From assembly GCA_016185505.1 (NCBI GenBank), contig JACPNL010000005.1, positions 1-53,544 on the forward strand: a DNA stretch of 53,544 nucleotides. The letters run 5' to 3'. Position 1 is the first letter of the stretch. Each line of letters starts with the position of its first letter. A model generated the notes under the pieces. The model saw nothing but the letters and a program-made list of their open reading frames with translations, had not been told where the DNA came from and did not search any database. Origin of the DNA: Candidatus Yanofskyibacteriota bacterium (lineage in GTDB: Bacteria > Patescibacteriota > Minisyncoccia > 2-02-FULL-40-12 > GWA2-44-9). This document shows, piece by piece, positions 1-53,544 of the stretch. Made by a program: the position numbers and the translations under genes.

Positions 1-13
1 TCCACATTGACTG

Positions 14-42
14 TTGACTTTACGTTTGCGCGGTACTATACT
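14..42 (+). promoter_or_regulatory. Sigma70-type promoter of the redox operon
   Basis: TTGACT (14-19), a 17-base spacer and TATACT (37-42) form a near-consensus promoter. Transcription should begin near position 49, giving a leader of about 40 bases before the ATG at 89. Confidence 0.75.
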
Positions 43-65
43 TGAATAGTTGCTCAATATTTCAA
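42..65. promoter_or_regulatory. Possible ArsR-type operator
   Basis: An imperfect inverted repeat, TTGAATA (42-48) and TATTTCAA (58-65), overlaps the predicted transcription start just downstream of the -10 box. ArsR/SmtB proteins usually repress their own operon from such a site. The assignment is inferred from position and symmetry only. Confidence 0.35.
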
Positions 66-88
66 GTTATGTTAAACTCATAGAATAC

Positions 89-376
89 ATGGGTAACCAA
101 TACAAACAACTAGAACCGGCGGAAGTTTTTAGCCTTCTATCCGATCCCACCAGAATTAGCATATTTAAGACCCTGCTTTTGGAAAAAGAACCCTGTGTGA
201 GCAGAATATCTGAAATGACGGGCGTGTCTCTGTCCGCCGTTTCCCATCAGTTAAAGAGGCTAGAGCTTTTGGGCATTATTTCCGGATGCCGTTACGGTCA
301 AGAGATATGTTATTGTTTGAATCGGGATAATAGACTGACCGGTCAGTTAATAAAACTTATAAAAATGATAAAATGA
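89..376 (+). CDS. ArsR/SmtB-family winged-helix regulator
   Basis: Probable metal- or thiol-responsive repressor of the operon it heads. The start LSDPTRISIF and the recognition helix GVSLSAVSHQLKRLELLGII are typical of ArsR proteins, and the length of 95 residues fits the family. ATG 89 is preferred because a TTG at 50 would sit on the predicted transcription start. The protein has four cysteines, one before the recognition helix and three in the wing (CRYGQEICYC), which could bind metal or sense oxidants. The effector is not predictable. It overlaps the next gene by ATGA, so translation is probably coupled. The thiol-redox genes downstream suggest a redox or thiophilic-metal signal, but that is inference. 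Confidence 0.85.
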   Translation: MGNQYKQLEPAEVFSLLSDPTRISIFKTLLLEKEPCVSRISEMTGVSLSAVSHQLKRLELLGIISGCRYGQEICYCLNRDNRLTGQLIKLIKMIK

Positions 377-1389
377 TAAAGTGGTGGGTTATAATTATTG
401 TGTTATTGCTTGGGATTGGCGGGTTTTATTTTTATAACCAATCTCGCCAGTTTAAATTACCTAAAGGCGATACTCAAGTTTTAGAAACTATGCCAAATAA
501 TTCAGATTCAGAAACATCCGAAAAACAAATTCTGATTACCGACGGAGTGAAACACTCCGTGCCCTTAAATGAAATTCTGTCCGGCGGTCCGCCTAAAGAC
601 GGGATACCCTCAATTGATGACCCTAAATTTTTATCTGTTAAAGAATCAGATTTTCTGAAAGACGAAGAAACGGGAACCGGACTTTGTGTTGGGCAAGATT
701 GTCGTTTTTATCCTTATCAAATCTTGGTCTGGCATGAGATTGTGAATGATACCGTTGGCGATCAGCCCGTTTTGGTTACCTATTGCCCCCTTTGTTTGAC
801 CGGTATCGTTTTTGAAAGAAAATTGGAAGGACAGACGGTGGAATTCGGTACTTCGGGTAAACTCTGGAAATCAAATCTTGTGATGTATAACCGAACCGAT
901 AACCCCGAAAAAGAGTCCTTGTGGTCACAGGTGCTCGGCGAAGCGATTGTCGGAGAATTTACGGGTACTAAGTTGAAAGTGATTTCATCGGATGTGATCA
1001 GATATGGTGACTGGAAGACATTACATCCAAACACGAAAGTTCTTTCCAAAGATACCGGAACGATCAGATCTTATGGCTATGATCCATACGGTGATTATTA
1101 TACCTCCAACGACATTTCTTTCGGCGCGTCTTTTAACGATACACGACTGCATCCCAAAGAATTTGTTTTAGGGGTTCAGATCGGCGGAAAATACAAAGCG
1201 TATCATTCAGAGGCCTTAAAAGCCGGTGAAACAAAAGACACATTTAATGGCGAGCAGATTTTTATCCAAAAGAAACCAGAAGGAGAAGTCAGAATGTTCA
1301 AGGGATCCGATAGAGAGCCACTGCCGTATATCGGAGGATTCTGGTTCAGTTGGTTAGCGGTCCATCCCGAAACTGAGTTATATAAATAG
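373..1389 (+). CDS. Membrane-anchored DUF3179 protein
   Basis: Protein of unknown function with one N-terminal membrane helix (about residues 4-21) and a large extracytoplasmic DUF3179 domain. The family signature is visible in TYCPLCLTGIVFER (about residues 136-149) and in the segment SLWSQVLGEAIVG. The CPLC pair resembles a thioredoxin-type CxxC, although this has not been shown to be catalytic in the family. It is the second gene of the ArsR operon, overlapping the regulator by four bases, and is followed by DoxX, glutaredoxin, TlpA and CcdA. That context suggests a role in extracytoplasmic thiol or metal chemistry. Length of 338 residues is normal. Family assignment is firm; function is open. 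Confidence 0.85.
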   Translation: MIKWWVIIIVLLLGIGGFYFYNQSRQFKLPKGDTQVLETMPNNSDSETSEKQILITDGVKHSVPLNEILSGGPPKDGIPSIDDPKFLSVKESDFLKDEETGTGLCVGQDCRFYPYQILVWHEIVNDTVGDQPVLVTYCPLCLTGIVFERKLEGQTVEFGTSGKLWKSNLVMYNRTDNPEKESLWSQVLGEAIVGEFTGTKLKVISSDVIRYGDWKTLHPNTKVLSKDTGTIRSYGYDPYGDYYTSNDISFGASFNDTRLHPKEFVLGVQIGGKYKAYHSEALKAGETKDTFNGEQIFIQKKPEGEVRMFKGSDREPLPYIGGFWFSWLAVHPETELYK

Positions 1390-1481
1390 TTTAGGATTTA
1401 CGCGTAAGTCCTAAAGTTAATTAATAATTAAGAATGATGTATTTTTTGAGTTGAAAATCCCCGTAAAGCTACACCACGGGG
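1390..1481. repeat. Two intergenic hairpins
   Basis: The first (1390-1415) is nearly perfect around TTACGCGTAA with arms TTTAGGA/TCCTAAA. The second (1459-1481) has arms CCCCGT and ACGGGG. Both lie inside the operon, between the DUF3179 and doxX genes. Neither has a T-run, so they may be repeats or RNA-processing structures. The CCCCGT/ACGGGG arms recur at 7733-7795. Confidence 0.55.
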
Positions 1482-1522
1482 TAAACAAAACAGAGAAGCA
1501 TCAGCTTAATTGTAACAATTAG

Positions 1523-1909
1523 ATGGATTTAAGTGTTTTTATGAATGCCGATTTGGGCCTATTTATATTGAGGTTGGTCGTAGCGGTGATTTTCTTGTAT
1601 CACGGTCTGCCCAAGCTAATGAAGGCCAAAATGATGGGACAAATGATGGGCATGTCTGGAGGCATGGTTTTCATACTCGGTATAGTTGAAGCCCTCTCTG
1701 GCATCGGTCTGCTCTTAGGAATTTATATGCAGTTAGCATCCTTATTGTTGTCTATTGTCATGGTCGGGGCAATATATTTCAAGACGGCAAAATGGAAGAC
1801 AGGGTTTGCGGCCATGGATAAAACCGGTTGGGAGTTCGACTTTATATTGCTGGCAGCCACTCTGGCGATATTCTTCACCGGCGGCGGTTATTACAGATTA
1901 ATTAGTTAA
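1523..1909 (+). CDS. DoxX-family membrane protein
   Basis: Small integral membrane protein of 128 residues with four hydrophobic segments, matching the DoxX/DoxD-like family through the N-terminal pattern LGLFILRLVVAVIFLYHGLPKL. DoxX proteins are linked to quinone or thiosulfate redox chemistry and, in mycobacteria, to a membrane thiol-oxidoreductase complex. Substrates are known only for a few members. A methionine-rich stretch (KAKMMGQMMGMSGGM) follows the first helix and could touch metal. Its place between a DUF3179 protein and three thiol-disulfide proteins supports a redox role. Confidence 0.8.
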   Translation: MDLSVFMNADLGLFILRLVVAVIFLYHGLPKLMKAKMMGQMMGMSGGMVFILGIVEALSGIGLLLGIYMQLASLLLSIVMVGAIYFKTAKWKTGFAAMDKTGWEFDFILLAATLAIFFTGGGYYRLIS

Positions 1910-1936
1910 TAAAAACAGTAAATAATAAACAAGACT

Positions 1937-2173
1937 ATGGCTAAAGTAATAATATATACGACGCCTACCTGCGGATATTGCAAAATGGCAAAATCATTTT
2001 TCAAAGAGCACAATGTTGCTTACGAGGAAAAGAACGTGGCGGTAGATCATATCGCGGCGAAGGAGGCAATGGATAAATGCGGCCAGATGGCCGTGCCGGT
2101 GATTGATATTGATGGCACGATAGTCGTCGGCTTTGATAAGCCACACCTTTCGCAACTGTTGGGAATAAAATAA
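1937..2173 (+). CDS. Glutaredoxin-like protein (CGYC)
   Basis: Small cytoplasmic thiol-disulfide oxidoreductase of 78 residues. It starts KVIIYTTPTCGYCKMAKSFF, with the active-site CGYC at about residues 12-15, and carries the cis-proline segment AVPVIDIDG (about residues 53-61). This is the short NrdH/YruB-like glutaredoxin class. It has no signal peptide. It probably passes electrons within the cytoplasm, possibly to CcdA encoded two genes downstream; the partner is inferred from operon context. The next gene begins eight bases after its stop. Confidence 0.9.
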   Translation: MAKVIIYTTPTCGYCKMAKSFFKEHNVAYEEKNVAVDHIAAKEAMDKCGQMAVPVIDIDGTIVVGFDKPHLSQLLGIK

Positions 2174-2180
2174 ATTATAA

Positions 2181-2714
2181 ATGAAGAAACCCCATATCTC
2201 TATAATTATTGTAGCAGTTTTGGTCATTGGTTGGTTGCTAACTTCAAGAAATGGACAAGGGCCGGCTGAAAATATAAACGCGCCGTCTGGACAAGATATC
2301 CGATTAGAAAAAGCGCCGAATTTCAGCTTGAAAGATTATAGCGGAGAAACGGTGAACTTTGCCGATTTTGCAGGTAAACCGTTAGTAATCAATTCCTGGG
2401 CCGCTTGGTGCCCATTCTGTCGGCAAGAACTGCCTGATTTTGCGGCTGCCCAAAAAGAATTCGGCAATCAAGTGGTAATTATTGCTATTGATCGGCAAGA
2501 GTCATTAGCAGTCGCGAAAGGATTTACTGATGAACAAGGAACTACCGATGAACTGATATTTCTGTTGGATCCCAAGGATTCATTTTATAAATCAATCGGC
2601 GGGTTTTCGATGCCGGAAACGATCTTTGTGAATAAGGACGGCAATATAGCTGACCATAAGCGGGGCCCAATGGATTTCAACGAAATCCGCCAAAAAATTC
2701 AAAAAATCTTATGA
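2181..2714 (+). CDS. TlpA/ResA-like membrane-anchored thioredoxin
   Basis: Extracytoplasmic thiol-disulfide oxidoreductase. An N-terminal membrane helix (about residues 5-21) is followed by a linker and a TlpA-type thioredoxin fold with active site WAAWCPFCRQELPDF (about residues 73-87) and the cis-proline loop GGFSMPETIF. Length of 177 residues is usual. Such proteins reduce disulfides on secreted substrates and receive electrons from CcdA, which is encoded immediately downstream with an ATGA overlap. No cytochrome c gene is visible in the window, so the substrate may be a surface protein such as the cysteine-rich one near 50 kb. Confidence 0.9.
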   Translation: MKKPHISIIIVAVLVIGWLLTSRNGQGPAENINAPSGQDIRLEKAPNFSLKDYSGETVNFADFAGKPLVINSWAAWCPFCRQELPDFAAAQKEFGNQVVIIAIDRQESLAVAKGFTDEQGTTDELIFLLDPKDSFYKSIGGFSMPETIFVNKDGNIADHKRGPMDFNEIRQKIQKIL

Positions 2715-3472
2715 TGGATTTATCACTAATTATTCCTACATTTATCGCCGGTGTGTTTACTTTTTTGGCTCCCTGCACGCTTCCGCTGGTGCCGGGTTAT
2801 TTGGGATTTATCAGCGGGTCATCGCTGGAAGATTTGAAAGATCCCGTAAAAGCGAAAGGCGCGCGCTGGAAAATTTTTAGCAACGGTTTTTTCTTCATGC
2901 TTGGTTTTAGCGCGGTGTTTATTGTCATGGGCACGCTTGTCGGGTTTATCGGCGCGTCTCTCCTCGTCCCGTATCGTCTCTGGCTTGGAAGAATAGGCGG
3001 AATTTTTGTCATTCTTTTTGGGTTATTTATGCTGAATGTTTTGAAACTGCCGTTTTTACAGCGTGAATTCCAGATTAAAACCCCCGCTTTACTTGGGCGA
3101 GGGAAGTCGTCTAATTCGTTTGTTTTAGGCAGCGCTTTCGCGTTTGGTTGGACTCCCTGCGTTGGTCCGATTTTGGGGTCAGTGCTTCTGCTTGCTTCAA
3201 CCTCAACAACCGCGCTTCAAGGCGGTTTGATGCTCGGCGTGTTTTCCGCGGGGCTGGCGATCCCGTTTTTGCTTATTGCCATCGGTATCGGATCTGCTTC
3301 GCGTTATATCCAAAATATATCTAAATATCTGAATGCGGTTTCAGTTATTGGCGGAATATTTCTAATTTTCTTGGGCATACTTTTATTAACAGACAATATT
3401 GGTCTTCTTATCTCTTACGGATATCAACTCTTTCAATTTATAAACTACGACCGTCTGCTCGATTATCTTTAA
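2711..3472 (+). CDS. ccdA: CcdA-type transmembrane electron carrier
   Basis: Integral membrane thiol-redox protein that moves reducing equivalents across the membrane. It has about six hydrophobic segments and the two hallmark cysteines in APCTLPLVPGYLG (about residues 21-33) and GWTPCVGPILGS (about residues 146-157). Length of 253 residues fits CcdA, the short DsbD-like family. The start overlaps the TlpA stop. It probably links the cytoplasmic glutaredoxin to the external TlpA protein, completing the pathway of this operon. An alternative ATG lies one codon downstream (2714). Confidence 0.9.
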   Translation: MMDLSLIIPTFIAGVFTFLAPCTLPLVPGYLGFISGSSLEDLKDPVKAKGARWKIFSNGFFFMLGFSAVFIVMGTLVGFIGASLLVPYRLWLGRIGGIFVILFGLFMLNVLKLPFLQREFQIKTPALLGRGKSSNSFVLGSAFAFGWTPCVGPILGSVLLLASTSTTALQGGLMLGVFSAGLAIPFLLIAIGIGSASRYIQNISKYLNAVSVIGGIFLIFLGILLLTDNIGLLISYGYQLFQFINYDRLLDYL

Positions 3473-3521
3473 ATAAACTATGTTCCTGCTTTCCTACGGT
3501 AGGGGATAGTACATAAACTGC

Positions 3522-3567
3522 TTATCCACAGCTATTATTTGCAGTCATCCTTGAACATTGATAATAT
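3522..3567 (+). promoter_or_regulatory. DnaA-box-like 9-mer and candidate promoter
   Basis: TTATCCACA (3522-3530) matches the consensus DnaA box. It is followed by TTGCAG (3539-3544), 17 bases and TAATAT (3562-3567), a plausible promoter for the gene at 3595. Confidence 0.4.
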
Positions 3568-3594
3568 ATAAGTAGTTAGAACTAGCGTAGTCCA

Positions 3595-4254
3595 GTGATA
3601 AATTATCAAAATTTTATGAGTCCATATTTGGAAAAATATAAACAGAACATCGCGATTGAGATGCGCAAGCGGGGATCTTCATATTTTGAAATAGGAAATC
3701 GTATTCACATTCCCAAGTCAACGCTGTCGTATTGGTTAAAAAATATAAAACTGACTCCCGAGCAGACCCAAAAGTTAAATGACAAACGGACAGAAATTGC
3801 CAAAGCTAACGCGCTGAAGAAAATCTCCAAAACCTCTCGAATGATAGAAGAGATTAGAAACTCTTCCTCGCAAGACGTTAAAGAAATTTCAAAAAAGGAA
3901 CTTTGGCTGATGGGCGTTGTTCTCTATTGGAAGAATGGGAATAAAAGCAATTTAAAAAAGGGAGTTCACTTTTCAAGTTCCAACCCCGATATGATAAAAT
4001 TATTCTTGAAATGGCTTCGGGAAATAGGGGGAATTCAGGATGAAGAAATTAAATTTGAGATCTTCGCGCCCAAGAAATTCTTTACGGAGGATATTAGTAA
4101 GTGGTCGAAAGTTACTGGATTTCCAAAGCATTATTTTAAGTATTTCTATATTCAAAAAACCAGTTTTTTAAGAATTAAAGTAGCACAGAGCTCTATGCTT
4201 GCTCGGCAAATATCCGGTTGGATAGAAGGGATAAAGAAAACTAACAATCTTTGA
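3595..4254 (+). CDS. HTH protein with LAGLIDADG-like C-terminal region
   Basis: Protein of 219 residues. The N-terminal third is a helix-turn-helix (EMRKRGSSYFEIGNRIHIPK followed by STLSYWLKNI), resembling resolvase or transposase HTH domains. The C-terminal part contains LWLMGVVLYWKNGNKSN and VHFSSSNPDMIKLFLKWLRE. That layout is seen in a family of small HTH proteins in CPR genomes whose C-terminal half may have a LAGLIDADG-like fold; this fold assignment is tentative. Most relatives I know read YWxEGxK, whereas here it is YWKNGNK, so a presumed acidic residue is absent. Start is GTG 3595 or ATG 3616. It may bind DNA; its role is unknown. Confidence 0.6.
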   Translation: MINYQNFMSPYLEKYKQNIAIEMRKRGSSYFEIGNRIHIPKSTLSYWLKNIKLTPEQTQKLNDKRTEIAKANALKKISKTSRMIEEIRNSSSQDVKEISKKELWLMGVVLYWKNGNKSNLKKGVHFSSSNPDMIKLFLKWLREIGGIQDEEIKFEIFAPKKFFTEDISKWSKVTGFPKHYFKYFYIQKTSFLRIKVAQSSMLARQISGWIEGIKKTNNL

Positions 4255-4305
4255 TAAAGCTAGTACATAATCTTGTATAAACATTGATACGATGTATGGC
4301 CACTT

Positions 4306-4430
4306 TAAATTATTCTAATTATTCTAATTGCTCTAATTAACCTAAATAAATCCTAATGACTCAATGACTAAACTTTTAGACATTAGACATTTTGGTATTG
4401 GGGTTTCTTTAGAATAATTAGGTTAATTTA
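4306..4430 (+). repeat. AT-rich MITE-like element, copy 1 (family H)
   Basis: A run of AATTATTCTAATT units leads into a core reading ACATTTTGGTATTGGGGTTT and ends with AGAATAATTAGGTTAATT. The ends are roughly inverted to each other. A second copy in the opposite orientation lies at 13521-13666. No coding capacity. Confidence 0.75.
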
Positions 4431-4465
4431 TTGCCCGATTGGTTCCTATGCTTTGAGCTCTTTTT

Positions 4466-4474
4466 TGTTATACT
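4466..4474 (+). promoter_or_regulatory. Extended -10 promoter, near-leaderless
   Basis: TGTTATACT (4466-4474) is an extended -10 element with no clear -35. The ATG at 4482 starts seven bases after it, so the transcript would begin at or next to the start codon. Confidence 0.5.
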
Positions 4475-4481
4475 GAAAACA

Positions 4482-7133
4482 ATGTTTGAAACACTGACCA
4501 AAATTAAAAAGGATGATATCAAAAAGCCCTTTTGGGGGCTTGAGGTTTTGGAGACGGTGGAAATTCTTGGTAGTGACCCGGATAATGGCCTTGAAGGAAA
4601 AGAGGCCTTGAGTCGTCTCGGGCTTTTTGGCCCCAACGGTTTTGGCAAGGCCGAAGTTCCATCAGTGTTTTCTACTTTCATCCGGCAGTTCCAGAGTCCG
4701 CTTATTATTATTCTTGTCTTTGCTTCAATAGCGACTGTCGTTCTGCGCGAGTGGGCCGACGCTTCAATTATAATTCTTGCTGTCGCGGTTAATACTTTTC
4801 TGGGATTTTATCAGGAGAGGAAAGCGGAACGGGCAATTGCCGATTTAAGTTCTTACATTCAGGCGCGGGCGCGCGTCATAAGAGATGGTAAAGAAATGGA
4901 TGTGGACGTCTCTACTCTTGTTCCGGGAGACCTGGTGCGTATTTCTTTTGGGGCGCGGGTACCGGCTGACGCGCGTGTGGTCAGCGCGCAAAATTTATCC
5001 GTAGATGAATCAATTCTCACCGGAGAGTCCATGCCCGTGGCCAAAGAGATCGGCTCCGTATCGGAGGCGGCAATTGTTACGGAACGAAAGAGCATGATAT
5101 TTGGCGGTACTTTTGTCGCGGAGGGTTCGGCGCGCGCTATTGTTACGGCTACAGGGTCTTCTACGGAAATTGGAAAACTTGCTCAACTTGTGGCCGAAAC
5201 GCGGCAGGAACGCACGCCGCTTCAAAAAGCCGTGTTCGCGCTCTCGTGGATTATCGCTGTTGGCATCTCTTTGATAGTGGCGGGGATATTCGTTCTCGGC
5301 GTTTCTCGAGGAGAACCGATCGTTGATATGTTTGTTGTTTCTGTTGCCGTGGTTGTGGGCGCTATTCCGGAAGCGTTGCCCGTCGGACTTACTGCTGTGT
5401 TGGCAATAGGTATTCAGCGCATTGCTCGGCGCAAGGGTATAATGCGGAACCTTGTAGCCGCGGAAACGCTCGGTTCCGCGTCGGTAATAATGGTTGATAA
5501 AACTGGAACTTTAACGGAGGCCAAGATGAAGTTGACGGATATTGTGGTTGCAAAGAAATTAACGATGTCGGAATTAACGTCATCCGATATCGTTACGACA
5601 TCGGATGACCAAACGTTTTCTGAAGAGCAAAAAGAACTTTTGCGTTTAGGCATACTTAACACGGATGTAGTCGTTGAAAATCCGGATAAGAAACCGGACG
5701 ATTGGCTGATAAGCGGCCGACCCCTGGAAGCCAATATTATTCGGGAAGCGGCAGCGCAAGGCATTAATATATTTATAGGAGGCGTACAAAACAGGGATCG
5801 AATGGTCTTGCCTTTTAGCTCCGCTTATAAATTTTCAGTGGCTAGAGAAGGGAACATTTTAGTTGTTATGGGAGCGCCGGACGTACTTTTGGCAAGATCT
5901 GAAGTTAACAAAGATGACTATGTCGCGATGATGAAACAGATTGAAGAAATGAGCGAGCGCGGAAGACGGGTGTTGGGGATAGCTACGCTGGACGGATCTA
6001 TGCGTCCGGGTTTTCGGCCCGAAGACCTGAAGGGGCTAAATTTCAAAGGTCTATTGGGTTTTCACGATCCGGTTCGCAAGGACGTGCCGGATACCCTTAG
6101 AAAAATAAAAAAATACGGAGTCAGCGTGGTGATGGCGACCGGAGATCTTAAAGGCACCGCGGTAGCGGTCGCGAACGAGATCGGCTGGGATATTAAAGAA
6201 GGCCAGATGCTTACCGGCGAAGAGTTGAAGGGGCTGGATGACAAGGCGTTGCTTGAGGTTCTCCCTCATACGCGAATTTTTGCCCGTGTAACGCCTGAAG
6301 ATAAATTAAGGATAGTTCGACTTTATAAAAAGAGCGGCGAAACAGTTGCCATGACCGGCGACGGGGTGAACGACGCTCCGTCGCTGAAAGCGGCTGATAT
6401 CGGGATAGCGGTAGGTTCAGGCAGCGATGTCGCCAAAGGTATTGCCGACTTGGTGCTTCTTGACGACAAATTAAGCACGATTATTGCGGCCATAGAAGAA
6501 GGAAAACGAATGATAATGAACATCAGAAAAATATTTGTTTATCTGATGTCCAACTCTCTGGACGAGGTGGTATTGATAGGAGGAGCTTTGCTTGCCGGTC
6601 TGGCCCTGCCGCTTTCCGCCGTACAGATAATCTGGGTGAATCTTTTCACGGGCAGTTTGCCGGCTATGGGATTTGCTTTTGACAAAGACGGCGACCTGGA
6701 GCGTTTAGATAAAAGTAGCCCGAATATAATTGACAACGAGGTTAAGTTCCTTACCATTGGTGTTGGTATTTTTACCTCGGTACTGTTGTTCGTTCTTTAC
6801 TGGCTGATGGTTGGTTTTTTTTCGGTTGAATTAACGGTCGCGCGCAACGTGCTGTTCATGTGTTTTGCTTCGTATATTCTTGCTGTCGCTTTTTCGTTTC
6901 ACAGTTTACGCCGCCCGATTTTTTCTTATCCGGCGTTTAACAATCGATTTCTTACCGTCGGAGTAGCGCTTGGTTTTTCTTTTCTCGCGGCTACAATGTA
7001 TCTGCCGTTCCTTCAGAAATTTTTTGGCACCGCTCCAGTGCCGCCGATATGGCTCACATTAGTTGCCGGATGGATTATATTAAATATCGCGCTCGTGGAA
7101 GGGGCTAAATTCATCTTTTACAGAAAAAACTAA
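4482..7133 (+). CDS. Cation-transporting P-type ATPase
   Basis: Membrane cation pump of 883 residues. The order is N-terminal cation-ATPase domain, actuator domain with LTGESMPVAKE, phosphorylation motif DKTGTLT (about residue 339), nucleotide domain, hinge TGDGVNDAP (about residue 626) and C-terminal helices. The M4 motif is VGAIPEALP, close to the PEGLP of Ca2+ pumps. In M6 it reads WVNLFTGSLPAMGF where SERCA reads WVNLVTDGLPATAL, so the Ca2+-binding aspartate (D800) is glycine here. M5 keeps the glutamate (SLDEVV). The ion is therefore uncertain, and two-site Ca2+ transport is unlikely. A palindromic element (5579-5609) is read in frame within the nucleotide domain. A further ORF start at TTG 4431 is rejected because it lies upstream of the promoter. 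Confidence 0.9.
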   Translation: MFETLTKIKKDDIKKPFWGLEVLETVEILGSDPDNGLEGKEALSRLGLFGPNGFGKAEVPSVFSTFIRQFQSPLIIILVFASIATVVLREWADASIIILAVAVNTFLGFYQERKAERAIADLSSYIQARARVIRDGKEMDVDVSTLVPGDLVRISFGARVPADARVVSAQNLSVDESILTGESMPVAKEIGSVSEAAIVTERKSMIFGGTFVAEGSARAIVTATGSSTEIGKLAQLVAETRQERTPLQKAVFALSWIIAVGISLIVAGIFVLGVSRGEPIVDMFVVSVAVVVGAIPEALPVGLTAVLAIGIQRIARRKGIMRNLVAAETLGSASVIMVDKTGTLTEAKMKLTDIVVAKKLTMSELTSSDIVTTSDDQTFSEEQKELLRLGILNTDVVVENPDKKPDDWLISGRPLEANIIREAAAQGINIFIGGVQNRDRMVLPFSSAYKFSVAREGNILVVMGAPDVLLARSEVNKDDYVAMMKQIEEMSERGRRVLGIATLDGSMRPGFRPEDLKGLNFKGLLGFHDPVRKDVPDTLRKIKKYGVSVVMATGDLKGTAVAVANEIGWDIKEGQMLTGEELKGLDDKALLEVLPHTRIFARVTPEDKLRIVRLYKKSGETVAMTGDGVNDAPSLKAADIGIAVGSGSDVAKGIADLVLLDDKLSTIIAAIEEGKRMIMNIRKIFVYLMSNSLDEVVLIGGALLAGLALPLSAVQIIWVNLFTGSLPAMGFAFDKDGDLERLDKSSPNIIDNEVKFLTIGVGIFTSVLLFVLYWLMVGFFSVELTVARNVLFMCFASYILAVAFSFHSLRRPIFSYPAFNNRFLTVGVALGFSFLAATMYLPFLQKFFGTAPVPPIWLTLVAGWIILNIALVEGAKFIFYRKN
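5579..5609. repeat. Family E palindrome inside the ATPase gene
   Basis: Arms GTCATCCGAT (5579-5588) and ATCGGATGAC (5600-5609). Read in frame as SSDIVTTSDD in the nucleotide-binding domain. It is related to the TSDV-encoding repeats elsewhere in the window. Confidence 0.6.
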
Positions 7134-7139
7134 AAAGCG

Positions 7140-7715
7140 ATGGCATTATTTAAAGAAAATTGGTTTTACTTAGTTCGCGTCGTTCTTATTATATTGGTAA
7201 TCGCCTTGGCTCTGTGGGCAAGCTGGGTGATCAAGGACAATGAATTCGTAGGCGAGCTGATAAGGCGGTTTGGATACGTCGGGATATTTTTGGTCTCGGT
7301 TGTGAGCGGTTTTAATTTGGTTGTGCCGATACCGACCGTCTCTTTCTTCCCCGCTTTTTTGGTCTCCGGATTGAACGCTTTCGCGTTGATCATTGTAATA
7401 TCGGCCGGAATGGCGTTGGCTGATTTTATAGGATATTTGTTGGGCAAAGCCGGCCGGTATATAGCGTTGTCCGCGTTTGAAAGAAAAGTTATTAATAAAT
7501 TTGAAAGATTCAAAGAAAGGTTGAATTGGTCTCCGATGCTGGCTTTATTCTTATTTTCGTCTTTTGTTCCTCTCCCTAACGAAATAGTGGTAGTACCTAT
7601 GGGGTTTCTGGGGTATAGACCTATTTCAGTATTTCCGCCGTTATTTTTTGGTCATATGGTTTTTAACTCTCTTTACGCGTTCGGAGCGGTCAATATTATC
7701 AAATTGATAAGTTAG
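7140..7715 (+). CDS. VTT/DedA-like membrane protein
   Basis: Integral membrane protein of 191 residues with about five hydrophobic stretches. The central part GFNLVVPIPTVSFFPAFLVSGLN, then an ADFIGYLLGKAGR segment and FSSFVPLPNEIVVVPMGFLGY, fits the VTT (SNARE-associated) domain, including a polar proline-rich re-entrant loop. Relatives act as lipid flippases or scramblases, such as undecaprenyl-phosphate flippases, but the substrate cannot be read from sequence. It starts seven bases after the ATPase stop and is probably in the same transcript. Confidence 0.7.
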   Translation: MALFKENWFYLVRVVLIILVIALALWASWVIKDNEFVGELIRRFGYVGIFLVSVVSGFNLVVPIPTVSFFPAFLVSGLNAFALIIVISAGMALADFIGYLLGKAGRYIALSAFERKVINKFERFKERLNWSPMLALFLFSSFVPLPNEIVVVPMGFLGYRPISVFPPLFFGHMVFNSLYAFGAVNIIKLIS

Positions 7716-7732
7716 TAATTAAGCTAGTAAAG

Positions 7733-7840
7733 CCCCGTGGGCCACGTAAAGTGGCGTGGCCACCACGTGGCTTTACGCCACTGGCCTTTACGGGGAAATA
7801 AAGAAATTGAGAAATAAAGAAATTGAGAAATAAAGAAATG
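7733..7840. repeat. Compound hairpin and 16-bp tandem repeats
   Basis: Outer arms CCCCGT (7733-7738) and ACGGGG (7790-7795) enclose several GTGGC/GCCAC sub-hairpins. The tandem unit AAAGAAATTGAGAAAT follows, with two full copies and a partial third. The outer arms repeat those at 1459-1481. Confidence 0.6.
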
Positions 7841-7841
7841 A

Positions 7842-7864
7842 AATCCGCCGAAAGGCGGATTTTT
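7842..7864. terminator. Bidirectional terminator between convergent genes
   Basis: Stem AATCCGCC (7842-7849), loop GAAA, stem GGCGGATT, then T-run. An A-run on the other side lets it serve both the VTT gene and the minus-strand protease gene ending at 7867. Confidence 0.85.
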
Positions 7865-7866
7865 GC

Positions 7867-8517
7867 TTAAAGCAGAAGCTGATAAATTTTTATTAAGAAA
7901 TAGATGCTTAAATTGGCCGCGACATGACAAAAAACTGATGGCCAGAGCCGGTTGGTCCTGATGACCAGCCAAAGCCATGGCAGGCCGGCAACAAAAACGG
8001 GGAGCCAGACGAGTTCGTGAACGGTGTGATTTCCGGCCCACTGATAGTTTAAGAATAATCCGACTGACAAGACAAGTAAGACAAGCCACCAATTCAATTC
8101 TTTTTTGAAAAGTATCAACAGCGCAATTAAGATTCTCACTGGGCTCCTGGTGAATAATTCTTCAATAACGACTGTTTTTATGACATAACTCTCGGTAAAT
8201 TTAAAAAATTGATCTAACGGCCAGAAAAAAGCCGGATAGCTTTTTTGAAAAGTGTCCATTGCTTTGGAGAACGGTTCGTCCACCAAACCGGATAAGAAAA
8301 GCAGCGCTACCACCATTGGAACCGTGAACGCGTTTATCAGGAGCACTTTTATTATCCTTTTCCAGAAATACAGGTCGAACAGCGGGTCAGCCCCGATTTG
8401 CTCTCTGGCTTTGGCCGGAGTCAGCAGATCGGTCCCAATTGCGAAGCAATCGAGGATCCTCGACCGTAGTCGGGAGATCCTCGATATTTTTGGTATCGGG
8501 GCTCTTTCTCTTTCCAT
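7867..8517 (-). CDS. CPBP-family intramembrane metalloprotease
   Basis: Membrane protein with the CPBP (CAAX/Abi) signatures: EELFTR (EExxxR) in one helix, NHTVHELVW in the next and a final histidine-asparagine motif HVAANLS. These residues bind the catalytic zinc in the family. Substrates of bacterial members are mostly unknown. The start is taken at the ATG giving MERERAPIPK; a TTG seven codons upstream is possible. The first 30 or so residues (ISRISRLRSRILDCFAIGTD) are encoded by a family B palindromic element, so the original N-terminus may begin near LLTPAKAREQ. The gene stands alone on the minus strand. Confidence 0.75.
   Translation of the reverse strand: MERERAPIPKISRISRLRSRILDCFAIGTDLLTPAKAREQIGADPLFDLYFWKRIIKVLLINAFTVPMVVALLFLSGLVDEPFSKAMDTFQKSYPAFFWPLDQFFKFTESYVIKTVVIEELFTRSPVRILIALLILFKKELNWWLVLLVLSVGLFLNYQWAGNHTVHELVWLPVFVAGLPWLWLVIRTNRLWPSVFCHVAANLSIYFLIKIYQLLL
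8433..8501. repeat. Family B element plus a half copy, in coding DNA
   Basis: TCCC/GGGA outer arms (8433-8475) enclose ATTGC/GCAAT, the central palindrome CGAGGATCCTCG and a GAC/GTC mini-hairpin. A truncated second copy reaches 8501. It supplies the N-terminal codons of the CPBP gene. Confidence 0.7.
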
Positions 8518-8624
8518 TTTCAATGAACTTCCAAACAAAAGGCTTCTTTCACCATAACCTTTCTATCGTTCCCGGGCAACAAGAAGAAAATAACGGTACT
8601 ATAAATATTTTTTTTGCCATGCCA

Positions 8625-8653
8625 TTGACGGCATAAAAAATCCCGTTTAGAAT
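8625..8653 (+). promoter_or_regulatory. Promoter overlapping a terminator hairpin
   Basis: TTGACG (8625-8630), 17 bases, TAGAAT (8648-8653). Its -10 lies in the loop of the hairpin at 8635-8668, and the predicted start is near 8660. It drives the aminotransferase gene. Confidence 0.55.
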
Positions 8654-8668
8654 TAAGCGGGATTTTTT
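8635..8668. terminator. Terminator-like hairpin between divergent genes
   Basis: AAAAAATCCCG (8635-8645) pairs with CGGGATTTTTT (8658-8668). No transcript from a flanking gene needs to end here, because the neighbours diverge. It may insulate, or be a mobile hairpin. Confidence 0.65.
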
Positions 8669-8684
8669 GTAAAGGACTTTGAAA

Positions 8685-9905
8685 ATGCCGGGATCGAGCC
8701 AAACTCGACTGGGGCCCAAGTCGCAGGCGGTTATTGAGAGAACTCACAAATATTCGGCAAATCACTATCATCGTCTGCCGGTTGTTTTTGTCAGGGGAGA
8801 GGGCGTTCGTCTGTGGGATCTGGAGGGTCGAGAGTATATAGATATGCTGGGTACGTATTCGGCTCTTAATGTTGGCCACTGTCACCCGCGCATTCTCAAC
8901 GTTTTGCGGGAACAAGCCGGTCTGTTGGCTAATGTGTCAAATGCCGTCTATACGCCTCAATACGCTGATTTTGTAGAGAATTTGGCTAAGTTCTGTTTTT
9001 TGGACAAGGTCTTGCCCAAGAATGGCGGAGTGGAAGCATGGGAATCGGCGGTTAAAATAGCTCGCGCATGGGGTTATGGAGTTAAAGGTGTCGACCGAAA
9101 CAAAGCAGAGATAATTGTGTGTGACGGCGCTTTCCACGGCCGAACGCTTGCCGCTATCAGCGCCACGCAAAAGTGCGGAGATAAATTCGGACCGTCCGCG
9201 CCGGGATTTGTGTCGGTCCCCTTTGGCGATACCGATGCTTTTGAAAATGCGGTCACAAAAAACACCGTCGCGTTCGTTGTAGAACCGATTCAAGGCGAAG
9301 GCGGCATCAACATTCCGCCGGAGGGTTATCTTAACAAAGTAAGTTATATCTGCCTGGATCGCAATGTCCTTTTTGTGCTTGATGAGATACAGACCGGTTT
9401 TTGCAGAACAGGAAACAAGTTTGCCTTTTGGCATCAATGTCTAAGTCCGGACCTTCTGATAGTCGGTAAGGCGCTTAGCGGCGGCTTTCTGCCGATTTCT
9501 GCGGTTGTCGGCACAAAAGAAGCTATGGATGCGATAAAGCCGGGTGATGACGGCAGTACTTTCGGCGGGAATCCTCTCGCCTGCGCCGTTGCGGTTGAAG
9601 CGCTCAAGGTGCTTGAGGAGGAAAGATTAGCCGATCGCGCCTTGCTTCTCGGCGAGTATTTTATTTCGCAGCTTAAAGGTCTGGACAGCTCGCTAATAAA
9701 AGAGGTGAGGGGGAGAGGATTAATGATAGGCATAGAATTCCAACGGGAACATGGACTAGAATTTCGCGATAAGATGCTTGAAGCGGGCGTTCTATGCAAA
9801 GAAACAAGGGATAATGTGATAAGATTTGCTCCACCGCTCACGATCACAAAAGAAGAGATTGACTCGGTTCTTAATAGGACAGAAACAGTTTTAAGGCAAA
9901 GATAG
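8685..9905 (+). CDS. rocD: Ornithine aminotransferase-like class III aminotransferase
   Basis: PLP-dependent aminotransferase of about 406 residues. The best family match is ornithine--oxo-acid aminotransferase, from the segments NGGVEAWESAVKIARAWGYG, FVLDEIQTGFCRTG, the PLP lysine in GKALSGGF and GSTFGGNPLACAVAVEALKV. It would convert ornithine and 2-oxoglutarate to glutamate semialdehyde and glutamate. Acetylornithine aminotransferase (ArgD) is the main alternative. ATG 8685 is preferred to TTG 8679 because AAAGGA lies eight bases upstream, one of the few clear ribosome sites here. It is monocistronic between a promoter and a terminator. No other arginine or proline genes are nearby. Confidence 0.85.
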   Translation: MPGSSQTRLGPKSQAVIERTHKYSANHYHRLPVVFVRGEGVRLWDLEGREYIDMLGTYSALNVGHCHPRILNVLREQAGLLANVSNAVYTPQYADFVENLAKFCFLDKVLPKNGGVEAWESAVKIARAWGYGVKGVDRNKAEIIVCDGAFHGRTLAAISATQKCGDKFGPSAPGFVSVPFGDTDAFENAVTKNTVAFVVEPIQGEGGINIPPEGYLNKVSYICLDRNVLFVLDEIQTGFCRTGNKFAFWHQCLSPDLLIVGKALSGGFLPISAVVGTKEAMDAIKPGDDGSTFGGNPLACAVAVEALKVLEEERLADRALLLGEYFISQLKGLDSSLIKEVRGRGLMIGIEFQREHGLEFRDKMLEAGVLCKETRDNVIRFAPPLTITKEEIDSVLNRTETVLRQR

Positions 9906-9929
9906 ATCCCGCAATTGCGGGATTTTTTA
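9906..9929 (+). terminator. Rho-independent terminator
   Basis: ATCCCGCAATTGCGGGAT (9906-9923) followed by T-run, four bases after the aminotransferase stop. Confidence 0.85.
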
Positions 9930-9945
9930 TTTTGAAGTAAGATAA

Positions 9946-10047
9946 AATTGCGATGCCAATATGCGAATTTCATGCGAATGATGCGAATCGAGAATAGTTT
10001 TATCTGCAATTCGTAGATTAGCATTAGATTTGTAGATTTGCATCATT
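9946..10047. repeat. ATGCGAAT repeat cluster
   Basis: Three ATGCGAAT units are followed by a partly complementary segment ending in TAGATTTGCATCAT. This is an imperfect inverted-repeat element filling the intergenic gap. Confidence 0.5.
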
Positions 10048-10050
10048 TCA

Positions 10051-11010
10051 ATGAGCGAAGCGAATAACAAAAATCTGCCTCGGGACACCTTTCTATATCT
10101 TCTGGCCATCATAACTTTGGTTGTAGTTGCGGTTGGATTCGGGATGGCTGTTTTTAATTATATTGATTTTTATTTCCCAGATCCGGCGACGGACTATTAT
10201 AGGAGCGCTTCTTCGTACGAGGGAGCTATAAGGCAGGCGATGGCGATGCTTATCGTTGTGTTCCCGGTTTTCTTTTGGGTTTCTAGATTTCTACGAAAAG
10301 ACGTTCGGCTTCATCCCGAAAAGAAAGAATTAAAAATAAGAAAGTGGCTCTTATATCTTACTCTGTTTGCGGCCGCGCTTGTGATAATAGGGGACTTTGT
10401 GACCGTGGTTAATAATTTTCTAAGAGGCGAACTTACAACCAGATTTGCATTAAAGGCGCTGACCATTTTCTTTATTTCCGGTTCGGTTTTTTATTATTAT
10501 CTGGCACAGCTAAAGGAGAAGGGGTCAGGTACTCTCTTTTTAAAGTACCTGACCCCCTTCATCGTGGCGGTGGTTATCGCAGCTGTAGGATGGGGATTTG
10601 CCGTAATCGGTTCGCCTTTCGCGCAGAGAGAGAAACGCTTTGACGAAAAGAGGGTTCAAGATTTGCAAACAATACAGAATCAGATTATTTATTACTGGCA
10701 GAGCAAGCAGTCGCTTCCCTTGATTTTATCAGATCTCGAAGATACTATTTCCGGCTTCAAAGTACCGCTTGATTCGCAATCGGGCGAGGAATATGAATAT
10801 TCTGTATCTAGAGGAGACGAAGTTGGCTTTGAACTTTGCGCGGTTTTCAACAATTCTGATATTAGCGGCGTTGAAACAAACGTTGTGGTCAAACCAGTTG
10901 CTCCGCGCGGTGAATATTATACTAATGAGAATTGGCAGCATGACGCGGGGAGGTATTGTTTTGAAAGAACTATAGACCCCGATCTTTATCCATCCATTAA
11001 ACAAAAATGA
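10051..11010 (+). CDS. DUF5671-containing membrane protein
   Basis: Protein of 319 residues typical of CPR genomes. The N-terminal DUF5671 domain has four or five hydrophobic helices (about residues 15-200), with the family-like start LPRDTFLYLLAIITLVVVAV. A soluble C-terminal region (about 205-319) contains RVQDLQTIQNQIIYYWQSKQ, reminiscent of pilin-like or assembly proteins. Function is unknown. A family D palindrome (10518-10560) is read in frame at a loop between helices, encoding KGSGTLFLKYLTPF. It overlaps the FKBP gene by ATGA, which indicates translational coupling. Confidence 0.8.
   Translation: MSEANNKNLPRDTFLYLLAIITLVVVAVGFGMAVFNYIDFYFPDPATDYYRSASSYEGAIRQAMAMLIVVFPVFFWVSRFLRKDVRLHPEKKELKIRKWLLYLTLFAAALVIIGDFVTVVNNFLRGELTTRFALKALTIFFISGSVFYYYLAQLKEKGSGTLFLKYLTPFIVAVVIAAVGWGFAVIGSPFAQREKRFDEKRVQDLQTIQNQIIYYWQSKQSLPLILSDLEDTISGFKVPLDSQSGEEYEYSVSRGDEVGFELCAVFNNSDISGVETNVVVKPVAPRGEYYTNENWQHDAGRYCFERTIDPDLYPSIKQK
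10518..10560. repeat. Family D palindrome inside the DUF5671 gene
   Basis: Arms GAAGGGGTCAGGTACT (10518-10533) and AGTACCTGACCCCCTTC (10544-10560). The same arms occur inside the glycosyltransferase gene at 33936-33976. The frame stays open. Confidence 0.85.
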
Positions 11011-11531
11011 CAAAATCAATATTTATTTTTACAATCTTAGTCGTGTTTGTGGCAATTGCTGTCTGGTTTGTTATTCAAAAAACAAAAGAAGTCGGCCGTC
11101 CCGTGACATCGGATGTCCAGCGGCCATCCGATGTCGTTAATCCGTCTGACGACAAAAACGCCGTTACTGAAACGACGAATGAGCCCATTCAGTATGATAA
11201 CGGCTTAACGGTTCAAGATGTAGTTGTCGGCACCGGCAAAACGGCCGAGAACGGCGATACTTTAAGCGCTCACTATGTCGGCGCGCTTGAGGATGGAACG
11301 GTTTTTGACGAATCATACGGCAGGGGACAACCGATACAATTTGTACTGGGTTCCGGTCAGCTTATTCAGGGCTGGGAACTTGGTTTAGTTGGCATGAAAG
11401 AGGGCGGTAAGAGGCGACTGGTCATACCGCCTGAACTCGGCTACGGCGAAAGGGGAGCCGGCGGTGGCGCAATCCCGCCCAACGCAACTCTTTTGTTCGA
11501 AATAGAACTCGTAGGGGTAACGAAACAATAA
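11007..11531 (+). CDS. Membrane-anchored FKBP-type peptidyl-prolyl isomerase
   Basis: Prolyl isomerase that assists folding of extracytoplasmic proteins. It has an N-terminal membrane helix (about residues 5-22), a disordered linker and a complete FKBP domain (about 70-174), with the conserved SAHYVGALEDGTVFDESYGR, FVLGSGQLIQGWELGLVGM and YGERGAGGGAIPPNATL. The linker holds a family E palindrome read as TSDVQRPSDVVNPSDD. A periplasm-side foldase suits a genome region encoding many large secreted proteins. It is coupled to the upstream DUF5671 gene. Confidence 0.92.
   Translation: MTKSIFIFTILVVFVAIAVWFVIQKTKEVGRPVTSDVQRPSDVVNPSDDKNAVTETTNEPIQYDNGLTVQDVVVGTGKTAENGDTLSAHYVGALEDGTVFDESYGRGQPIQFVLGSGQLIQGWELGLVGMKEGGKRRLVIPPELGYGERGAGGGAIPPNATLLFEIELVGVTKQ
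11105..11135. repeat. Family E palindrome in the FKBP linker
   Basis: GACATCGGATG (11105-11115) and CATCCGATGTC (11125-11135). Read in frame as TSDVQRPSDV. Confidence 0.8.
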
Positions 11532-11559
11532 TTTTGACCGCATCATGTCCTCTTTCTTG

Positions 11560-11904
11560 CTAATTCGAGTGTAGTTCTTTCAAGAGCCGTTTGACCTCTT
11601 CTCTCATAACGGGGAGGTCTTTGGTAATTGTGTTCCAGACAACATGACGATCGACCTTAAAATACTCGTGGGTTAAAAAATTGCGCATATCTGTAACATC
11701 TCTCCAAACAATTTCGCGGTTTGTTTGTTTCAACTCGTCGGACATATTTCTGGCCGCTTCACCGATTATCTCAATTTCTCTGACTACGGCGTCACTTACT
11801 AGATCGTCGTTGCTAAATGTGCCTTCTGTGTGTCCGGCTGTGTATGACTCAATTTTCTGAATAGCTTCAAGAATATGCTGGAGATAAATTTTATCTTTGT
11901 CCAT
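11560..11904 (-). CDS. hepT: HepT-like toxin (DUF86)
   Basis: HEPN-superfamily toxin of 114 residues. The family RX4HXY motif is present as RNFLTHEY (about residues 74-81), preceded by the helix VREIEIIGEAARNMSDELK. HepT proteins act as RNases or by other means and are silenced when the partner MntA adds AMP to the tyrosine of this motif. The upstream gene encodes that partner with an overlap of 14 bases, the usual order. The pair is intact and lies on the minus strand, isolated from its neighbours. Confidence 0.88.
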   Translation of the reverse strand: MDKDKIYLQHILEAIQKIESYTAGHTEGTFSNDDLVSDAVVREIEIIGEAARNMSDELKQTNREIVWRDVTDMRNFLTHEYFKVDRHVVWNTITKDLPVMREEVKRLLKELHSN

Positions 11905-12175
11905 AGATGTCTTTAAGGTCGGGTAAAATTCTTGGAAGAATATGGGAACTTAGCCCCCCCTCTGTCACAAGATCTATTTTTCTGCCCGTTTTATTTTCAA
12001 CAATTCTCTTTATCCTGACCAAATCTAACAAACTTTTGGGCTCTTTAAAGCGAACCAAAATATCTATATCGCTATTCGGTGAGTCCTCCCCGCGGCTAAA
12101 AGACCCGAAAACACCGGCGTATTCCACGCCGTTTTCTTTTAGCAAATCAATAATAGAATAAATATTGCTGTCCAT
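11891..12175 (-). CDS. mntA: MntA-like antitoxin nucleotidyltransferase
   Basis: Minimal nucleotidyltransferase of 94 residues. GSFSRGEDSPNSDIDILV (about residues 24-41) carries the GS...DxD catalytic motif, followed by KIDLVTEGG, the third acidic position. It would neutralise the overlapping HepT by AMPylation, with ATP as donor. Its start codon lies seven bases after a TATAAT box, so the mRNA is probably leaderless. Confidence 0.88.
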   Translation of the reverse strand: MDSNIYSIIDLLKENGVEYAGVFGSFSRGEDSPNSDIDILVRFKEPKSLLDLVRIKRIVENKTGRKIDLVTEGGLSSHILPRILPDLKDIYGQR

Positions 12176-12182
12176 GCTTTGG

Positions 12183-12211
12183 ATTATATCTTAAATCTAA
12201 TCTACCGTAAA
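12183..12211 (-). promoter_or_regulatory. Promoter of mntA-hepT
   Basis: On the minus strand, TTTACG (12211-12206), 17 bases and TATAAT (12188-12183). The predicted transcription start falls next to the mntA ATG at 12175. Confidence 0.55.
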
Positions 12212-12263
12212 TATACTGACAGAAATGTGACTTATCGTCTGAAATAAATAGATTTGTGGTAAA

Positions 12264-13523
12264 ATGAGGATTATGAACGAGATACTCAAATTTCCCGAAG
12301 ATTTCAAGTGGGGGAGCGCTACGTCGGCTCATCAGGTTGAGGGGAACAACCACAATGATTGGACGGAGTGGGAGAAGTCGTCCGAAAGAATTGCGCAACT
12401 GAAGAAAGAAGGGAAAGACCCTTCGGATTTTATTTCCGGCAAGGCGTGCGATAGCTATAACCGATATGAGGAGGATTTTGATATTGCTCAAAAATTAAAT
12501 CAAAACATTCATCGTTTCTCAATTGAGTGGTCGCGTATAGAACCCGAAGAAGGAAAGTTTGATGAAGGGGAAATGGAGCGTTATAAAAGGTTGATAGATG
12601 CGTTGAGGGAGAGGGGGATAGAGCCAATGGTAACGCTTTGGCATTTTACTAATCCAATATGGTTTGCGGAGAAAGGTGGTTGGCTCAACCGCAAAGCGCC
12701 GGGGTACTTTACAAGGTACACAAAGTATGTTGTGGATAACTTAAAGGATAGGGTAGGGCTGTGGATAACTTTTAACGAGGCAACAACGGTATATGCAAGC
12801 CTTTCTTATTTAAAAGGTGAATGGCCGTTACAACACAAGAATATTTTTGAGTTTTTTAGAGTTCGTAAAAATTTTATCAAGGCACACACTCTCGCCTATC
12901 GGGAGATCAAGAAAATTTATGGTGTTTCGCCGACACTAAAAAATGATTCCTCAATGTCGCACAATGTAGCAGTAGGTTTGGTTGAGAACAACGTTTATTT
13001 TTCTAGCGGTAATTTGTTAAAAGTTTTGGGAGTGGTGAAGATACTAAATTGGCTTCAAACTTGTGCTTGGTCTAAAACTCTGTCCTACTCGGACTTCCTG
13101 GGATTAAATTATTATACGGATTATAAGATGTTCGGATCTAAAGAATCTGACGATGGGCCAGCTCCGGAAATGCCCCCGTGGAGAATTTATCCCAAAGGTA
13201 TTTATCATCGTCTGATGGAGCTAAAAAGATTTAAAAAACCAATTTATATAACCGAGAATGGCATTGCTGACAGAACCGATCAGTTGAGGGAGAAATTTAT
13301 CAAGGAACATCTGTATTGGGTTTGGAAAGCGATACAAGACGGCGCCGATGTGCGTGGGTATATGTATTGGTCGCTTTTGGATAATTTTGAATGGGCAAAA
13401 GGGTTCAAACCCCGTTTTGGATTGATTGAGGTAGATTATGCGACACTGGAGAGAAAGATACGTCCTTCGGCCTACGAATATGGTAAAATATGTAAGACAA
13501 ATCAATTGAAAATTGATTTGTAA
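12264..13523 (+). CDS. Glycoside hydrolase family 1 beta-glycosidase
   Basis: Cytoplasmic beta-glucosidase or galactosidase-type enzyme of 419 residues with no signal peptide. Family 1 features are the N-terminal FPEDFKWGSATSAHQVEG, the acid/base glutamate in ITFNEA, the nucleophile glutamate in IYITENG and the aglycone-side YMYWSLLDNFEWAKGF. The acid/base motif is NEA instead of the usual NEP. Length is slightly short of the common 440-480. Start is ATG 12264 or ATG 12273. The 3' end carries a hairpin (13498-13520) encoding TNQLKIDL, and the stop codon coincides with the left edge of a family H element, so the C-terminus may have been altered by repeat insertion. Confidence 0.9.
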   Translation: MRIMNEILKFPEDFKWGSATSAHQVEGNNHNDWTEWEKSSERIAQLKKEGKDPSDFISGKACDSYNRYEEDFDIAQKLNQNIHRFSIEWSRIEPEEGKFDEGEMERYKRLIDALRERGIEPMVTLWHFTNPIWFAEKGGWLNRKAPGYFTRYTKYVVDNLKDRVGLWITFNEATTVYASLSYLKGEWPLQHKNIFEFFRVRKNFIKAHTLAYREIKKIYGVSPTLKNDSSMSHNVAVGLVENNVYFSSGNLLKVLGVVKILNWLQTCAWSKTLSYSDFLGLNYYTDYKMFGSKESDDGPAPEMPPWRIYPKGIYHRLMELKRFKKPIYITENGIADRTDQLREKFIKEHLYWVWKAIQDGADVRGYMYWSLLDNFEWAKGFKPRFGLIEVDYATLERKIRPSAYEYGKICKTNQLKIDL

Positions 13524-13666
13524 ATTATTCTAATTGACCTAATTATTCTAATTATTCTAAAGAAACCCCAATACCAAAATGTCTAATGTCTAAATTTTTT
13601 TAGCCATTTAGTCATTAGGATTTGTTTAGGTCAATTAGAGCAATTAGAATAATTAGAATAATTTTA
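13521..13666 (-). repeat. AT-rich MITE-like element, copy 2 (family H)
   Basis: Inverted copy of the element at 4306-4430. Its reverse complement has the same AATTATTCTAATT ends and the core ACATTTTGGTATTGGGGTTT. It spans the GH1 stop and ends just before the next gene's TTG. Confidence 0.75.
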
Positions 13667-13668
13667 CT

Positions 13669-14472
13669 TTGCTCTGGCTCTATCTTGCACTACTCGCCTA
13701 TCTTATAAACGCCACTGTTTTTATAATTGACAAATACTTACTTGCCGGCCATATGCCCAAATATCACGCCTATGCTTTTGGGATGGCTGTTTTAAGTTTG
13801 GGCGCTGTTTTTCTTGTTCCTTTTGGAGTTAATTTGCCAGACCTTGATAACTTTTTATTGATGGTTGGAGCGGGAGCGGTTTTTTTTGCAGGGTTATTGC
13901 TTCTTTACAAATCAATCAAAGAAAGTGATGTTTCAATAGCGGCAGCTAACTCTCTTGCTTTTATGTTTTTAGTTCTGGGGATATTTCTTTTGGGCAGGAT
14001 AGAAAAACGTGTTCTGGTTTGGGCGATATTTGCCGGAGTATTGTTCGGAATGTATTATGTTTTGTTCAAACTTTCATTTAATACGACCGGTTTTGTAAAC
14101 GGCTTATTCTGGACAAGGGTCGGTTTTGTCGGCGGCGCGTTAGCGTCTCTTATTTTTCCGCATGTTCGAAAAGAGATTAAATTTACGTACGATTACTCTC
14201 CCGTAAAGTCAAAGGCCTTATTTGTTTTCAATAAGTTTCTTGCCGGCGTCGGTTTTATAATTCTTTATTTTGCGATAAGTCTTGGCAATGTTTCTCTGGT
14301 AAACGGTCTTTTGGGGATACAATTTTTACTAACGTTTATTTTGGCTTTGTTTTTAGGGGGAAGAATTCCGGGGATTCGGGAAAAAATAGACAGATTAACG
14401 ATCACACACAAACTCTCTGGCATTTTGGCAGTGCTGGTAGGTTTTTTAATTCTTTTTGTACAGAATGTATAA
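13669..14472 (+). CDS. EamA/DMT-type membrane protein
   Basis: Polytopic membrane protein of 267 residues with about nine or ten hydrophobic helices arranged as two similar halves. It resembles EamA-type drug/metabolite transporters, for example LLLLYKSIKESDVSIAAANS and IILYFAISLGNVSLVNGLLG. Substrate is unknown. The only usable start is TTG 13669, because an in-frame TAG lies five codons upstream inside the family H element. The element therefore abuts the coding start and may have replaced the original start and promoter. The first helix (WLYLALLAYLINATVFIIDK) appears complete. Confidence 0.7.
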   Translation: MLWLYLALLAYLINATVFIIDKYLLAGHMPKYHAYAFGMAVLSLGAVFLVPFGVNLPDLDNFLLMVGAGAVFFAGLLLLYKSIKESDVSIAAANSLAFMFLVLGIFLLGRIEKRVLVWAIFAGVLFGMYYVLFKLSFNTTGFVNGLFWTRVGFVGGALASLIFPHVRKEIKFTYDYSPVKSKALFVFNKFLAGVGFIILYFAISLGNVSLVNGLLGIQFLLTFILALFLGGRIPGIREKIDRLTITHKLSGILAVLVGFLILFVQNV

Positions 14473-14536
14473 ATTTAGTTTTTCCTCAAAGGTAAAGAAA
14501 GTTTCGGCAGTTGTACTATTTACTATTTTTTAGCTA

Positions 14537-14575
14537 CCTGTGGATAAACGACTTCGCAAGTCGTTTATCCACAGG
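14537..14575. repeat. Family A palindrome
   Basis: CCTGTGGATAAACGACTT and its exact complement around a CGC loop. It contains inverted DnaA-box-like 9-mers. It lies just upstream of the glycosidase start and is open in that frame (LWINDFASRLSTG). Confidence 0.9.
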
Positions 14576-14597
14576 CGGAATCGTTTTTAGCGTAATT

Positions 14598-15626
14598 ATG
14601 ATTATGAAAAAGAGAACTAAAATTATTATCCAAATTTTACTGATCATCATTGCCGTTCTTTGGGTTTTTTCTTTGGATTTTTCGGACGAGATGGGCGAGC
14701 CGATTTACGGCGTTTCTTTCAGCCGCTTCCATACCGATGAGCTGGGGCTTGACTGGAGAGAGACATATCTTGCTCTTCAAAATGAGCTGGGGGTGAAAAA
14801 TTTCAGGTTTTCCGCCCACTGGCCGCTGACAGAGCCGGAAAAAGATAAATATAATTTTGCGGAACTTGATTTTCAGATGTCGGAAGCTCGCAGTAGCGGT
14901 GTGTCGGTCATTCTGGCCGTTGGCCGGCGCTTGCCCGGCTGGCCGGAATGCCATGAACCCCAATGGGTTCAAGATCAAAAATTAAAAATTAAAAATCAAA
15001 AAGAATTCGAATTATTTAAACAGGAAAGAATTTTGAAATATATAGAAACGGTAGTTAACAGATATAAGGGCTATGATAATATAATTTATTGGCAGGTGGA
15101 AAACGAGCCGTTCTTAACCGGCTTCAGCCGTTCGGAATGCGGGCCTCTAGATAAGGAGTTCTTAGACGAGGAAATTGCCTTAGTTAAATCTCTTGATGAT
15201 AGACCTATTCTAATTACTGACAGTGGTGAGATTGGTGATTGGTTCAGGGCCTATTCTCGCGGGGATGTTTTCGGAACCAGTTTATATCTGTATGTCTGGC
15301 CTAGGTCCATTGGTTTTCCTATACGTTATCCAGTCACACCGGCGTTCTTTCGGATAAAACATAACCTCGTGCGCCTGATTTTGGGCGCCAAACCGTCCTT
15401 TGTTGTTGAGTTATCGGCTGAACCGTGGCTTCTCCAGCCGATAGTTGAGACGCCCACAGAAGTTCAGTTGGACAGAATGGGTATAGACAAGTTTAACGAG
15501 ATGATTGATTTTTCCGCTAAATCAGGTTTTAATGAGTCTTATCTGTGGGGCGCCGAATGGTGGTACTGGCTGAAATTACAGGGACTCCCCGATCATTGGG
15601 AGCGGGCTAAACAACTATTCAACTAA
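14598..15626 (+). CDS. Membrane-anchored clan A glycoside hydrolase-like protein
   Basis: Protein of about 342 residues: an N-terminal signal anchor (about residues 6-23) and a TIM-barrel glycosidase-like domain. It opens with YGVSFSRFHTDELGLDW and NFRFSAHWPLTEPEKDKYNF, has the acid/base motif WQVENEPF and a late candidate nucleophile glutamate in FVVELSAEPWL, which fits GH5-type clan A enzymes. The substrate is unknown, and surface glycans are plausible given the glycosyltransferase cluster. ATG 14598 or 14604 is chosen because the upstream in-frame extension is made of a family A palindrome. A short repeat (about 14978-15000) encodes QKLKIKNQK in a loop. Confidence 0.7.
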   Translation: MIMKKRTKIIIQILLIIIAVLWVFSLDFSDEMGEPIYGVSFSRFHTDELGLDWRETYLALQNELGVKNFRFSAHWPLTEPEKDKYNFAELDFQMSEARSSGVSVILAVGRRLPGWPECHEPQWVQDQKLKIKNQKEFELFKQERILKYIETVVNRYKGYDNIIYWQVENEPFLTGFSRSECGPLDKEFLDEEIALVKSLDDRPILITDSGEIGDWFRAYSRGDVFGTSLYLYVWPRSIGFPIRYPVTPAFFRIKHNLVRLILGAKPSFVVELSAEPWLLQPIVETPTEVQLDRMGIDKFNEMIDFSAKSGFNESYLWGAEWWYWLKLQGLPDHWERAKQLFN

Positions 15627-15709
15627 CCAACTCACCACGCGTGATTGACATTGAATATTCTTGGAGCGGGGCGTCGCCTACTTGTTGGTCACGTGAATAA
15701 CTCGATAAC

Positions 15710-16435
15710 ATGAATGGCATAAAAACAATTCTCGTCGGTTTTTTGGGCGGCATTGCGGCTTTAGTTTTAGTCTTGTCTTTGCCTGGAAGCAACTCCTTGT
15801 TTTTTGATCTCATAAAAGCAGACCTTACGGAATTTTTAGGAGTAAAACCCGTTCCGACGCCAACTCCTATCGTTGTCTTTTCTGATTTTTGGCAAAGGAT
15901 AGTTTCGAATCATGTTTTAAGTACTGTGGCTATTCAATCCTTCAAAGATGGTAAAATAGTCAGGGAAGGAAGCGGTGTTGTTATTTCTTCCGATGGTATA
16001 ATCATTACGACTTTTGACGTTATTTCCGGTGCTGATGCGCTGCAGGTCTTTCATAAAGACAAGATCTTGCGAGCCAAAGTAATGCGATACGACGGTTTCA
16101 AGAATTTAGCTTTACTTAAAGTTGATTCCACAAATATGGATGTCGCTCGTTTAGAACGCGGTTATCAATTCCAGCCAGGCCAGGATGTTGTTGTGTCGGG
16201 CAAGGTGGTTGAGCTGTCTATCCCCGTTGTTTTTGCGCAAAGAGGGATGATAAGTTATATTCTTTCTAAAGACATAATGGTAAATACCGAGCCGAACTAT
16301 TTCTTAAGCGGCTCTAAGGTGGTAAATAATTCCAGCATTGTTGTGGGGATGGCATATTTGAGAAACGAAGCGGTGCGTCTGATAACCGCGGAGGCGATGG
16401 ATGATTTCATAAAAAATTACTTCGGCTCGATCTAA
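15710..16435 (+). CDS. HtrA-like trypsin-fold pseudoprotease
   Basis: Membrane-anchored protein of 241 residues with an N-terminal helix (about 5-24) and a domain that follows the HtrA/DegP pattern. GSGVVISSDGIIITTFDVISG matches the family's GSGVI...GYIVTNNHVV. The catalytic histidine position is aspartate here (TTFDVI). The Asp region reads FKNLALLKVD where D is usual at the N. The GNSGGP serine motif is replaced by FLSGSKVVN. All three catalytic positions therefore appear lost, and no PDZ domain follows. It is likely a binding or scaffold protein at the cell surface. Family assignment is from motif pattern only. Confidence 0.65.
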   Translation: MNGIKTILVGFLGGIAALVLVLSLPGSNSLFFDLIKADLTEFLGVKPVPTPTPIVVFSDFWQRIVSNHVLSTVAIQSFKDGKIVREGSGVVISSDGIIITTFDVISGADALQVFHKDKILRAKVMRYDGFKNLALLKVDSTNMDVARLERGYQFQPGQDVVVSGKVVELSIPVVFAQRGMISYILSKDIMVNTEPNYFLSGSKVVNNSSIVVGMAYLRNEAVRLITAEAMDDFIKNYFGSI

Positions 16436-16444
16436 ATGCCACAA

Positions 16445-16553
16445 CCTGTGGATAAACGACTTGTCCCGATTCGTTTTCAACGAATCGAGGATCCTCGATT
16501 TGCTAATCATGCTTTGCATGAAGCAAATCGGGACGAAGTCGTTTATCCACAGG
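16445..16553. repeat. Composite A+B element, copy 1 (109 bp)
   Basis: Family A arms (CCTGTGGATAAACGACTT and complement) enclose a complete family B element (16463-16534) with central CGAGGATCCTCG. It is identical over 109 bp, in the same orientation, to 17384-17492. Confidence 0.95.
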
Positions 16554-16578
16554 CCTACTCTACGGAAAGAGAAGGTCG

Positions 16579-16609
16579 GACATTGGATGTCCTGTGGCCA
16601 TCCAATGTC
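16579..16609. repeat. Family E palindrome, intergenic
   Basis: GACATTGGATG and CATCCAATGTC. The A-to-G change in one arm is matched in the other, so pairing is conserved relative to other copies. Confidence 0.75.
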
Positions 16610-16641
16610 GTTAATAAATACAAGATTAAAAGATTGAAATC

Positions 16642-17394
16642 ATGGAAAGAGAAGATATAACAAAATTTATAAATTCCATCATCCTTCTTTCAAAACTGTT
16701 TACTACAACGGAGGATAGGTTTTTGAAACAAAAACTTTACGATAAACTTTCTCGTTTTGTGTCTGCGTTCGTGACGGAGCGGAAAAATAATTATTCCTAC
16801 GCGTCGTACAACTTAGGATTTCGCAACATTAACAACGTCGCGAAATCCAATGATATTGTGCAACGTTCTACGAACGTCGCACAATATCATCACCAAAACT
16901 TACTAAATTCCACCGACAATATTCTTGATTACCTGGAATATTTAGCGCACATTTCAAAAAACAATACTACTCCCCTGCTTGTAGCCCAGAGAAATCTGTT
17001 GAAATTCAAGTTACATATTTTACAAAATAATAAGGTTAGCAAAAATGAAAAAAGGGTATCGGAAACGTCGTTGGTGTCGGATGTCGCGCCGCTGACATCG
17101 GATACCCCGCGGCCTTCTGATGCAGTTCATTCTAGCATCATTAGCCCAGCTATATTGGTATCAAAACCATCTGCCAGAAATAAACCCGCTCGTCTGGCCC
17201 TGAAAACTGACTCAAACAAAGAGCAGATATTTAACTACGTAAAAAAGACCCCCGACGTACGCACTAAAGAAATTATGAGCGAGTTCAGCGCGTTGTCGGC
17301 CAGGACAGTCAAAAGAAATTTGAAGGAATTGGCTGACGAAGGTTTTCTGAAAAAAAGGTCCGACGGCGTAGCGGTATATTACACCTGTGGATAA
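16642..17394 (+). CDS. Winged-helix protein in a repeat-flanked unit
   Basis: Protein of 250 residues. The N-terminal half is helical and unassigned (DITKFINSIILLSKLFTTTE and onward). A low-complexity middle contains family E-like peptides (SLVSDVAPLTSDTPRPSDAV). The C-terminal 60 residues form a winged helix (IFNYVKKTPDVRTKEIMSEF, then RTVKRNLKELADEGFLKKR), so it probably binds DNA. Two adjacent palindromes (16816-16848 and 16852-16888) are read in frame in the N-terminal half. The gene lies between two identical 109-bp A+B composites, and the second composite provides its last codons and stop (TGT GGA TAA). The native C-terminus may have been lost. Confidence 0.6.
   Translation: MEREDITKFINSIILLSKLFTTTEDRFLKQKLYDKLSRFVSAFVTERKNNYSYASYNLGFRNINNVAKSNDIVQRSTNVAQYHHQNLLNSTDNILDYLEYLAHISKNNTTPLLVAQRNLLKFKLHILQNNKVSKNEKRVSETSLVSDVAPLTSDTPRPSDAVHSSIISPAILVSKPSARNKPARLALKTDSNKEQIFNYVKKTPDVRTKEIMSEFSALSARTVKRNLKELADEGFLKKRSDGVAVYYTCG
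16816..16888. repeat. Two adjacent in-frame palindromes
   Basis: GGATTTCGC/GCGAAATCC (16816-16848) and GATATTGTGC/GCACAATATC (16852-16888). Both contain AACGTCGC near the centre, suggesting one family with variable arms. Confidence 0.7.
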
Positions 17395-17492
17395 ACGACT
17401 TGTCCCGATTCGTTTTCAACGAATCGAGGATCCTCGATTTGCTAATCATGCTTTGCATGAAGCAAATCGGGACGAAGTCGTTTATCCACAGG
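17384..17492. repeat. Composite A+B element, copy 2 (109 bp)
   Basis: Identical to 16445-16553. It overlaps the 3' end of the winged-helix gene and ends 13 bases before the rmlA-like start. Confidence 0.95.
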
Positions 17493-17505
17493 TTGCTAAA
17501 TTCAA

Positions 17506-18231
17506 ATGATAAAAGGCGTTGTTTTAGCCGGGGGCAAAGGAACCCGTCTCTGGCCGGTTACAAAAGTAGCAGGCAAGCATTTTCTTCCAGTAGGTGACAA
17601 GCCGATAATTTATTATCCTATTCTAACTCTTAAAAAAGCGGGGGTTAAAGACATACTTATCGTCTGCGGGCCGGAGCATACCGAGCAGTATGTCAGATTG
17701 CTTGGTTCAGGTGAAGAATTCGGCGTGAATCTCTACTACACGATCCAGGTGGAGCCGGTTGGGATTGCCCATGGCCTCGGTCTTGCTAAATCATTCTCCG
17801 ACGGCAAGAAAGTTGCTCTTATCCTGGGAGATAATATTTTCGGCGACGAATTCAGCAAGGCCTTTGCCGATTTTGACAGAAAAGACCGGGGCGCTGCTGT
17901 TGTCTTAAAAAGAGTTCCTGACCCTCACAGATTTGGTGTGGCAAAATTCAACGGCAGAAAAGTTGAGCGAGTTATAGAAAAACCCAAAAGGCCGCCTTCT
18001 GATCTGGCAGTGACCGGATTGTATCTGTATGACAACCGCGTATTTGACGTCATTAAAAATCTCAAGCCGTCTGCTCGCGGAGAATATGAAATAACGGATG
18101 TAAACAACTACTATATCAACGAAGGTACGATGGACTTCATCAGAGCCAAAAAGTTCTGGATAGATGCCGGGACCTTCGAGTCGCTCCATCGAGCCAACCT
18201 CCTCGTCCGCAAACACCACTATTCTAAATAA
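17506..18231 (+). CDS. rmlA: RmlA-like sugar nucleotidyltransferase
   Basis: Glucose-1-phosphate thymidylyltransferase-type enzyme of 241 residues, the short form of the family. The nucleotide-binding signature is VVLAGGKGTRLWPVT (about residues 5-19). FLPVGDKPIIYYP, LILGDNIFG, GEYEITDVNNYYI and WIDAGTFESLHRAN follow in the RmlA order. It would make dTDP-glucose, or a related sugar nucleotide, for surface glycan synthesis in the cytoplasm, a plausible precursor supply for the glycosyltransferases at 32-48 kb. The other rml genes are not in the window. Both ends are bordered by family A elements. Confidence 0.85.
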   Translation: MIKGVVLAGGKGTRLWPVTKVAGKHFLPVGDKPIIYYPILTLKKAGVKDILIVCGPEHTEQYVRLLGSGEEFGVNLYYTIQVEPVGIAHGLGLAKSFSDGKKVALILGDNIFGDEFSKAFADFDRKDRGAAVVLKRVPDPHRFGVAKFNGRKVERVIEKPKRPPSDLAVTGLYLYDNRVFDVIKNLKPSARGEYEITDVNNYYINEGTMDFIRAKKFWIDAGTFESLHRANLLVRKHHYSK

Positions 18232-18236
18232 CCCCA

Positions 18237-18275
18237 CCTATGGATAACCGACATTGAATGTCGTTTATCCACAGG
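18237..18275. repeat. Family A palindrome, variant core
   Basis: Outer arms as in family A, with two mismatched positions. The core is GACAT/ATGTC instead of GACTT/AAGTC. Confidence 0.85.
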
Positions 18276-18307
18276 TATGATCAGAGTCATTTGAATGCCG
18301 GGGGCTG

Positions 18308-18316
18308 TGCTATAAT
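18308..18316 (+). promoter_or_regulatory. Extended -10 promoter
   Basis: TGCTATAAT is a consensus extended -10. It lies 33 bases after a family A palindrome and 52 before the TTG at 18368. Confidence 0.55.
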
Positions 18317-18367
18317 TTTATAAGACAACTTGTTTTTGAAGTTCAAGTAGGAGAAAGTCGCTCCCTT

Positions 18368-18727
18368 TTGAGCAGATTATTTTGGGGGAAAAGGACGGCA
18401 ATTTTTGAAGTAACCCTAGAGGCGCAAATAGGCGAAATTGAAAGGTACACACCTGACACAGAGGATGGTTGGCTTGTAGTACAGGATGATCAAGGTGTTC
18501 GCCTATCATTACCAGCATATATTCTGGTGCGTTTAACATCTCTTGAAAACAGCCGCGAATATTTTATTCCGTCTGAAGGAACACATCGCGGTGAGTTGTT
18601 ATCGGCGCCATTAAAAGATGACGACTCCTCATATTTGATATCTGACATTAAGCACGAGCCGGCGATTAGCGCCGAATACTCAATTTCTGAAAAAATTTTA
18701 TGCTTAACGGAAAGAAATATAAAGTAA
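18368..18727 (+). CDS. Hypothetical protein ahead of the transpeptidase-like gene
   Basis: Soluble 119-residue ORF of unknown function. It is mixed in composition, with an acidic segment (RYTPDTEDGWLVVQDDQGVR) and no clear domain. The start is weak: TTG 18368 with AGGAG (18349-18353) 14 bases upstream. Its 3' end overlaps the next ORF by 28 bases in a different frame. The two could be one frameshifted gene or two coupled genes. Confidence 0.45.
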   Translation: MSRLFWGKRTAIFEVTLEAQIGEIERYTPDTEDGWLVVQDDQGVRLSLPAYILVRLTSLENSREYFIPSEGTHRGELLSAPLKDDDSSYLISDIKHEPAISAEYSISEKILCLTERNIK

Positions 18728-19002
18728 CGGATTATCCCGAAGCTCCCTGGAAGAAAGGAGTATATAATATTGGAATTCCGGATTATCCTCACGGAAGCAA
18801 TAATGCTTATACCGAAGCGATCAAACAAAAAGTCTGGTTCCCTATAGATTTTGAAAGCGCGAGATACTTGCATGTTGGGGCGAGATCGGCCGGATGCATG
18901 ACAATCATAGAAACCGCCAGATGGATGGAAATTTACAACACCCTCATTAAAGCGCGCAAGGGTGATTTTAAAAACGTCGGTACCGTGAAAGTCATTGACT
19001 AA
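18700..19002 (+). CDS. L,D-transpeptidase-like (YkuD-type) short protein
   Basis: Protein of 100 residues with the pattern RYLHVGARSAGCMTI (about residues 55-69), which matches the catalytic HxG..SxGCxT signature of L,D-transpeptidase-like proteins, cysteine being the nucleophile. Such enzymes cross-link peptidoglycan or attach proteins to it. The protein has no signal peptide and is shorter than typical YkuD proteins, so it may be the C-terminal half of a gene that includes the overlapping upstream ORF. Confidence 0.5.
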   Translation: MLNGKKYKVTDYPEAPWKKGVYNIGIPDYPHGSNNAYTEAIKQKVWFPIDFESARYLHVGARSAGCMTIIETARWMEIYNTLIKARKGDFKNVGTVKVID

Positions 19003-19006
19003 ACTT

Positions 19007-19738
19007 ATGTCTAAAAAATTTTTTATTACCGCGACTGTAATAATAGTAGTATCTATTTCAGGCGGTTTTTATTGGTTTAAGCAAGGTGGTAGTGATGTAG
19101 TCGACAACGCGGTTATTCTTAGCCAGCCAATTATAAGATGGCAAGAAATAACTATTACAGAATCTAACCCCCAAATTGCTATGCGCATAAATGCGCCGAG
19201 AATAATTGTTGGCAATAGTTACAGCTTGTATAGCGAAATCAATAGAGCAATAGCGCAACATATTGAATCGCTCAAAGCTGATTTCATATCTGCTGCGACT
19301 ACGGCGGCAGAAGATAATGGCGAGACAAACATTTTGAATGTCAAAACAGAGGTACTGCTTGCCACCCCGAGATTAATTTCTCTTGCTTTTACATCAACCG
19401 AGCGTCTCGCTGGCATCAAAAACGATGATCCCGGACGAACGTTCCTTGTTTTTGATTCTGTAAACAACGAGGTTATGATTAAGGGCAATGAAATATTTCT
19501 CGATGATTTGGCATGGTCAAGCGCGGTGAAAATAATGAAAACATCCTTGCTCGCCGGTTATGAAGGAGAGCCGAGTTGCGATTTACTTTTCGCGCCAAAA
19601 CATAACGGTATTGCCGCCTCTTGCATTGGTGTTGATCGCGGTAAAAACTCGGGAAAACTCTCTCTTACCAAGGACATCCCGATATCCGCTGTTCAAGAAT
19701 TTATCGCTCCGTCAGTGTTGTCCGATATCACCCAGTAA
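19007..19738 (+). CDS. DUF3298/DUF4163-like anchored protein
   Basis: Membrane-anchored protein of about 243 residues: a helix (about residues 4-23) and an extracytoplasmic domain. The order NPQIAMRINA, EINRAIAQHIESLKADF, VKTEVLLATPRLISLAFTST resembles the DUF4163/DUF3298 region found in PdaC and RsiV. Those domains bind cell-wall or signal ligands. ATG 19007 is preferred over TTG 18995. It follows the L,D-transpeptidase-like gene by four bases, which supports a cell-wall context. Confidence 0.6.
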   Translation: MSKKFFITATVIIVVSISGGFYWFKQGGSDVVDNAVILSQPIIRWQEITITESNPQIAMRINAPRIIVGNSYSLYSEINRAIAQHIESLKADFISAATTAAEDNGETNILNVKTEVLLATPRLISLAFTSTERLAGIKNDDPGRTFLVFDSVNNEVMIKGNEIFLDDLAWSSAVKIMKTSLLAGYEGEPSCDLLFAPKHNGIAASCIGVDRGKNSGKLSLTKDIPISAVQEFIAPSVLSDITQ

Positions 19739-19750
19739 TTTTGGACAGCT

Positions 19751-19793
19751 AACCTGTGGATAACCGACATTGAATGTCGGTTATCCACAGGTT
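19751..19793. repeat. Family A palindrome at the RAYT 3' end
   Basis: Forty-three bases, paired except at the loop, with outer AACCTGTGGATAAC and core GACAT/ATGTC. Its right edge contributes bases of the transposase stop codon. Confidence 0.95.
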
Positions 19794-20481
19794 ATTCAAG
19801 AGAAACTTTACCGTCTATTTGAATATCTTTCAGATATGTCTCGACGAGTTTTTTGTAGCCGGCGCTTCCGTCGAAAACCTCGTTGAGCATCTTTTTATTT
19901 AAAACTGATCCGTAGTTTTTTACGCCGAGATATTCCAAATGACTGCTCCATTTATAGGACTCGAGAAACTCAAGCGCCTTTTCCGGACTTGCTATTTTAT
20001 TTTCTCTCCATTCCGGGTATTTCAGGTCTAATGGGTTGAAATGTATGTAGAATGGCAGATGGAGGAAATGCGTATTGTCGGTGATTAGTATTTGCTTGTA
20101 TCTTCCCTGAAATAAAGTGCCCTCCCTTTTGTATTTCTGGTTGAAATACTTTGAATAACCCATATTTACTTTTTGCATAAATAGGGGAATCCCGTTTTTA
20201 ACTCTTGGAGAGAGAAGCAAATGGTAATGATTGGGCATAAGACAAAATGCGAGAATGTCTACTAATAGTTTCCTCTGTTTTCGGCTGGTAGTGTTGGCTA
20301 GGACGGGATCATTTTTGAAAGCGCCAAAAGTGCTCTCAACTCTGTCCTCGTTGTTGAGCTCGTATAGATCGTGGATAAATCTCAAATAGTCCTGTTTGTC
20401 CAGGAATATGTCTCTTTTATCAACGCCCCTGTTTAAGGTGTGATAAAAATCTTGGGTTGGTTGTTGTTTCGAATGTTCCAT
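19792..20481 (-). CDS. REP-associated tyrosine transposase (RAYT, Y1_Tnp)
   Basis: Single-strand DNA transposase-like protein of 229 residues, full length. It starts FYHTLNRGVDKRDIFLD, carries the HUH motif in LMPNHYHLLLS (His85, His87), then GTLFQGRYKQILI, and the catalytic tyrosine in PFYIHFNPL (Tyr145). RAYT proteins cut and join REP hairpins and are thought to spread them. The gene lies between family A palindromes at 19751-19793 (touching the stop) and 20513-20555 (32 bases upstream of the ATG), the arrangement expected for a REP-RAYT unit. All key residues are present. Confidence 0.92.
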   Translation of the reverse strand: MEHSKQQPTQDFYHTLNRGVDKRDIFLDKQDYLRFIHDLYELNNEDRVESTFGAFKNDPVLANTTSRKQRKLLVDILAFCLMPNHYHLLLSPRVKNGIPLFMQKVNMGYSKYFNQKYKREGTLFQGRYKQILITDNTHFLHLPFYIHFNPLDLKYPEWRENKIASPEKALEFLESYKWSSHLEYLGVKNYGSVLNKKMLNEVFDGSAGYKKLVETYLKDIQIDGKVSLE

Positions 20482-20512
20482 GACTATGGGTAGTTATATG
20501 TGAGCAGGATTA

Positions 20513-20555
20513 TACCTGTGGATAAACGACTTCGCAAGTCGTTTATCCACAGGTA
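20513..20555. repeat. Family A palindrome at the RAYT 5' end
   Basis: TACCTGTGGATAAACGACTT and complement around a CGC loop. The core differs from the copy at the other end of the gene. Confidence 0.95.
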
Positions 20556-20794
20556 GGTGTTTTTAGGGATTGACGGAATTTTTGTGGTTTGATAAAAGAA
20601 TTACAAGTTCATCTGTTCGATTAGTTTGAATGGATGTTTTTTTTGTTGAATTTTTATAATCTGCTGCGATTTCCATTGTGCTTGTTAGAACTGCAAGTCA
20701 TATCCCTCCTTAACTTGCCGGTCTAGCTTTTGTATAATAGATCGTGGCAGGTTATGAGAATTTAAGATCCTGACTTTATTACTTCATTGTTCCC
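20556..20794. other. Intergenic DNA with a promoter candidate
   Basis: AT-rich, with no open frame of note. TATAAT at 20733-20738 is a good -10 without a well-spaced -35. A transcript would start near 20745 and carry the next family A hairpin in its leader. Confidence 0.35.
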
Positions 20795-20833
20795 CCTGTG
20801 GATAAACGACTTCGCAAGTCGTTTATCCACAGG
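20795..20833. repeat. Family A palindrome in a 5' leader
   Basis: Same sequence as 14537-14575, ending 28 bases before the ATG at 20862. It is open in frame with the gene (LWINDFASRLSTG), giving a false N-terminal extension. Confidence 0.92.
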
Positions 20834-20861
20834 TGAGGATTTAATTTGTTTTATTTTAAAT

Positions 20862-21383
20862 ATGTTGAACTGGAGGAACATTTTTAAGAGCTGGACCGGG
20901 GTGCCGGTCTTAATTTTGGTTGTTTTGGCGGGTGTTTGGTTTTTCCCCGGCTACAGAAGCTGGCAGATCCAGCGCGCTTACGACAAAGTAGAAGAACCCT
21001 ACTACACCGATACCTATGGTGGCGCCACTCCTGAAGAAACTTATGATTTGTTCATTGACGCTCTCAAAGACGGCGATGTTGAGCTGGCAAGTAGGTATTT
21101 CGTGATTTATAAGCAAGATGATTGGCTGAAAACGCTTAAAGAATATGAAAAATCAGGAATTATTTTAAGTTTTGCCAAAGAATTGGAAGATACTAAGAAA
21201 ATATGGAAAAAGTCAGAAAAAAGTGACGAAGAGACAACCTCGTTTACGTATAAAGTTTTAATTGAAGAGGATGACACTGCAACCTTTGAGGGTCAAGAGA
21301 TTAACATTCCGGCTGGTAACTATACTAATGAAACTGTGTTTATAAAATATCCAAGCGGAGTATGGAAACTAGAAGGACTATAA
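20862..21383 (+). CDS. Membrane-anchored NTF2-like (DUF4878-type) protein
   Basis: Protein of about 173 residues: a membrane helix (about 14-29) and a small alpha/beta domain. The segment TPEETYDLFIDALKDGDVEL and the ending SGVWKLEGL resemble DUF4878/NTF2-like lipoproteins. Role unknown. ATG 20862 is used because the upstream frame is only a palindrome. It overlaps the next gene by 22 bases, so the two are probably co-translated. Confidence 0.6.
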   Translation: MLNWRNIFKSWTGVPVLILVVLAGVWFFPGYRSWQIQRAYDKVEEPYYTDTYGGATPEETYDLFIDALKDGDVELASRYFVIYKQDDWLKTLKEYEKSGIILSFAKELEDTKKIWKKSEKSDEETTSFTYKVLIEEDDTATFEGQEINIPAGNYTNETVFIKYPSGVWKLEGL

Positions 21384-24300
21384 ATCCAAAATTTATTTTA
21401 GGAGGGGCGCTTTTAGGCGCCTTTTTGGTACTCGCAAACGCGAACCCAATTTTTGCTTACTCACAACATACGACTCATCCGGCGCTGACAAGTAATATAG
21501 TTGATTTTTACAATTTAAGCTTAAAAGACAAAACTGTAACCCAAGAGGAAAAGCAGTGGCTCATAAAGGGCTCCATTGACGAGGACGATGGGGGCAGGTT
21601 TTTCAGCCATTTTTACGATCCGGTTTACGACCGGGGACTTCAGTCGGTTTTTACCGCCGGTGTGCCTACAATTTCTTCAAAAAAGTGGGCTATGGGCGAT
21701 ACGCAAAAGAATTTTTATAACAGCCAGATGACCGGATACGCGGCTATATCAGGCGCTGATTCAATTCACGATTTCTCTTATGACAGAGCGTTGCAGGATT
21801 ACGCAAAAGGAGATAAACAAAGGGCTTTCATTGCGTTTGGCCACGTATTGCATTTGCTTGAAGACGCCGGAGTGCCGGATCACACTCGCAACGATCCTCA
21901 CCCACCCGTTCTTGATATGGGGAGTCCTTATGAACACGAGATGGATAAGTGGAACCCGGATAATTTTCAAATAGCTAGAACATTGTTTTTGACAAGAGAA
22001 AAACCAGTCGCGTTATCTGATATTGGCAGTTACATGGATAGGGTCGCTAATTATTCTAATAATAATTTCTTTAGCAAAGATACGATAAGTAATAAAGCAT
22101 ATAGTAATCCCAACGTAAATAAAACAAAAAGCTTATTCTTGGGTGGCGATGAATATCTTTTCATTGTCGGCAACGCTAAAGATGGTAAGGAATTTCCTAT
22201 TGCTTTTGTTGATATTGCGATTGTAGAAGGCAAGAAAAAGATTGTAGACATAACGTTATCAAAACCAAAAATCGGCTCCTATATCCTCGACGGGTATTGG
22301 GACAGATTGTCTAAAGAGGTTGTTGTTAGCGGGGCGGGGGCATTGAGGTTGTTTTTAGAGGAGGCGGAGGCGGCTCGGCGGGAGTATTTGGCTAAAATTG
22401 AGACGAAAAAGCCGTCTTTCTGGGCGCAGGTTGCTGGTTTGTTTGGGTTTGGAGATAAAAACGGATTAACAACGTCGGATGTCGACCCAACATCCGACGT
22501 TAACGGTGATGGATTAACGACATCGGAAGGCCGCGGGACTTCCGATGTCAATGGTGACAGTGGTGACACGAGTGGTGACAGGAAAGTGTCACCATCAGTG
22601 TCACCATTGTCACCAAGTTTGTCACCATTGCCTTTGGTGACACCAAAGGTGTCACCACTTGTGTCACCTACTCCACAGACCTCACCTTCTCTGTCACCAA
22701 CGCCGAAGCCAAATTCAAATATCAAAACCACTGGCAAGGTGGTCATTAACGAGGTCGCTTGGGCGGGAACAGAAGCATCAGCCGCTGATGAATGGATAGA
22801 GCTTTATAATACCGAGAGTTACGATATTGATCTTTCTGGATGGACGCTCAAGGCGGAAGATGGAACGCCGGATATAATTATTTCTGGATTAATAACATCG
22901 GATGGCCACAGGACATCCGATGTTAACGATGGCGGTACGACATCGGGAGTCAACAGCGCGGTAATCAAAGCACAGAGTTACTTTTTGCTGGAAAGGACTG
23001 ATGACACTACCGTGAATAGTATTACGGCTGATCAGACATACGCTGGCGCTTTGGGGAATGAAGGCGAGTTATTGCGGTTAACCGACGCGTCAGGAACATT
23101 CGTTGATACCGCTGGAAATAGCGGTTCAGCATGGCCAGTCGGTAGTTCTACCGGCAAAATATCAATGGAGAGGACCGCCTCTGGTGTCTGGAAAAATTTT
23201 ACAGGTAATCCGTCGGCTAAAGATGCTAACGGAAACTTTATTAATGGGACGCCTAAAGCTCAAAATAGTCCGGGAGTAATAATGGTGACAGGAGGAGGTG
23301 GTGGTTCGACAAACTCATCGCAAGCAACTCCGACACCAACGGTGTCACCAACAGTGTCACCAACACCAACAGTGTCACCAACCCCGACACCAACCCCAAC
23401 TCCGTCACCAACACCAACCCCGTCACCAGAGCCGGATGGTGACAGCGAGGATGGTGACACCGCCGCCCTAGGCGACGTGATGATTAACGAAATTGCCTGG
23501 ATGGGGACTAACGCTGAAAACGGTCAATTCTGCGAATGGATAGAACTTCGCAACATAACCGGTAGCGAGATTAACTTGACGGGGTGGGGTATTTACGAAC
23601 AAGGAGGAGATGTTTTGGTTATGTCGTTGACGGGCATAATATCTCCGAATGGCTATTACCTAATTGAACGCGTTACCCCCTCGTGTCCTGATGCTGTGCC
23701 GAGCGTTGAGGCCGACGACTCCGGGTCTTTCGGCGGGAGCGGCCTTGCCAATACCGGAGAGAATTTGATATTGAAAGACGTTTCTGGCACCGTCATCAAC
23801 CAAGTTGATGGTTCAAACGATTGGAAATTGAACGGGGATAGCGGCGAAAAAATTGGCGACAACACCACCAAAAAAACCGCTCAACGGATGGATAGCGGGT
23901 GGATTACTGCCGCCGCAACGCCTAAGGCGCAAAATAGCGCCGATACTATTACAACCCAAGCCCCTTCCGCCGTTACCGACCTTGACGCTGCGCATGGCTC
24001 TCCTACTATTACCGCTACCTGGACCGCGCCTGATCCGGGCGATTACAATACCGCCAGTTTGAGCTATGACTTGCGTTACTCGTCCACAATTTTTACAGAA
24101 GCCGCGAGCGCGAGTTGGTGGTCTGCCGCCACACAAGTGGCTAGTTCCAGCTTGCCGAGCGTCGGTGTAAAGGGGGCGTCACAAAACGCCTCCTTTGATG
24201 TCGTTCCCGAATACGGCTTGACGCTATATTTCGCGTTAAGAACCAAAGTTATCCACACAACGACTTGCGAAGTCGTTAATGAAGAAACTGTGGATAAGTG

Positions 24301-25471
24301 TTCTGCGATTTCGAATTTGGCTACGGTTAGTTTTGATAGCGCTTTGGATGACGGCGCTTGGGGGATGTTTGGGAAAGACCAATATCACACTTCTTTGGCT
24401 ACCGTCGCCGGACCGGGGGCGGGCGCGACTGTCAGCTGGGAATTCAATGCACCAGTCGATTGGGGCATTGCTCAACCGGTGGCAGACAGCGACGGTAACA
24501 TATACTTTGGCGCGGCAGACAATTCATCCGGTAAACTAATTAAACTTGATAAAAACGGCGTAAAACCATCCGGATGGGAGGATTATAATACTGGCGTTAA
24601 TATCGGTACACCCGCAGTTCTGGCCGACGGGACGGTATATTTCGGTCGTGTCGGCGCTGGCGGTTTTCTGGCATTTACCGCGCTTAATTCCGAAGGCACC
24701 AACAAGTGGGATTACTCCGGCGCAAGCAAAGTTGATAAAATCACTGTCAACTCAAAAGGCGAGCCGCATTTTTCTTTTGCTCCGGTTAGCCAGAATAAAA
24801 TGCTTGTTTTGAGCGCTGACGGGACGTTAAAACAAGAAATAAGCGGCGATTTTAAAGGTCTCGCGCCGGTTGTTCTGGATAACGGCACAATCATAGCAGC
24901 CGCCAATATCAGTGGGAATCAACAATTCACCGCTTACTCATCCGGTAGCGTTAAGCTTTGGCAGGTGGCGTACACCGGCGCTAACGGGAGCGCTCCAGCT
25001 GATCCTTCATACGATAAAACAACCGGCAAGACATACTCCGCGGCAGGGTCCAAGCTATTTGACATCCAGCAAAACCCGCAGGACGGGCTGATTCCTAATT
25101 CAAATGTACACGACATTGCCCCGTTTGATTACTTAGCCGCTACGACGGTTGCGATAACGTCCGACACGCTTTATGTTGGGTTCAATGCTCTAATTGAGGC
25201 GTCCGGCTCTTTGCTGTACGCTCTCAACAAGTCGGACTTGTCAGAAGAGTGGTTCTTCCAAGCCGACGGCCTGCTCAATAAACAGCCAGTCGTAGACAGC
25301 GCCGGCAATGTCTATTTTTCAACTAAAAACGGCAAATTATACGGCGTGGATTCAGATGGTGCGCAACTCTGGGTCATAAATTCTGGCTTAGATTCGACGA
25401 TTTCCCCGGTTTTGACCGCACATGGTTTGGTGTGGGGGTATGGGAGGAAGATAGTACTTATTAAGGACTAA
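21362..25471 (+). CDS. Secreted zinc phospholipase C-like / lamin-tail / PQQ-propeller chimera
   Basis: Large secreted protein of 1,369 residues. After a signal peptide (about 1-33) comes a zinc-dependent phospholipase C/nuclease-like domain (about 35-290), with GHVLHLLEDAGVPDHTRND supplying His/Asp ligands. Two lamin-tail domains follow (KVVINEVAWAGTEASAADEW at about 459; DVMINEIAWMGTNAENGQF at about 705), then a fibronectin-like domain (about 865-990) and a PQQ-type beta-propeller to the end (GNIYFGAADNSSGKLIKLDK and later repeats). Threonine/proline linkers separate the domains and are partly built from repeat DNA: family E, GGTGACA/TGTCACC repeats and an inside-out family A relic. It probably acts on the surface or on host lipid or nucleic acid; that is inference. 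Confidence 0.75.
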   Translation: METRRTINPKFILGGALLGAFLVLANANPIFAYSQHTTHPALTSNIVDFYNLSLKDKTVTQEEKQWLIKGSIDEDDGGRFFSHFYDPVYDRGLQSVFTAGVPTISSKKWAMGDTQKNFYNSQMTGYAAISGADSIHDFSYDRALQDYAKGDKQRAFIAFGHVLHLLEDAGVPDHTRNDPHPPVLDMGSPYEHEMDKWNPDNFQIARTLFLTREKPVALSDIGSYMDRVANYSNNNFFSKDTISNKAYSNPNVNKTKSLFLGGDEYLFIVGNAKDGKEFPIAFVDIAIVEGKKKIVDITLSKPKIGSYILDGYWDRLSKEVVVSGAGALRLFLEEAEAARREYLAKIETKKPSFWAQVAGLFGFGDKNGLTTSDVDPTSDVNGDGLTTSEGRGTSDVNGDSGDTSGDRKVSPSVSPLSPSLSPLPLVTPKVSPLVSPTPQTSPSLSPTPKPNSNIKTTGKVVINEVAWAGTEASAADEWIELYNTESYDIDLSGWTLKAEDGTPDIIISGLITSDGHRTSDVNDGGTTSGVNSAVIKAQSYFLLERTDDTTVNSITADQTYAGALGNEGELLRLTDASGTFVDTAGNSGSAWPVGSSTGKISMERTASGVWKNFTGNPSAKDANGNFINGTPKAQNSPGVIMVTGGGGGSTNSSQATPTPTVSPTVSPTPTVSPTPTPTPTPSPTPTPSPEPDGDSEDGDTAALGDVMINEIAWMGTNAENGQFCEWIELRNITGSEINLTGWGIYEQGGDVLVMSLTGIISPNGYYLIERVTPSCPDAVPSVEADDSGSFGGSGLANTGENLILKDVSGTVINQVDGSNDWKLNGDSGEKIGDNTTKKTAQRMDSGWITAAATPKAQNSADTITTQAPSAVTDLDAAHGSPTITATWTAPDPGDYNTASLSYDLRYSSTIFTEAASASWWSAATQVASSSLPSVGVKGASQNASFDVVPEYGLTLYFALRTKVIHTTTCEVVNEETVDKCSAISNLATVSFDSALDDGAWGMFGKDQYHTSLATVAGPGAGATVSWEFNAPVDWGIAQPVADSDGNIYFGAADNSSGKLIKLDKNGVKPSGWEDYNTGVNIGTPAVLADGTVYFGRVGAGGFLAFTALNSEGTNKWDYSGASKVDKITVNSKGEPHFSFAPVSQNKMLVLSADGTLKQEISGDFKGLAPVVLDNGTIIAAANISGNQQFTAYSSGSVKLWQVAYTGANGSAPADPSYDKTTGKTYSAAGSKLFDIQQNPQDGLIPNSNVHDIAPFDYLAATTVAITSDTLYVGFNALIEASGSLLYALNKSDLSEEWFFQADGLLNKQPVVDSAGNVYFSTKNGKLYGVDSDGAQLWVINSGLDSTISPVLTAHGLVWGYGRKIVLIKD
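22486..22931. repeat. Repeat-built linker coding DNA
   Basis: Three family E palindromes (about 22486-22500, 22523-22553, 22895-22931) encode TSDV or TSEG peptides. Between them, 22555-22700 is dominated by GGTGACA and TGTCACC in both orientations, encoding GDSGD and then repeated VSP. A similar tract lies at 23281-23460. Confidence 0.75.
24245..24298. repeat. Rearranged family A relic in the fibronectin-like domain
   Basis: TTATCCACA and TGTGGATAA flank an ACGACTTGCGAAGTCGT core, the reverse of the normal box orientation. It is read in frame as VIHTTTCEVVNEETVDK. Confidence 0.6.
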
Positions 25472-25473
25472 TA

Positions 25474-25563
25474 TTTGTTGGAAATGTTGGAAATGTTGGA
25501 AGTGAACAATTCCAACAAGCAAAGCGATCCATCAAGCGAAGCGATTCAACAATTCCAACATCA
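25474..25563. repeat. Family F element, copy 1
   Basis: A left arm of repeated TTGGAAATG and a right arm with AAGCGAAGCGATTCAAC and ATTCCAAC can pair with each other. It is intergenic and has no gene inside. Confidence 0.75.
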
Positions 25564-25702
25564 GTAATTATCCACAATTGACACTATTGCGCGCCACAAT
25601 AGGCGATATATAATTGAGTTATTGATGGTTGACTTCTATCAACCCGTTTGATAGCATCGTTAAGTTAAACATCACAGAATACAAGGAAAAATAAAGGACA
25701 TT
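25564..25702 (+). promoter_or_regulatory. DnaA-box-like 9-mer and promoters of the S-layer leader
   Basis: TTATCCACA (25568-25576) is followed by TTGCGC-16-TATAAT (25587-25614) and TTGACT-17-TAGCAT (25629-25657). Either promoter would give a leader of about 580-620 bases before the gene at 26245. Confidence 0.45.
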
Positions 25703-25823
25703 ATGAATCAGAAAATAGTTAATCCGACTAAGGTATAGCCATATTTTGGCTGTGTTTGGCGTTTCGGTGCTGGTGTTTAACATACTGAACATCAACACGG
25801 GAATGCCGATGAACGAACGTTGA
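25703..25823 (+). pseudogene. Frameshifted small membrane-protein remnant in the leader
   Basis: ATG 25703, after AAAGGA, opens a frame MNQKIVNPTKV that stops at 25738. An overlapping frame continues with IRLRYSHILAVFGVSVLVF, NILNINTGMPMNER and a stop at 25823. That resembles a basic stretch plus one membrane helix, so the two frames may be one small protein broken by a frameshift. A leader peptide is the alternative. Directly downstream, AGGAGG (25829-25834) precedes a four-codon ORF. Confidence 0.35.
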
Positions 25824-26244
25824 AAACTAGGAGGAATGACAATAATGTAGCTAATTCAGAAGAGTATTAAATTTGTAATTAGAAAACGGCGTCGTTGTCG
25901 TTTAAAACGATTAACGACCTCGCAAGTCCAACGGACTTGCGAGGTCAAGAACGATGTCGCAAGGTTTTGAGTCGAAATATAACTTCTCCAAATAATTGCC
26001 CGGTCGATTAAGGGCAAAACGGAGGCGGTTTAACAAAGGCCTTGAAAAATAATTAGTAAGTAGAAAGTAGTAGGTAGTAAGTAGAAAATTAATAGTAATC
26101 AAACTCTGTTCCGGAACTGGTCGAAACTCGATAGGTTGATTGACAATTAACGATCTCGCAAGTCCAACAGACTTGCGAGATCAATAATGCGAAGTCAATA
26201 ATGCATCGAGACAGTTCCGACCCAGAGCAAACAAAATAATTAAA
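25824..26244 (+). other. Structured leader before the S-layer-like gene
   Basis: There is no gene in this stretch. It holds a 14-bp-stem hairpin (25916-25946, GACCTCGCAAGTCC arms), a TAGTAAGTAGAAAG-type AT-rich tract (about 26050-26100), and a long imperfect stem pairing 26103-26131 with 26203-26227. Inside the long stem is a second hairpin (26152-26182, GATCTCGCAAGTC arms). These could stabilise an abundant mRNA or be inserted repeats. Confidence 0.55.
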
Positions 26245-29200
26245 ATGAATATCGTATCAATAGATACCCGCGACAGATTTTTGAAAACTGTCACGGTTCT
26301 TACCGCGATAGCGACTATCATGACGCTATCGGGCATCGCGTATCTTGTGCCAACGGCATTCGGCGCGACTCCTGCTGATTACGGTCTCACGGAGGGTGAC
26401 ACCATCAGCGCGGCCGGTTCTGACGATCCGGATGTATATATCGTCAACGAGATGGGATACAAGAGATTGTTCTTGAATCCCGCGATCTTCGGCCTCTACG
26501 GTCACCTTGGCGGATTCGCCGCGGTGAAGAACGTATCTCCGGCAACGAGAGACGCGTTCCCAACTTCCGGACTATTCCGAGTTGACGGAGATGAGAAGGT
26601 CTACGGTTTGGAAACAACCGGCGAGGACGTAGCTAACCTCCGATGGGTTAACACCTCCGGAGCGCAAGCTGTTGCCGATGATCCGGACTTCTTCAAAAAG
26701 GTCTTTATCATCAACGCTGCTGAAAAAGCTTTGTATAGCACAGGCGCCGACTTTACTTCGGTAAACGATGTTCCTGCCTACACAAGAGGCGGTTCAGCAC
26801 CGGCTCCGATCCCATCCGGACCGTTGTCCGCGAGCTTAGCTCCCGGCAATCCGGCGGCTGCAACTATCACCAGAAACGCAGTCGGAGTTGAATACTTGAG
26901 ATTCCGATTAAGTGGTACTGGTACGGTTAATACTGTAACCGTAAAGAGAGCAGGTGCCGGTCTGACAGCTGATTTTGGTAATGTTTATGTTTACGAAGGA
27001 GCTACGAGGGTGACTTCAGGCAAGACATTCTCATCTGCTGACGGTACTCTTACTTTCTTACTGAATAAAGCGGTAAGTGGCACCAAAGATTTATCAATAG
27101 TCGGCGATATGTCGACTGCAACGGCTGGTGATGTTAACTATATTCAGTTGACAGGTGTTACCTTAACTGGAGGAGCTTCGGTTTCCGGCTTGCCTCTAAA
27201 CGGTAATAACTTTACCGTATCAGGCGCTTCATCGGGTACTGTGACAGTTGCAAAATCAGGCTCATTGTCTGATCCGACTGTCGGCCAGAAGCAGGCGTTA
27301 TTGTCTGAATTCAAATATACGACTGCAACTGAAGGCGGAACTGTAAAAAGAGTTACCATGATAAACGGCGGAACACTGAAACCAGCCGATTTAACTAATG
27401 TTAAGCTTACAACCTTAACTGGCGATGAGTGGGCCGGTTCTACAACCTCCGACGGTTATGTAGTATTTGACCTTGGTTCAGGCAAGTTTATCGCCAAAGG
27501 CGGTAATGCGGTCTTCAAAGTATTGGGCGATGTAGGCGGAAAGAAAGACGAAACAGTTGACCTATACTTTGAGTATGACACTGATACCAATGTTATTGGC
27601 GATCAATATGGCCAGCCGATGGCGGTAACTGATACTGCCTTGGATAGTGCATCTGATGCCACAACCTTGACTCTTCAGGGAGGCGCATTAACGCTGACAT
27701 TCGTCGGTCCGACGGCTACTACTGTTGGAACTACGGTAACTGATGTCACTTTGCTTAGATACACCGTGACTGCCGCTTCAAACATTGAAGCCAAGAAGCA
27801 CGAGTTTGTTCTCTGTAAAGATGACACCGGCAATGGTACATATGATGCCGCCGCCGATACGACAAACGGTTGGGGTGATTTAACCGACTTTAAGGTTTGG
27901 GACGAAGATCTCAACGCGGTTGTGATTGGTCCGCAGGACGGTACTGCTTTCACCACATCCAATTCCGGCGCATGCCCTAATTCGGTAACTGGCGCCGAGA
28001 AATCATTTACTGATACCATAGATTGGGCAGCCGGTAAGACGTATAACTACAAAGTTACGGCTGATATTACCGCTGATGACGCTGGTAGTGGTATCTTGCT
28101 TGCTTCAGGGGACATCTTAAGGGCCGTCCTTGATGACTACTCTGATGATGCAGGTGATGTAACGGTGTTGAAATACTCCGGCACCAATACTGCGGTTGCC
28201 GCGGCGGATATTGTTCCTCGAGCGGATATTTCAGGCAACAACATTACTCTTGGCGCAGCTTCTTTGACTCTAAGTTTGGCTGGCAACCCGGCTGACCAGA
28301 CAAAGATAAAAGGTACCAAAGATGTAAATGTAGTTGGTATTATATTTGCCGCAGGCCAGGCCTCCGCGCTTAAAGTAACGACTATCAAGATAACCGGTTA
28401 TGCTGCTGAAAATCCTGCCGGAAGTTCGTTTGATGAAGGTGTCGCTGAACTGGAAGATACGGGCGTAACGGTTGCCAATGCAATGGCCAAAGTTCAGCTT
28501 TACGAAGCTGAATCAGGGTCGTTAATTGCCGGTACGGATAAGGTTACCAGCAACATACTGGGTACTTCCGGAACTGGAACGATGACCTTTTCGAACTTGA
28601 ATTGGAACATTCCAGCCGGAACATCTAAGACGGTATTGGTCAAGGCAGACTTGTCCAGCAATGCCGCATCAGGAGATGCTGGAGATGGTTACGCCTTTGA
28701 TATTGCCGCAACAGCTGACGTAACTGCCTTGGATTCTGATAGCAATACGGTCAACGCCGGCAACCAGAAAGTTAATGGTACCGCTGCTGCTCCGACACAG
28801 GTATTAACTGTAAAGAACAGCGGCTCAATGACCTTAGCCGCTTCATCTGATAGTCCGCAGAAAGGGGCTCTCTATTGGGGTCAGACTAATGCTCCTGTGT
28901 CTAAGTTCAGATTAAGTTCTACGGATGAAGGTCAATACATTGAAAAATTGACTATCGCTGCGTCTAACTCCACTGAAAATACTAATGCCAAGAATAACGT
29001 CAAGACAGTATTCTTGACTTATAAGAACAAGGCAGGAAGCACGTTAACGACCAGCCAGTCAATGGGTAATGCGGCTTCTGTGAACTTTGCGTGGGCGGCA
29101 GGGAATGATAACCGACCTTATGTGCCGCAAGATTCTTCGTTAGACGTATCAGTTAATGTTGATATGAAGACCAAAGCTGAAGGCGCGACTCCGACCAACG

Positions 29201-29925
29201 CTTCACCTGGATCCGTGTACTTCGGATTGGACTTAGTTGACAGTTTCAATGGAAGCTACACCAACGGTTTCCGAGCGGTGGGTGATGGTTCCGGAAGCGT
29301 TATTGATGGAACATCCTCGGGTATAAACGATGTATCCGGTCCAAACGACCAATATGTCTATAGGGTATATCCGAAGTTCGCACAAGTTGATCTGGCTTCG
29401 CCTTACAACTTGATTGGTACTCCGACCGTATTCAAATTCTCAATCACAGCTATGGGTCTTGGTGACTCAACATTGAGGTTTGACAACGAAGCTGTCGGTT
29501 CAGGTTCTATCAAGTTCGAGATCGTGTCGTCCGGTGAATACACTTACGGAACAAGCGGAAGCACGACTTACACCATCTATGATGAGAGCGGTGTGACGAT
29601 TGATACAGCTTCTTCGGCAGGAGATTCAAAGGGATTAGCTCCCAATGCATCTTTGTCCTTCAACTTCTCGTCTAAAGACGTGGAGATTAGCGGAGGACTA
29701 ACAAAGACCTTCAGAATTCAGATTAACAATCCGAACGATAACTACTCCAAGCCATCAGCTACCGGAAGAGGAGCTGACTTCTTCCAGGTAACATTGCTTG
29801 ATGATGCAGACGGATTGATAAACTGGGTTGCCGACTATAACAACGCGCTTACAGCTACCGACACATCATCAATTGCCGGTACCTTAAGGAGCTTACCGTT
29901 GTATGGCCCGACCTTCCAAAGGTAG
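26245..29925 (+). CDS. Probable S-layer or major surface protein
   Basis: Secreted protein of 1,226 residues: signal peptide (about 1-40), an N-terminal domain (about 45-180) and a long series of beta-rich, immunoglobulin-like modules low in cysteine. The N-terminal domain begins LTEGDTISAAGSDDPDVYIV, then GYKRLFLNPAIFGLYGHLGG, and recurs in the protein at 40299, so it is probably a shared anchoring or assembly module. Composition (Thr, Ser, Ala, Gly, Asp) and size suit an S-layer protein. Coding DNA is more regular in codon choice than its neighbours and has no in-frame palindromes, which would fit high expression and strong constraint. A terminator follows, so it is probably monocistronic. 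Confidence 0.7.
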   Translation: MNIVSIDTRDRFLKTVTVLTAIATIMTLSGIAYLVPTAFGATPADYGLTEGDTISAAGSDDPDVYIVNEMGYKRLFLNPAIFGLYGHLGGFAAVKNVSPATRDAFPTSGLFRVDGDEKVYGLETTGEDVANLRWVNTSGAQAVADDPDFFKKVFIINAAEKALYSTGADFTSVNDVPAYTRGGSAPAPIPSGPLSASLAPGNPAAATITRNAVGVEYLRFRLSGTGTVNTVTVKRAGAGLTADFGNVYVYEGATRVTSGKTFSSADGTLTFLLNKAVSGTKDLSIVGDMSTATAGDVNYIQLTGVTLTGGASVSGLPLNGNNFTVSGASSGTVTVAKSGSLSDPTVGQKQALLSEFKYTTATEGGTVKRVTMINGGTLKPADLTNVKLTTLTGDEWAGSTTSDGYVVFDLGSGKFIAKGGNAVFKVLGDVGGKKDETVDLYFEYDTDTNVIGDQYGQPMAVTDTALDSASDATTLTLQGGALTLTFVGPTATTVGTTVTDVTLLRYTVTAASNIEAKKHEFVLCKDDTGNGTYDAAADTTNGWGDLTDFKVWDEDLNAVVIGPQDGTAFTTSNSGACPNSVTGAEKSFTDTIDWAAGKTYNYKVTADITADDAGSGILLASGDILRAVLDDYSDDAGDVTVLKYSGTNTAVAAADIVPRADISGNNITLGAASLTLSLAGNPADQTKIKGTKDVNVVGIIFAAGQASALKVTTIKITGYAAENPAGSSFDEGVAELEDTGVTVANAMAKVQLYEAESGSLIAGTDKVTSNILGTSGTGTMTFSNLNWNIPAGTSKTVLVKADLSSNAASGDAGDGYAFDIAATADVTALDSDSNTVNAGNQKVNGTAAAPTQVLTVKNSGSMTLAASSDSPQKGALYWGQTNAPVSKFRLSSTDEGQYIEKLTIAASNSTENTNAKNNVKTVFLTYKNKAGSTLTTSQSMGNAASVNFAWAAGNDNRPYVPQDSSLDVSVNVDMKTKAEGATPTNASPGSVYFGLDLVDSFNGSYTNGFRAVGDGSGSVIDGTSSGINDVSGPNDQYVYRVYPKFAQVDLASPYNLIGTPTVFKFSITAMGLGDSTLRFDNEAVGSGSIKFEIVSSGEYTYGTSGSTTYTIYDESGVTIDTASSAGDSKGLAPNASLSFNFSSKDVEISGGLTKTFRIQINNPNDNYSKPSATGRGADFFQVTLLDDADGLINWVADYNNALTATDTSSIAGTLRSLPLYGPTFQR

Positions 29926-29992
29926 TCTAACTACTCCTTGGATAGTCTGAAATTTACCTGATTACGTAATAAAAACGTAAATTCAGGAATTC

Positions 29993-30016
29993 AAAACCCC
30001 GCGAAAGCGGGGTTTT
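29993..30016. terminator. Terminator of the S-layer-like gene
   Basis: AAAACCCCGC, loop GAAA, GCGGGGTTTT. Strong 10-bp stem, with the T-run within the stem. Confidence 0.85.
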
Positions 30017-30033
30017 GAATTAGATGAGTTTTG

Positions 30034-30064
30034 GATATCGGATGTCCATTGGACATCCGCTGTC
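30034..30064. repeat. Family E palindrome, intergenic
   Basis: GATATCGGATGTCC (30034-30047) and GGACATCCGCTGTC (30051-30064), just upstream of the next gene. Confidence 0.7.
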
Positions 30065-30085
30065 GTTAATTGTTATTATTTATGT

Positions 30086-31324
30086 ATGCTTAGAAAACCT
30101 GTTATTTTCATTTTATTTTTCCTGTTTTTTATTCCCGTCTTTGCTATGGCCGCCAACTACTTGAATGGAGCATTATTACGGGTCGAAGGTGATATTAAAG
30201 TCTATTTGATAAAGAATAATATTAAGATGTGGGTTAGTAGTATTGAAGTCTTTAACTCAAATAATTTCAAGTGGCAGGATGTAAAAGTTGTTTCTAGAAG
30301 AGAAGTGGCTAAGATTAAAGAGGGTGATCCACTTCTTTTAGAAACAGTTTCACCCCATCCTTTGCCGAGTCCTACGCCTACGCCTACGGCTACGGATGGC
30401 ACAGCGACTCCGATAATCAGCGCTTCCCCTACTCCAGCCAGCTCAGCTGGCTCAGCTATCCCTCCGGTTCCAACAAAAATCAACGGAATTTTACCACCCC
30501 CGGATTACATAAGAGCCGACTGGCTTGTGTCCGACATTATTGCCAATTATGGTCGTGTCGGTCAGAAAATAATTTTTAAATATTCTGATAAGGAGAAGGA
30601 CAAAATTGAAAACTTCAGATTGTATGAGAAAAAACCGGGTAATCGATATTTCGCCAAGATTGCTGAATTTGAGGAAGTGCCTTCAACCGGCTGTGAGGAT
30701 ATAGATATTGACGGCGAGTGGATGATGACTGAAGCCGGCCAATGCGGTTATTGGTCTGTCCAAAAGATAATTTTGCCCGGGGGAAGAGGAATGACAGCTT
30801 ATTTGTCGGCGATGGATTATCGGGTTGGCGAATATGTTTACTATGTTGCCGGTGTTGACAAAGACGGGTTTGAAACCGCCCCATCTTCTGAAACAAAACT
30901 CGTGTTCCTAAATCCCGTTAGTATTTTAAGTCCTATTGACAACGAACAAATAAAAGGTATTTACCCTGATTTTAGGTGGACTGTTGCAAGTGGTCCGCCC
31001 AATGACGAGGCAGGTTGGCCCGCTGATTCAATGGCTGACTACTTTGTTATGATTTCTGACGACGACAACGCTCAAAGTTCGATCTGGATTAGACAGTTGA
31101 AAATATCATCGGGAGAAACAGAAAGGCAATTATTTTACGACGGACTTGGGCTTAATCCGGCTAAAAAATACAAGGTTAATATTTACGGCCATTACCGGGC
31201 GTCGGAACACGATCCGGATTACATATCAATTTCATACAATATTCCTGAATTTTGGATAAAAAAGCCGGGGTTGGTATCTGTGTTTAGAAATATTTTTGCT
31301 TCTATATTCAGCTTGTTTTTCTAG
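30086..31324 (+). CDS. Secreted protein with surface-module and fibronectin-like regions
   Basis: Protein of 412 residues with a signal peptide (about 1-22). The first domain, NGALLRVEGDIKVYLIKNNI followed by KMWVSSIEVFNSNNFKW, resembles the short SLH-like 'value/identity' module that recurs in CPR surface proteins. Next come a TPTPTAT linker and two beta-rich domains, the latter with SPIDNEQIKGIYPDFRWTV, typical of fibronectin-type modules. The C-terminal end is hydrophobic (VFRNIFASIFSLFF), suggesting membrane association. Exact function unknown; a surface structural role is likely given the preceding S-layer-like gene. Confidence 0.6.
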   Translation: MLRKPVIFILFFLFFIPVFAMAANYLNGALLRVEGDIKVYLIKNNIKMWVSSIEVFNSNNFKWQDVKVVSRREVAKIKEGDPLLLETVSPHPLPSPTPTPTATDGTATPIISASPTPASSAGSAIPPVPTKINGILPPPDYIRADWLVSDIIANYGRVGQKIIFKYSDKEKDKIENFRLYEKKPGNRYFAKIAEFEEVPSTGCEDIDIDGEWMMTEAGQCGYWSVQKIILPGGRGMTAYLSAMDYRVGEYVYYVAGVDKDGFETAPSSETKLVFLNPVSILSPIDNEQIKGIYPDFRWTVASGPPNDEAGWPADSMADYFVMISDDDNAQSSIWIRQLKISSGETERQLFYDGLGLNPAKKYKVNIYGHYRASEHDPDYISISYNIPEFWIKKPGLVSVFRNIFASIFSLFF

Positions 31325-31350
31325 GCGGTTTTTGATAGTATTTGACGGTT

Positions 31351-31992
31351 ATGAATATATATAAAAATGTGATATTTTTGTCAGTTGTAGCGGTCGGAGG
31401 GATTATTTTAGTTGTTTATTTTTGGAAGGTTTGGACATCGGATGTCCCGCGGCCATCCGATGTTGTTAATTTACCGACGGAAGAGCCGTCAGTAAGTCCT
31501 TCCCCAACCCCTTCGACTAGCTCAGGGCAAGCAACCCCGAGACCAATTGCCACAAAAGCTCCACTACCGACAGGTGACGGCCGAACTACCTTTATAGATG
31601 AAGCTGTTCCTTGGAGTTTGCTTTTGGGTGAGGCTACTTGTCGGCTGCAAGGCGAGATAAAATTTTTAGATCACAACACCTACGATAACCAAGATGCTAA
31701 ATTCATTTATAACGGAGTTGATCATCCGGGAAGGAATATTTTCTGGACCGTGACTCCTCAAGACGAGATATCGGTTGGGCCGAATATTTTCGGTAAAATG
31801 TTTCTTCCAAACGGAGAAAGCTTGATTGGTATTGCTTTGCCGGAAAACCCTAAATCTAAACAGTATGAACTAACCGTAAGAATGCATTATGGCCGACTGG
31901 TTGATGAAAAAGATCACTTCGTGACCATCGGAGGCAATGTAAAGGTGTTTGAGAAACAGTGTGACGGTAAAACGACCATCGTTTTGCCATAG
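31351..31992 (+). CDS. Anchored hypothetical protein with repeat-derived linker
   Basis: Protein of about 213 residues: a membrane helix (about 5-24), a repeat-derived linker with family E peptide TSDVPRPSDVVN and a second repeat peptide PSTSSGQATP (CTTCGACTAGCTCAGGGC DNA), then a soluble C-terminal domain of unknown type (GEATCRLQGEIKFLDHNTYD onward). ATG 31351 is used; TTG 31342 is an alternative. Confidence 0.6.
   Translation: MNIYKNVIFLSVVAVGGIILVVYFWKVWTSDVPRPSDVVNLPTEEPSVSPSPTPSTSSGQATPRPIATKAPLPTGDGRTTFIDEAVPWSLLLGEATCRLQGEIKFLDHNTYDNQDAKFIYNGVDHPGRNIFWTVTPQDEISVGPNIFGKMFLPNGESLIGIALPENPKSKQYELTVRMHYGRLVDEKDHFVTIGGNVKVFEKQCDGKTTIVLP
31434..31464. repeat. Family E palindrome, in frame
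   Basis: GACATCGGATG and CATCCGATGTT, encoding TSDVPRPSDVV directly after the membrane helix. Confidence 0.8.
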
Positions 31993-32004
31993 GCAAAACG
32001 ATGG
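31976..32004. terminator. Hairpin spanning a stop codon
   Basis: CCATCGTTTTGCC and its exact complement around ATA (13-bp stem). It contains the TAG of the preceding gene. There is no T-run, so it may be a repeat or processing signal. Confidence 0.55.
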
Positions 32005-32040
32005 AAATGTTCGAAATGATGGAAATGATGGATGTGATAA
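31999..32040. repeat. Family F left arm
   Basis: Repeated GATGGAAATG/TTCGAAATG units directly upstream of the four-helix-bundle gene. The matching right arm is at 32408-32462. Confidence 0.65.
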
Positions 32041-32043
32041 AAG

Positions 32044-32403
32044 ATGAAAATATATAATTATGAAAAGTTGGAGGTCTACAAGTTGTCGCTTCAATTAGTG
32101 GTGACAATATATGTCCTGGTCAAAAAATTTCCAAAAGACGAAATATTCGGACTGACATCCCAGCTAAAAAGAGCTGCCGTATCTGTTTTGTTAAACATAG
32201 TGGAAGGTAGTAGCAGAAGCTCAAAAAAGGACTTTGCCGTTTTTATAGATAGAAGCATTGGGTCAACCGTAGAAGTTAGAGCTAGTTTGCAAGTAGCCGT
32301 AGAATTGAAGTTTACAACAGAAAAAGACATAGTTAATATTTTAGAACTTATAGACAAACTGTATTTCAAATTACAAAAATTAAAAAAATATCTCCGTTCA
32401 TAA
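32044..32403 (+). CDS. Four-helix-bundle protein (S23/IVP/Avd-like)
   Basis: Small helical protein of 119 residues with the family pattern YEKLEVYKLSLQLVVTIY, then FPKDEIFGLTSQLKRAAVSV and NIVEGSSRSSKKDFAVFI. It matches the 23S rRNA intervening-sequence protein family, which also includes the accessory protein Avd of diversity-generating retroelements. No rRNA, reverse transcriptase or variable region is in the window. Here it lies between the left and right arms of a family F repeat, as if it were the cargo of that element. It may bind nucleic acid. Function is otherwise unknown. Confidence 0.85.
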   Translation: MKIYNYEKLEVYKLSLQLVVTIYVLVKKFPKDEIFGLTSQLKRAAVSVLLNIVEGSSRSSKKDFAVFIDRSIGSTVEVRASLQVAVELKFTTEKDIVNILELIDKLYFKLQKLKKYLRS

Positions 32404-32407
32404 ATAA

Positions 32408-32462
32408 CATCTCCAACAAGCCCCAAGCGATCCAACAAATGAAATGATCCAACACTTCCAAC
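32408..32462. repeat. Family F right arm
   Basis: AACATCTCCAACAAGC, AAGCGATCCAAC and CACTTCCAAC units, complementary in part to 31999-32040. It supplies the ATG and first codons (MIQHFQR) of the next gene. Confidence 0.65.
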
Positions 32463-34273
32463 GGCTTATCTTCGTGTTGCTCTTCGGCCTTTTGGCCGTT
32501 TTTCTCGTTCACAATTTTGACTCTATCGGTCAGGATATCGGCCGGCATTTGAAGACAGGGGAGATCATTTGGCAGACAAAAAGTGTTCCGACAACTAATC
32601 TATTCTCTTACACTGAACCGGATTTTCCGTTTACTAATCATCATTGGCTAAGCGAGGTAATATTTTACGGCGTCTATAATTTGGGCGGATTTGGCGGTCT
32701 TATTTGGCTTAAGATTTTTGTCATTCTTGCGACATTTTTACTGCTATTTCTTACGATAAAACACCTGTGGATAAACGACTTGCGAAGTCGTTTATCCACA
32801 GGCAAAAGAATAGGTTTTTGGCCGGTTTTTGTCTCTTTCCTCCTCTCAATATTTATATTTATTTCCCGGACAGAAGTGCGGCCGGAGATATTTAGTTTTT
32901 TTATACTTTCTTTTTTCCTCTTTGCTTTGTTCAAAGCTAAATATGGAGGTGATGGAACTGGTAGAAGCGTTGGAAATGATGGAAATGATGGAAGTGTTCG
33001 AAATGACAACTCCAACAAGCGAAGCGATCCAACAAGCGAAGCGATCCAACAACTCCAACAAGCGAAGCGATCCAACGCTTCGAACAATCTTCTCTGGTTT
33101 TTGCCGTTAGCACAACTTCTTTGGGTTAACCTTCACATCTATTTCTTCATAGGGCCGCTCATTTTTTTGTTCTTTTTGATTGACAGAGCGGTGAATAAAA
33201 AAATTGTTGGAAGTGATGGAGATGTTCGAGATGTTCGAAATGAAAATACAAATCTATCAAGCGAAGCGGTCCAACATCTCCATCAAGCGAAGCGATCCAA
33301 CAGCTCGAACATATTATGGATTTTTATTTTAGTCGTTCTGGCTACCCTGATAAATCCCGCGGGCATTCAAGGCGCTCTTTTGCCTTTTAATATCCTGAAA
33401 GAATATGGTTATAGCATTGTTGAGAATCAAACACTCGCTTTTTTGGCTGACTTTTTTGGTTTTAATTTGTCGATATTCATTTTTAAGATCTCGGTGGCGA
33501 TTGCCGCCGTTTTGGTTTTATTAAACATCAAAAAAGCGAGAGAAAGGTTCTTTGAGATCGCGATCCTGGCGTTTTTTATCTTTGCCGGATTTAAGATGCT
33601 CCGTAATCTTCCCTTGTATGCTCTAGTTTCTTTTCCAGTGATGGCGGTGTTGTTTACGGATGCGATGGGTACAATTAACAATTTACAATTTACAATTAAC
33701 AATCGAAGAACGACAATTAGTAACATTTTTAAGACGGCAGTCGCTGGGTTCCTGGTTTTTATGATATTTTTTGTGGCGAGCGGAGGGTATTATAAGTGGA
33801 CTAGATTGTCCAAAACATTTGGATTTTCCGTGCCCGATGGACTTCGACAAGCAACTGATTTTGTTAAGGAGAATAATATTGAAGGGCCGATGTTCAATAA
33901 CTTTGATATCGGCGGGTATTTAATATGGCAGATTGAAGGGGTCAGGTACCCTGCTGAAAAGGTACCTGACCCCTTTAGGGTTTTCGTTGACAATAGGCCG
34001 GAAGCGTATTCGGCTGAGTTTTTTAGTGAAGTATATAAGCCGATGCAGGCAGAACCAGAAAAGTGGAAAGAATTTTCAGAAAAATACGGCATTAATTTCA
34101 TATTTTTCGGCCATACCGATGCGACGCCATGGGGGCAGGCGTTTTTGCAAAACATTGTCAGAAACCCGGAATGGAAAGTGGTATTTATTAACGAAAGTGC
34201 TATTATTCTGGTTAAAAACAACGAAAAGAACAGGCCGGTTTTTTCAAAATATAAATATGAGCTTACGGAATAA
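32444..34273 (+). CDS. GT-C-type glycosyltransferase-like membrane protein with five repeat insertions
   Basis: Polytopic protein of 609 residues. The start IGQDIGRHLKTGEIIW, then FSYTEPDFPFTNHHWLSEVI, is the pattern of a GT-C-like family with a conserved aspartate in the first external loop. It probably transfers a lipid-linked sugar on the outer membrane face. Five repeat tracts are read in frame: family A (KHLWINDLRSRLSTGK, near residue 110), two family F (RSDPTSEAIQQ and SEAVQHLHQAKRSN), an AT-rich tract (INNLQFTINNRRT) and family D (EGVRYPAEKVPDPFR). The last lies within the segment GGYLIWQI...VFVDNRPEAY, continuous in relatives as I know them. The N-terminus MIQHFQR comes from a family F arm. 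Confidence 0.75.
   Translation: MIQHFQRLIFVLLFGLLAVFLVHNFDSIGQDIGRHLKTGEIIWQTKSVPTTNLFSYTEPDFPFTNHHWLSEVIFYGVYNLGGFGGLIWLKIFVILATFLLLFLTIKHLWINDLRSRLSTGKRIGFWPVFVSFLLSIFIFISRTEVRPEIFSFFILSFFLFALFKAKYGGDGTGRSVGNDGNDGSVRNDNSNKRSDPTSEAIQQLQQAKRSNASNNLLWFLPLAQLLWVNLHIYFFIGPLIFLFFLIDRAVNKKIVGSDGDVRDVRNENTNLSSEAVQHLHQAKRSNSSNILWIFILVVLATLINPAGIQGALLPFNILKEYGYSIVENQTLAFLADFFGFNLSIFIFKISVAIAAVLVLLNIKKARERFFEIAILAFFIFAGFKMLRNLPLYALVSFPVMAVLFTDAMGTINNLQFTINNRRTTISNIFKTAVAGFLVFMIFFVASGGYYKWTRLSKTFGFSVPDGLRQATDFVKENNIEGPMFNNFDIGGYLIWQIEGVRYPAEKVPDPFRVFVDNRPEAYSAEFFSEVYKPMQAEPEKWKEFSEKYGINFIFFGHTDATPWGQAFLQNIVRNPEWKVVFINESAIILVKNNEKNRPVFSKYKYELTE
32764..32802. repeat. Family A palindrome, in frame
   Basis: CCTGTGGATAAACGACTT and complement with loop GCG. 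It encodes LWINDLRSRLSTG between two membrane helices. Confidence 0.95.
32945..33083. repeat. Family F element, in frame, copy 3
   Basis: Left arm of TTGGAAATGATGGAAATG units, right arm of repeated AAGCGAAGCGATCCAAC. It encodes a Ser/Asn/Lys-rich segment after a membrane helix. Confidence 0.8.
33207..33312. repeat. Family F element, in frame, copy 4
   Basis: GTTGGAAGTGATGGAGATG and right arm CCAACATCTCCATCAAGC pair with each other. It encodes SEAVQHLHQAKRSNSSN. Confidence 0.8.
33936..33976. repeat. Family D palindrome, in frame
   Basis: AAGGGGTCAGGTACC (33936-33950) and GGTACCTGACCCCTTT (33961-33976). It has the same arms as 10518-10560, a different loop, and a frame kept open. Confidence 0.85.
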
Positions 34274-34274
34274 G

Positions 34275-34460
34275 TTGTTACATTGTTATATTGTTAGTCC
34301 CGATTTTGTATCCCAATTCCGAAGGAATCGAGGACTCTCGATTACCAAGCAATCGGAGCAAAATCGAGGATCCTCGATTCGAATAGCGAATCGGGACAAT
34401 TCAGCAATGTAGCAATGAGCCGCGTAGCGGCTGAACAATGTAACAATGTGACAATATAAT
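34275..34460. repeat. Family G arms around nested B elements
   Basis: TTACATTG/CAATGTAA-type arms lie outside a B element (34297-34397). The first hairpin loop of that B holds a second, degenerate B with its own central palindrome. It fills the gap before the TPR glycosyltransferase. Confidence 0.8.
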
Positions 34461-34461
34461 A

Positions 34462-36612
34462 ATGAATAACTTGATTTTTAGAAAAGAAGCCTGGTTTTTG
34501 ATCACGATCCTTATAATAGTAGGTAGCTTTATTTACTCGTTCAATCTAAACAACGAGCTTTTTTGGGATGATGACGATTGGATAATAAATAATGTTTATG
34601 TTCATTCGGTAAGCTGGGAGAATGTTAAGTTTTTGTTTTCAAATAATGTTTTAGCGGGTGTTGGGCTTCAGAGCAACTACTACCGGCCGTTTTTATTTTT
34701 TACGTTTGCTTTTAACTGGGTTATTTCTGAAACCAAGCCGTTTCTTTGGCATTTGGTTAGCAATTCAATACATATTGCCAATGCGGTGTTGGTGTTTGTG
34801 TTATTTAGAAAATATGTCGGCAACTTGGTCTCGTTTCTTACCGCTTTGTTCTTTGTTGTTCATCCTCTTAATACAGAAGCCGTAGCTTATATTTCCGGCC
34901 GCGGCGATCCGTTATCTGCCCTCTTCCTCCTCCTGGCTCTCTACCTGTGGATAAACGACTTGTCCCGATTTGTTCTGCGCAAAGCGCAGTTAACAAATCG
35001 AGGACCCTCGATTTCGCGGCCAAGCTTTGCTTGGGCGAAATCGGGACAATATCGATTATTCACAGGAGGGTACAGTACTGTACCCTCCACAGGGGTTAGG
35101 TGGCTTAAAATCTTATCTCTGGCAGCTTTGGTTCTTGCTATTTTGAGCCGGGAGACGGGGGTTATATTTCCTTTCCTTTTGATGGTTTTTTACGTCTCGT
35201 TTATTTCTCAAGACAGATTTGTTAAATCGGTCAAAAAAGCATTCTTTGAAGCATCGCCCTACTTTGGAGTTGTTGTTGTCTATAGTATTCTACGGCTTAC
35301 AGTATTGAATTTCCAGAATACTCTGAATTTTTATGCCGCGCCGAACCTATATTCGGAAAATATAATTTATCGCCTCTTTACATTTATGCACGTCTTGGTT
35401 GATTACTTCCGCTTACTGTTTGTGCCGACAGGACTTCATATGGAACGAAGTATGGTGGTACATACATCGCTTTTCCAATGGCCCGTCTGGTTGGGAGCTA
35501 CGATCATTGTTACATTGCTATATTGCTTAATTGTTATGTACAGAAAGGTTAGGGTTGTTAGAAATGTTCGAGATGATGGAGATGATCAATTCGAACAAGT
35601 GAAACGATCGAACATCTCGAACAATTCAAACGACTTATATGCGAAGCGATCCAACAATTCCAACAAGCAAAGCAGAGTACAGGACTGTACCCTGCAAAGC
35701 GATCCAACGTTCCGAATTTGGTTATTCGGAACGGGTTGGTTTTTCATTGGCCTGGTAATGGTTTCTGGTATTACGCCTATCAACGCTTTGATATATGAGC
35801 ACTGGCTGTATTTGTCGATGATCGGGGTCTGGGCCATCTTTTCCTTTTATCTGGTAAAACTACTCGACTATCTAAATCACAAATTACAAACTACCCCGAA
35901 CAAAAATCAAAGATTTTCAACGGGGCAGGCAAATCACAAACAATACCAAGATTCTAATGATCAAAACACAAAACAACGCGTTTGGAATTTTGAATTTAGT
36001 AATTGGAATTTGTTTGGAATTTGTAAATTGGTGCTTGTGGTTTTTATAATATTTTATATTTCTTTTTTAGGATATCAATCCGTAAAAAGAAATATCCTGT
36101 GGGGCAATCCTGTTGAATTCTACAAGAACATTATCAAATACGAGCCGGACAGCGTCAGAATAAATAACAATCTCGGTAATCAATACTTTAACCGGGGCGA
36201 TATGGAACAGGCGGAGGTTTATTATAGAAAAGCAATAGAATCGGGGGACCAGTTTGCCCAGCCATATTATAATCTGGGGAGCATACTGCAGTCGCGGGGC
36301 GATATTGTCGGCGCAATCACTGAATTTGATAAGGCGATAAAAATTGATCCGAACTTTTATTATCCATATCAAAACTTAGCTGTTATTTACGCGCAACGGG
36401 GGGACTTTGTTCAAGCTGTTTTGAATGTGGAAAAACTGAAACTACTTCTTCCTTCTAACCCCAGAGTCTATTATAACTCCGCGCTTATTTATATTGCCCT
36501 TAATAACAAGGAGAAAGCGCTCATTGATCTTAACGAAGGACTGAAGTATTCCAGCGTTGACCCGGAGACGGGGAACTTAATAGAGAAACTTATTCAACAG
36601 CTGGAAAATTGA
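34462..36612 (+). CDS. TMTC-like GT-C glycosyltransferase with TPRs, enlarged by repeats
   Basis: Membrane glycosyltransferase-like protein of 716 residues. An N-terminal GT-C part has the acidic loop LFWDDDDWIINN and the YISGRGDPLSA segment. A C-terminal TPR array (about residues 560-716) includes NNLGNQYFNRGDMEQAEVYY. TMTC relatives are protein O-mannosyltransferases in eukaryotes; bacterial substrates are unknown, S-layer proteins being an attractive guess. Compared with its paralogs at 36707 and 44775 it has three extra loops, each made of repeat DNA: A+B+C (LWINDLSRF...STG, about 49 residues), F+C (RSNISNNSNDLYAKRSN, about 55 residues) and a K-type tract (NHKQYQDSNDQNTKQR). Confidence 0.8.
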   Translation: MNNLIFRKEAWFLITILIIVGSFIYSFNLNNELFWDDDDWIINNVYVHSVSWENVKFLFSNNVLAGVGLQSNYYRPFLFFTFAFNWVISETKPFLWHLVSNSIHIANAVLVFVLFRKYVGNLVSFLTALFFVVHPLNTEAVAYISGRGDPLSALFLLLALYLWINDLSRFVLRKAQLTNRGPSISRPSFAWAKSGQYRLFTGGYSTVPSTGVRWLKILSLAALVLAILSRETGVIFPFLLMVFYVSFISQDRFVKSVKKAFFEASPYFGVVVVYSILRLTVLNFQNTLNFYAAPNLYSENIIYRLFTFMHVLVDYFRLLFVPTGLHMERSMVVHTSLFQWPVWLGATIIVTLLYCLIVMYRKVRVVRNVRDDGDDQFEQVKRSNISNNSNDLYAKRSNNSNKQSRVQDCTLQSDPTFRIWLFGTGWFFIGLVMVSGITPINALIYEHWLYLSMIGVWAIFSFYLVKLLDYLNHKLQTTPNKNQRFSTGQANHKQYQDSNDQNTKQRVWNFEFSNWNLFGICKLVLVVFIIFYISFLGYQSVKRNILWGNPVEFYKNIIKYEPDSVRINNNLGNQYFNRGDMEQAEVYYRKAIESGDQFAQPYYNLGSILQSRGDIVGAITEFDKAIKIDPNFYYPYQNLAVIYAQRGDFVQAVLNVEKLKLLLPSNPRVYYNSALIYIALNNKEKALIDLNEGLKYSSVDPETGNLIEKLIQQLEN
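34944..35093. repeat. Nested A+B+C composite in frame (150 bp)
   Basis: Family A left arm, a complete B element (34962-35047), the damaged A right arm, then a C palindrome (arms GGAGGGTACAGT and complement, 35065-35088) bordered by a CACAGG duplication. The length is divisible by three. Confidence 0.9.
35559..35710. repeat. Family F element with embedded C palindrome, in frame
   Basis: TTCGAGATGATGGAGATG-type left arm and AAGCGATCCAACAATTCCAAC-like right arm. A C element (GCAGAGTACAGGACTGTAC) sits inside the right arm, and AAGC(A)AAGCGATCCAAC continues after it. Confidence 0.75.
35876..36033. repeat. AATTTG/CAAATT-rich tract, in frame (family K)
   Basis: The first half is rich in AATCACAAA and ACAAAAC. 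The second half is TTTGGAATTTTGAATTTAG and TTGGAATTTG, partly complementary. It encodes an Asn/Gln/Lys-rich loop. Confidence 0.55.
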
Positions 36613-36704
36613 TAGAGGTGATGGAAATGTTCGAGATGTTGGAAATGATTCAATTCCAACATCTCCAACAAGCCCCAGGCGATCCATCATTTCGAACGGA
36701 TGAT
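36613..36704. repeat. Family F element, copy 6, intergenic
   Basis: GATGGAAATGTTCGAGATG left arm and ATTCCAACATCTCCAACAAG right arm with a GGCGATCCATCATTTCGAA end. It lies just before the ATG at 36707. Confidence 0.75.
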
Positions 36705-36706
36705 CT

Positions 36707-38536
36707 ATGAGTAAAGACTTATTTGCTTGGATAAAAAATAACCAGACGATCGCGGTTTTAATTTTGTCCATTGTTTTATCTTTTGCCGTTTTTGGCAACG
36801 GTATCTTTAATGACTTTACTTTTGATGATGTGGCGGTTGTACAAAATAGGGGAGATCTCAAAGATCCTTCTAATTTTTTTAACTTATTTGTTTCTCCATA
36901 TCATCTCTTGGCTAAATTAGGCCTTTTTAGGCCTTTTACGATGGCTTCCTATGCTGTTAATCACTACATAAACGACGCAATTCTAACTGATTCTGCTACA
37001 AGTTTTCAGCAGGCGGCGGGTTTTCGTGTGGCGAACATTATTATTCATGCCCTTAACTCTTTTTTGGTTTTCTGGCTGATTAGATGCTTATTCAAAAACA
37101 GATTTTTATCGTATGCGACATTTTTACTGTTTTTAGTTCACCCTATTCATACCGAAGCGGTGACATCTATTGTCGGGAGAGCAGAATTGCTGGCATTTTT
37201 CTGGTCTCTGGTCGCTATATATTTTTTCATTAAAAAAGACACTTTTCTAAGCTCTGTTTCTTTTTTGTTTGCCTTGCTTAGTAAAGAGGTTGCCCTGATG
37301 GCCCTGCCGATCCTTTTTTATGTTGACTGGGGCGTGATGAAAAACAGATTTTTCCAAACGATAAACAGAACTTTTATTTTCACGCCGGTGGTTTTGGTCT
37401 ATGCCGCGCTACGCTATAAAGCGTTGGGTGCTTACTTTTTCGGCGACGTCACTATGACCATTGTGGGAAATCACTTAAAATTTCTTCCGCTTAAAGAAAG
37501 AGTTCTCACGGCTTTTAAGGTGCTTTATATGTATTTAGAACGGCTTGTCTGGCCAGTCCATCTTTCAGCCGATTACTCTTACAGTACGATCTCACCGGTT
37601 AGTCGTTTTGTGGATTTAACTTTTTTGGTTGGTGCCGTTTTTTTCATCTTTTTATTAGGATTCTTAGTTTTTAGAAAAACACATGGGACAGCAGTGGCTT
37701 TTGGCGCTTTGGCTTTCTTGTCTCCTTACATTATGATATCTAATTTAATAAAGCCGGTTGGGACGATTATGGGCGAGCGATTGATGTATTTTTCTTCATT
37801 CGGATTTATTCTCCTTTTTTCTTATGTACTGCTCAAGGTATCTGAAAAAATTAGCAAGAAGATCATCTATGTTTTTTTGGCCTTATTAATAATATTTTTC
37901 AGCGCCAGAACGATAATACGGAACGGAGATTGGTATGATGCGAGAACCTTGTTCACGGCAACACTTAAGGAGTCGCCCAATAGCTTAATAGCCAGAATGG
38001 CTATGGCGGCTGTGCATGTTAAGGATGACGAGTGGGACGAGGCCAAAGAACAGCTTAATATTGCTCTAGATATTTATGAGGATAACTCTCGTGTTCAGAA
38101 TCTCTGGGGCATAATTGCCGACCATGAAGGCGATCAAAAGCTGGCCGAAGAAAGATATTTAAGATCTCTGGAACTTAATCCCGATGCCATTAACGCCCAG
38201 ATAAACTTAGCGGAACTTTACGCTAAACAGGGCCGGCTGGAAGAAGCGGGGGTTATGTTTAAAAAAGTAATAGAATTTTACCCCGTTATCGAATATGTCG
38301 TCAGGTATGCCTATACGCAGATAGCCCTTAATAACCCCGACGAAGCCATCAGCGCTGTGGGTTATTATCTCGGCGATGATCTAAACCATCCTGATATAAG
38401 CGCTTTAGCTGGTACGGCATACTTTGTCAAAGGTGATTATAAAATGGCCTTATTTTTCCTAAAAAAGGCGGTGGAATTTGGAAATACTGTGCCAGAAATT
38501 AAAGAAATGATTCAAATTTCAGAGGGGAATTTGTAG
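36707..38536 (+). CDS. TMTC-like GT-C glycosyltransferase with TPRs (uninterrupted paralog)
   Basis: Membrane protein of 609 residues homologous to the protein at 34462. The first external loop has FTFDDVAVVQNRGDL, then HPIHTEAVTSIVGRAELLAF and FALLSKEVALMALPI. About ten membrane helices precede a TPR region (about 420-609) with AEERYLRSLELNPDAINAQI. No palindromic insertions are seen, so its short loops (FFIKKDTFLSS and LVFRKTHGTAV) are the reference against which the insertions in the neighbour can be located. Probable role is glycosylation of surface proteins on the outer membrane face. Confidence 0.8.
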   Translation: MSKDLFAWIKNNQTIAVLILSIVLSFAVFGNGIFNDFTFDDVAVVQNRGDLKDPSNFFNLFVSPYHLLAKLGLFRPFTMASYAVNHYINDAILTDSATSFQQAAGFRVANIIIHALNSFLVFWLIRCLFKNRFLSYATFLLFLVHPIHTEAVTSIVGRAELLAFFWSLVAIYFFIKKDTFLSSVSFLFALLSKEVALMALPILFYVDWGVMKNRFFQTINRTFIFTPVVLVYAALRYKALGAYFFGDVTMTIVGNHLKFLPLKERVLTAFKVLYMYLERLVWPVHLSADYSYSTISPVSRFVDLTFLVGAVFFIFLLGFLVFRKTHGTAVAFGALAFLSPYIMISNLIKPVGTIMGERLMYFSSFGFILLFSYVLLKVSEKISKKIIYVFLALLIIFFSARTIIRNGDWYDARTLFTATLKESPNSLIARMAMAAVHVKDDEWDEAKEQLNIALDIYEDNSRVQNLWGIIADHEGDQKLAEERYLRSLELNPDAINAQINLAELYAKQGRLEEAGVMFKKVIEFYPVIEYVVRYAYTQIALNNPDEAISAVGYYLGDDLNHPDISALAGTAYFVKGDYKMALFFLKKAVEFGNTVPEIKEMIQISEGNL

Positions 38537-38624
38537 CATCTACATAGCTATATTGTTCAGCCGCTCCGCGGCTAATTGTTACATTGTTAACCATTCTAAC
38601 AATGTAACCATGTAACAATGTATT
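38537..38624. repeat. Family G repeat, intergenic
   Basis: CAATGTAAC and GTTACATTG units in both orientations, plus a CCGCTCCGCGG mini-palindrome. No gene. Confidence 0.65.
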
Positions 38625-38628
38625 TGAG

Positions 38629-38672
38629 TTATCCACATTTTTCCTTGCGTCTACAGTAACCTGCTTTATAAT
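38629..38672 (+). promoter_or_regulatory. DnaA-box-like 9-mer and promoter
   Basis: TTATCCACA (38629-38637), then TTGCGT (38645-38650), 16 bases and TATAAT (38667-38672). It drives the fibre-like gene at 38749. Confidence 0.6.
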
Positions 38673-38748
38673 TAATAAGTAGTTGTTGATATCCAAGGTT
38701 CCAATCTTTCCAAAAAGAAAGCTTGTAATGTTGGAAAACTAAAACGCG

Positions 38749-39855
38749 ATGAACAAATTTAAGAGCGCTTTTGGGTCGATATTTCCTATTCTTTTCGTTT
38801 CTGCCTTAATGGGCTTTTTTGTTGTTGGTGTATACGCAGCCAGTACAATAGGAACAAACATGGTTACTACCGGAACCATGCATATTGGCGACGGTTCGGC
38901 TCAAACTAAGTTTGAGGTCCAAGGCACCGCATCATCATCATATATCCTAACCGGCAATACAATCCAAGTAGGAGGCTTTGCTTCAGCGGCTTATAACCGG
39001 CTTGGTACTACTGCTACTACCCATGGTCATTATATTGCTGGTTCAGATGACTTGTTTGTTTCCGGTGATCTGGAAGGTAGAGGTTCGCTTTCATTTACCG
39101 GACCAGCTTCTCTATCTCTTACGCTTTGGGTCGGTACTAATGGTAAAACAGGAAACGTCGGTATTGGAACATCAAGTCCAGTCAGTCTTTTGGACGTTAA
39201 TACGAAATTTAACGTACTTTCCGGAGGTTTCGTGGGTGTTAATACTTCTACGCCTCAAACCAGATTTGAAGTTCAGGGTACTGCTTCAGCGTCATACTTC
39301 TTAACCGGCAATACAATCCAAGTAGGAGGCTTTGCTTCAGCGGCTTATAACCGGCTTGGTACTACTGCTACTACCCATGGTCATTATATTGCTGGTTCAG
39401 ATGACTTAATGATCGGCGGTGATTTAGAGGTTAGAGCCACTGTTTCTTTTGCAGGAGCAGCTTCTTTCTCCCAGGCCTTTTGGATAGGTACTAATGGCAA
39501 AACAGGTAATGTCGGAGTTGGCACAAATGCTCCGACGACAAAATTTGCAGTATCCGGCAGTGCTTCTGTTTCAACTGACTTTGAAGTGGGAGGCGTAGCT
39601 TCCGCGGCGACCCTTATTTCAAAGACTAGTTTATTGGCTAGTTCCGGACGTTCTGCCAGTTCCAGTACGATTTATGTTGCTGAATTTGGTACTGCTAAGA
39701 CCGCCACTGTAAGTGTTTTGTTTGGTGGCAATTCTTCAACGGCTGGCACTTGTTTGCAATTAAAAGATACTGCAGGAAATTGGGTATATGCTCGTGTTAA
39801 TATCGGAGGAACAGCTTTCGTGATTAACACTAATGAATGCCACACCGGTTTATAA
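38749..39855 (+). CDS. Secreted repeat-rich fibre-like surface protein
   Basis: Protein of 368 residues with a signal peptide (about 1-31) and Thr/Ser/Gly-rich repeats. Units read FEVQGTASSSYILTGNTIQV and GNVGIGTSSPVSLLDV, the pattern of phage tail-fibre-like beta-structured repeats common in CPR surface proteins. Two units share a 106-bp stretch of identical DNA (38948-39053 and 39302-39407), which shows recent duplication or gene conversion. The C-terminal 100 residues form a separate domain with two cysteines (AGTCLQLKDTAGNWVYARV). Likely a surface adhesin or fibre. Confidence 0.65.
   Translation: MNKFKSAFGSIFPILFVSALMGFFVVGVYAASTIGTNMVTTGTMHIGDGSAQTKFEVQGTASSSYILTGNTIQVGGFASAAYNRLGTTATTHGHYIAGSDDLFVSGDLEGRGSLSFTGPASLSLTLWVGTNGKTGNVGIGTSSPVSLLDVNTKFNVLSGGFVGVNTSTPQTRFEVQGTASASYFLTGNTIQVGGFASAAYNRLGTTATTHGHYIAGSDDLMIGGDLEVRATVSFAGAASFSQAFWIGTNGKTGNVGVGTNAPTTKFAVSGSASVSTDFEVGGVASAATLISKTSLLASSGRSASSSTIYVAEFGTAKTATVSVLFGGNSSTAGTCLQLKDTAGNWVYARVNIGGTAFVINTNECHTGL
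38948..39407 (+). repeat. Exact 106-bp direct repeat within the fibre-like gene
   Basis: Copies at 38948-39053 and 39302-39407 are identical and 354 bases (118 codons) apart, so they keep the frame. Confidence 0.92.
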
Positions 39856-39868
39856 TTAAAGCAAAAGT

Positions 39869-40270
39869 ATGGCTAGTAGTAAGAATACTCAATTTGTTAT
39901 AGCGATAAGTTTAGCTGTTCTGGTTATATTAGTTGGCTACACTGGCGTACAGTTTTTGGCGGATTACCTGAAATACGATCGTTATGACAAACAAGACTTT
40001 ATTGACCCGAATACATACCAAGCTGTATTTTTAACTAACGATCAAACATACTTTGGGCGCTTAAAAAACATAAGTTCTGACTATCTGATCTTGTTTGATG
40101 TTTACTACGTTAAAATAGATGAGGATGGCGCTGGGCAGCTTGTTAAGCTTGGTTCGATTGAGCCGCATGAACCTGAAAATAAAATGACAATAAACCGAGA
40201 CCAGGTATTATTCTGGGAAAATATAAAATTTGATTCGTCGGTAGTAAAAAAAATTCAGGGTATGCGGTAA
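39869..40270 (+). CDS. Anchored small protein of unknown function
   Basis: Protein of 133 residues with one membrane helix (about 9-31) and a small soluble domain (YQAVFLTNDQTYFGRLKNIS, DYLILFDVYYVKIDEDGAGQ) reminiscent of short barrel-like CPR proteins. It lies 13 bases after the fibre-like gene and 28 before the surface-module gene, so the three are likely co-transcribed. Confidence 0.65.
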   Translation: MASSKNTQFVIAISLAVLVILVGYTGVQFLADYLKYDRYDKQDFIDPNTYQAVFLTNDQTYFGRLKNISSDYLILFDVYYVKIDEDGAGQLVKLGSIEPHEPENKMTINRDQVLFWENIKFDSSVVKKIQGMR

Positions 40271-40298
40271 AGATAAGTTCATAAAATAAATAACATAA

Positions 40299-41504
40299 AT
40301 GAAAATGCCAAAAATAAATTTTTCCTTGCTGTTAGTTGCGGTTTTAGCAGCAGGAGTATTCTGGGTCGGAGTCAATCAAGCCAGCGCTGTCGGGGATGCT
40401 TATTTCCCGCAAGCCACTACCGTTGCGTTGGATGTTGGAAATATAGTGATATCGGCCGGTTCCGATGCTGATTCGGTTGTAACTACAAATTTAACCATCA
40501 CTATTACAATTTCTTCCGGCCAGTCAATGGTCCTTACCTCTGCCGGTAAATTACAGTTATCTAATAACGGCGGCTATACTTTTACTTGCGAAGTCGACCA
40601 ATCGCGACTTTCAATTGTTCCTTCATCCACCCAGACAATTATAGTAACTCCGACATCAACTTCCTGTACCAGCTCTGCCGGCGGGTCTACTGGTAGTAGT
40701 GGTGGCGGTGGTGGGACGACCATACCCGCATCTACCCCAACGCCGACCCCAACTCCGACAGTGAGCCCGGCAATTTCGCCAAGCGTTACCCCAACTCCGA
40801 CACCGGTTTCGGGAAGCAAACCGACTCCAACTTCACGAGGATTTGTAAGTTTGGCGGCGGTTAGTTTGAAAGACGGTGATGTTATCAGTGCCGGAGGCTC
40901 AAGTGATCCGGACGTTTATATAGTCAACCCGCACGGTTATAAGAGATTATTTTTGAACCCTGCCATATTTGGATTTTACGGTCATCTCGGAGGATTTTCA
41001 AAAGTTAAAGCCACCACTTCAGTTACTAGAGATGTATTTGTAACTTCCGGTCTTTTCAGAAATTGTGAAACAGAAGATGTAAAGGTCTATGGCGTGGAAA
41101 CAACGGGCGAAGATACCGGAATGCTGCATTGGGTTAACACAACCGGCGAACAAGCCGTTAAAGACGACCCCAATTTCTTCAAAAAGGTTTTCTGTATAAA
41201 CACAAAAGAGTTTAGCTGGTATCCAAAGGGATCTGATTATACTTCTGTAAACCAGATACCTGACTATACAAGAAAAGCCGCTTCGTTTTCTGGCACCACC
41301 GTGTCAACAGTCAATCAATATAAGGTTGTTTCCAGTGTCGGATTTCTTAATGTCAGAGCGTCAGCTACTACCGCAAGCGCTGTTTTGGGACAACTTGATG
41401 CTGGCGACAAAGTAATGAGTTTGGGGAAAAGCGGTTTATGGCACAAGATAACATTTGAAGGCAAAGAGGGATGGGTTCACGGTGATTATTTAGAGAAAAT
41501 GTAA
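40299..41504 (+). CDS. Secreted protein with S-layer N-domain and SH3b domain
   Basis: Protein of 401 residues: signal peptide (about 1-30), a beta-rich domain, a TPTPTPT linker, then a domain (about 190-325) nearly the same as the N-terminal domain of the S-layer-like protein (GYKRLFLNPAIFGFYGHLGG, KVYGVETTGEDTGMLHWVNT), and a C-terminal bacterial SH3 domain (VGFLNVRASATTASAVLGQL, GKEGWVHGDYLEKM). The shared domain suggests that it co-assembles with or anchors to the S-layer; the SH3 domain may bind peptidoglycan. A clear terminator follows. Confidence 0.75.
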   Translation: MKMPKINFSLLLVAVLAAGVFWVGVNQASAVGDAYFPQATTVALDVGNIVISAGSDADSVVTTNLTITITISSGQSMVLTSAGKLQLSNNGGYTFTCEVDQSRLSIVPSSTQTIIVTPTSTSCTSSAGGSTGSSGGGGGTTIPASTPTPTPTPTVSPAISPSVTPTPTPVSGSKPTPTSRGFVSLAAVSLKDGDVISAGGSSDPDVYIVNPHGYKRLFLNPAIFGFYGHLGGFSKVKATTSVTRDVFVTSGLFRNCETEDVKVYGVETTGEDTGMLHWVNTTGEQAVKDDPNFFKKVFCINTKEFSWYPKGSDYTSVNQIPDYTRKAASFSGTTVSTVNQYKVVSSVGFLNVRASATTASAVLGQLDAGDKVMSLGKSGLWHKITFEGKEGWVHGDYLEKM

Positions 41505-41551
41505 TGGCCGTAATTAAATAACTTAGTAACAAATATATTTTACACAAAAAG

Positions 41552-41573
41552 CCTTGTTAAAACAAGGTTTTTT
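41552..41573 (+). terminator. Rho-independent terminator
   Basis: CCTTGTT, loop, AACAAGG and TTTTTT. It ends the transcript of the surface-protein genes 38749-41504. Confidence 0.85.
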
Positions 41574-41592
41574 GATTAAAATAGCAGTAACG

Positions 41593-43203
41593 ATGTTTAA
41601 GTATCACAAATTGATTGTAATTGTTTTGTTGGGCATAGTTTTTTTTCTGCCGTTTTTTAGCGCGCAAAATTTCAGTCCGGCAACTGACGAAATAGCACAT
41701 TTGCCGAGCGGATATTCTTACTGGAAAACTGGCCAGATAGTGTTGAATCCCGAGCACCCTCCACTGGTAAAATTGATGGCTTCTTTCCCCTTGCTTTTTA
41801 TGGACCTGAAATTTGATTCAAACGACCCTAATTTAATTGGTCCTATTCGAAACGAGTGGTCTTTCGGAAGCAAGTTTTTATTTTCTAATGACATTGGCCG
41901 CTTATTGCTTTGGGGGAGATTATCGGTCATGTTTTTGTCCGTCTTGCTCGGTTTTTATATCTATAAGTGGGCATCAGAACTCTTTAACTATCAGGCGGGA
42001 ATTTTGGCTCTGTTCTTGTATGCGTTTATGCCCGTCATGGTTGCCAATGCTCAATTTGTTACGACTGATCTCCCACTGGCTTCTTTTTCATTTGTTACTT
42101 TTTACTATCTATGGAAATTCTCCAGAACCAACCACAAGAAGTATTTAGTGTTTTCAGGCTGTTTCTTGGGATTAGCGCTGGGTTCAAAATTTTCTGCTAC
42201 TGTCTTTTTACCCGTAATTGCTTTGTTTGTCTTTATTTATGCGTGGCAGCGTGGCAGAGAATTTAACACGAGAATGCGCCAGTTGGTCAATCTTGCTCTG
42301 ATTGTGGCCATACCCGCTTTTGTTGTTGTTTATTTTTCCTACCTCATGCCGATTGACTCCGGATTTTATTTAAAAGGGCTAAAAAGTGTTTATGCCAACT
42401 GGAAACCGGGCTATAATTTTTATTTGAATGGAAATTTTTCGTCTAGCGGATGGTGGTATTATTTTTTGGAGGCCTTTGTAATAAAAACGCCGATTCCGGC
42501 TCTGCTTGCGTTTATTGTCTCTATTGCTTTTTACAAAAGATCAAGAATGAATAACTGGGATAGGGTACTTGTTTTTTTGCCGATGCTTTTCTTTGCTTTT
42601 GTCACGAGTATTAAGGCCCACGATATAAGCGTTAGGTACCTTATTCCAGCCATCCCATTTCTCATTCTTTATACGGGAGGAGGACTCTCTGAAACATTTC
42701 GACATTTCGATTCGTCTGACAGCCGGACAGGCATTTCGATATTTAGAAATCTCAAAGCCAGTATTAAAATTGTGCCAATTTTAATACTGGCTTTGGCTGT
42801 CTGGTATATTTTTTCTGCCGTCAGTATTTATCCCGATTATCTGGCTTATTTCAACGAATTTGTCGGTGGATCCAAAAATGGATATAAATATCTTGACGAT
42901 TCAAATATTGAGTGGGGACAAGATTTAAAACGGTTGGGAAAGTACCAAGCAAGTAATCCCGGCACCAAAGTTATTTATTCGTGGCGAAACTCAAACCCAA
43001 AGTATTATGGGGTTAAAGATTTGCTTATTGTTGACGATTCCGGCTGGTGGCGGGAGCCAAAAGGGCGATATGCCATCAACACTTTCCTACTTATTCGCTT
43101 ACAGCTTTTGAGCAAACAAAAAAACGATCCCGCTTTAAACTGGCTGGCGTTATATGAACCGGTAGACAGAATAGGGCAGTCGTTCTTCGTCTATGACTTT
43201 TAA
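41593..43203 (+). CDS. PMT/ArnT-like GT39-type glycosyltransferase
   Basis: Membrane protein of about 536 residues with roughly eleven hydrophobic helices. The first external loop has ATDEIAHLPSGYSYW with the catalytic Asp/Glu pair, followed by the family HPPLVKL motif. These features are typical of lipid-sugar-dependent GT-C enzymes of the GT39/ArnT group. The acceptor is unknown. ATG 41593 is used because the upstream frame is terminator DNA. A 19-bp-stem palindrome (42754-42794) is read in frame as KASIKIVPILILALA. Confidence 0.8.
   Translation: MFKYHKLIVIVLLGIVFFLPFFSAQNFSPATDEIAHLPSGYSYWKTGQIVLNPEHPPLVKLMASFPLLFMDLKFDSNDPNLIGPIRNEWSFGSKFLFSNDIGRLLLWGRLSVMFLSVLLGFYIYKWASELFNYQAGILALFLYAFMPVMVANAQFVTTDLPLASFSFVTFYYLWKFSRTNHKKYLVFSGCFLGLALGSKFSATVFLPVIALFVFIYAWQRGREFNTRMRQLVNLALIVAIPAFVVVYFSYLMPIDSGFYLKGLKSVYANWKPGYNFYLNGNFSSSGWWYYFLEAFVIKTPIPALLAFIVSIAFYKRSRMNNWDRVLVFLPMLFFAFVTSIKAHDISVRYLIPAIPFLILYTGGGLSETFRHFDSSDSRTGISIFRNLKASIKIVPILILALAVWYIFSAVSIYPDYLAYFNEFVGGSKNGYKYLDDSNIEWGQDLKRLGKYQASNPGTKVIYSWRNSNPKYYGVKDLLIVDDSGWWREPKGRYAINTFLLIRLQLLSKQKNDPALNWLALYEPVDRIGQSFFVYDF
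42754..42794. repeat. Palindrome inside the PMT-like gene (family L)
   Basis: AAAGCCAGTATTAAAATTG and its exact complement around TGC. A 19-bp perfect stem within coding sequence, starting at a loop and entering a helix. Confidence 0.8.
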
Positions 43204-43210
43204 TAAAAAT

Positions 43211-43335
43211 TGTTATCTGAAGAAATTGCTACATTGTGAGCAATTCAGTCCCGATTTTCTCTCCGTCAAGACTAGTAGAAAATCGAGGATCCTCGATTTG
43301 CACAGCAAATCGGGACAATGTAACAATGTAGCAAT
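43211..43335. repeat. Family G arms around a B element
   Basis: TTGCTACATTGTGAGCAATT and AATGTAACAATGTAGCAATG arms enclose B (43248-43316). B here has hairpins ATTTTCT/AGAAAAT and ATTTGC/GCAAAT and the central palindrome. Confidence 0.85.
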
Positions 43336-43347
43336 GTGGCGACGTTT

Positions 43348-44763
43348 ATGAAAAGGACCATTTTTCTAATTGGCATAGTGATTTTAGCTGCTGTTAGTGC
43401 CTATCTGTTTTGGACTGATTTTAATTTGGTCCTTCGGTTTACTCAGGATTTTGCCGGCTATAATGCGCCGGAATTTAAAAAGCCAGAGACAGTTTCGGTG
43501 GGCGACGGGGAGCTGTCGTTTTTGGATGTTCCAACAGGATTTGAAATTTCTGTTGTCGCAAAAAATTTGGAGAATCCGAGAGTCATTTTGTTTGATCCGA
43601 AAGGCAGGATGCTGGTTAGCGAGACAAAAGCAGGTAGGGTTAGCGTTTTGGACCCCGTAAAATATTTAGACAAGCGTGTTTTGATTGACGGTTTACAGTC
43701 GCCTCACGGACTGGACTTTTACAAAGATCCTAAGACGGGGGCTACTTATTTATACATTGCCGAAACGCATAGGGTGAACAGATATCCTTATGACATAAAT
43801 ACCGGAAAATTGATCAGTACAGCAGGCCTGCCTGCGCAGGCAGGTGAAAATGTTGTTAATCTTCCGGTTGATGGCAGGCATTTTACCCGAACTATCGCTT
43901 TTGGGCCTAATTTCAGGGCAAGGCAAATATTAGAAGGAACAAGCGTTAATACTCAAATTGACACTAAACTTTATGTTAGCGTCGGTTCGTCTTGCGATGT
44001 TTGTGAAGAAAACACTTGGAAAAGAGCGGCGATATTGGAGTCAGACCCGGAAGGTACTTATACTGCGGAGTTTGCCGGCGGGTTGAGGAATTCGGTGTTT
44101 TTCACATTTCATCCGGCAACAAAAGAAATTTGGGCAACGGAGATGGGGCGGGATAATTTAGGGGATAACTTGCCGCCTGATGAGATCAATATTGTCAAAG
44201 TTGCCGGTCCGGAACACAAGTTTGGCGCTCGCCGGTATGGCTGGCCATTTTGCTACGGTAATAAGATCCAAGATAAAAAGTTTAGTCCGGACAAATGGGA
44301 ACGGATTGATGTTACTAACGATTGCAGTCAGACAGAGTCGCCGATTATTGAAATTCCGGCTCACTCGGCGCCTTTGGGGTTGGTGTTCGTACCCGACAGT
44401 GGTTCATTAGTGACCACGCCAGAGGACGGGCAGGCATCGGAAGGCCAAAGGACTTCCGATGTTAAAAACGAGACATCCGATGTCAAGACGTGGCCGAAAG
44501 AATGGGGAGGGGATTTGCTGGTGGCTTTTCACGGATCGTGGAATTCAAGCGTGCCTGTCGGATATAAAATTGTCAGATATGACTTGGACAAAAACGGCAG
44601 GGTCTTGTCTCAAGAACCGGTAGATTTTGTTTCGGGATGGCTTGGCGAAAACAAAAAGGAGGTCTATGGTCGGCCCGTCGACCTCAAATTTGGCCCAGAC
44701 GGAGCGCTTTATGTTTCCGATGACGCGGCGGGGGTGATTTATAAAATAGAGTCTATAATTTAG
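43348..44763 (+). CDS. PQQ-dependent sugar dehydrogenase-like propeller
   Basis: Exported, membrane-anchored protein of about 471 residues: an N-terminal helix (about 4-20) and a six-bladed propeller of the soluble glucose/sorbosone dehydrogenase family. GFEISVVAKNLENPRVILFD, QSPHGLDFYKDPKTGATYLY, the conserved AFGPNFRARQI region, WATEMGRDNLGDNLPPDEIN and RPVDLKFGPDGALYVSDDAAG are visible. It may oxidise sugars or simply bind them; PQQ supply is not evident here. Family E repeats (ASEGQRTSDVKNETSDVK) and a CCTGCCTGCGCAGGCAGG palindrome (43827-43844) are read in frame. ATG 43348 is preferred over GTG 43336. Confidence 0.75.
   Translation: MKRTIFLIGIVILAAVSAYLFWTDFNLVLRFTQDFAGYNAPEFKKPETVSVGDGELSFLDVPTGFEISVVAKNLENPRVILFDPKGRMLVSETKAGRVSVLDPVKYLDKRVLIDGLQSPHGLDFYKDPKTGATYLYIAETHRVNRYPYDINTGKLISTAGLPAQAGENVVNLPVDGRHFTRTIAFGPNFRARQILEGTSVNTQIDTKLYVSVGSSCDVCEENTWKRAAILESDPEGTYTAEFAGGLRNSVFFTFHPATKEIWATEMGRDNLGDNLPPDEINIVKVAGPEHKFGARRYGWPFCYGNKIQDKKFSPDKWERIDVTNDCSQTESPIIEIPAHSAPLGLVFVPDSGSLVTTPEDGQASEGQRTSDVKNETSDVKTWPKEWGGDLLVAFHGSWNSSVPVGYKIVRYDLDKNGRVLSQEPVDFVSGWLGENKKEVYGRPVDLKFGPDGALYVSDDAAGVIYKIESII
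43827..44484. repeat. In-frame palindromes of the propeller gene
   Basis: CCTGCCTGCGCAGGCAGG at 43827-43844 (family M, encoding LPAQAG), and family E arms CATCGGAAG/CTTCCGATG plus GACATCCGATGTC at 44435-44484. Confidence 0.75.
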
Positions 44764-44774
44764 AAAATCGAAGA

Positions 44775-46439
44775 ATGAACAGGGAACCGCTATTTGTTTT
44801 CTTTATTGTTCTGTTTCTTTCTCTTTTTTTGTTTGGCAATGTTTTAAGCGCCGGATATATTCTTGACGACCACTCTGTTATTGAAAACAGACCGGAATTA
44901 AGAACTCTTCCCGCTTTATACAAAAGCTTTTTAATGCCTTGGCACCAGAACCAGCCCGAACAAGGCAACTATAGGCCGCTGACAATGCTAACCTATGCGT
45001 TTTCGTTGGTATTTTCAGAAAATACCGCTTTTATGCGGATGATAAATTTGTTGCTCCATGCGGCGAATACAGCGATGATCTTTTATCTTGTCAGAAGATA
45101 TTTTCCAAGACAGGCCGCTTATTTTGTTGCATTCGGGTTTGCTTTTTTGCCCATTAATGCGGGGACTGTCGTTTCCCTCGTCGGTAGGAGCGATCTTTTA
45201 AGCGTTTTTTTTATCTTTTTGTCTCTAATTTTGTTTTTTAGTAAAAAATATTGGCGGAGCGCGGTCAGCTTTTTCTTTGCTTTATTGGCAAAAGAGTTTT
45301 CTGTTTTTTTATTGCCATCCGTTTTTTTACTGTCTATTTTTGTCAACAAGGATCGTTTAAATAAAGCGCTGAAAATAACGGCATATTATTTTTTGGTTCT
45401 TATTCCGTACTTTGCTTTAAGGTATTTAACTCTGGGAACACAGGCTTTTAAAAGCCAAAGTTCGGTTGATCCGATAATTGGGCCTCTTGCGTTTGTGGGG
45501 CTGAAAGAAAGAATTTTGTCCGGGTTTGCCTATTTTTATCTTTATGTCAGAAAAACATTTTTTCCGTTTGACCTGTCTCCCGATTATTCTTTTAATCAAA
45601 TTCCCGCCCCCGGGATTTTAAGCGTTGATCTGATCGCGGGGTTGGCGCTTTTTTCGGTTATCGTCTGGGTATTCTTTAAAAACAAAAATAACTATATAAA
45701 AGAGGCGCTAATTCTCTTTTTAGTGCCATTCGGGCTGATTTCCAATATGTTTTTGGTGACTACCGGTACTTTTGCTGAAAGGTGGTGGTATTTACCCTCT
45801 TTTGGATTGTTGTGGCTGGCTGTGGCTTTGGGCTTAAAGGTTGCGCGCCACAGTTCGCAGTTCGCAGTTCGAGGTTTATTGCTTGTTGTGATGGGTTTTT
45901 ATGTTTTTACTTCTTTTAGCCAAGCCAGAGTTTGGACTGACGAAAGAAGATTACTAATGTCAGCGGCAGAGAACTCTCCAAATAGCGCGTGGGCAAGAGC
46001 TAATTTAGCCGCTGTTTACTTTAAAGAAAAAAAATTTGAGTTAGCCAAGAAAGAAGTTAAACAAGCGCTGGAAATAGCTGAAAATTACCCCGTCGCATTA
46101 AATGTTCATGCCAAACTTCTCTGGCAAGAGGGAAAGTTCGGTGACGCTGAACAGGCTTTTGTTCTTGCCTTGGAGCACGATATCAATAAGAGGAATCATC
46201 GAGATTTATACCGCTCTTTGTCTTTTTTGAGCATTGAATCTGGAAATTATGATAAAGCGTCAGAGTACATTAACCAAACGTTAAGTAATAAGGCTTATGG
46301 AGATATTGAAAAAACCGTTTATCTCGATAGTCTTTCCGCGATTTATATCAACGGCTTGATGGCGGGTGACCCCGCCATTCTTTCCGAGCAGGAAAATAGG
46401 ATCGTCGAGAATCTCATTGAACACATAAAAGGTTTATGA
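44775..46439 (+). CDS. TMTC-like GT-C glycosyltransferase with TPRs (third paralog)
   Basis: Membrane protein of 554 residues homologous to those at 34462 and 36707. The acidic first loop is AGYILDDHSVIENRPELRTL; GNYRPLTMLTYA, INAGTVVSLVGRSDLLSV and FALLAKEFSVFLLP follow. Ten or so helices are followed by a short TPR region (about 400-554). No palindromic insertions are seen except a short CAGTTCG triplicate near 45850. The three paralogs may act on different acceptors or linkages of surface proteins. Confidence 0.8.
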   Translation: MNREPLFVFFIVLFLSLFLFGNVLSAGYILDDHSVIENRPELRTLPALYKSFLMPWHQNQPEQGNYRPLTMLTYAFSLVFSENTAFMRMINLLLHAANTAMIFYLVRRYFPRQAAYFVAFGFAFLPINAGTVVSLVGRSDLLSVFFIFLSLILFFSKKYWRSAVSFFFALLAKEFSVFLLPSVFLLSIFVNKDRLNKALKITAYYFLVLIPYFALRYLTLGTQAFKSQSSVDPIIGPLAFVGLKERILSGFAYFYLYVRKTFFPFDLSPDYSFNQIPAPGILSVDLIAGLALFSVIVWVFFKNKNNYIKEALILFLVPFGLISNMFLVTTGTFAERWWYLPSFGLLWLAVALGLKVARHSSQFAVRGLLLVVMGFYVFTSFSQARVWTDERRLLMSAAENSPNSAWARANLAAVYFKEKKFELAKKEVKQALEIAENYPVALNVHAKLLWQEGKFGDAEQAFVLALEHDINKRNHRDLYRSLSFLSIESGNYDKASEYINQTLSNKAYGDIEKTVYLDSLSAIYINGLMAGDPAILSEQENRIVENLIEHIKGL

Positions 46440-46452
46440 TAATATAAAACCT

Positions 46453-48723
46453 ATGTCAAAGCTTAAAGCAAAAGACCCTTTTTTGTTAAAAGCGCTCCGT
46501 TTCGGTGTTTGCTTGGTGATTTTGGTTCCTCTGGTTATATTTAGAGATTTTATCTCGCCGTTTCATTTTGGCAAAGTTATTGTTTTTAGATCTCTGGTTG
46601 AAATCTTAGCGGTAGTTTATCTGATACTGATACTAAAAGACCGGTCATATCTTCCCAAGGCTAATAAAATATTCTGGGCACTCCTTTTGTTCGTTTTAGC
46701 TTTCACGCTGGCCACCTTTACCAGTGTTTTAACTTATCCAAGTTTTTGGGGGACTCTCGAAAGAATGGGGGGCCTTTGGACTTTTTGGCATTATTTTTTA
46801 TTTTATATCATCCTAACTTCGGTAATGACTCAGAGAGAGCACTGGCAGCGTCTTTTGGATTTAACTATTTTTGTCGGAATATTGTCTGCTTTTTACGGAT
46901 TTTTCCAAAAGACCAATATAGATTTTTTCCTTGGTTCCGGTGACAGGGCAAGAATTTTTGGAACATTAGGGAACGCGGCATTATTTGCCGGCTATCAGAT
47001 TTTTATCGTGTTTTTGTCGCTAATGATGTATGTGAAGTCGGACAGTAGGGTCCGGGGATACAGATTATTTTATATGTTTGCTTTTATCACGACGTCTATT
47101 GCCGTTTTAATGACCGCAGTTAGAGGTTCTTTACTTGGTTATGGGGTTGGGCTTATTGTTTTTGCTTTGCTGTGGGCGAGACAATATAAATCGAGTTTTG
47201 GAAGTTTTGTTTTCAAGTTCCTAATCGGCGCAGCTGTAATTTGGGGAATTTTCTCCCTTGTTTTTAACGATGCGGCCTTTGTTAAAAAATCAGGATACTT
47301 AAGCAGGATTACAAATTTGTCATTTACCGCAACTACTGTCCAAACCCGTTTTTGGGCATGGGAGGCCGGTTTTAAGGGCTTGGTTGAAAGTCCTAAAACA
47401 TTTGTTCTTGGCTGGGGGCCGGAGAATTTTAATATCCCGTTTTCAAAATACTTCAACCCCAAATTTTTCAGGGGGCCAGGGGCGGAGACGCTTTTTGACA
47501 GAGCCCATAATATGTTTATAGAAATTCTCGTGACGATGGGCATTATCGGGCTTTTAACGTATGTTGGCATTTTTGTAGTTCTATTTAAGTCCCTAAAGAG
47601 ATTTTTAAAAGAAAATGATTTAATAATTTATGGTATAGGTTTAACGTCTATGACGGTGGCTTATATAATTCATAATTCTTTTATCTTTGACACGTCGGCT
47701 AATTTTATCGTTTTTTTCACTGTTCTGGGATTCGTATCATATTTAAATACGCGCTTAGGCGCGCCGGATAAAATTTCCCAAGACGACAAGGACAGGAGGC
47801 CTATTATAAAGAACAACTCTACCATCGGGGTTTTGGGAGCAATATTTGTGTTTTTTGTGGCGGTTTTAATATACAAAACCAATATTTTGCCGGCAAAGGC
47901 AAATTATGCGACTACGCGGGCTATTGTTGCGAGCTGGGCAGGTGATTTTGACGGTTCTTTTAACAAATACCGGGAAGCTTTGTCTTTCAATGTGCCAGGA
48001 AAATACGAATATCGGCACCGCCTGGCTCAATATTTGGTTGGCGTAGGCGGGCCGAGTGTTAAAGAAGAAAAGGTTAAAAAGGCCTACGAATTTACGATAA
48101 CCGAAGTAGAAAAAAACGTTAAAGAAAACCCCGTTGATTACTTGCCTCATCTCTATGCCTCAAGATTAAATATAATGTTTGGTAAAGATAATCCTAATTC
48201 ACCGTACAACGATATTGCTTTGGAGTATTCAATGAAAGCCCTTGAACTTTCTCCGACATTTGTCAGAACCTATTATGAAATTGCTCAAGCCTATCTGAAC
48301 AAAAAAGATTATCCTAATGCTATCAGATATTTTCAGCAAGCCGTTGATTTAAATCCAGACGCGGGCATATCCCATGCCTATTTGGGAGCAGCAAAAATAG
48401 AGAACGGTGATTTAAGCGGAGCGGAAGATCTGGAGAAAGCTCTTAACGCCGAGAACCCTTACTCGCCCCGCGAAGTGGACTTTCAAAGACTTATCAATGC
48501 GTATTTAAAGACAAATAACTTTGAACGCATTGCTTGGATATATGAGCAACTGATAGTAATTAGTCCAAACGAACCTCAATATTATGCCTCTTTGGCGACT
48601 ACTTATGCCCAATTAGGCAGATTTAACGAAGCTGCCGCTGTGGCTCGTGAGACGGTGAAAATAGACCCCTCTTTCGAATCAGACGCGAGAGTGTTTCTCC
48701 AAAGTTTGGGTAGAGAACTCTAA
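46453..48723 (+). CDS. O-antigen ligase-like (Wzy/WaaL) protein with TPRs
   Basis: Polytopic protein of 756 residues. The first two thirds carry about a dozen helices and the O-antigen-ligase-type loop FWGTLERMGGLWTFWHY, then RIFGTLGNAALFAGYQIFI, AVRGSLLGYGVGL and FDRAHNMFIEILVTMGIIG. The C-terminal third (about 480-756) is TPR repeats (YSMKALELSPTFVRTYYEIA, NKKDYPNAIRYFQQAVDLNP). Such ligases join glycan chains to lipid or, in TPR forms, to proteins. With the GT-C enzymes upstream it may complete glycosylation of the S-layer or other surface proteins. It begins 13 bases after the previous stop. Confidence 0.8.
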   Translation: MSKLKAKDPFLLKALRFGVCLVILVPLVIFRDFISPFHFGKVIVFRSLVEILAVVYLILILKDRSYLPKANKIFWALLLFVLAFTLATFTSVLTYPSFWGTLERMGGLWTFWHYFLFYIILTSVMTQREHWQRLLDLTIFVGILSAFYGFFQKTNIDFFLGSGDRARIFGTLGNAALFAGYQIFIVFLSLMMYVKSDSRVRGYRLFYMFAFITTSIAVLMTAVRGSLLGYGVGLIVFALLWARQYKSSFGSFVFKFLIGAAVIWGIFSLVFNDAAFVKKSGYLSRITNLSFTATTVQTRFWAWEAGFKGLVESPKTFVLGWGPENFNIPFSKYFNPKFFRGPGAETLFDRAHNMFIEILVTMGIIGLLTYVGIFVVLFKSLKRFLKENDLIIYGIGLTSMTVAYIIHNSFIFDTSANFIVFFTVLGFVSYLNTRLGAPDKISQDDKDRRPIIKNNSTIGVLGAIFVFFVAVLIYKTNILPAKANYATTRAIVASWAGDFDGSFNKYREALSFNVPGKYEYRHRLAQYLVGVGGPSVKEEKVKKAYEFTITEVEKNVKENPVDYLPHLYASRLNIMFGKDNPNSPYNDIALEYSMKALELSPTFVRTYYEIAQAYLNKKDYPNAIRYFQQAVDLNPDAGISHAYLGAAKIENGDLSGAEDLEKALNAENPYSPREVDFQRLINAYLKTNNFERIAWIYEQLIVISPNEPQYYASLATTYAQLGRFNEAAAVARETVKIDPSFESDARVFLQSLGREL

Positions 48724-48886
48724 ATACATTGTTAAATTGTTGCATGGCTATACTGTTGCCCTCAAATTTGCTTGGCAAATTTGAGGGCTGATTTTTAGTC
48801 CCGATTTTGTCCCCGCCTTGGCGGGGTTACAAAATCGAGGATCCTCGATTCGCATAGCGAATCGGGACAATTAAACAATGTATCTT
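48724..48886. repeat. Family G arms, hairpin and B element
   Basis: ACATTGTTAAATTGTTGC and TTAAACAATGTAT ends; a CCCTCAAATTTGC hairpin (48761-48787); B at 48798-48868, with hairpins ATTTTGT/ACAAAAT and ATTCGC/GCGAAT around CGAGGATCCTCG. Confidence 0.85.
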
Positions 48887-48889
48887 TGG

Positions 48890-48898
48890 TGTGGATAA
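48890..48898. promoter_or_regulatory. DnaA-box-like 9-mer
   Basis: TGTGGATAA, about 100 bases upstream of the NPF-protein start and just outside the repeat block. The downstream -10 (TATAAA-like) is weak. Confidence 0.4.
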
Positions 48899-48994
48899 CT
48901 GCTCTTTGTACAACTTTCGAGATTAGTTTAAAATTAAATTAGAAATTCCTATTTATAAAATTTTTAATGTGCAACAAAAACTAAACTGATCAAG

Positions 48995-49279
48995 ATGACT
49001 TCTTGGTTTGGAGGTTTTTTTGCAGTCACTAATTTGGTTAACAACAAATTATTGTGGGCGATCATCGTCGCGGTCGGAGTATTATCATATTGGGTAGGCG
49101 ATTGGCAGGGATATTCAAGGTCGCAGGCCGATGTCAAAAAAGCGCAAGAGCTAGCTGGTCAGAAAGCAGCGGAGGACGCGGCTAAAGCGGCCAATCCTTT
49201 CAAGGCCACTAATCCTCTTGAGGGCGTAGAGTCCAATCCTTTTGAAGAGGCCAAGAAAGTGCTTAACCCTTTCAATTAG
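48995..49279 (+). CDS. Small membrane protein with NPF-repeat tail (1)
   Basis: Protein of 94 residues with one membrane helix (about 19-38) and a hydrophilic tail. The tail contains ANPFK, TNPLE, SNPFE and LNPFN. The same plan (helix, then NPF motifs) occurs in the protein at 53092, and the two bracket the cysteine-rich secreted protein gene. Function is unknown. Repeated NPF may be a docking motif, as NPF is for EH domains in eukaryotes, but no such partner is visible here. Confidence 0.75.
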   Translation: MTSWFGGFFAVTNLVNNKLLWAIIVAVGVLSYWVGDWQGYSRSQADVKKAQELAGQKAAEDAAKAANPFKATNPLEGVESNPFEEAKKVLNPFN

Positions 49280-49286
49280 AGGTGGT

Positions 49287-49372
49287 AATTTATAGTAATT
49301 AAGTAATCCATTGTAATTGAAACCTCAATTACCCAATTACCCAATTACCATATTACTATTAATTTCTAACTC
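49287..49372. repeat. AATTAC-type AT-rich repeat
   Basis: TAGTAATTAAGTAATCCATT and CAATTACCCAATTACCC with partly complementary ends; an intergenic element of a type similar to family H. No gene. Confidence 0.5.
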
Positions 49373-49391
49373 TAAAATATTTTAATAAATT

Positions 49392-52300
49392 ATGGAGATA
49401 ACAAATAGTTGTAAAAAAAGTTATGTAATTATATTTGTTGTGGCTGGTGTCTTTTTGGCATCGGCCTTTTTGTTTCTATCTCTGGCTAATGCCGCCGAAG
49501 AAGCTCAAATTCAAGTCGCTATTGAAGAGTTAAGTTCTGCTACGGGTCAAGATATAACTTCAAAAGACCAAGCCAGAGCCCTTTGTAATCAGGAGCAATT
49601 TCTTGACACTTGCGCCGAGATTGGCAAAAGCCACGATCTTTATACGCCGGATCAAGTTCAGCAGGTTGATGCTTTTTTGAACGAAGTGAAAGGCAAGATC
49701 CTTAACGATATAAAAACCTGTTCAGACGAGGAGTGTTTGGTGAGAGTGGCCGGCGAATTGGCCCAAAAACTTCAAGCCAGAAATCCGGTGTTGGCCACTA
49801 ATTTAAATATAACTGCGAAAATAATTGAAGAGAAAAATTCCGTTGTCCAGGCGGCAAAAGATGCCGGGGTAAATTTCCGTGATTGTGAAGCGATGAATCC
49901 TGATACGGCTCCGATTGATCTGTTAAGGAAGTGCGCTAAATTAGCCAAGGACTCACGTGTTCAGAATTATATTCCCGAAGAAAAGCGAGCGCTTGCCGCG
50001 CAGTTCGAGGATTCGGCTACACTTAAATTAAGAGAAGCATTGGTGACTGGCAAGTATCAGTGCGGAGACGGAACTCTTGAAGGTTGCGGCAACTTTTGTT
50101 TAAACCCGAGCGGTACAGGCAGTATTCCGGCGGTTTGTAGCCAAATTGCTTCAGAGATCTTTGGACAAGAGGGGGTAAAACAGCTTGAATCGGCTCGCCA
50201 ACAAGTCGGGCAAGTCAAAGATTATTATTCGGATAAATTTATCCTTACTCTGCCTGACGGCAGTAAGTTCGCGGGCGAAAGGCAGATCAGAGACCGGTGC
50301 GATCGCGCGTTTTCTAACCGCAACCTTGAAGTGGCAAAGGCCTGTGGCAGTTTTGCCGTAAAGAATGGATTTGTTAGCCAAGCCGAAGTGGACAAGGGTT
50401 TGAAGTTAATGGAATCATTTACGCAAAAGAGCGGGAATGTCAATTTTGACCAATGTTTGACCAACCCTGCTTCTTGCCGGGACTTCCTCCCGGAAGATGA
50501 AAAAGGGAGATTTGACGCCGGAAGCCAGATATTTGAAATAATGAGAACTGAAATTGGCTTTGACCCGTCTCAATGTGAGCGGGGCGCTGCGGATGAGGCC
50601 ATAGGAATGAGATGTTTTGAGGGTTCAAAGAGGGCATTGGCGAAAATGGAGTCGCTTGGTTTAGCCGGCCAGTCGCAAGAAGCAAGATTTATCATTGAGG
50701 ATATCAAAAGACATGTTTCCGAAGGAGAGAACTTAACCCAAAGAAAAGATGAGTTCAGACAGGTGTTCAGCCAGGAAGGCGGACCCGGTGGTTGCCGTTC
50801 CGAAGCGGAGTGTTTCTCATATTGTTCTGATCCAAATAATGGTCCCGAGTGTATTTCTTTCGGAGCCAAGCAGAATATTTCCGGTTTCAGGGGCGAAGAG
50901 TCAATTCAGAGATTTCAGGAATATAACCACAACGTACAGAAGTCGTCGGATGTAACATCAAATGAGTACAGAGCATATCCTTCTGACGGCGGGTACCCGC
51001 AATTTCCTGGACAAGGTCCGTACCCGGGTTTTCAACCGGGCGATGTCCCACCGGGACAATTTCCGGGATTCACTCAACCCGGTCCCGGATTTAGTCCTCC
51101 GCCGGGACAGCCGTATTATCCGGGACCAGGTCCGATAGGACCATCTCCGGAATGTTTCGCGGCAATCCAGTCGGGCGACTTTGTAAGAGCAAAAACGCTT
51201 TGTGAAGTAAAGACGGTCGTTCCTTTGCCGTCATTCACTCCGATCGGTCCGCCGGTTACGATTCCGACTTGCCCGCAGGGCCAATATTGGGATGGTCAGC
51301 GGTGTCAAATTCCGCCAACTTATTCTCCCGGACCTTATCCAACCTACTCACCTGGACCGACATTTTCACCATCAGGTGACCCGGTTGTTGATTGTCAAAA
51401 ATCAGGTGGCACGTGGGATTCAACGGCTAAATACTGCAAGTTCCCGACCCCAACTTATTCGCCGTATCCGACCGGTTCTCCCGGACCTTATCCAACATAC
51501 TCTCCCGGTACTGGAAGCAATTGGATAAATAAGACATGGAAATTCAAAGACGGTTCCACGCAATCCTCGTCGATTCTTAACAGAACTGATAGTGAATATA
51601 CTGGCTATATAAACAATATCTATAATAGCTGTTCAACTAAATACTTTAACGGCTGGAAACCGGGTGGTGGCGATCAGGGCAATTGGCAAGAGTTTGGTAT
51701 CCCTGTTTGTTCCGATACGGTTTCTACTTCTCCTTCGCCGTATCCAACTTATTCGCCATATCCGACCACCACCGGTGGTACCGGCGGTATGTACAGTTGT
51801 TTCTATCCGAATGCTACAAAAAACGGCGCGCCTACCGGATATACGGTGTGGTGTGAAAAGGATTACTTTAACTGCCATCAGGGAAGTAAAACCGGAACTC
51901 CGGTTGATCTGGCCGGACTTTCTCTTGGCGCGCCGAGCAGTTGCGAGAGCGGATATCAGGGACAGAGTTGCAATAATAATAAGTTTTGCGATTCAAACGA
52001 AACTTATACATCGTGTCCGTCAGATTGCGGCGGAGCAACTTATTCGCCCGGACCTTATCCAAGCTCCTCCCCATATCCCGGCTCCGGCAGTTGTCCGTCG
52101 GGTTATCACTATCATGGTGATTCAGGCGGTTTCTGTATGAATGATCAGGAGAATTACGGCGGCACTTGTTATAACTCTGCCGGTACGAGTAAGATAACTT
52201 GTCCCGCCCAACCGACATATTCTCCCGGACCAACCACAAGTTCTTGTTCTCAATCATTGATAAATCTTCTTGGCACTGGCTGCCACTGGATGTATTCTGA

Positions 52301-53003
52301 TTCATCCGGTAAAGGCATTTATTGCGATGGCCCGATGACAAAATCGGCCAAGGAGGGAGATACGGCAACAACCGCAGGGTGTTCAGGCGGTGTTGGCGGA
52401 ACTTATTCACCATATCCAACATATTCTCCGGGAACCAGTTATACCCCGCCTCCTTCCTGTCCATCTGGCCAATGGTGGGATCCGGCCATAAGCGGATGTA
52501 AATCAACGACGCCTTATGACACAGTTTCGCCATATCCGTCGTATACTCCATACTCAGGTTATTGCGGGGACAATGTTTGCGGCAACAGCGAAACATCTTC
52601 CAGTTGTCCGTCTGACTGCGGTGGCGGTGGGACAACTTATACCCCATATCCAACAACAACGACATCAACCTACACGCCGCCCCCATCTTGTTCGTCAGAT
52701 CAATACTGGAATGGAAGTTCTTGTGTAACCAACCCTACTCCGTATCCAACTACGGAATATACACCGCCTCCTTCAACACCCGACCCTGCTTCCGCATGTT
52801 CCAGTTCAGGCGGTTCGTGGGACGGTTCAACTTGCGTGTTTCCGGAGACATCAGGTATCTATCCTCACCGTATGGCTATTCACTGCCAGCAGTTGGGAAG
52901 AACATGGAATGGCCAGATTTGTGAAGCCAACGGGTTATTCGCCAGATTCTTTGAGGGTAGCGGTATGGCTAACGTATTACGGCTCTTCTATATAATCCCT
53001 TAA
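49392..53003 (+). CDS. Cysteine-rich secreted protein with SPGPYP linkers
   Basis: Secreted protein of 1,203 residues: signal peptide (about 1-35), a helical cysteine-containing region (about 36-520), then a long tail of Pro/Tyr/Ser/Thr linkers (PTYSPGPYPTYSPGP and variants) alternating with small cysteine modules. Two modules read CDSNETYTSCPSDCGG and CGNSETSSSCPSDCGGG, and others follow CPQGQYWDGQRC or SGGTWDSTAKYC. Such modules usually form disulfides, so the TlpA/CcdA pathway at 2-3.5 kb could be needed for folding. No catalytic motif is seen. Likely an extended surface stalk or adhesin; function unknown. Confidence 0.7.
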   Translation: MEITNSCKKSYVIIFVVAGVFLASAFLFLSLANAAEEAQIQVAIEELSSATGQDITSKDQARALCNQEQFLDTCAEIGKSHDLYTPDQVQQVDAFLNEVKGKILNDIKTCSDEECLVRVAGELAQKLQARNPVLATNLNITAKIIEEKNSVVQAAKDAGVNFRDCEAMNPDTAPIDLLRKCAKLAKDSRVQNYIPEEKRALAAQFEDSATLKLREALVTGKYQCGDGTLEGCGNFCLNPSGTGSIPAVCSQIASEIFGQEGVKQLESARQQVGQVKDYYSDKFILTLPDGSKFAGERQIRDRCDRAFSNRNLEVAKACGSFAVKNGFVSQAEVDKGLKLMESFTQKSGNVNFDQCLTNPASCRDFLPEDEKGRFDAGSQIFEIMRTEIGFDPSQCERGAADEAIGMRCFEGSKRALAKMESLGLAGQSQEARFIIEDIKRHVSEGENLTQRKDEFRQVFSQEGGPGGCRSEAECFSYCSDPNNGPECISFGAKQNISGFRGEESIQRFQEYNHNVQKSSDVTSNEYRAYPSDGGYPQFPGQGPYPGFQPGDVPPGQFPGFTQPGPGFSPPPGQPYYPGPGPIGPSPECFAAIQSGDFVRAKTLCEVKTVVPLPSFTPIGPPVTIPTCPQGQYWDGQRCQIPPTYSPGPYPTYSPGPTFSPSGDPVVDCQKSGGTWDSTAKYCKFPTPTYSPYPTGSPGPYPTYSPGTGSNWINKTWKFKDGSTQSSSILNRTDSEYTGYINNIYNSCSTKYFNGWKPGGGDQGNWQEFGIPVCSDTVSTSPSPYPTYSPYPTTTGGTGGMYSCFYPNATKNGAPTGYTVWCEKDYFNCHQGSKTGTPVDLAGLSLGAPSSCESGYQGQSCNNNKFCDSNETYTSCPSDCGGATYSPGPYPSSSPYPGSGSCPSGYHYHGDSGGFCMNDQENYGGTCYNSAGTSKITCPAQPTYSPGPTTSSCSQSLINLLGTGCHWMYSDSSGKGIYCDGPMTKSAKEGDTATTAGCSGGVGGTYSPYPTYSPGTSYTPPPSCPSGQWWDPAISGCKSTTPYDTVSPYPSYTPYSGYCGDNVCGNSETSSSCPSDCGGGGTTYTPYPTTTTSTYTPPPSCSSDQYWNGSSCVTNPTPYPTTEYTPPPSTPDPASACSSSGGSWDGSTCVFPETSGIYPHRMAIHCQQLGRTWNGQICEANGLFARFFEGSGMANVLRLFYIIP

Positions 53004-53016
53004 GAGTTGCCAACCT

Positions 53017-53040
53017 AAAATCCGCCATATGGCGGATTTT
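53017..53040. terminator. Terminator after the cysteine-rich gene
   Basis: AAAATCCGCCAT and its complement form a perfect 24-base palindrome ending in TTTT. Confidence 0.8.
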
Positions 53041-53047
53041 AGATTAA

Positions 53048-53081
53048 TGTGGATAAAGTTAATTTAAGGTTTTGCTATACT
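53048..53081 (+). promoter_or_regulatory. DnaA-box-like 9-mer and extended -10 promoter
   Basis: TGTGGATAA (53048-53056), then TGCTATACT (53073-53081 region, extended -10), ten bases before the ATG at 53092. Confidence 0.55.
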
Positions 53082-53091
53082 GAAAAAGTAT

Positions 53092-53373
53092 ATGAGTAAA
53101 AACTTGCTTATTATCGTTGTAGCCGTGGTTGTGGCAATTATTGCTTTGGTTTTGGTATTTTTTAATCCTCTCAAAACGCAACGTTCGGCAACGGTAACTT
53201 CTACGCCGGCGCCAGAGAATGTCTCCAAGAGTTTGGGAGAAGAGATCTCCGGACAGATCCAAAACCCCGCGGAAAAACTCCCGGAATCAAATCCGTTTCA
53301 AGAGAGCGCGAATCCTTTTGAAGAAACCAACACTAATCCTTTCAGAGATACATTCACAAATCCTTTTGAATAG
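53092..53373 (+). CDS. Small membrane protein with NPF-repeat tail (2)
   Basis: Protein of 93 residues with an N-terminal helix (about 4-23) and a hydrophilic tail carrying SNPFQ, ANPFE, TNPFR and TNPFE, the last at the C-terminus. It is similar in plan to the protein at 48995 but not alignable outside the NPF motifs. It has its own short-leader promoter. Unknown function. Confidence 0.75.
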   Translation: MSKNLLIIVVAVVVAIIALVLVFFNPLKTQRSATVTSTPAPENVSKSLGEEISGQIQNPAEKLPESNPFQESANPFEETNTNPFRDTFTNPFE

Positions 53374-53387
53374 GTCAGAACTTACGC

Positions 53388-53544
53388 GCTTAAGATTGGA
53401 AGCCCCTTAAAATTATGGCTTTGCCAATCTTAAGCCGCAAGGGTTTGGCCAATTTCTGCGTTAAAAGGTTCCGTTTCGTCCTCACCATACTATAAGTATG
53501 GCTCGTCCGATACTCACCTTTTGCCTTGAACTTGGCCAAACGCG
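53388..53544. repeat. Large inverted-repeat element, cut by the window end
   Basis: CTTAAGATTGG and CCAATCTTAAG (53388-53454), then GGTTTGGCCAA near 53430-53445 and TTGGCCAAACGCG at the end. Inside is a CATACTATAAGTATG hairpin. No ORF is visible in the part shown. Confidence 0.6.

Follow-up and report, generated by a model that had tools for sequence, protein, structure and literature searches.

The window, i.e. the whole stretch of 53,544 nucleotides analyzed here, carries two neighboring membrane-protein genes that contain copies of a 39-bp perfect palindrome (CCTGTGGATAAACGACTT-NNN-AAGTCGTTTATCCACAGG, hereafter family A), further copies between genes, and a gene for a RAYT (TnpA-REP-like) transposase (Table 1). 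A preliminary description of this DNA had reported the repeated palindrome, read in frame as the same peptide within two membrane glycosyltransferase genes. The repeat and its in-frame position in the first gene (32764-32802 in ORF 32444-34273) were confirmed, and copies of the same DNA were found between genes of the window, as had been stated. The peptide is complete at 32764, but at 34944, where an 84-bp repeat splits the element, only LWINDL is left; this second element ends at 35066 and not at 35093, and positions 35065-35088 belong to a separate palindrome. The glycosyltransferase assignment was not confirmed, as Pfam matches of the two hosts were limited to the C-terminal TPR repeats of the second; a comparison of the host gene with plasmid proteins gave no match either. 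The copies at 14537 and 20795 had rightly been regarded as false N-terminal extensions: ORFs 14511 and 20787 have better ATGs near 14600 and 20863, leaving both copies intergenic.

Table 1. Family A copies, host genes and transposase gene, with coordinates in the window.
Feature	Position	Strand	Remarks
Family A	14537-14575		Intergenic
Family A with nested repeat	16445-16553		Intergenic; length of 109 bp, not divisible by 3
Family A with nested repeat	17384-17492		109 bp, between genes; its TAA terminates ORF 16642-17394
Family A, diverged variant	18237-18275		Intergenic
Family A variant with AACCGACAT arms	19753-19791		Directly 3' of RAYT gene
RAYT / TnpA-REP-like Y1 HUH transposase, 229 aa	19792-20481	-	Y1_Tnp E=1.1e-9; HYH and Y---NP motifs intact
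Family A	20515-20553		Directly 5' of RAYT gene
Family A	20795-20833		Between genes; read as a false N-terminal extension in ORF 20787
Family A, rearranged	24249-24297	+	Within ORF 21362-25471; the feet of the core hairpin are reversed, which opens the normally closed third frame
Host gene 1, 609-aa membrane protein	32444-34273	+	No Pfam match; element at aa 107-119
Family A, perfect	32764-32802	+	In frame, reads LWINDLRSRLSTG
Host gene 2, 716-aa membrane protein	34462-36612	+	C-terminal TPRs; split element at aa 161-201
Family A split by 84-bp second repeat	34944-35066	+	123 bp = 41 codons, in frame; right arm degenerate (ATATCGATTATTCACAGG)
Short palindrome GGAGGGTACAGTACTGTACCCTCC adjoining the split element	35065-35088	+	Also in frame

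Distribution of family A and its linkage to a transposase gene

Matches to the palindrome arm were far more frequent than expected both in the window (17 vs. 0.04 in shuffled sequences) and in the 681-kb Parcubacteria genome to which it belongs, G000 (52 vs. 0 for the reversed pattern used as control). The search of genome and relatives proposed in the preliminary description yielded approximately 28 copies in G000, plus a few rearranged ones, as read from the sequence stretches around each copy. Family A thus displays the dispersed hairpin copies typical of REPs, in a number (~28 in 681 kb) that is low for such elements. As RNA, the 39-mer forms a hairpin of 18 bp closed by a 3-nt loop, with a folding energy of -28 kcal/mol (z = -11.5), and GTGG is found at both feet, inside the palindrome and several bases off the CGAC core stem. 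Among the 113 genomes searched, all genomes compared being metagenome assemblies, the only ones with many copies outside G000 were G001, G002 and G020, while two further genomes showed one arm match each, with two mismatches. The two 109-bp split elements of the window are identical and lie on either side of gene 16642-17394, about 0.9 kb apart.

The transposase motifs HYH (residues 85-87) and YIHFNP (145-150) were recognized in the RAYT protein, with H85, H87, Y145 and N149 invariant among 10 homologues. Its gene is bracketed by two family A copies (19753-19791 and 20515-20553), and the same arrangement was observed for the orthologues in G001, G002 and G020 (82, 81 and 73% identity, respectively; assigned to Candidatus Yanofskybacteria on the basis of named records), each of which is located between two copies of the variant of its own genome. 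More distant RAYT genes are often flanked on either side by other hairpins, several of which have a common ACGAC...GTCGT core. The RAYT gene of the window is likely to be the source of family A. A comparison of the protein with PDB sequences gave no match at E 0.001, and Pfam revealed no DnaA-like C-terminal domain even at E 10, so that the connection to the DnaA box described below does not run through such a domain. Family A copies were also looked for near a second Y1 gene (C29), and none were found. In a more distant relative, G030, the RAYT gene itself seems to hold an in-frame REP remnant (NDIASRT, L283 1501-1519).

Reading frames and insertion sites within genes

Two of the three frames of family A are free of stops, reading PVDKRLAKSFIHR (frame 1) and LWINDLRSRLSTG (frame 2), and both are used genome-wide; frame 3 contains TAA. 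Besides the two genes described above, in-gene copies in G000 were found in homologues of tRNA-guanine transglycosylase (TGT), AlaRS, MnmA (two sites), PlsY and Wzy, and in a class-V aminotransferase (cysteine desulfurase) labelled IscS in this analysis. Only 10 of the 26 two-armed copies of G000 lie in genes, compared with a coding share of ~87% as measured in the window (P = 1.5e-8), which indicates that most insertions into genes have been lost. A preference of in-gene copies for an open frame, which the preliminary description had proposed to examine, was indeed observed: among the 55 two-armed copies of G000, G001, G002 and G020, 25 are in genes, at ~12 distinct sites, and none of these 25 is read in the stop frame (chance (2/3)^12 = 0.008 for 12 independent sites), a test which is weak alone, given the 12 sites and the fact that ORF calling itself favors open frames. 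In-gene copies read in frame 3 are rearranged, with one foot altered or reversed, and encode peptides such as VIHKTTSQVVYPQ; their hosts are glycosyltransferase family 2 genes and an M24 peptidase gene. In several different family-2 glycosyltransferase genes (L060 and L059 in G000, L085 and L082 in G002, L075 in G020), the element occupies a comparable stretch that follows the DNASEE/DGSRE motif. Nested copies within genes measure 123, 111 and 111 bp, all multiples of three, vs. 109 bp for each of the three intergenic ones, a contrast based on six copies of which three are near-identical.

As is the case for Rickettsia palindromic elements (RPEs), alignments of orthologues revealed in-frame insertion into unrelated protein genes, the corresponding sites being empty in relatives. 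Inserts of 13 codons were identified in GT1, GT2, the IscS-like gene, MnmA (two sites) and TGT, at positions where the loop of relatives is different and usually shorter; at the GT1 site, for instance, IAKKHATFWP in G011 corresponds to TIKHLWITDLRSRLSTGFWS in G020, of the same genus, and at the IscS site NGPTRKDRLPNN in G011 corresponds to NGPVDKRLAKSFIHRLPNN in G000. The net gain in TGT and IscS is below 13 residues, which indicates that part of the loop sequence was lost. In the AlphaFold model, the IscS insert forms a low-confidence loop (pLDDT ~59) flanked by confidently modelled strands. The preliminary description had named orthologues from distant relatives with the same peptide at the same site as evidence for an ancestral sequence, and the result was mixed: the element is present at the same site in congeners and in one other genus, but in the family and order the majority of genera lack it, so that it is an insertion, though an old one. 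The presence of the segment in two to four related genomes, and in several genes, would also be expected of an ancestral protein segment, but identical DNA recurs in genes unrelated to one another, where it is read in two frames, as well as in intergenic DNA, and most orthologues in the family and order have no such segment; this reading was rejected on the grounds of the empty sites and intergenic copies, and its probability is negligible. A related REP, read in frame as TTSQVV, was found in the YqeY and class-II fructose-bisphosphate aldolase genes of the order-level relatives G029 and G030 (L292 1501-1519 in G029; L276 1501-1519 in G030), so the habit extends beyond one genus.

Concerted change at shared sites

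At the in-gene sites common to two to four genomes (TGT, IscS, MnmA2 and GT1), flanking sequences differ by 26-39%, and third positions of identical codons in the flanks of the four orthologous sites by 38-55%, while the element differs at 0-4 of 39 positions in most comparisons. The exception was TGT in the comparison with G020, with 7/39 differences and a reversed loop; at the other extreme, the IscS element showed 0/39 differences between G000 and G001 (P = 7e-7). Most of the differences within the element are matched changes in both arms. The pair at arm position 12 is A in 23/26 copies of G000, T in 9/10 of G002 and C in 6/6 of G020, and mixed in G001. A private variant, TGTTGATAA, is shared in both arms by the IscS and MnmA2 copies of G002, and the GT2 copy of G001 is a hybrid in which an A arm faces a T arm. 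Loop orientation is kept at most shared sites, with the exception of TGT in G020 and GT2 in G001. Judging by these patterns, the old in-gene copies have evidently been re-homogenised, by copying between sites or by repeated re-insertion; we infer that the copying would be driven by RAYT.

Low divergence could alternatively reflect youth, if shared copies were independent recent insertions at favored loops, with no rewriting in place. Loops such as site 1 of MnmA do collect repeats: the site is occupied by family A in G000, by a hairpin resembling its own RAYT-adjacent REP in G011 and by a short tandem repeat in G001. Different repeats in the same loops of other genomes, as well as the opposite loop orientation of the TGT copy in G020, are what such insertions would produce. 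At IscS, MnmA2, TGT and GT1, however, the junction is identical or almost so in two or three genomes, as is the loop orientation, and the hybrid of A and T arms at GT2 in G001 also argues against this alternative, which we consider rather unlikely.

Each arm of family A contains exactly TTATCCACA, the DnaA-box consensus 9-mer, and approximately 50 of the 76 copies of this 9-mer in the genome are located within elements, a notable coincidence. Outside elements, ~25 copies were found in the genome vs. ~5.6 expected (scaled from a base-composition expectation of 0.44 in the 53.5-kb window), and 14 of 21 isolated sites lie just 5' of a -10-like box, compared with a background of 18%. Isolated sites at 25568, 38629 and 3522 in the window, and at L090, L094, L097, L099 and others, are found just upstream of TTGACA/TATAAT-like promoters; isolated sites could possibly represent a class of DnaA-regulated promoters. 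With the box exact in every arm, a motif that seems functional in G000 and a DnaA encoded in the genome, the palindromes might be kept as inverted DnaA-box pairs for titration or regulation, their identity being due to selection for predicted binding and not to copying. This is quite improbable, as position 12 lies just beyond the box and is constant in a given genome while differing between genomes, two in-gene copies of G002 carry TTATCAACA in both arms, so that the box is broken and the palindrome kept, and the box is missing from most of the hairpins that flank RAYT genes in the rest of the class. Titration was dropped as the main cause of conservation on account of the first two of these observations. 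Since a change at position 12 alters a residue and falls outside the box, selection at the protein level and the DnaA box both fit the pattern poorly.

Relation to known palindromic elements

Taken together, family A is probably a non-autonomous REP-type element of a RAYT (TnpA-REP) HUH transposase, with copies that are rewritten in place; its dependence on RAYT is suggested by linkage and co-occurrence. The hairpin, when the DNA is single-stranded, would be the substrate from which RAYT seeds copies, and those landing in genes would mostly be lost. The survivors are found in tolerant loops, where they are read in either open frame. Third-frame survivors are restricted to the rearranged form, in which the stop is gone, as observed, and since 39 bp amount to 13 codons, nested inserts would persist in genes when the total is a multiple of three, as seen in the few cases available. 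Rewriting in place would then change the arms jointly and let all copies drift to the variant of the genome, old shared in-gene sites included, a pattern which the data display; it might proceed through nicking by RAYT and copying from another copy, or through re-insertion at the same site. Points against the assignment to REP/RAYT are the low copy number and the placement of GTGG, unlike that of canonical GTAG REPs; in addition, shared sites could stem from repeated insertion into one loop, not from inheritance.

As in REP/RAYT systems (REPtrons, TnpA-REP), short hairpins flank a class-2 Y1 HUH transposase, and some copies lie in frame in genes or provide a stop codon. The ends of family A, GTGG...CCAC, a foot and its complement, resemble those of 'double foot' REPs (PMC6006769). 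Family A differs from REP/RAYT in that as many as 10/26 copies are in genes, in being a full palindrome with an inverted DnaA-box consensus, in its old in-gene copies homogenised across species, and in its Parcubacteria host. In-frame intragenic REPs have been tabulated in many bacteria of other phyla (Di Nocera 2013, PMC3733652). With REPINs (PMC3116915, PMC8049555) it shares near-identical short palindromes in one genome and compensatory hairpin changes, but it consists of one 39-bp hairpin, not of two inverted REPs; REPIN-like inverted pairs were detected in the relative G029.

The preliminary description had likened the palindromes to RPEs, which are in-frame palindromic repeats of ~150 bp (PMC10969869). 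The parallel stands as regards an inserted, repeated element that encodes an in-frame peptide, recurrent in many unrelated protein genes, but REP/RAYT is the closer kind, the RAYT gene at 19792-20481 having been overlooked. Family A is shorter (39 vs. ~150 bp) and linked to a transposase gene, whereas rickettsial CGTC repeats are apparently without a dedicated one (PMC3733652); the likeness was drawn from descriptions of RPEs. It is likely that family A works like RPEs and is to be classed as REP/RAYT. No report of such elements in CPR bacteria, of which the preliminary description had known none, was found in the literature searched, the coverage of which was incomplete.

In this Parcubacteria lineage with its streamlined genome, segments of proteins are thus supplied by mobile palindromes, which are tied to a transposase of the same genome. 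It is conceivable, although we would not go as far as calling it probable, that transposase-linked repeats actively overwrite their own copies in place, including those fixed in conserved housekeeping genes; many unrelated proteins would then have a stretch of 13 residues that is rewritten concertedly, species by species. Whether gene conversion takes part in REP evolution was asked by Higgins et al. in 1988, as cited in PMC3116915; with old in-gene copies that change in concert, this long-standing choice among gene conversion, re-insertion and selection becomes testable, because flanking codons serve as a clock.

Other repeats were also observed in the window. A second palindrome family (GACATCGGATGTCC...), at 11105, 17094, 22471, 22519, 22893 and 31435, provides in-frame TSDV...SDV linkers in several genes, and a third palindrome (GGGGTCAGGTAC...GTACCTGACCCC) is in frame in two genes (10521-10556 and 33936-33975). 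Tandem GGAAATGAT / GCGAAGCGATCCAAC repeats, at 32936-33311 and 35533-35716, are in frame in both membrane-protein genes.

Follow-up and report, generated by a model that had tools for sequence, protein, structure and literature searches.

Palindromic elements of Rickettsia are inserts that are translated in frame within proteins, and in Allomyces a fungal mitochondrial element brings an endonuclease together with a replacement part of atp6. We know of no double-hairpin design, nuclease or tRNA cargo among the Rickettsia elements. Double-hairpin elements (DHE), which are not removed from transcripts, are described from the mitochondrial DNA of Allomyces and Schizosaccharomyces, and RHE from sponge mtDNA (PMC2800124, PMC10085805). 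Small GIY-YIG nucleases appear in two further settings: T4 SegB is a free-standing homing endonuclease linked to tRNA genes and to their spread (PMC2988022, PMC13096335), and a 2024 report describes CPR rRNA genes with GIY-YIG-bearing insertions, which belong to neither the group I nor the group II introns (PMC11270868).

Here we analyze a repeat, termed family B, from the window, which is the whole stretch of 53,544 nucleotides under study and belongs to a genome of 681 kb in 32 contigs (G000). Our literature search, conducted mostly outside subscription journals, returned no bacterial or CPR double-hairpin element and no account of family B in bacteria. Taking the evidence together, we consider family B to be probably a double-hairpin DNA element that is mobile in CPR bacteria, comprising a cargo-bearing homing and rescue form and cargo-less derivatives.

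Copies in the window and hairpin design

An earlier note on this DNA had listed copies at 16463, 17402, 34297, 34962, 43248, 48798 and 8433, and all seven were found in the window (Table 1). It had also given the outer arms as GTCCCG/CGGGAC; the outermost G and C are bases of the target, and the true ends are TCCC...GGGA. The exact element reads TCCCGAT-hairpin-ATCGAGGATCCTCGAT-hairpin-ATCGGGA, and most cargo-less copies in the loci studied are 53-99 bp long. The centre CGAGGATCCTCG occurs exactly 29 times in G000, compared with 0 occurrences of the reversed pattern used as a control. The copies at 16464 and 17403 were scored as one, because they are identical and each lies within an identical block of about 110 bp.

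Table 1. Double-hairpin copies and the transposase gene of the window.
Feature	Position	Strand	Remarks
Decayed double-hairpin copy	8433-8475		TCCCAATTGC..ATCGAGGATCCTCGAC..GTCGGGA; then a further half unit to about 8500
Double-hairpin element	16464-16533		70 bp; within the loop of a family A (DnaA-box-like) palindrome
Double-hairpin element	17403-17472		Same sequence as the 16464 copy and in an identical family A palindrome; A-B-A composite, 17383-17492
Double-hairpin element	34298-34396		99 bp; nested element in left hairpin loop
Nested smaller element	34311-34357		TCCCAATTCC..ATCGAGGACTCTCGAT..ATCGGA; in left-hairpin loop of the 34298 element
Double-hairpin element	34963-35046		84 bp; two long bulged arms; variant centre AGGACCCT; in frame within ORF 34462-36612
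Double-hairpin element	43249-43315		67 bp; one long and one short arm; intergenic
Double-hairpin element	48799-48867		69 bp; one long and one short arm; intergenic
IS200-like RAYT transposase gene (PF01797)	19792-20481	-	

That pairing is kept while the arm sequence changes, as had been proposed from the window copies, was borne out in larger arm sets. Among 158 distinct arms, collected without requiring complementarity, stem positions 5-9 form Watson-Crick pairs in 98, 96, 92, 87 and 77% of cases, against 70, 54, 33, 31 and 34% expected from independent columns, and pairing falls to chance level at positions 10-11, where the bulge is located. When a single arm per locus was taken (n=103), 0.887 of the cells were paired, compared with 0.441 after shuffling (shuffle maximum 0.491). 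The design of the long arms is strikingly uniform while their sequence drifts: 9 bp, then on the centre side a bulge of 2 nt, and an apical hairpin of 6-7 bp. Exactly 9 bp followed by two unpaired centre-side bases, mostly AA or AG, were found in 40 of the 68 long arms with an apical stem, the latter being usually 6-7 bp long and closed by TTT or TTC.

Across copies, the outer TCCC/GGGA and the centre AGGATCCT are nearly invariant and therefore contribute no evidence of covariation, and arms are found with differing partner arms, so the two hairpins are independent. The covariation thus belongs to two separate hairpins and not, as the earlier note had it, to a four-way junction acting as one unit, although the two adjacent hairpins do make up one element, as in the mitochondrial double-hairpin elements. 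Its suggestion that a folded form is maintained, as DNA cruciform or RNA, holds for the hairpin pairing; the RNA part is unlikely, a mobile DNA element being the probable alternative. The hairpin shape is probably the feature recognised by the mobility machinery, hence covariation without sequence conservation, and fold-back repair could contribute to arm complementarity.

Insertion sites, interrupted genes and spread

A set of 81 insertion sites yielded the roughly palindromic target consensus T(T/A)G|C(A/T)A, in which the element is inserted exactly between G and (usually) C, with no target-site duplication, as in the mitochondrial double-hairpin elements. Two congeners, G001 and G002, have the corresponding sites empty, which proves insertion. 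In an exonuclease gene (L018), an 84-nt element adds 28 residues, and excision of TCCC..GGGA restores EKQEKDGVQYI, to be compared with EKQEKDNVQYI in G001 and EKTENDNVQYI in G002. Likewise, tRNA-Arg(TCG) and tRNA-Lys(CTT) are adjacent and uninterrupted in both congeners, and in the syntenic pair of G000 the tRNA-Lys is split by the element. The family A loop GACTTG|CGAAGTC is also seen both with and without a family B element, the empty target GACTTGCGAAGTC standing at window positions 32774-32795 and 24259-24280.

Within long open frames, 12 of 15 element copies are multiples of three and open; the other three candidates comprise one tRNA locus and two gene-edge sites. Splicing of the element was rejected on these reading-frame statistics, and because the 12 clear copies are in frame and open, an in-gene element would be kept in the mRNA and translated. 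Further interrupted genes were observed. In L024 (1700-2400) the start of EF-G occurs twice, as an N-terminal fragment broken by an element at IDA|GKT and then as an intact EF-G start. Related elements occupy one common site (AAAGAAAAACTTG|AAATYGTC, KEKL|EIV) in three genomes (L060 3390, L068 2345 and L072 3975); an intact version downstream in L270 resembles a serine recombinase gene.

Searching GTDB genomes with the pattern ATCGAGGATCCTCGATN{8,38}ATCGGGA returned matches in at least 107 stretches. The 80 matches listed come from at least 43 assemblies (counted by accession prefix), almost all of them Patescibacteria/CPR, with Magasanik-, Yanofsky-, Sung-, Wolfe-, Staskawicz-, Giovannoni- and other lineages represented; the contigs assigned to Elusimicrobia (L037) and Flavobacteriales (L097) may be mis-binned CPR contigs. 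The richest of the B-bearing genomes, the Magasanikbacteria genome G003, contains 39 centres. In two congeners the pattern gave no match, and in an even sample of the phylum the exact centre was present in only 2 of 286 genomes; the spread is therefore patchy. IMG/VR, searched for a viral reservoir with the strict pattern, gave no match.

Nuclease and tRNA genes carried in the arms

When a transposase was sought between the arms by a far-partner search, what turned up were tRNAs and GIY-YIG genes. A seemingly missing arm is often a long arm with cargo, which in relatives consists of a gene encoding a GIY-YIG nuclease, an entire tRNA gene, or the two together. The nuclease ORF has about 80-90 codons with arm stems on both sides (L029, L033, L043, L062, L200, L089, L261, L270), and the arm-borne ORFs match PF01541 with E values of 1e-15 to 1e-19; this homing-type nuclease is present in arms of relatives and absent from the window's own copies. 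In 11 B-bearing genomes, exact inverted repeats of at least 11 nt bound 23 of 62 small GIY-YIG ORFs (null 1.3%), and a tRNA lies within 250 bp of 26 of the 62, a frequent order being the 5' part of a tRNA, the nuclease and a whole tRNA.

The nuclease tree, built on an alignment of only 79 columns and poorly resolved in much of its extent, contains a split supported at 97/93: the seven B-labelled rows all lie in one part, of 28 rows, and the 20 rows that have other terminal repeats all lie in the opposite part. Because of this split, the nuclease lineage appears to go with the kind of ends. The arm-borne nucleases of five genomes form one clade (support 99/82), and some carried nucleases are decayed (L261, L270). 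In G000, which has 29 centres, no small GIY-YIG gene was found; its sole GIY-YIG gene, an ORF of 479 aa, was taken to be UvrC-like. The only GIY-YIG ORF of G006 (nine centres) is likewise a long one, so either these two genomes lack the nuclease or it did its work at an earlier time, and the cargo-less copies of G000 would be relics or moved by something else.

Other small GIY-YIG genes were also encountered. Those of L178, L181, L193, L201 and L258 have terminal repeats such as ACCCCGTTAGAGAT on either side, several of them being inserted exactly at a start codon (ATGA|..|TGAA), and they make up a second family of CPR elements, which is single-hairpin-like. In L192 and L199, GIY-YIG insertions that have inverted repeats lie within an apparent rnpB (RNase P RNA) gene and an apparent 16S rRNA gene.

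All 12 tRNA-bearing elements examined sit within a tRNA gene of the same isoacceptor: removal of the element rebuilds an outer tRNA whose anticodon equals that of the inner one. Six of these cases were rebuilt by ARAGORN, namely Lys-CTT in L012 (both copies called once a second double-hairpin insert was also removed), Glu-CTC in L022 and L094 (both copies called) and in L089 (at a relaxed threshold), and Thr-CGT in L037 and L039 (both copies called). The other six, Ala (L084, L087, L261, L270), Ser (L090) and Lys (L108), were read by eye, and in some of them one half of the outer tRNA is missing or further interrupted. The insertion sites are on the 3' side of the D-stem (TAGAG|C, TAG|GAC) or at the anticodon (CG|C, TG|C, TTG|GA). 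L087 and L261 have a nuclease in one arm and an intact tRNA in the other; in L089 both are in one arm. The second insert of L012 (minus strand, about 2110-2160; CCCCGAC..GTCGGGGAGCCGAC..GTCGGCT) lies in the D-loop of the interrupted tRNA-Lys and is unrelated.

In G000, the only intact Lys-CTT and Glu-CTC genes found in an incomplete tRNA census are those borne by elements. Its outer tRNA-Lys is 90% identical to the G001 gene, the carried inner one only 77% identical to the outer, so that the inner tRNA-Lys appears to be foreign rather than a recent local duplicate. The inner and outer 3' halves of L090 are nearly identical, and a recent copy or conversion is therefore likely there.

The match of isoacceptors in all 12 cases points to homing by an element that supplies a substitute for the gene it disrupts. 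The cargo-bearing form would be the autonomous one, with the GIY-YIG nuclease as the putative mobiliser: it would cut a conserved site in the tRNA D-stem or anticodon, the element would be copied into the break, and the carried tRNA would take the place of the broken one ('home and rescue'). Cargo-less copies, the window's included, would be non-autonomous derivatives that have dispersed into loops and between genes. On balance we lean towards a natural bacterial home-and-rescue selfish element, in which the nuclease of one arm cuts a conserved tRNA gene and an intact tRNA with matching isoacceptor comes from the other arm, damage to the host gene being compensated and loss of the element possibly harmful. 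Dispersal to many unrelated sites, which exceeds usual homing behaviour, speaks against homing.

Alternative explanations and comparison with known systems

A REPIN- or BIME-like origin, in which the genome's Y1 (IS200-like) RAYT transposase would move paired REP hairpins, would account for an inverted pair of bulged hairpins, the lack of target duplication and the nested and mosaic copies, and the window as well as 9 of 15 other genomes have RAYT genes. We nevertheless regard it as unlikely, and RAYT was rejected as a general mobiliser of family B: six of the 15 B-bearing genomes have centres and no Y1_Tnp (G003, despite its 39 centres, and G004, G008, G009, G013 and G014), and none of the RAYTs examined has a B centre within 350 bp, most having different palindromes of their own. 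In the window, the RAYT gene is flanked by two copies of family A, which is therefore probably that RAYT's own repeat. Family B copies that lie within family A palindromes (16464, 17403, L007, L010, L016, L019) probably moved along with them. Self-excision after transcription, as an intron or by translational bypass, would let interrupted tRNAs and genes work, and exact removal does rebuild both tRNAs and proteins; this is very improbable, as every clear in-gene copy has a length divisible by three and no stop codon, features that would be needless if it were removed, and the interrupted tRNAs are accompanied by an intact copy of the same isoacceptor.

The strong covariation and uniform architecture could also point to a structured non-coding or cis-regulatory RNA. 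However, the element has dyad symmetry, equivalent on both strands, and no strand preference; copies stand in frame and open within ORFs, within tRNA genes and nested in one another; and a search of window positions 34000-49000 gave no Rfam match and no group I or II intron RNA fold. RNA function is therefore unlikely, and as an account of the whole family we give a structured RNA hardly any weight. Template switching is able to create covariation without selection, and passive palindromes whose arms are kept complementary by fold-back, with no mobility, could resemble family B. That explanation is equally hard to credit: the empty sites, at which insertions are clean, contradict it, the ends and the asymmetric bulge are conserved, and copies are dispersed across lineages. 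A mobile double-hairpin element remains our preferred reading.

The window also holds other repeats. Family A, a palindrome CCTGTGGATAAACGACTT..AAGTCGTTTATCCACAGG with an inverted perfect DnaA-box-like TTATCCACA, stands at 14535-14575, 18235-18275, 19751-19791, 20513-20553, 20793-20833 and 32762-32802. A dispersed palindrome family with variable arms, GACATCGGATGTCC..GG(C/A)CATCCGATGTC, is found at 11105-11141, 16579-16615, 22471-22555, 25916-25952, 30034-30070, 31434-31470 and 44433-44469. Clusters of short AT-rich repeats (GTTGGAAATGATGGAAATG, AAGCGAAGCGATCCAACA) lie in and between genes at 25462-25514, 31985-33311, 35533-35716 and 36596-36657, and a 275-bp tandem duplication, 81% identical, is present within ORF 38749-39855 (38897-39171 and 39251-39525).

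With a mobile double-hairpin element as the preferred reading, bacteria would gain double-hairpin elements of their own, and an explanation would be at hand for many small GIY-YIG genes in CPR genomes, for tRNA genes there that are broken or nested, and for short in-frame peptide insertions in CPR proteins. It would reveal a natural selfish element that carries a replacement for the gene it breaks, would make the movement of hairpin elements without a transposase a testable question, and cautions against reading covariation in repeats as RNA function.

The closest known kind is the double-hairpin element of fungal mitochondria. By their described features, DHE and RHE share with family B two consecutive hairpins, complementary substitutions and no flanking duplication, as well as presence in genes and rRNA and a patchy distribution between close relatives (PMC2800124, PMC10085805). 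DHE-like retention in transcripts may also apply to family B, judging from the 12 in-frame copies. Unlike DHE, family B is bacterial, has conserved ends and centre and a fixed design of 9 bp and a 2-nt bulge, and carries GIY-YIG and tRNA genes in its arms. REPIN/RAYT systems are similar in their inverted pairs of bulged hairpins, mosaic copies and lack of target duplication; family B, in contrast, has variable stems and cargo genes and no RAYT link, the genome's RAYT gene not being flanked by family B repeats. Cargo lies within the hairpin in family B, not between sites as with integron attC, and the Rickettsia palindromic elements resemble it as in-frame translated palindromic inserts. T4 SegB is alike as a small GIY-YIG nuclease associated with tRNA genes, but it is a phage gene and is not known within a hairpin element or interrupting a tRNA. 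Finally, the CPR rRNA insertions share the hosts and the GIY-YIG ORFs in non-intron insertions, whereas that study concerned rRNA only and mentions neither hairpins nor tRNAs (PMC11270868).
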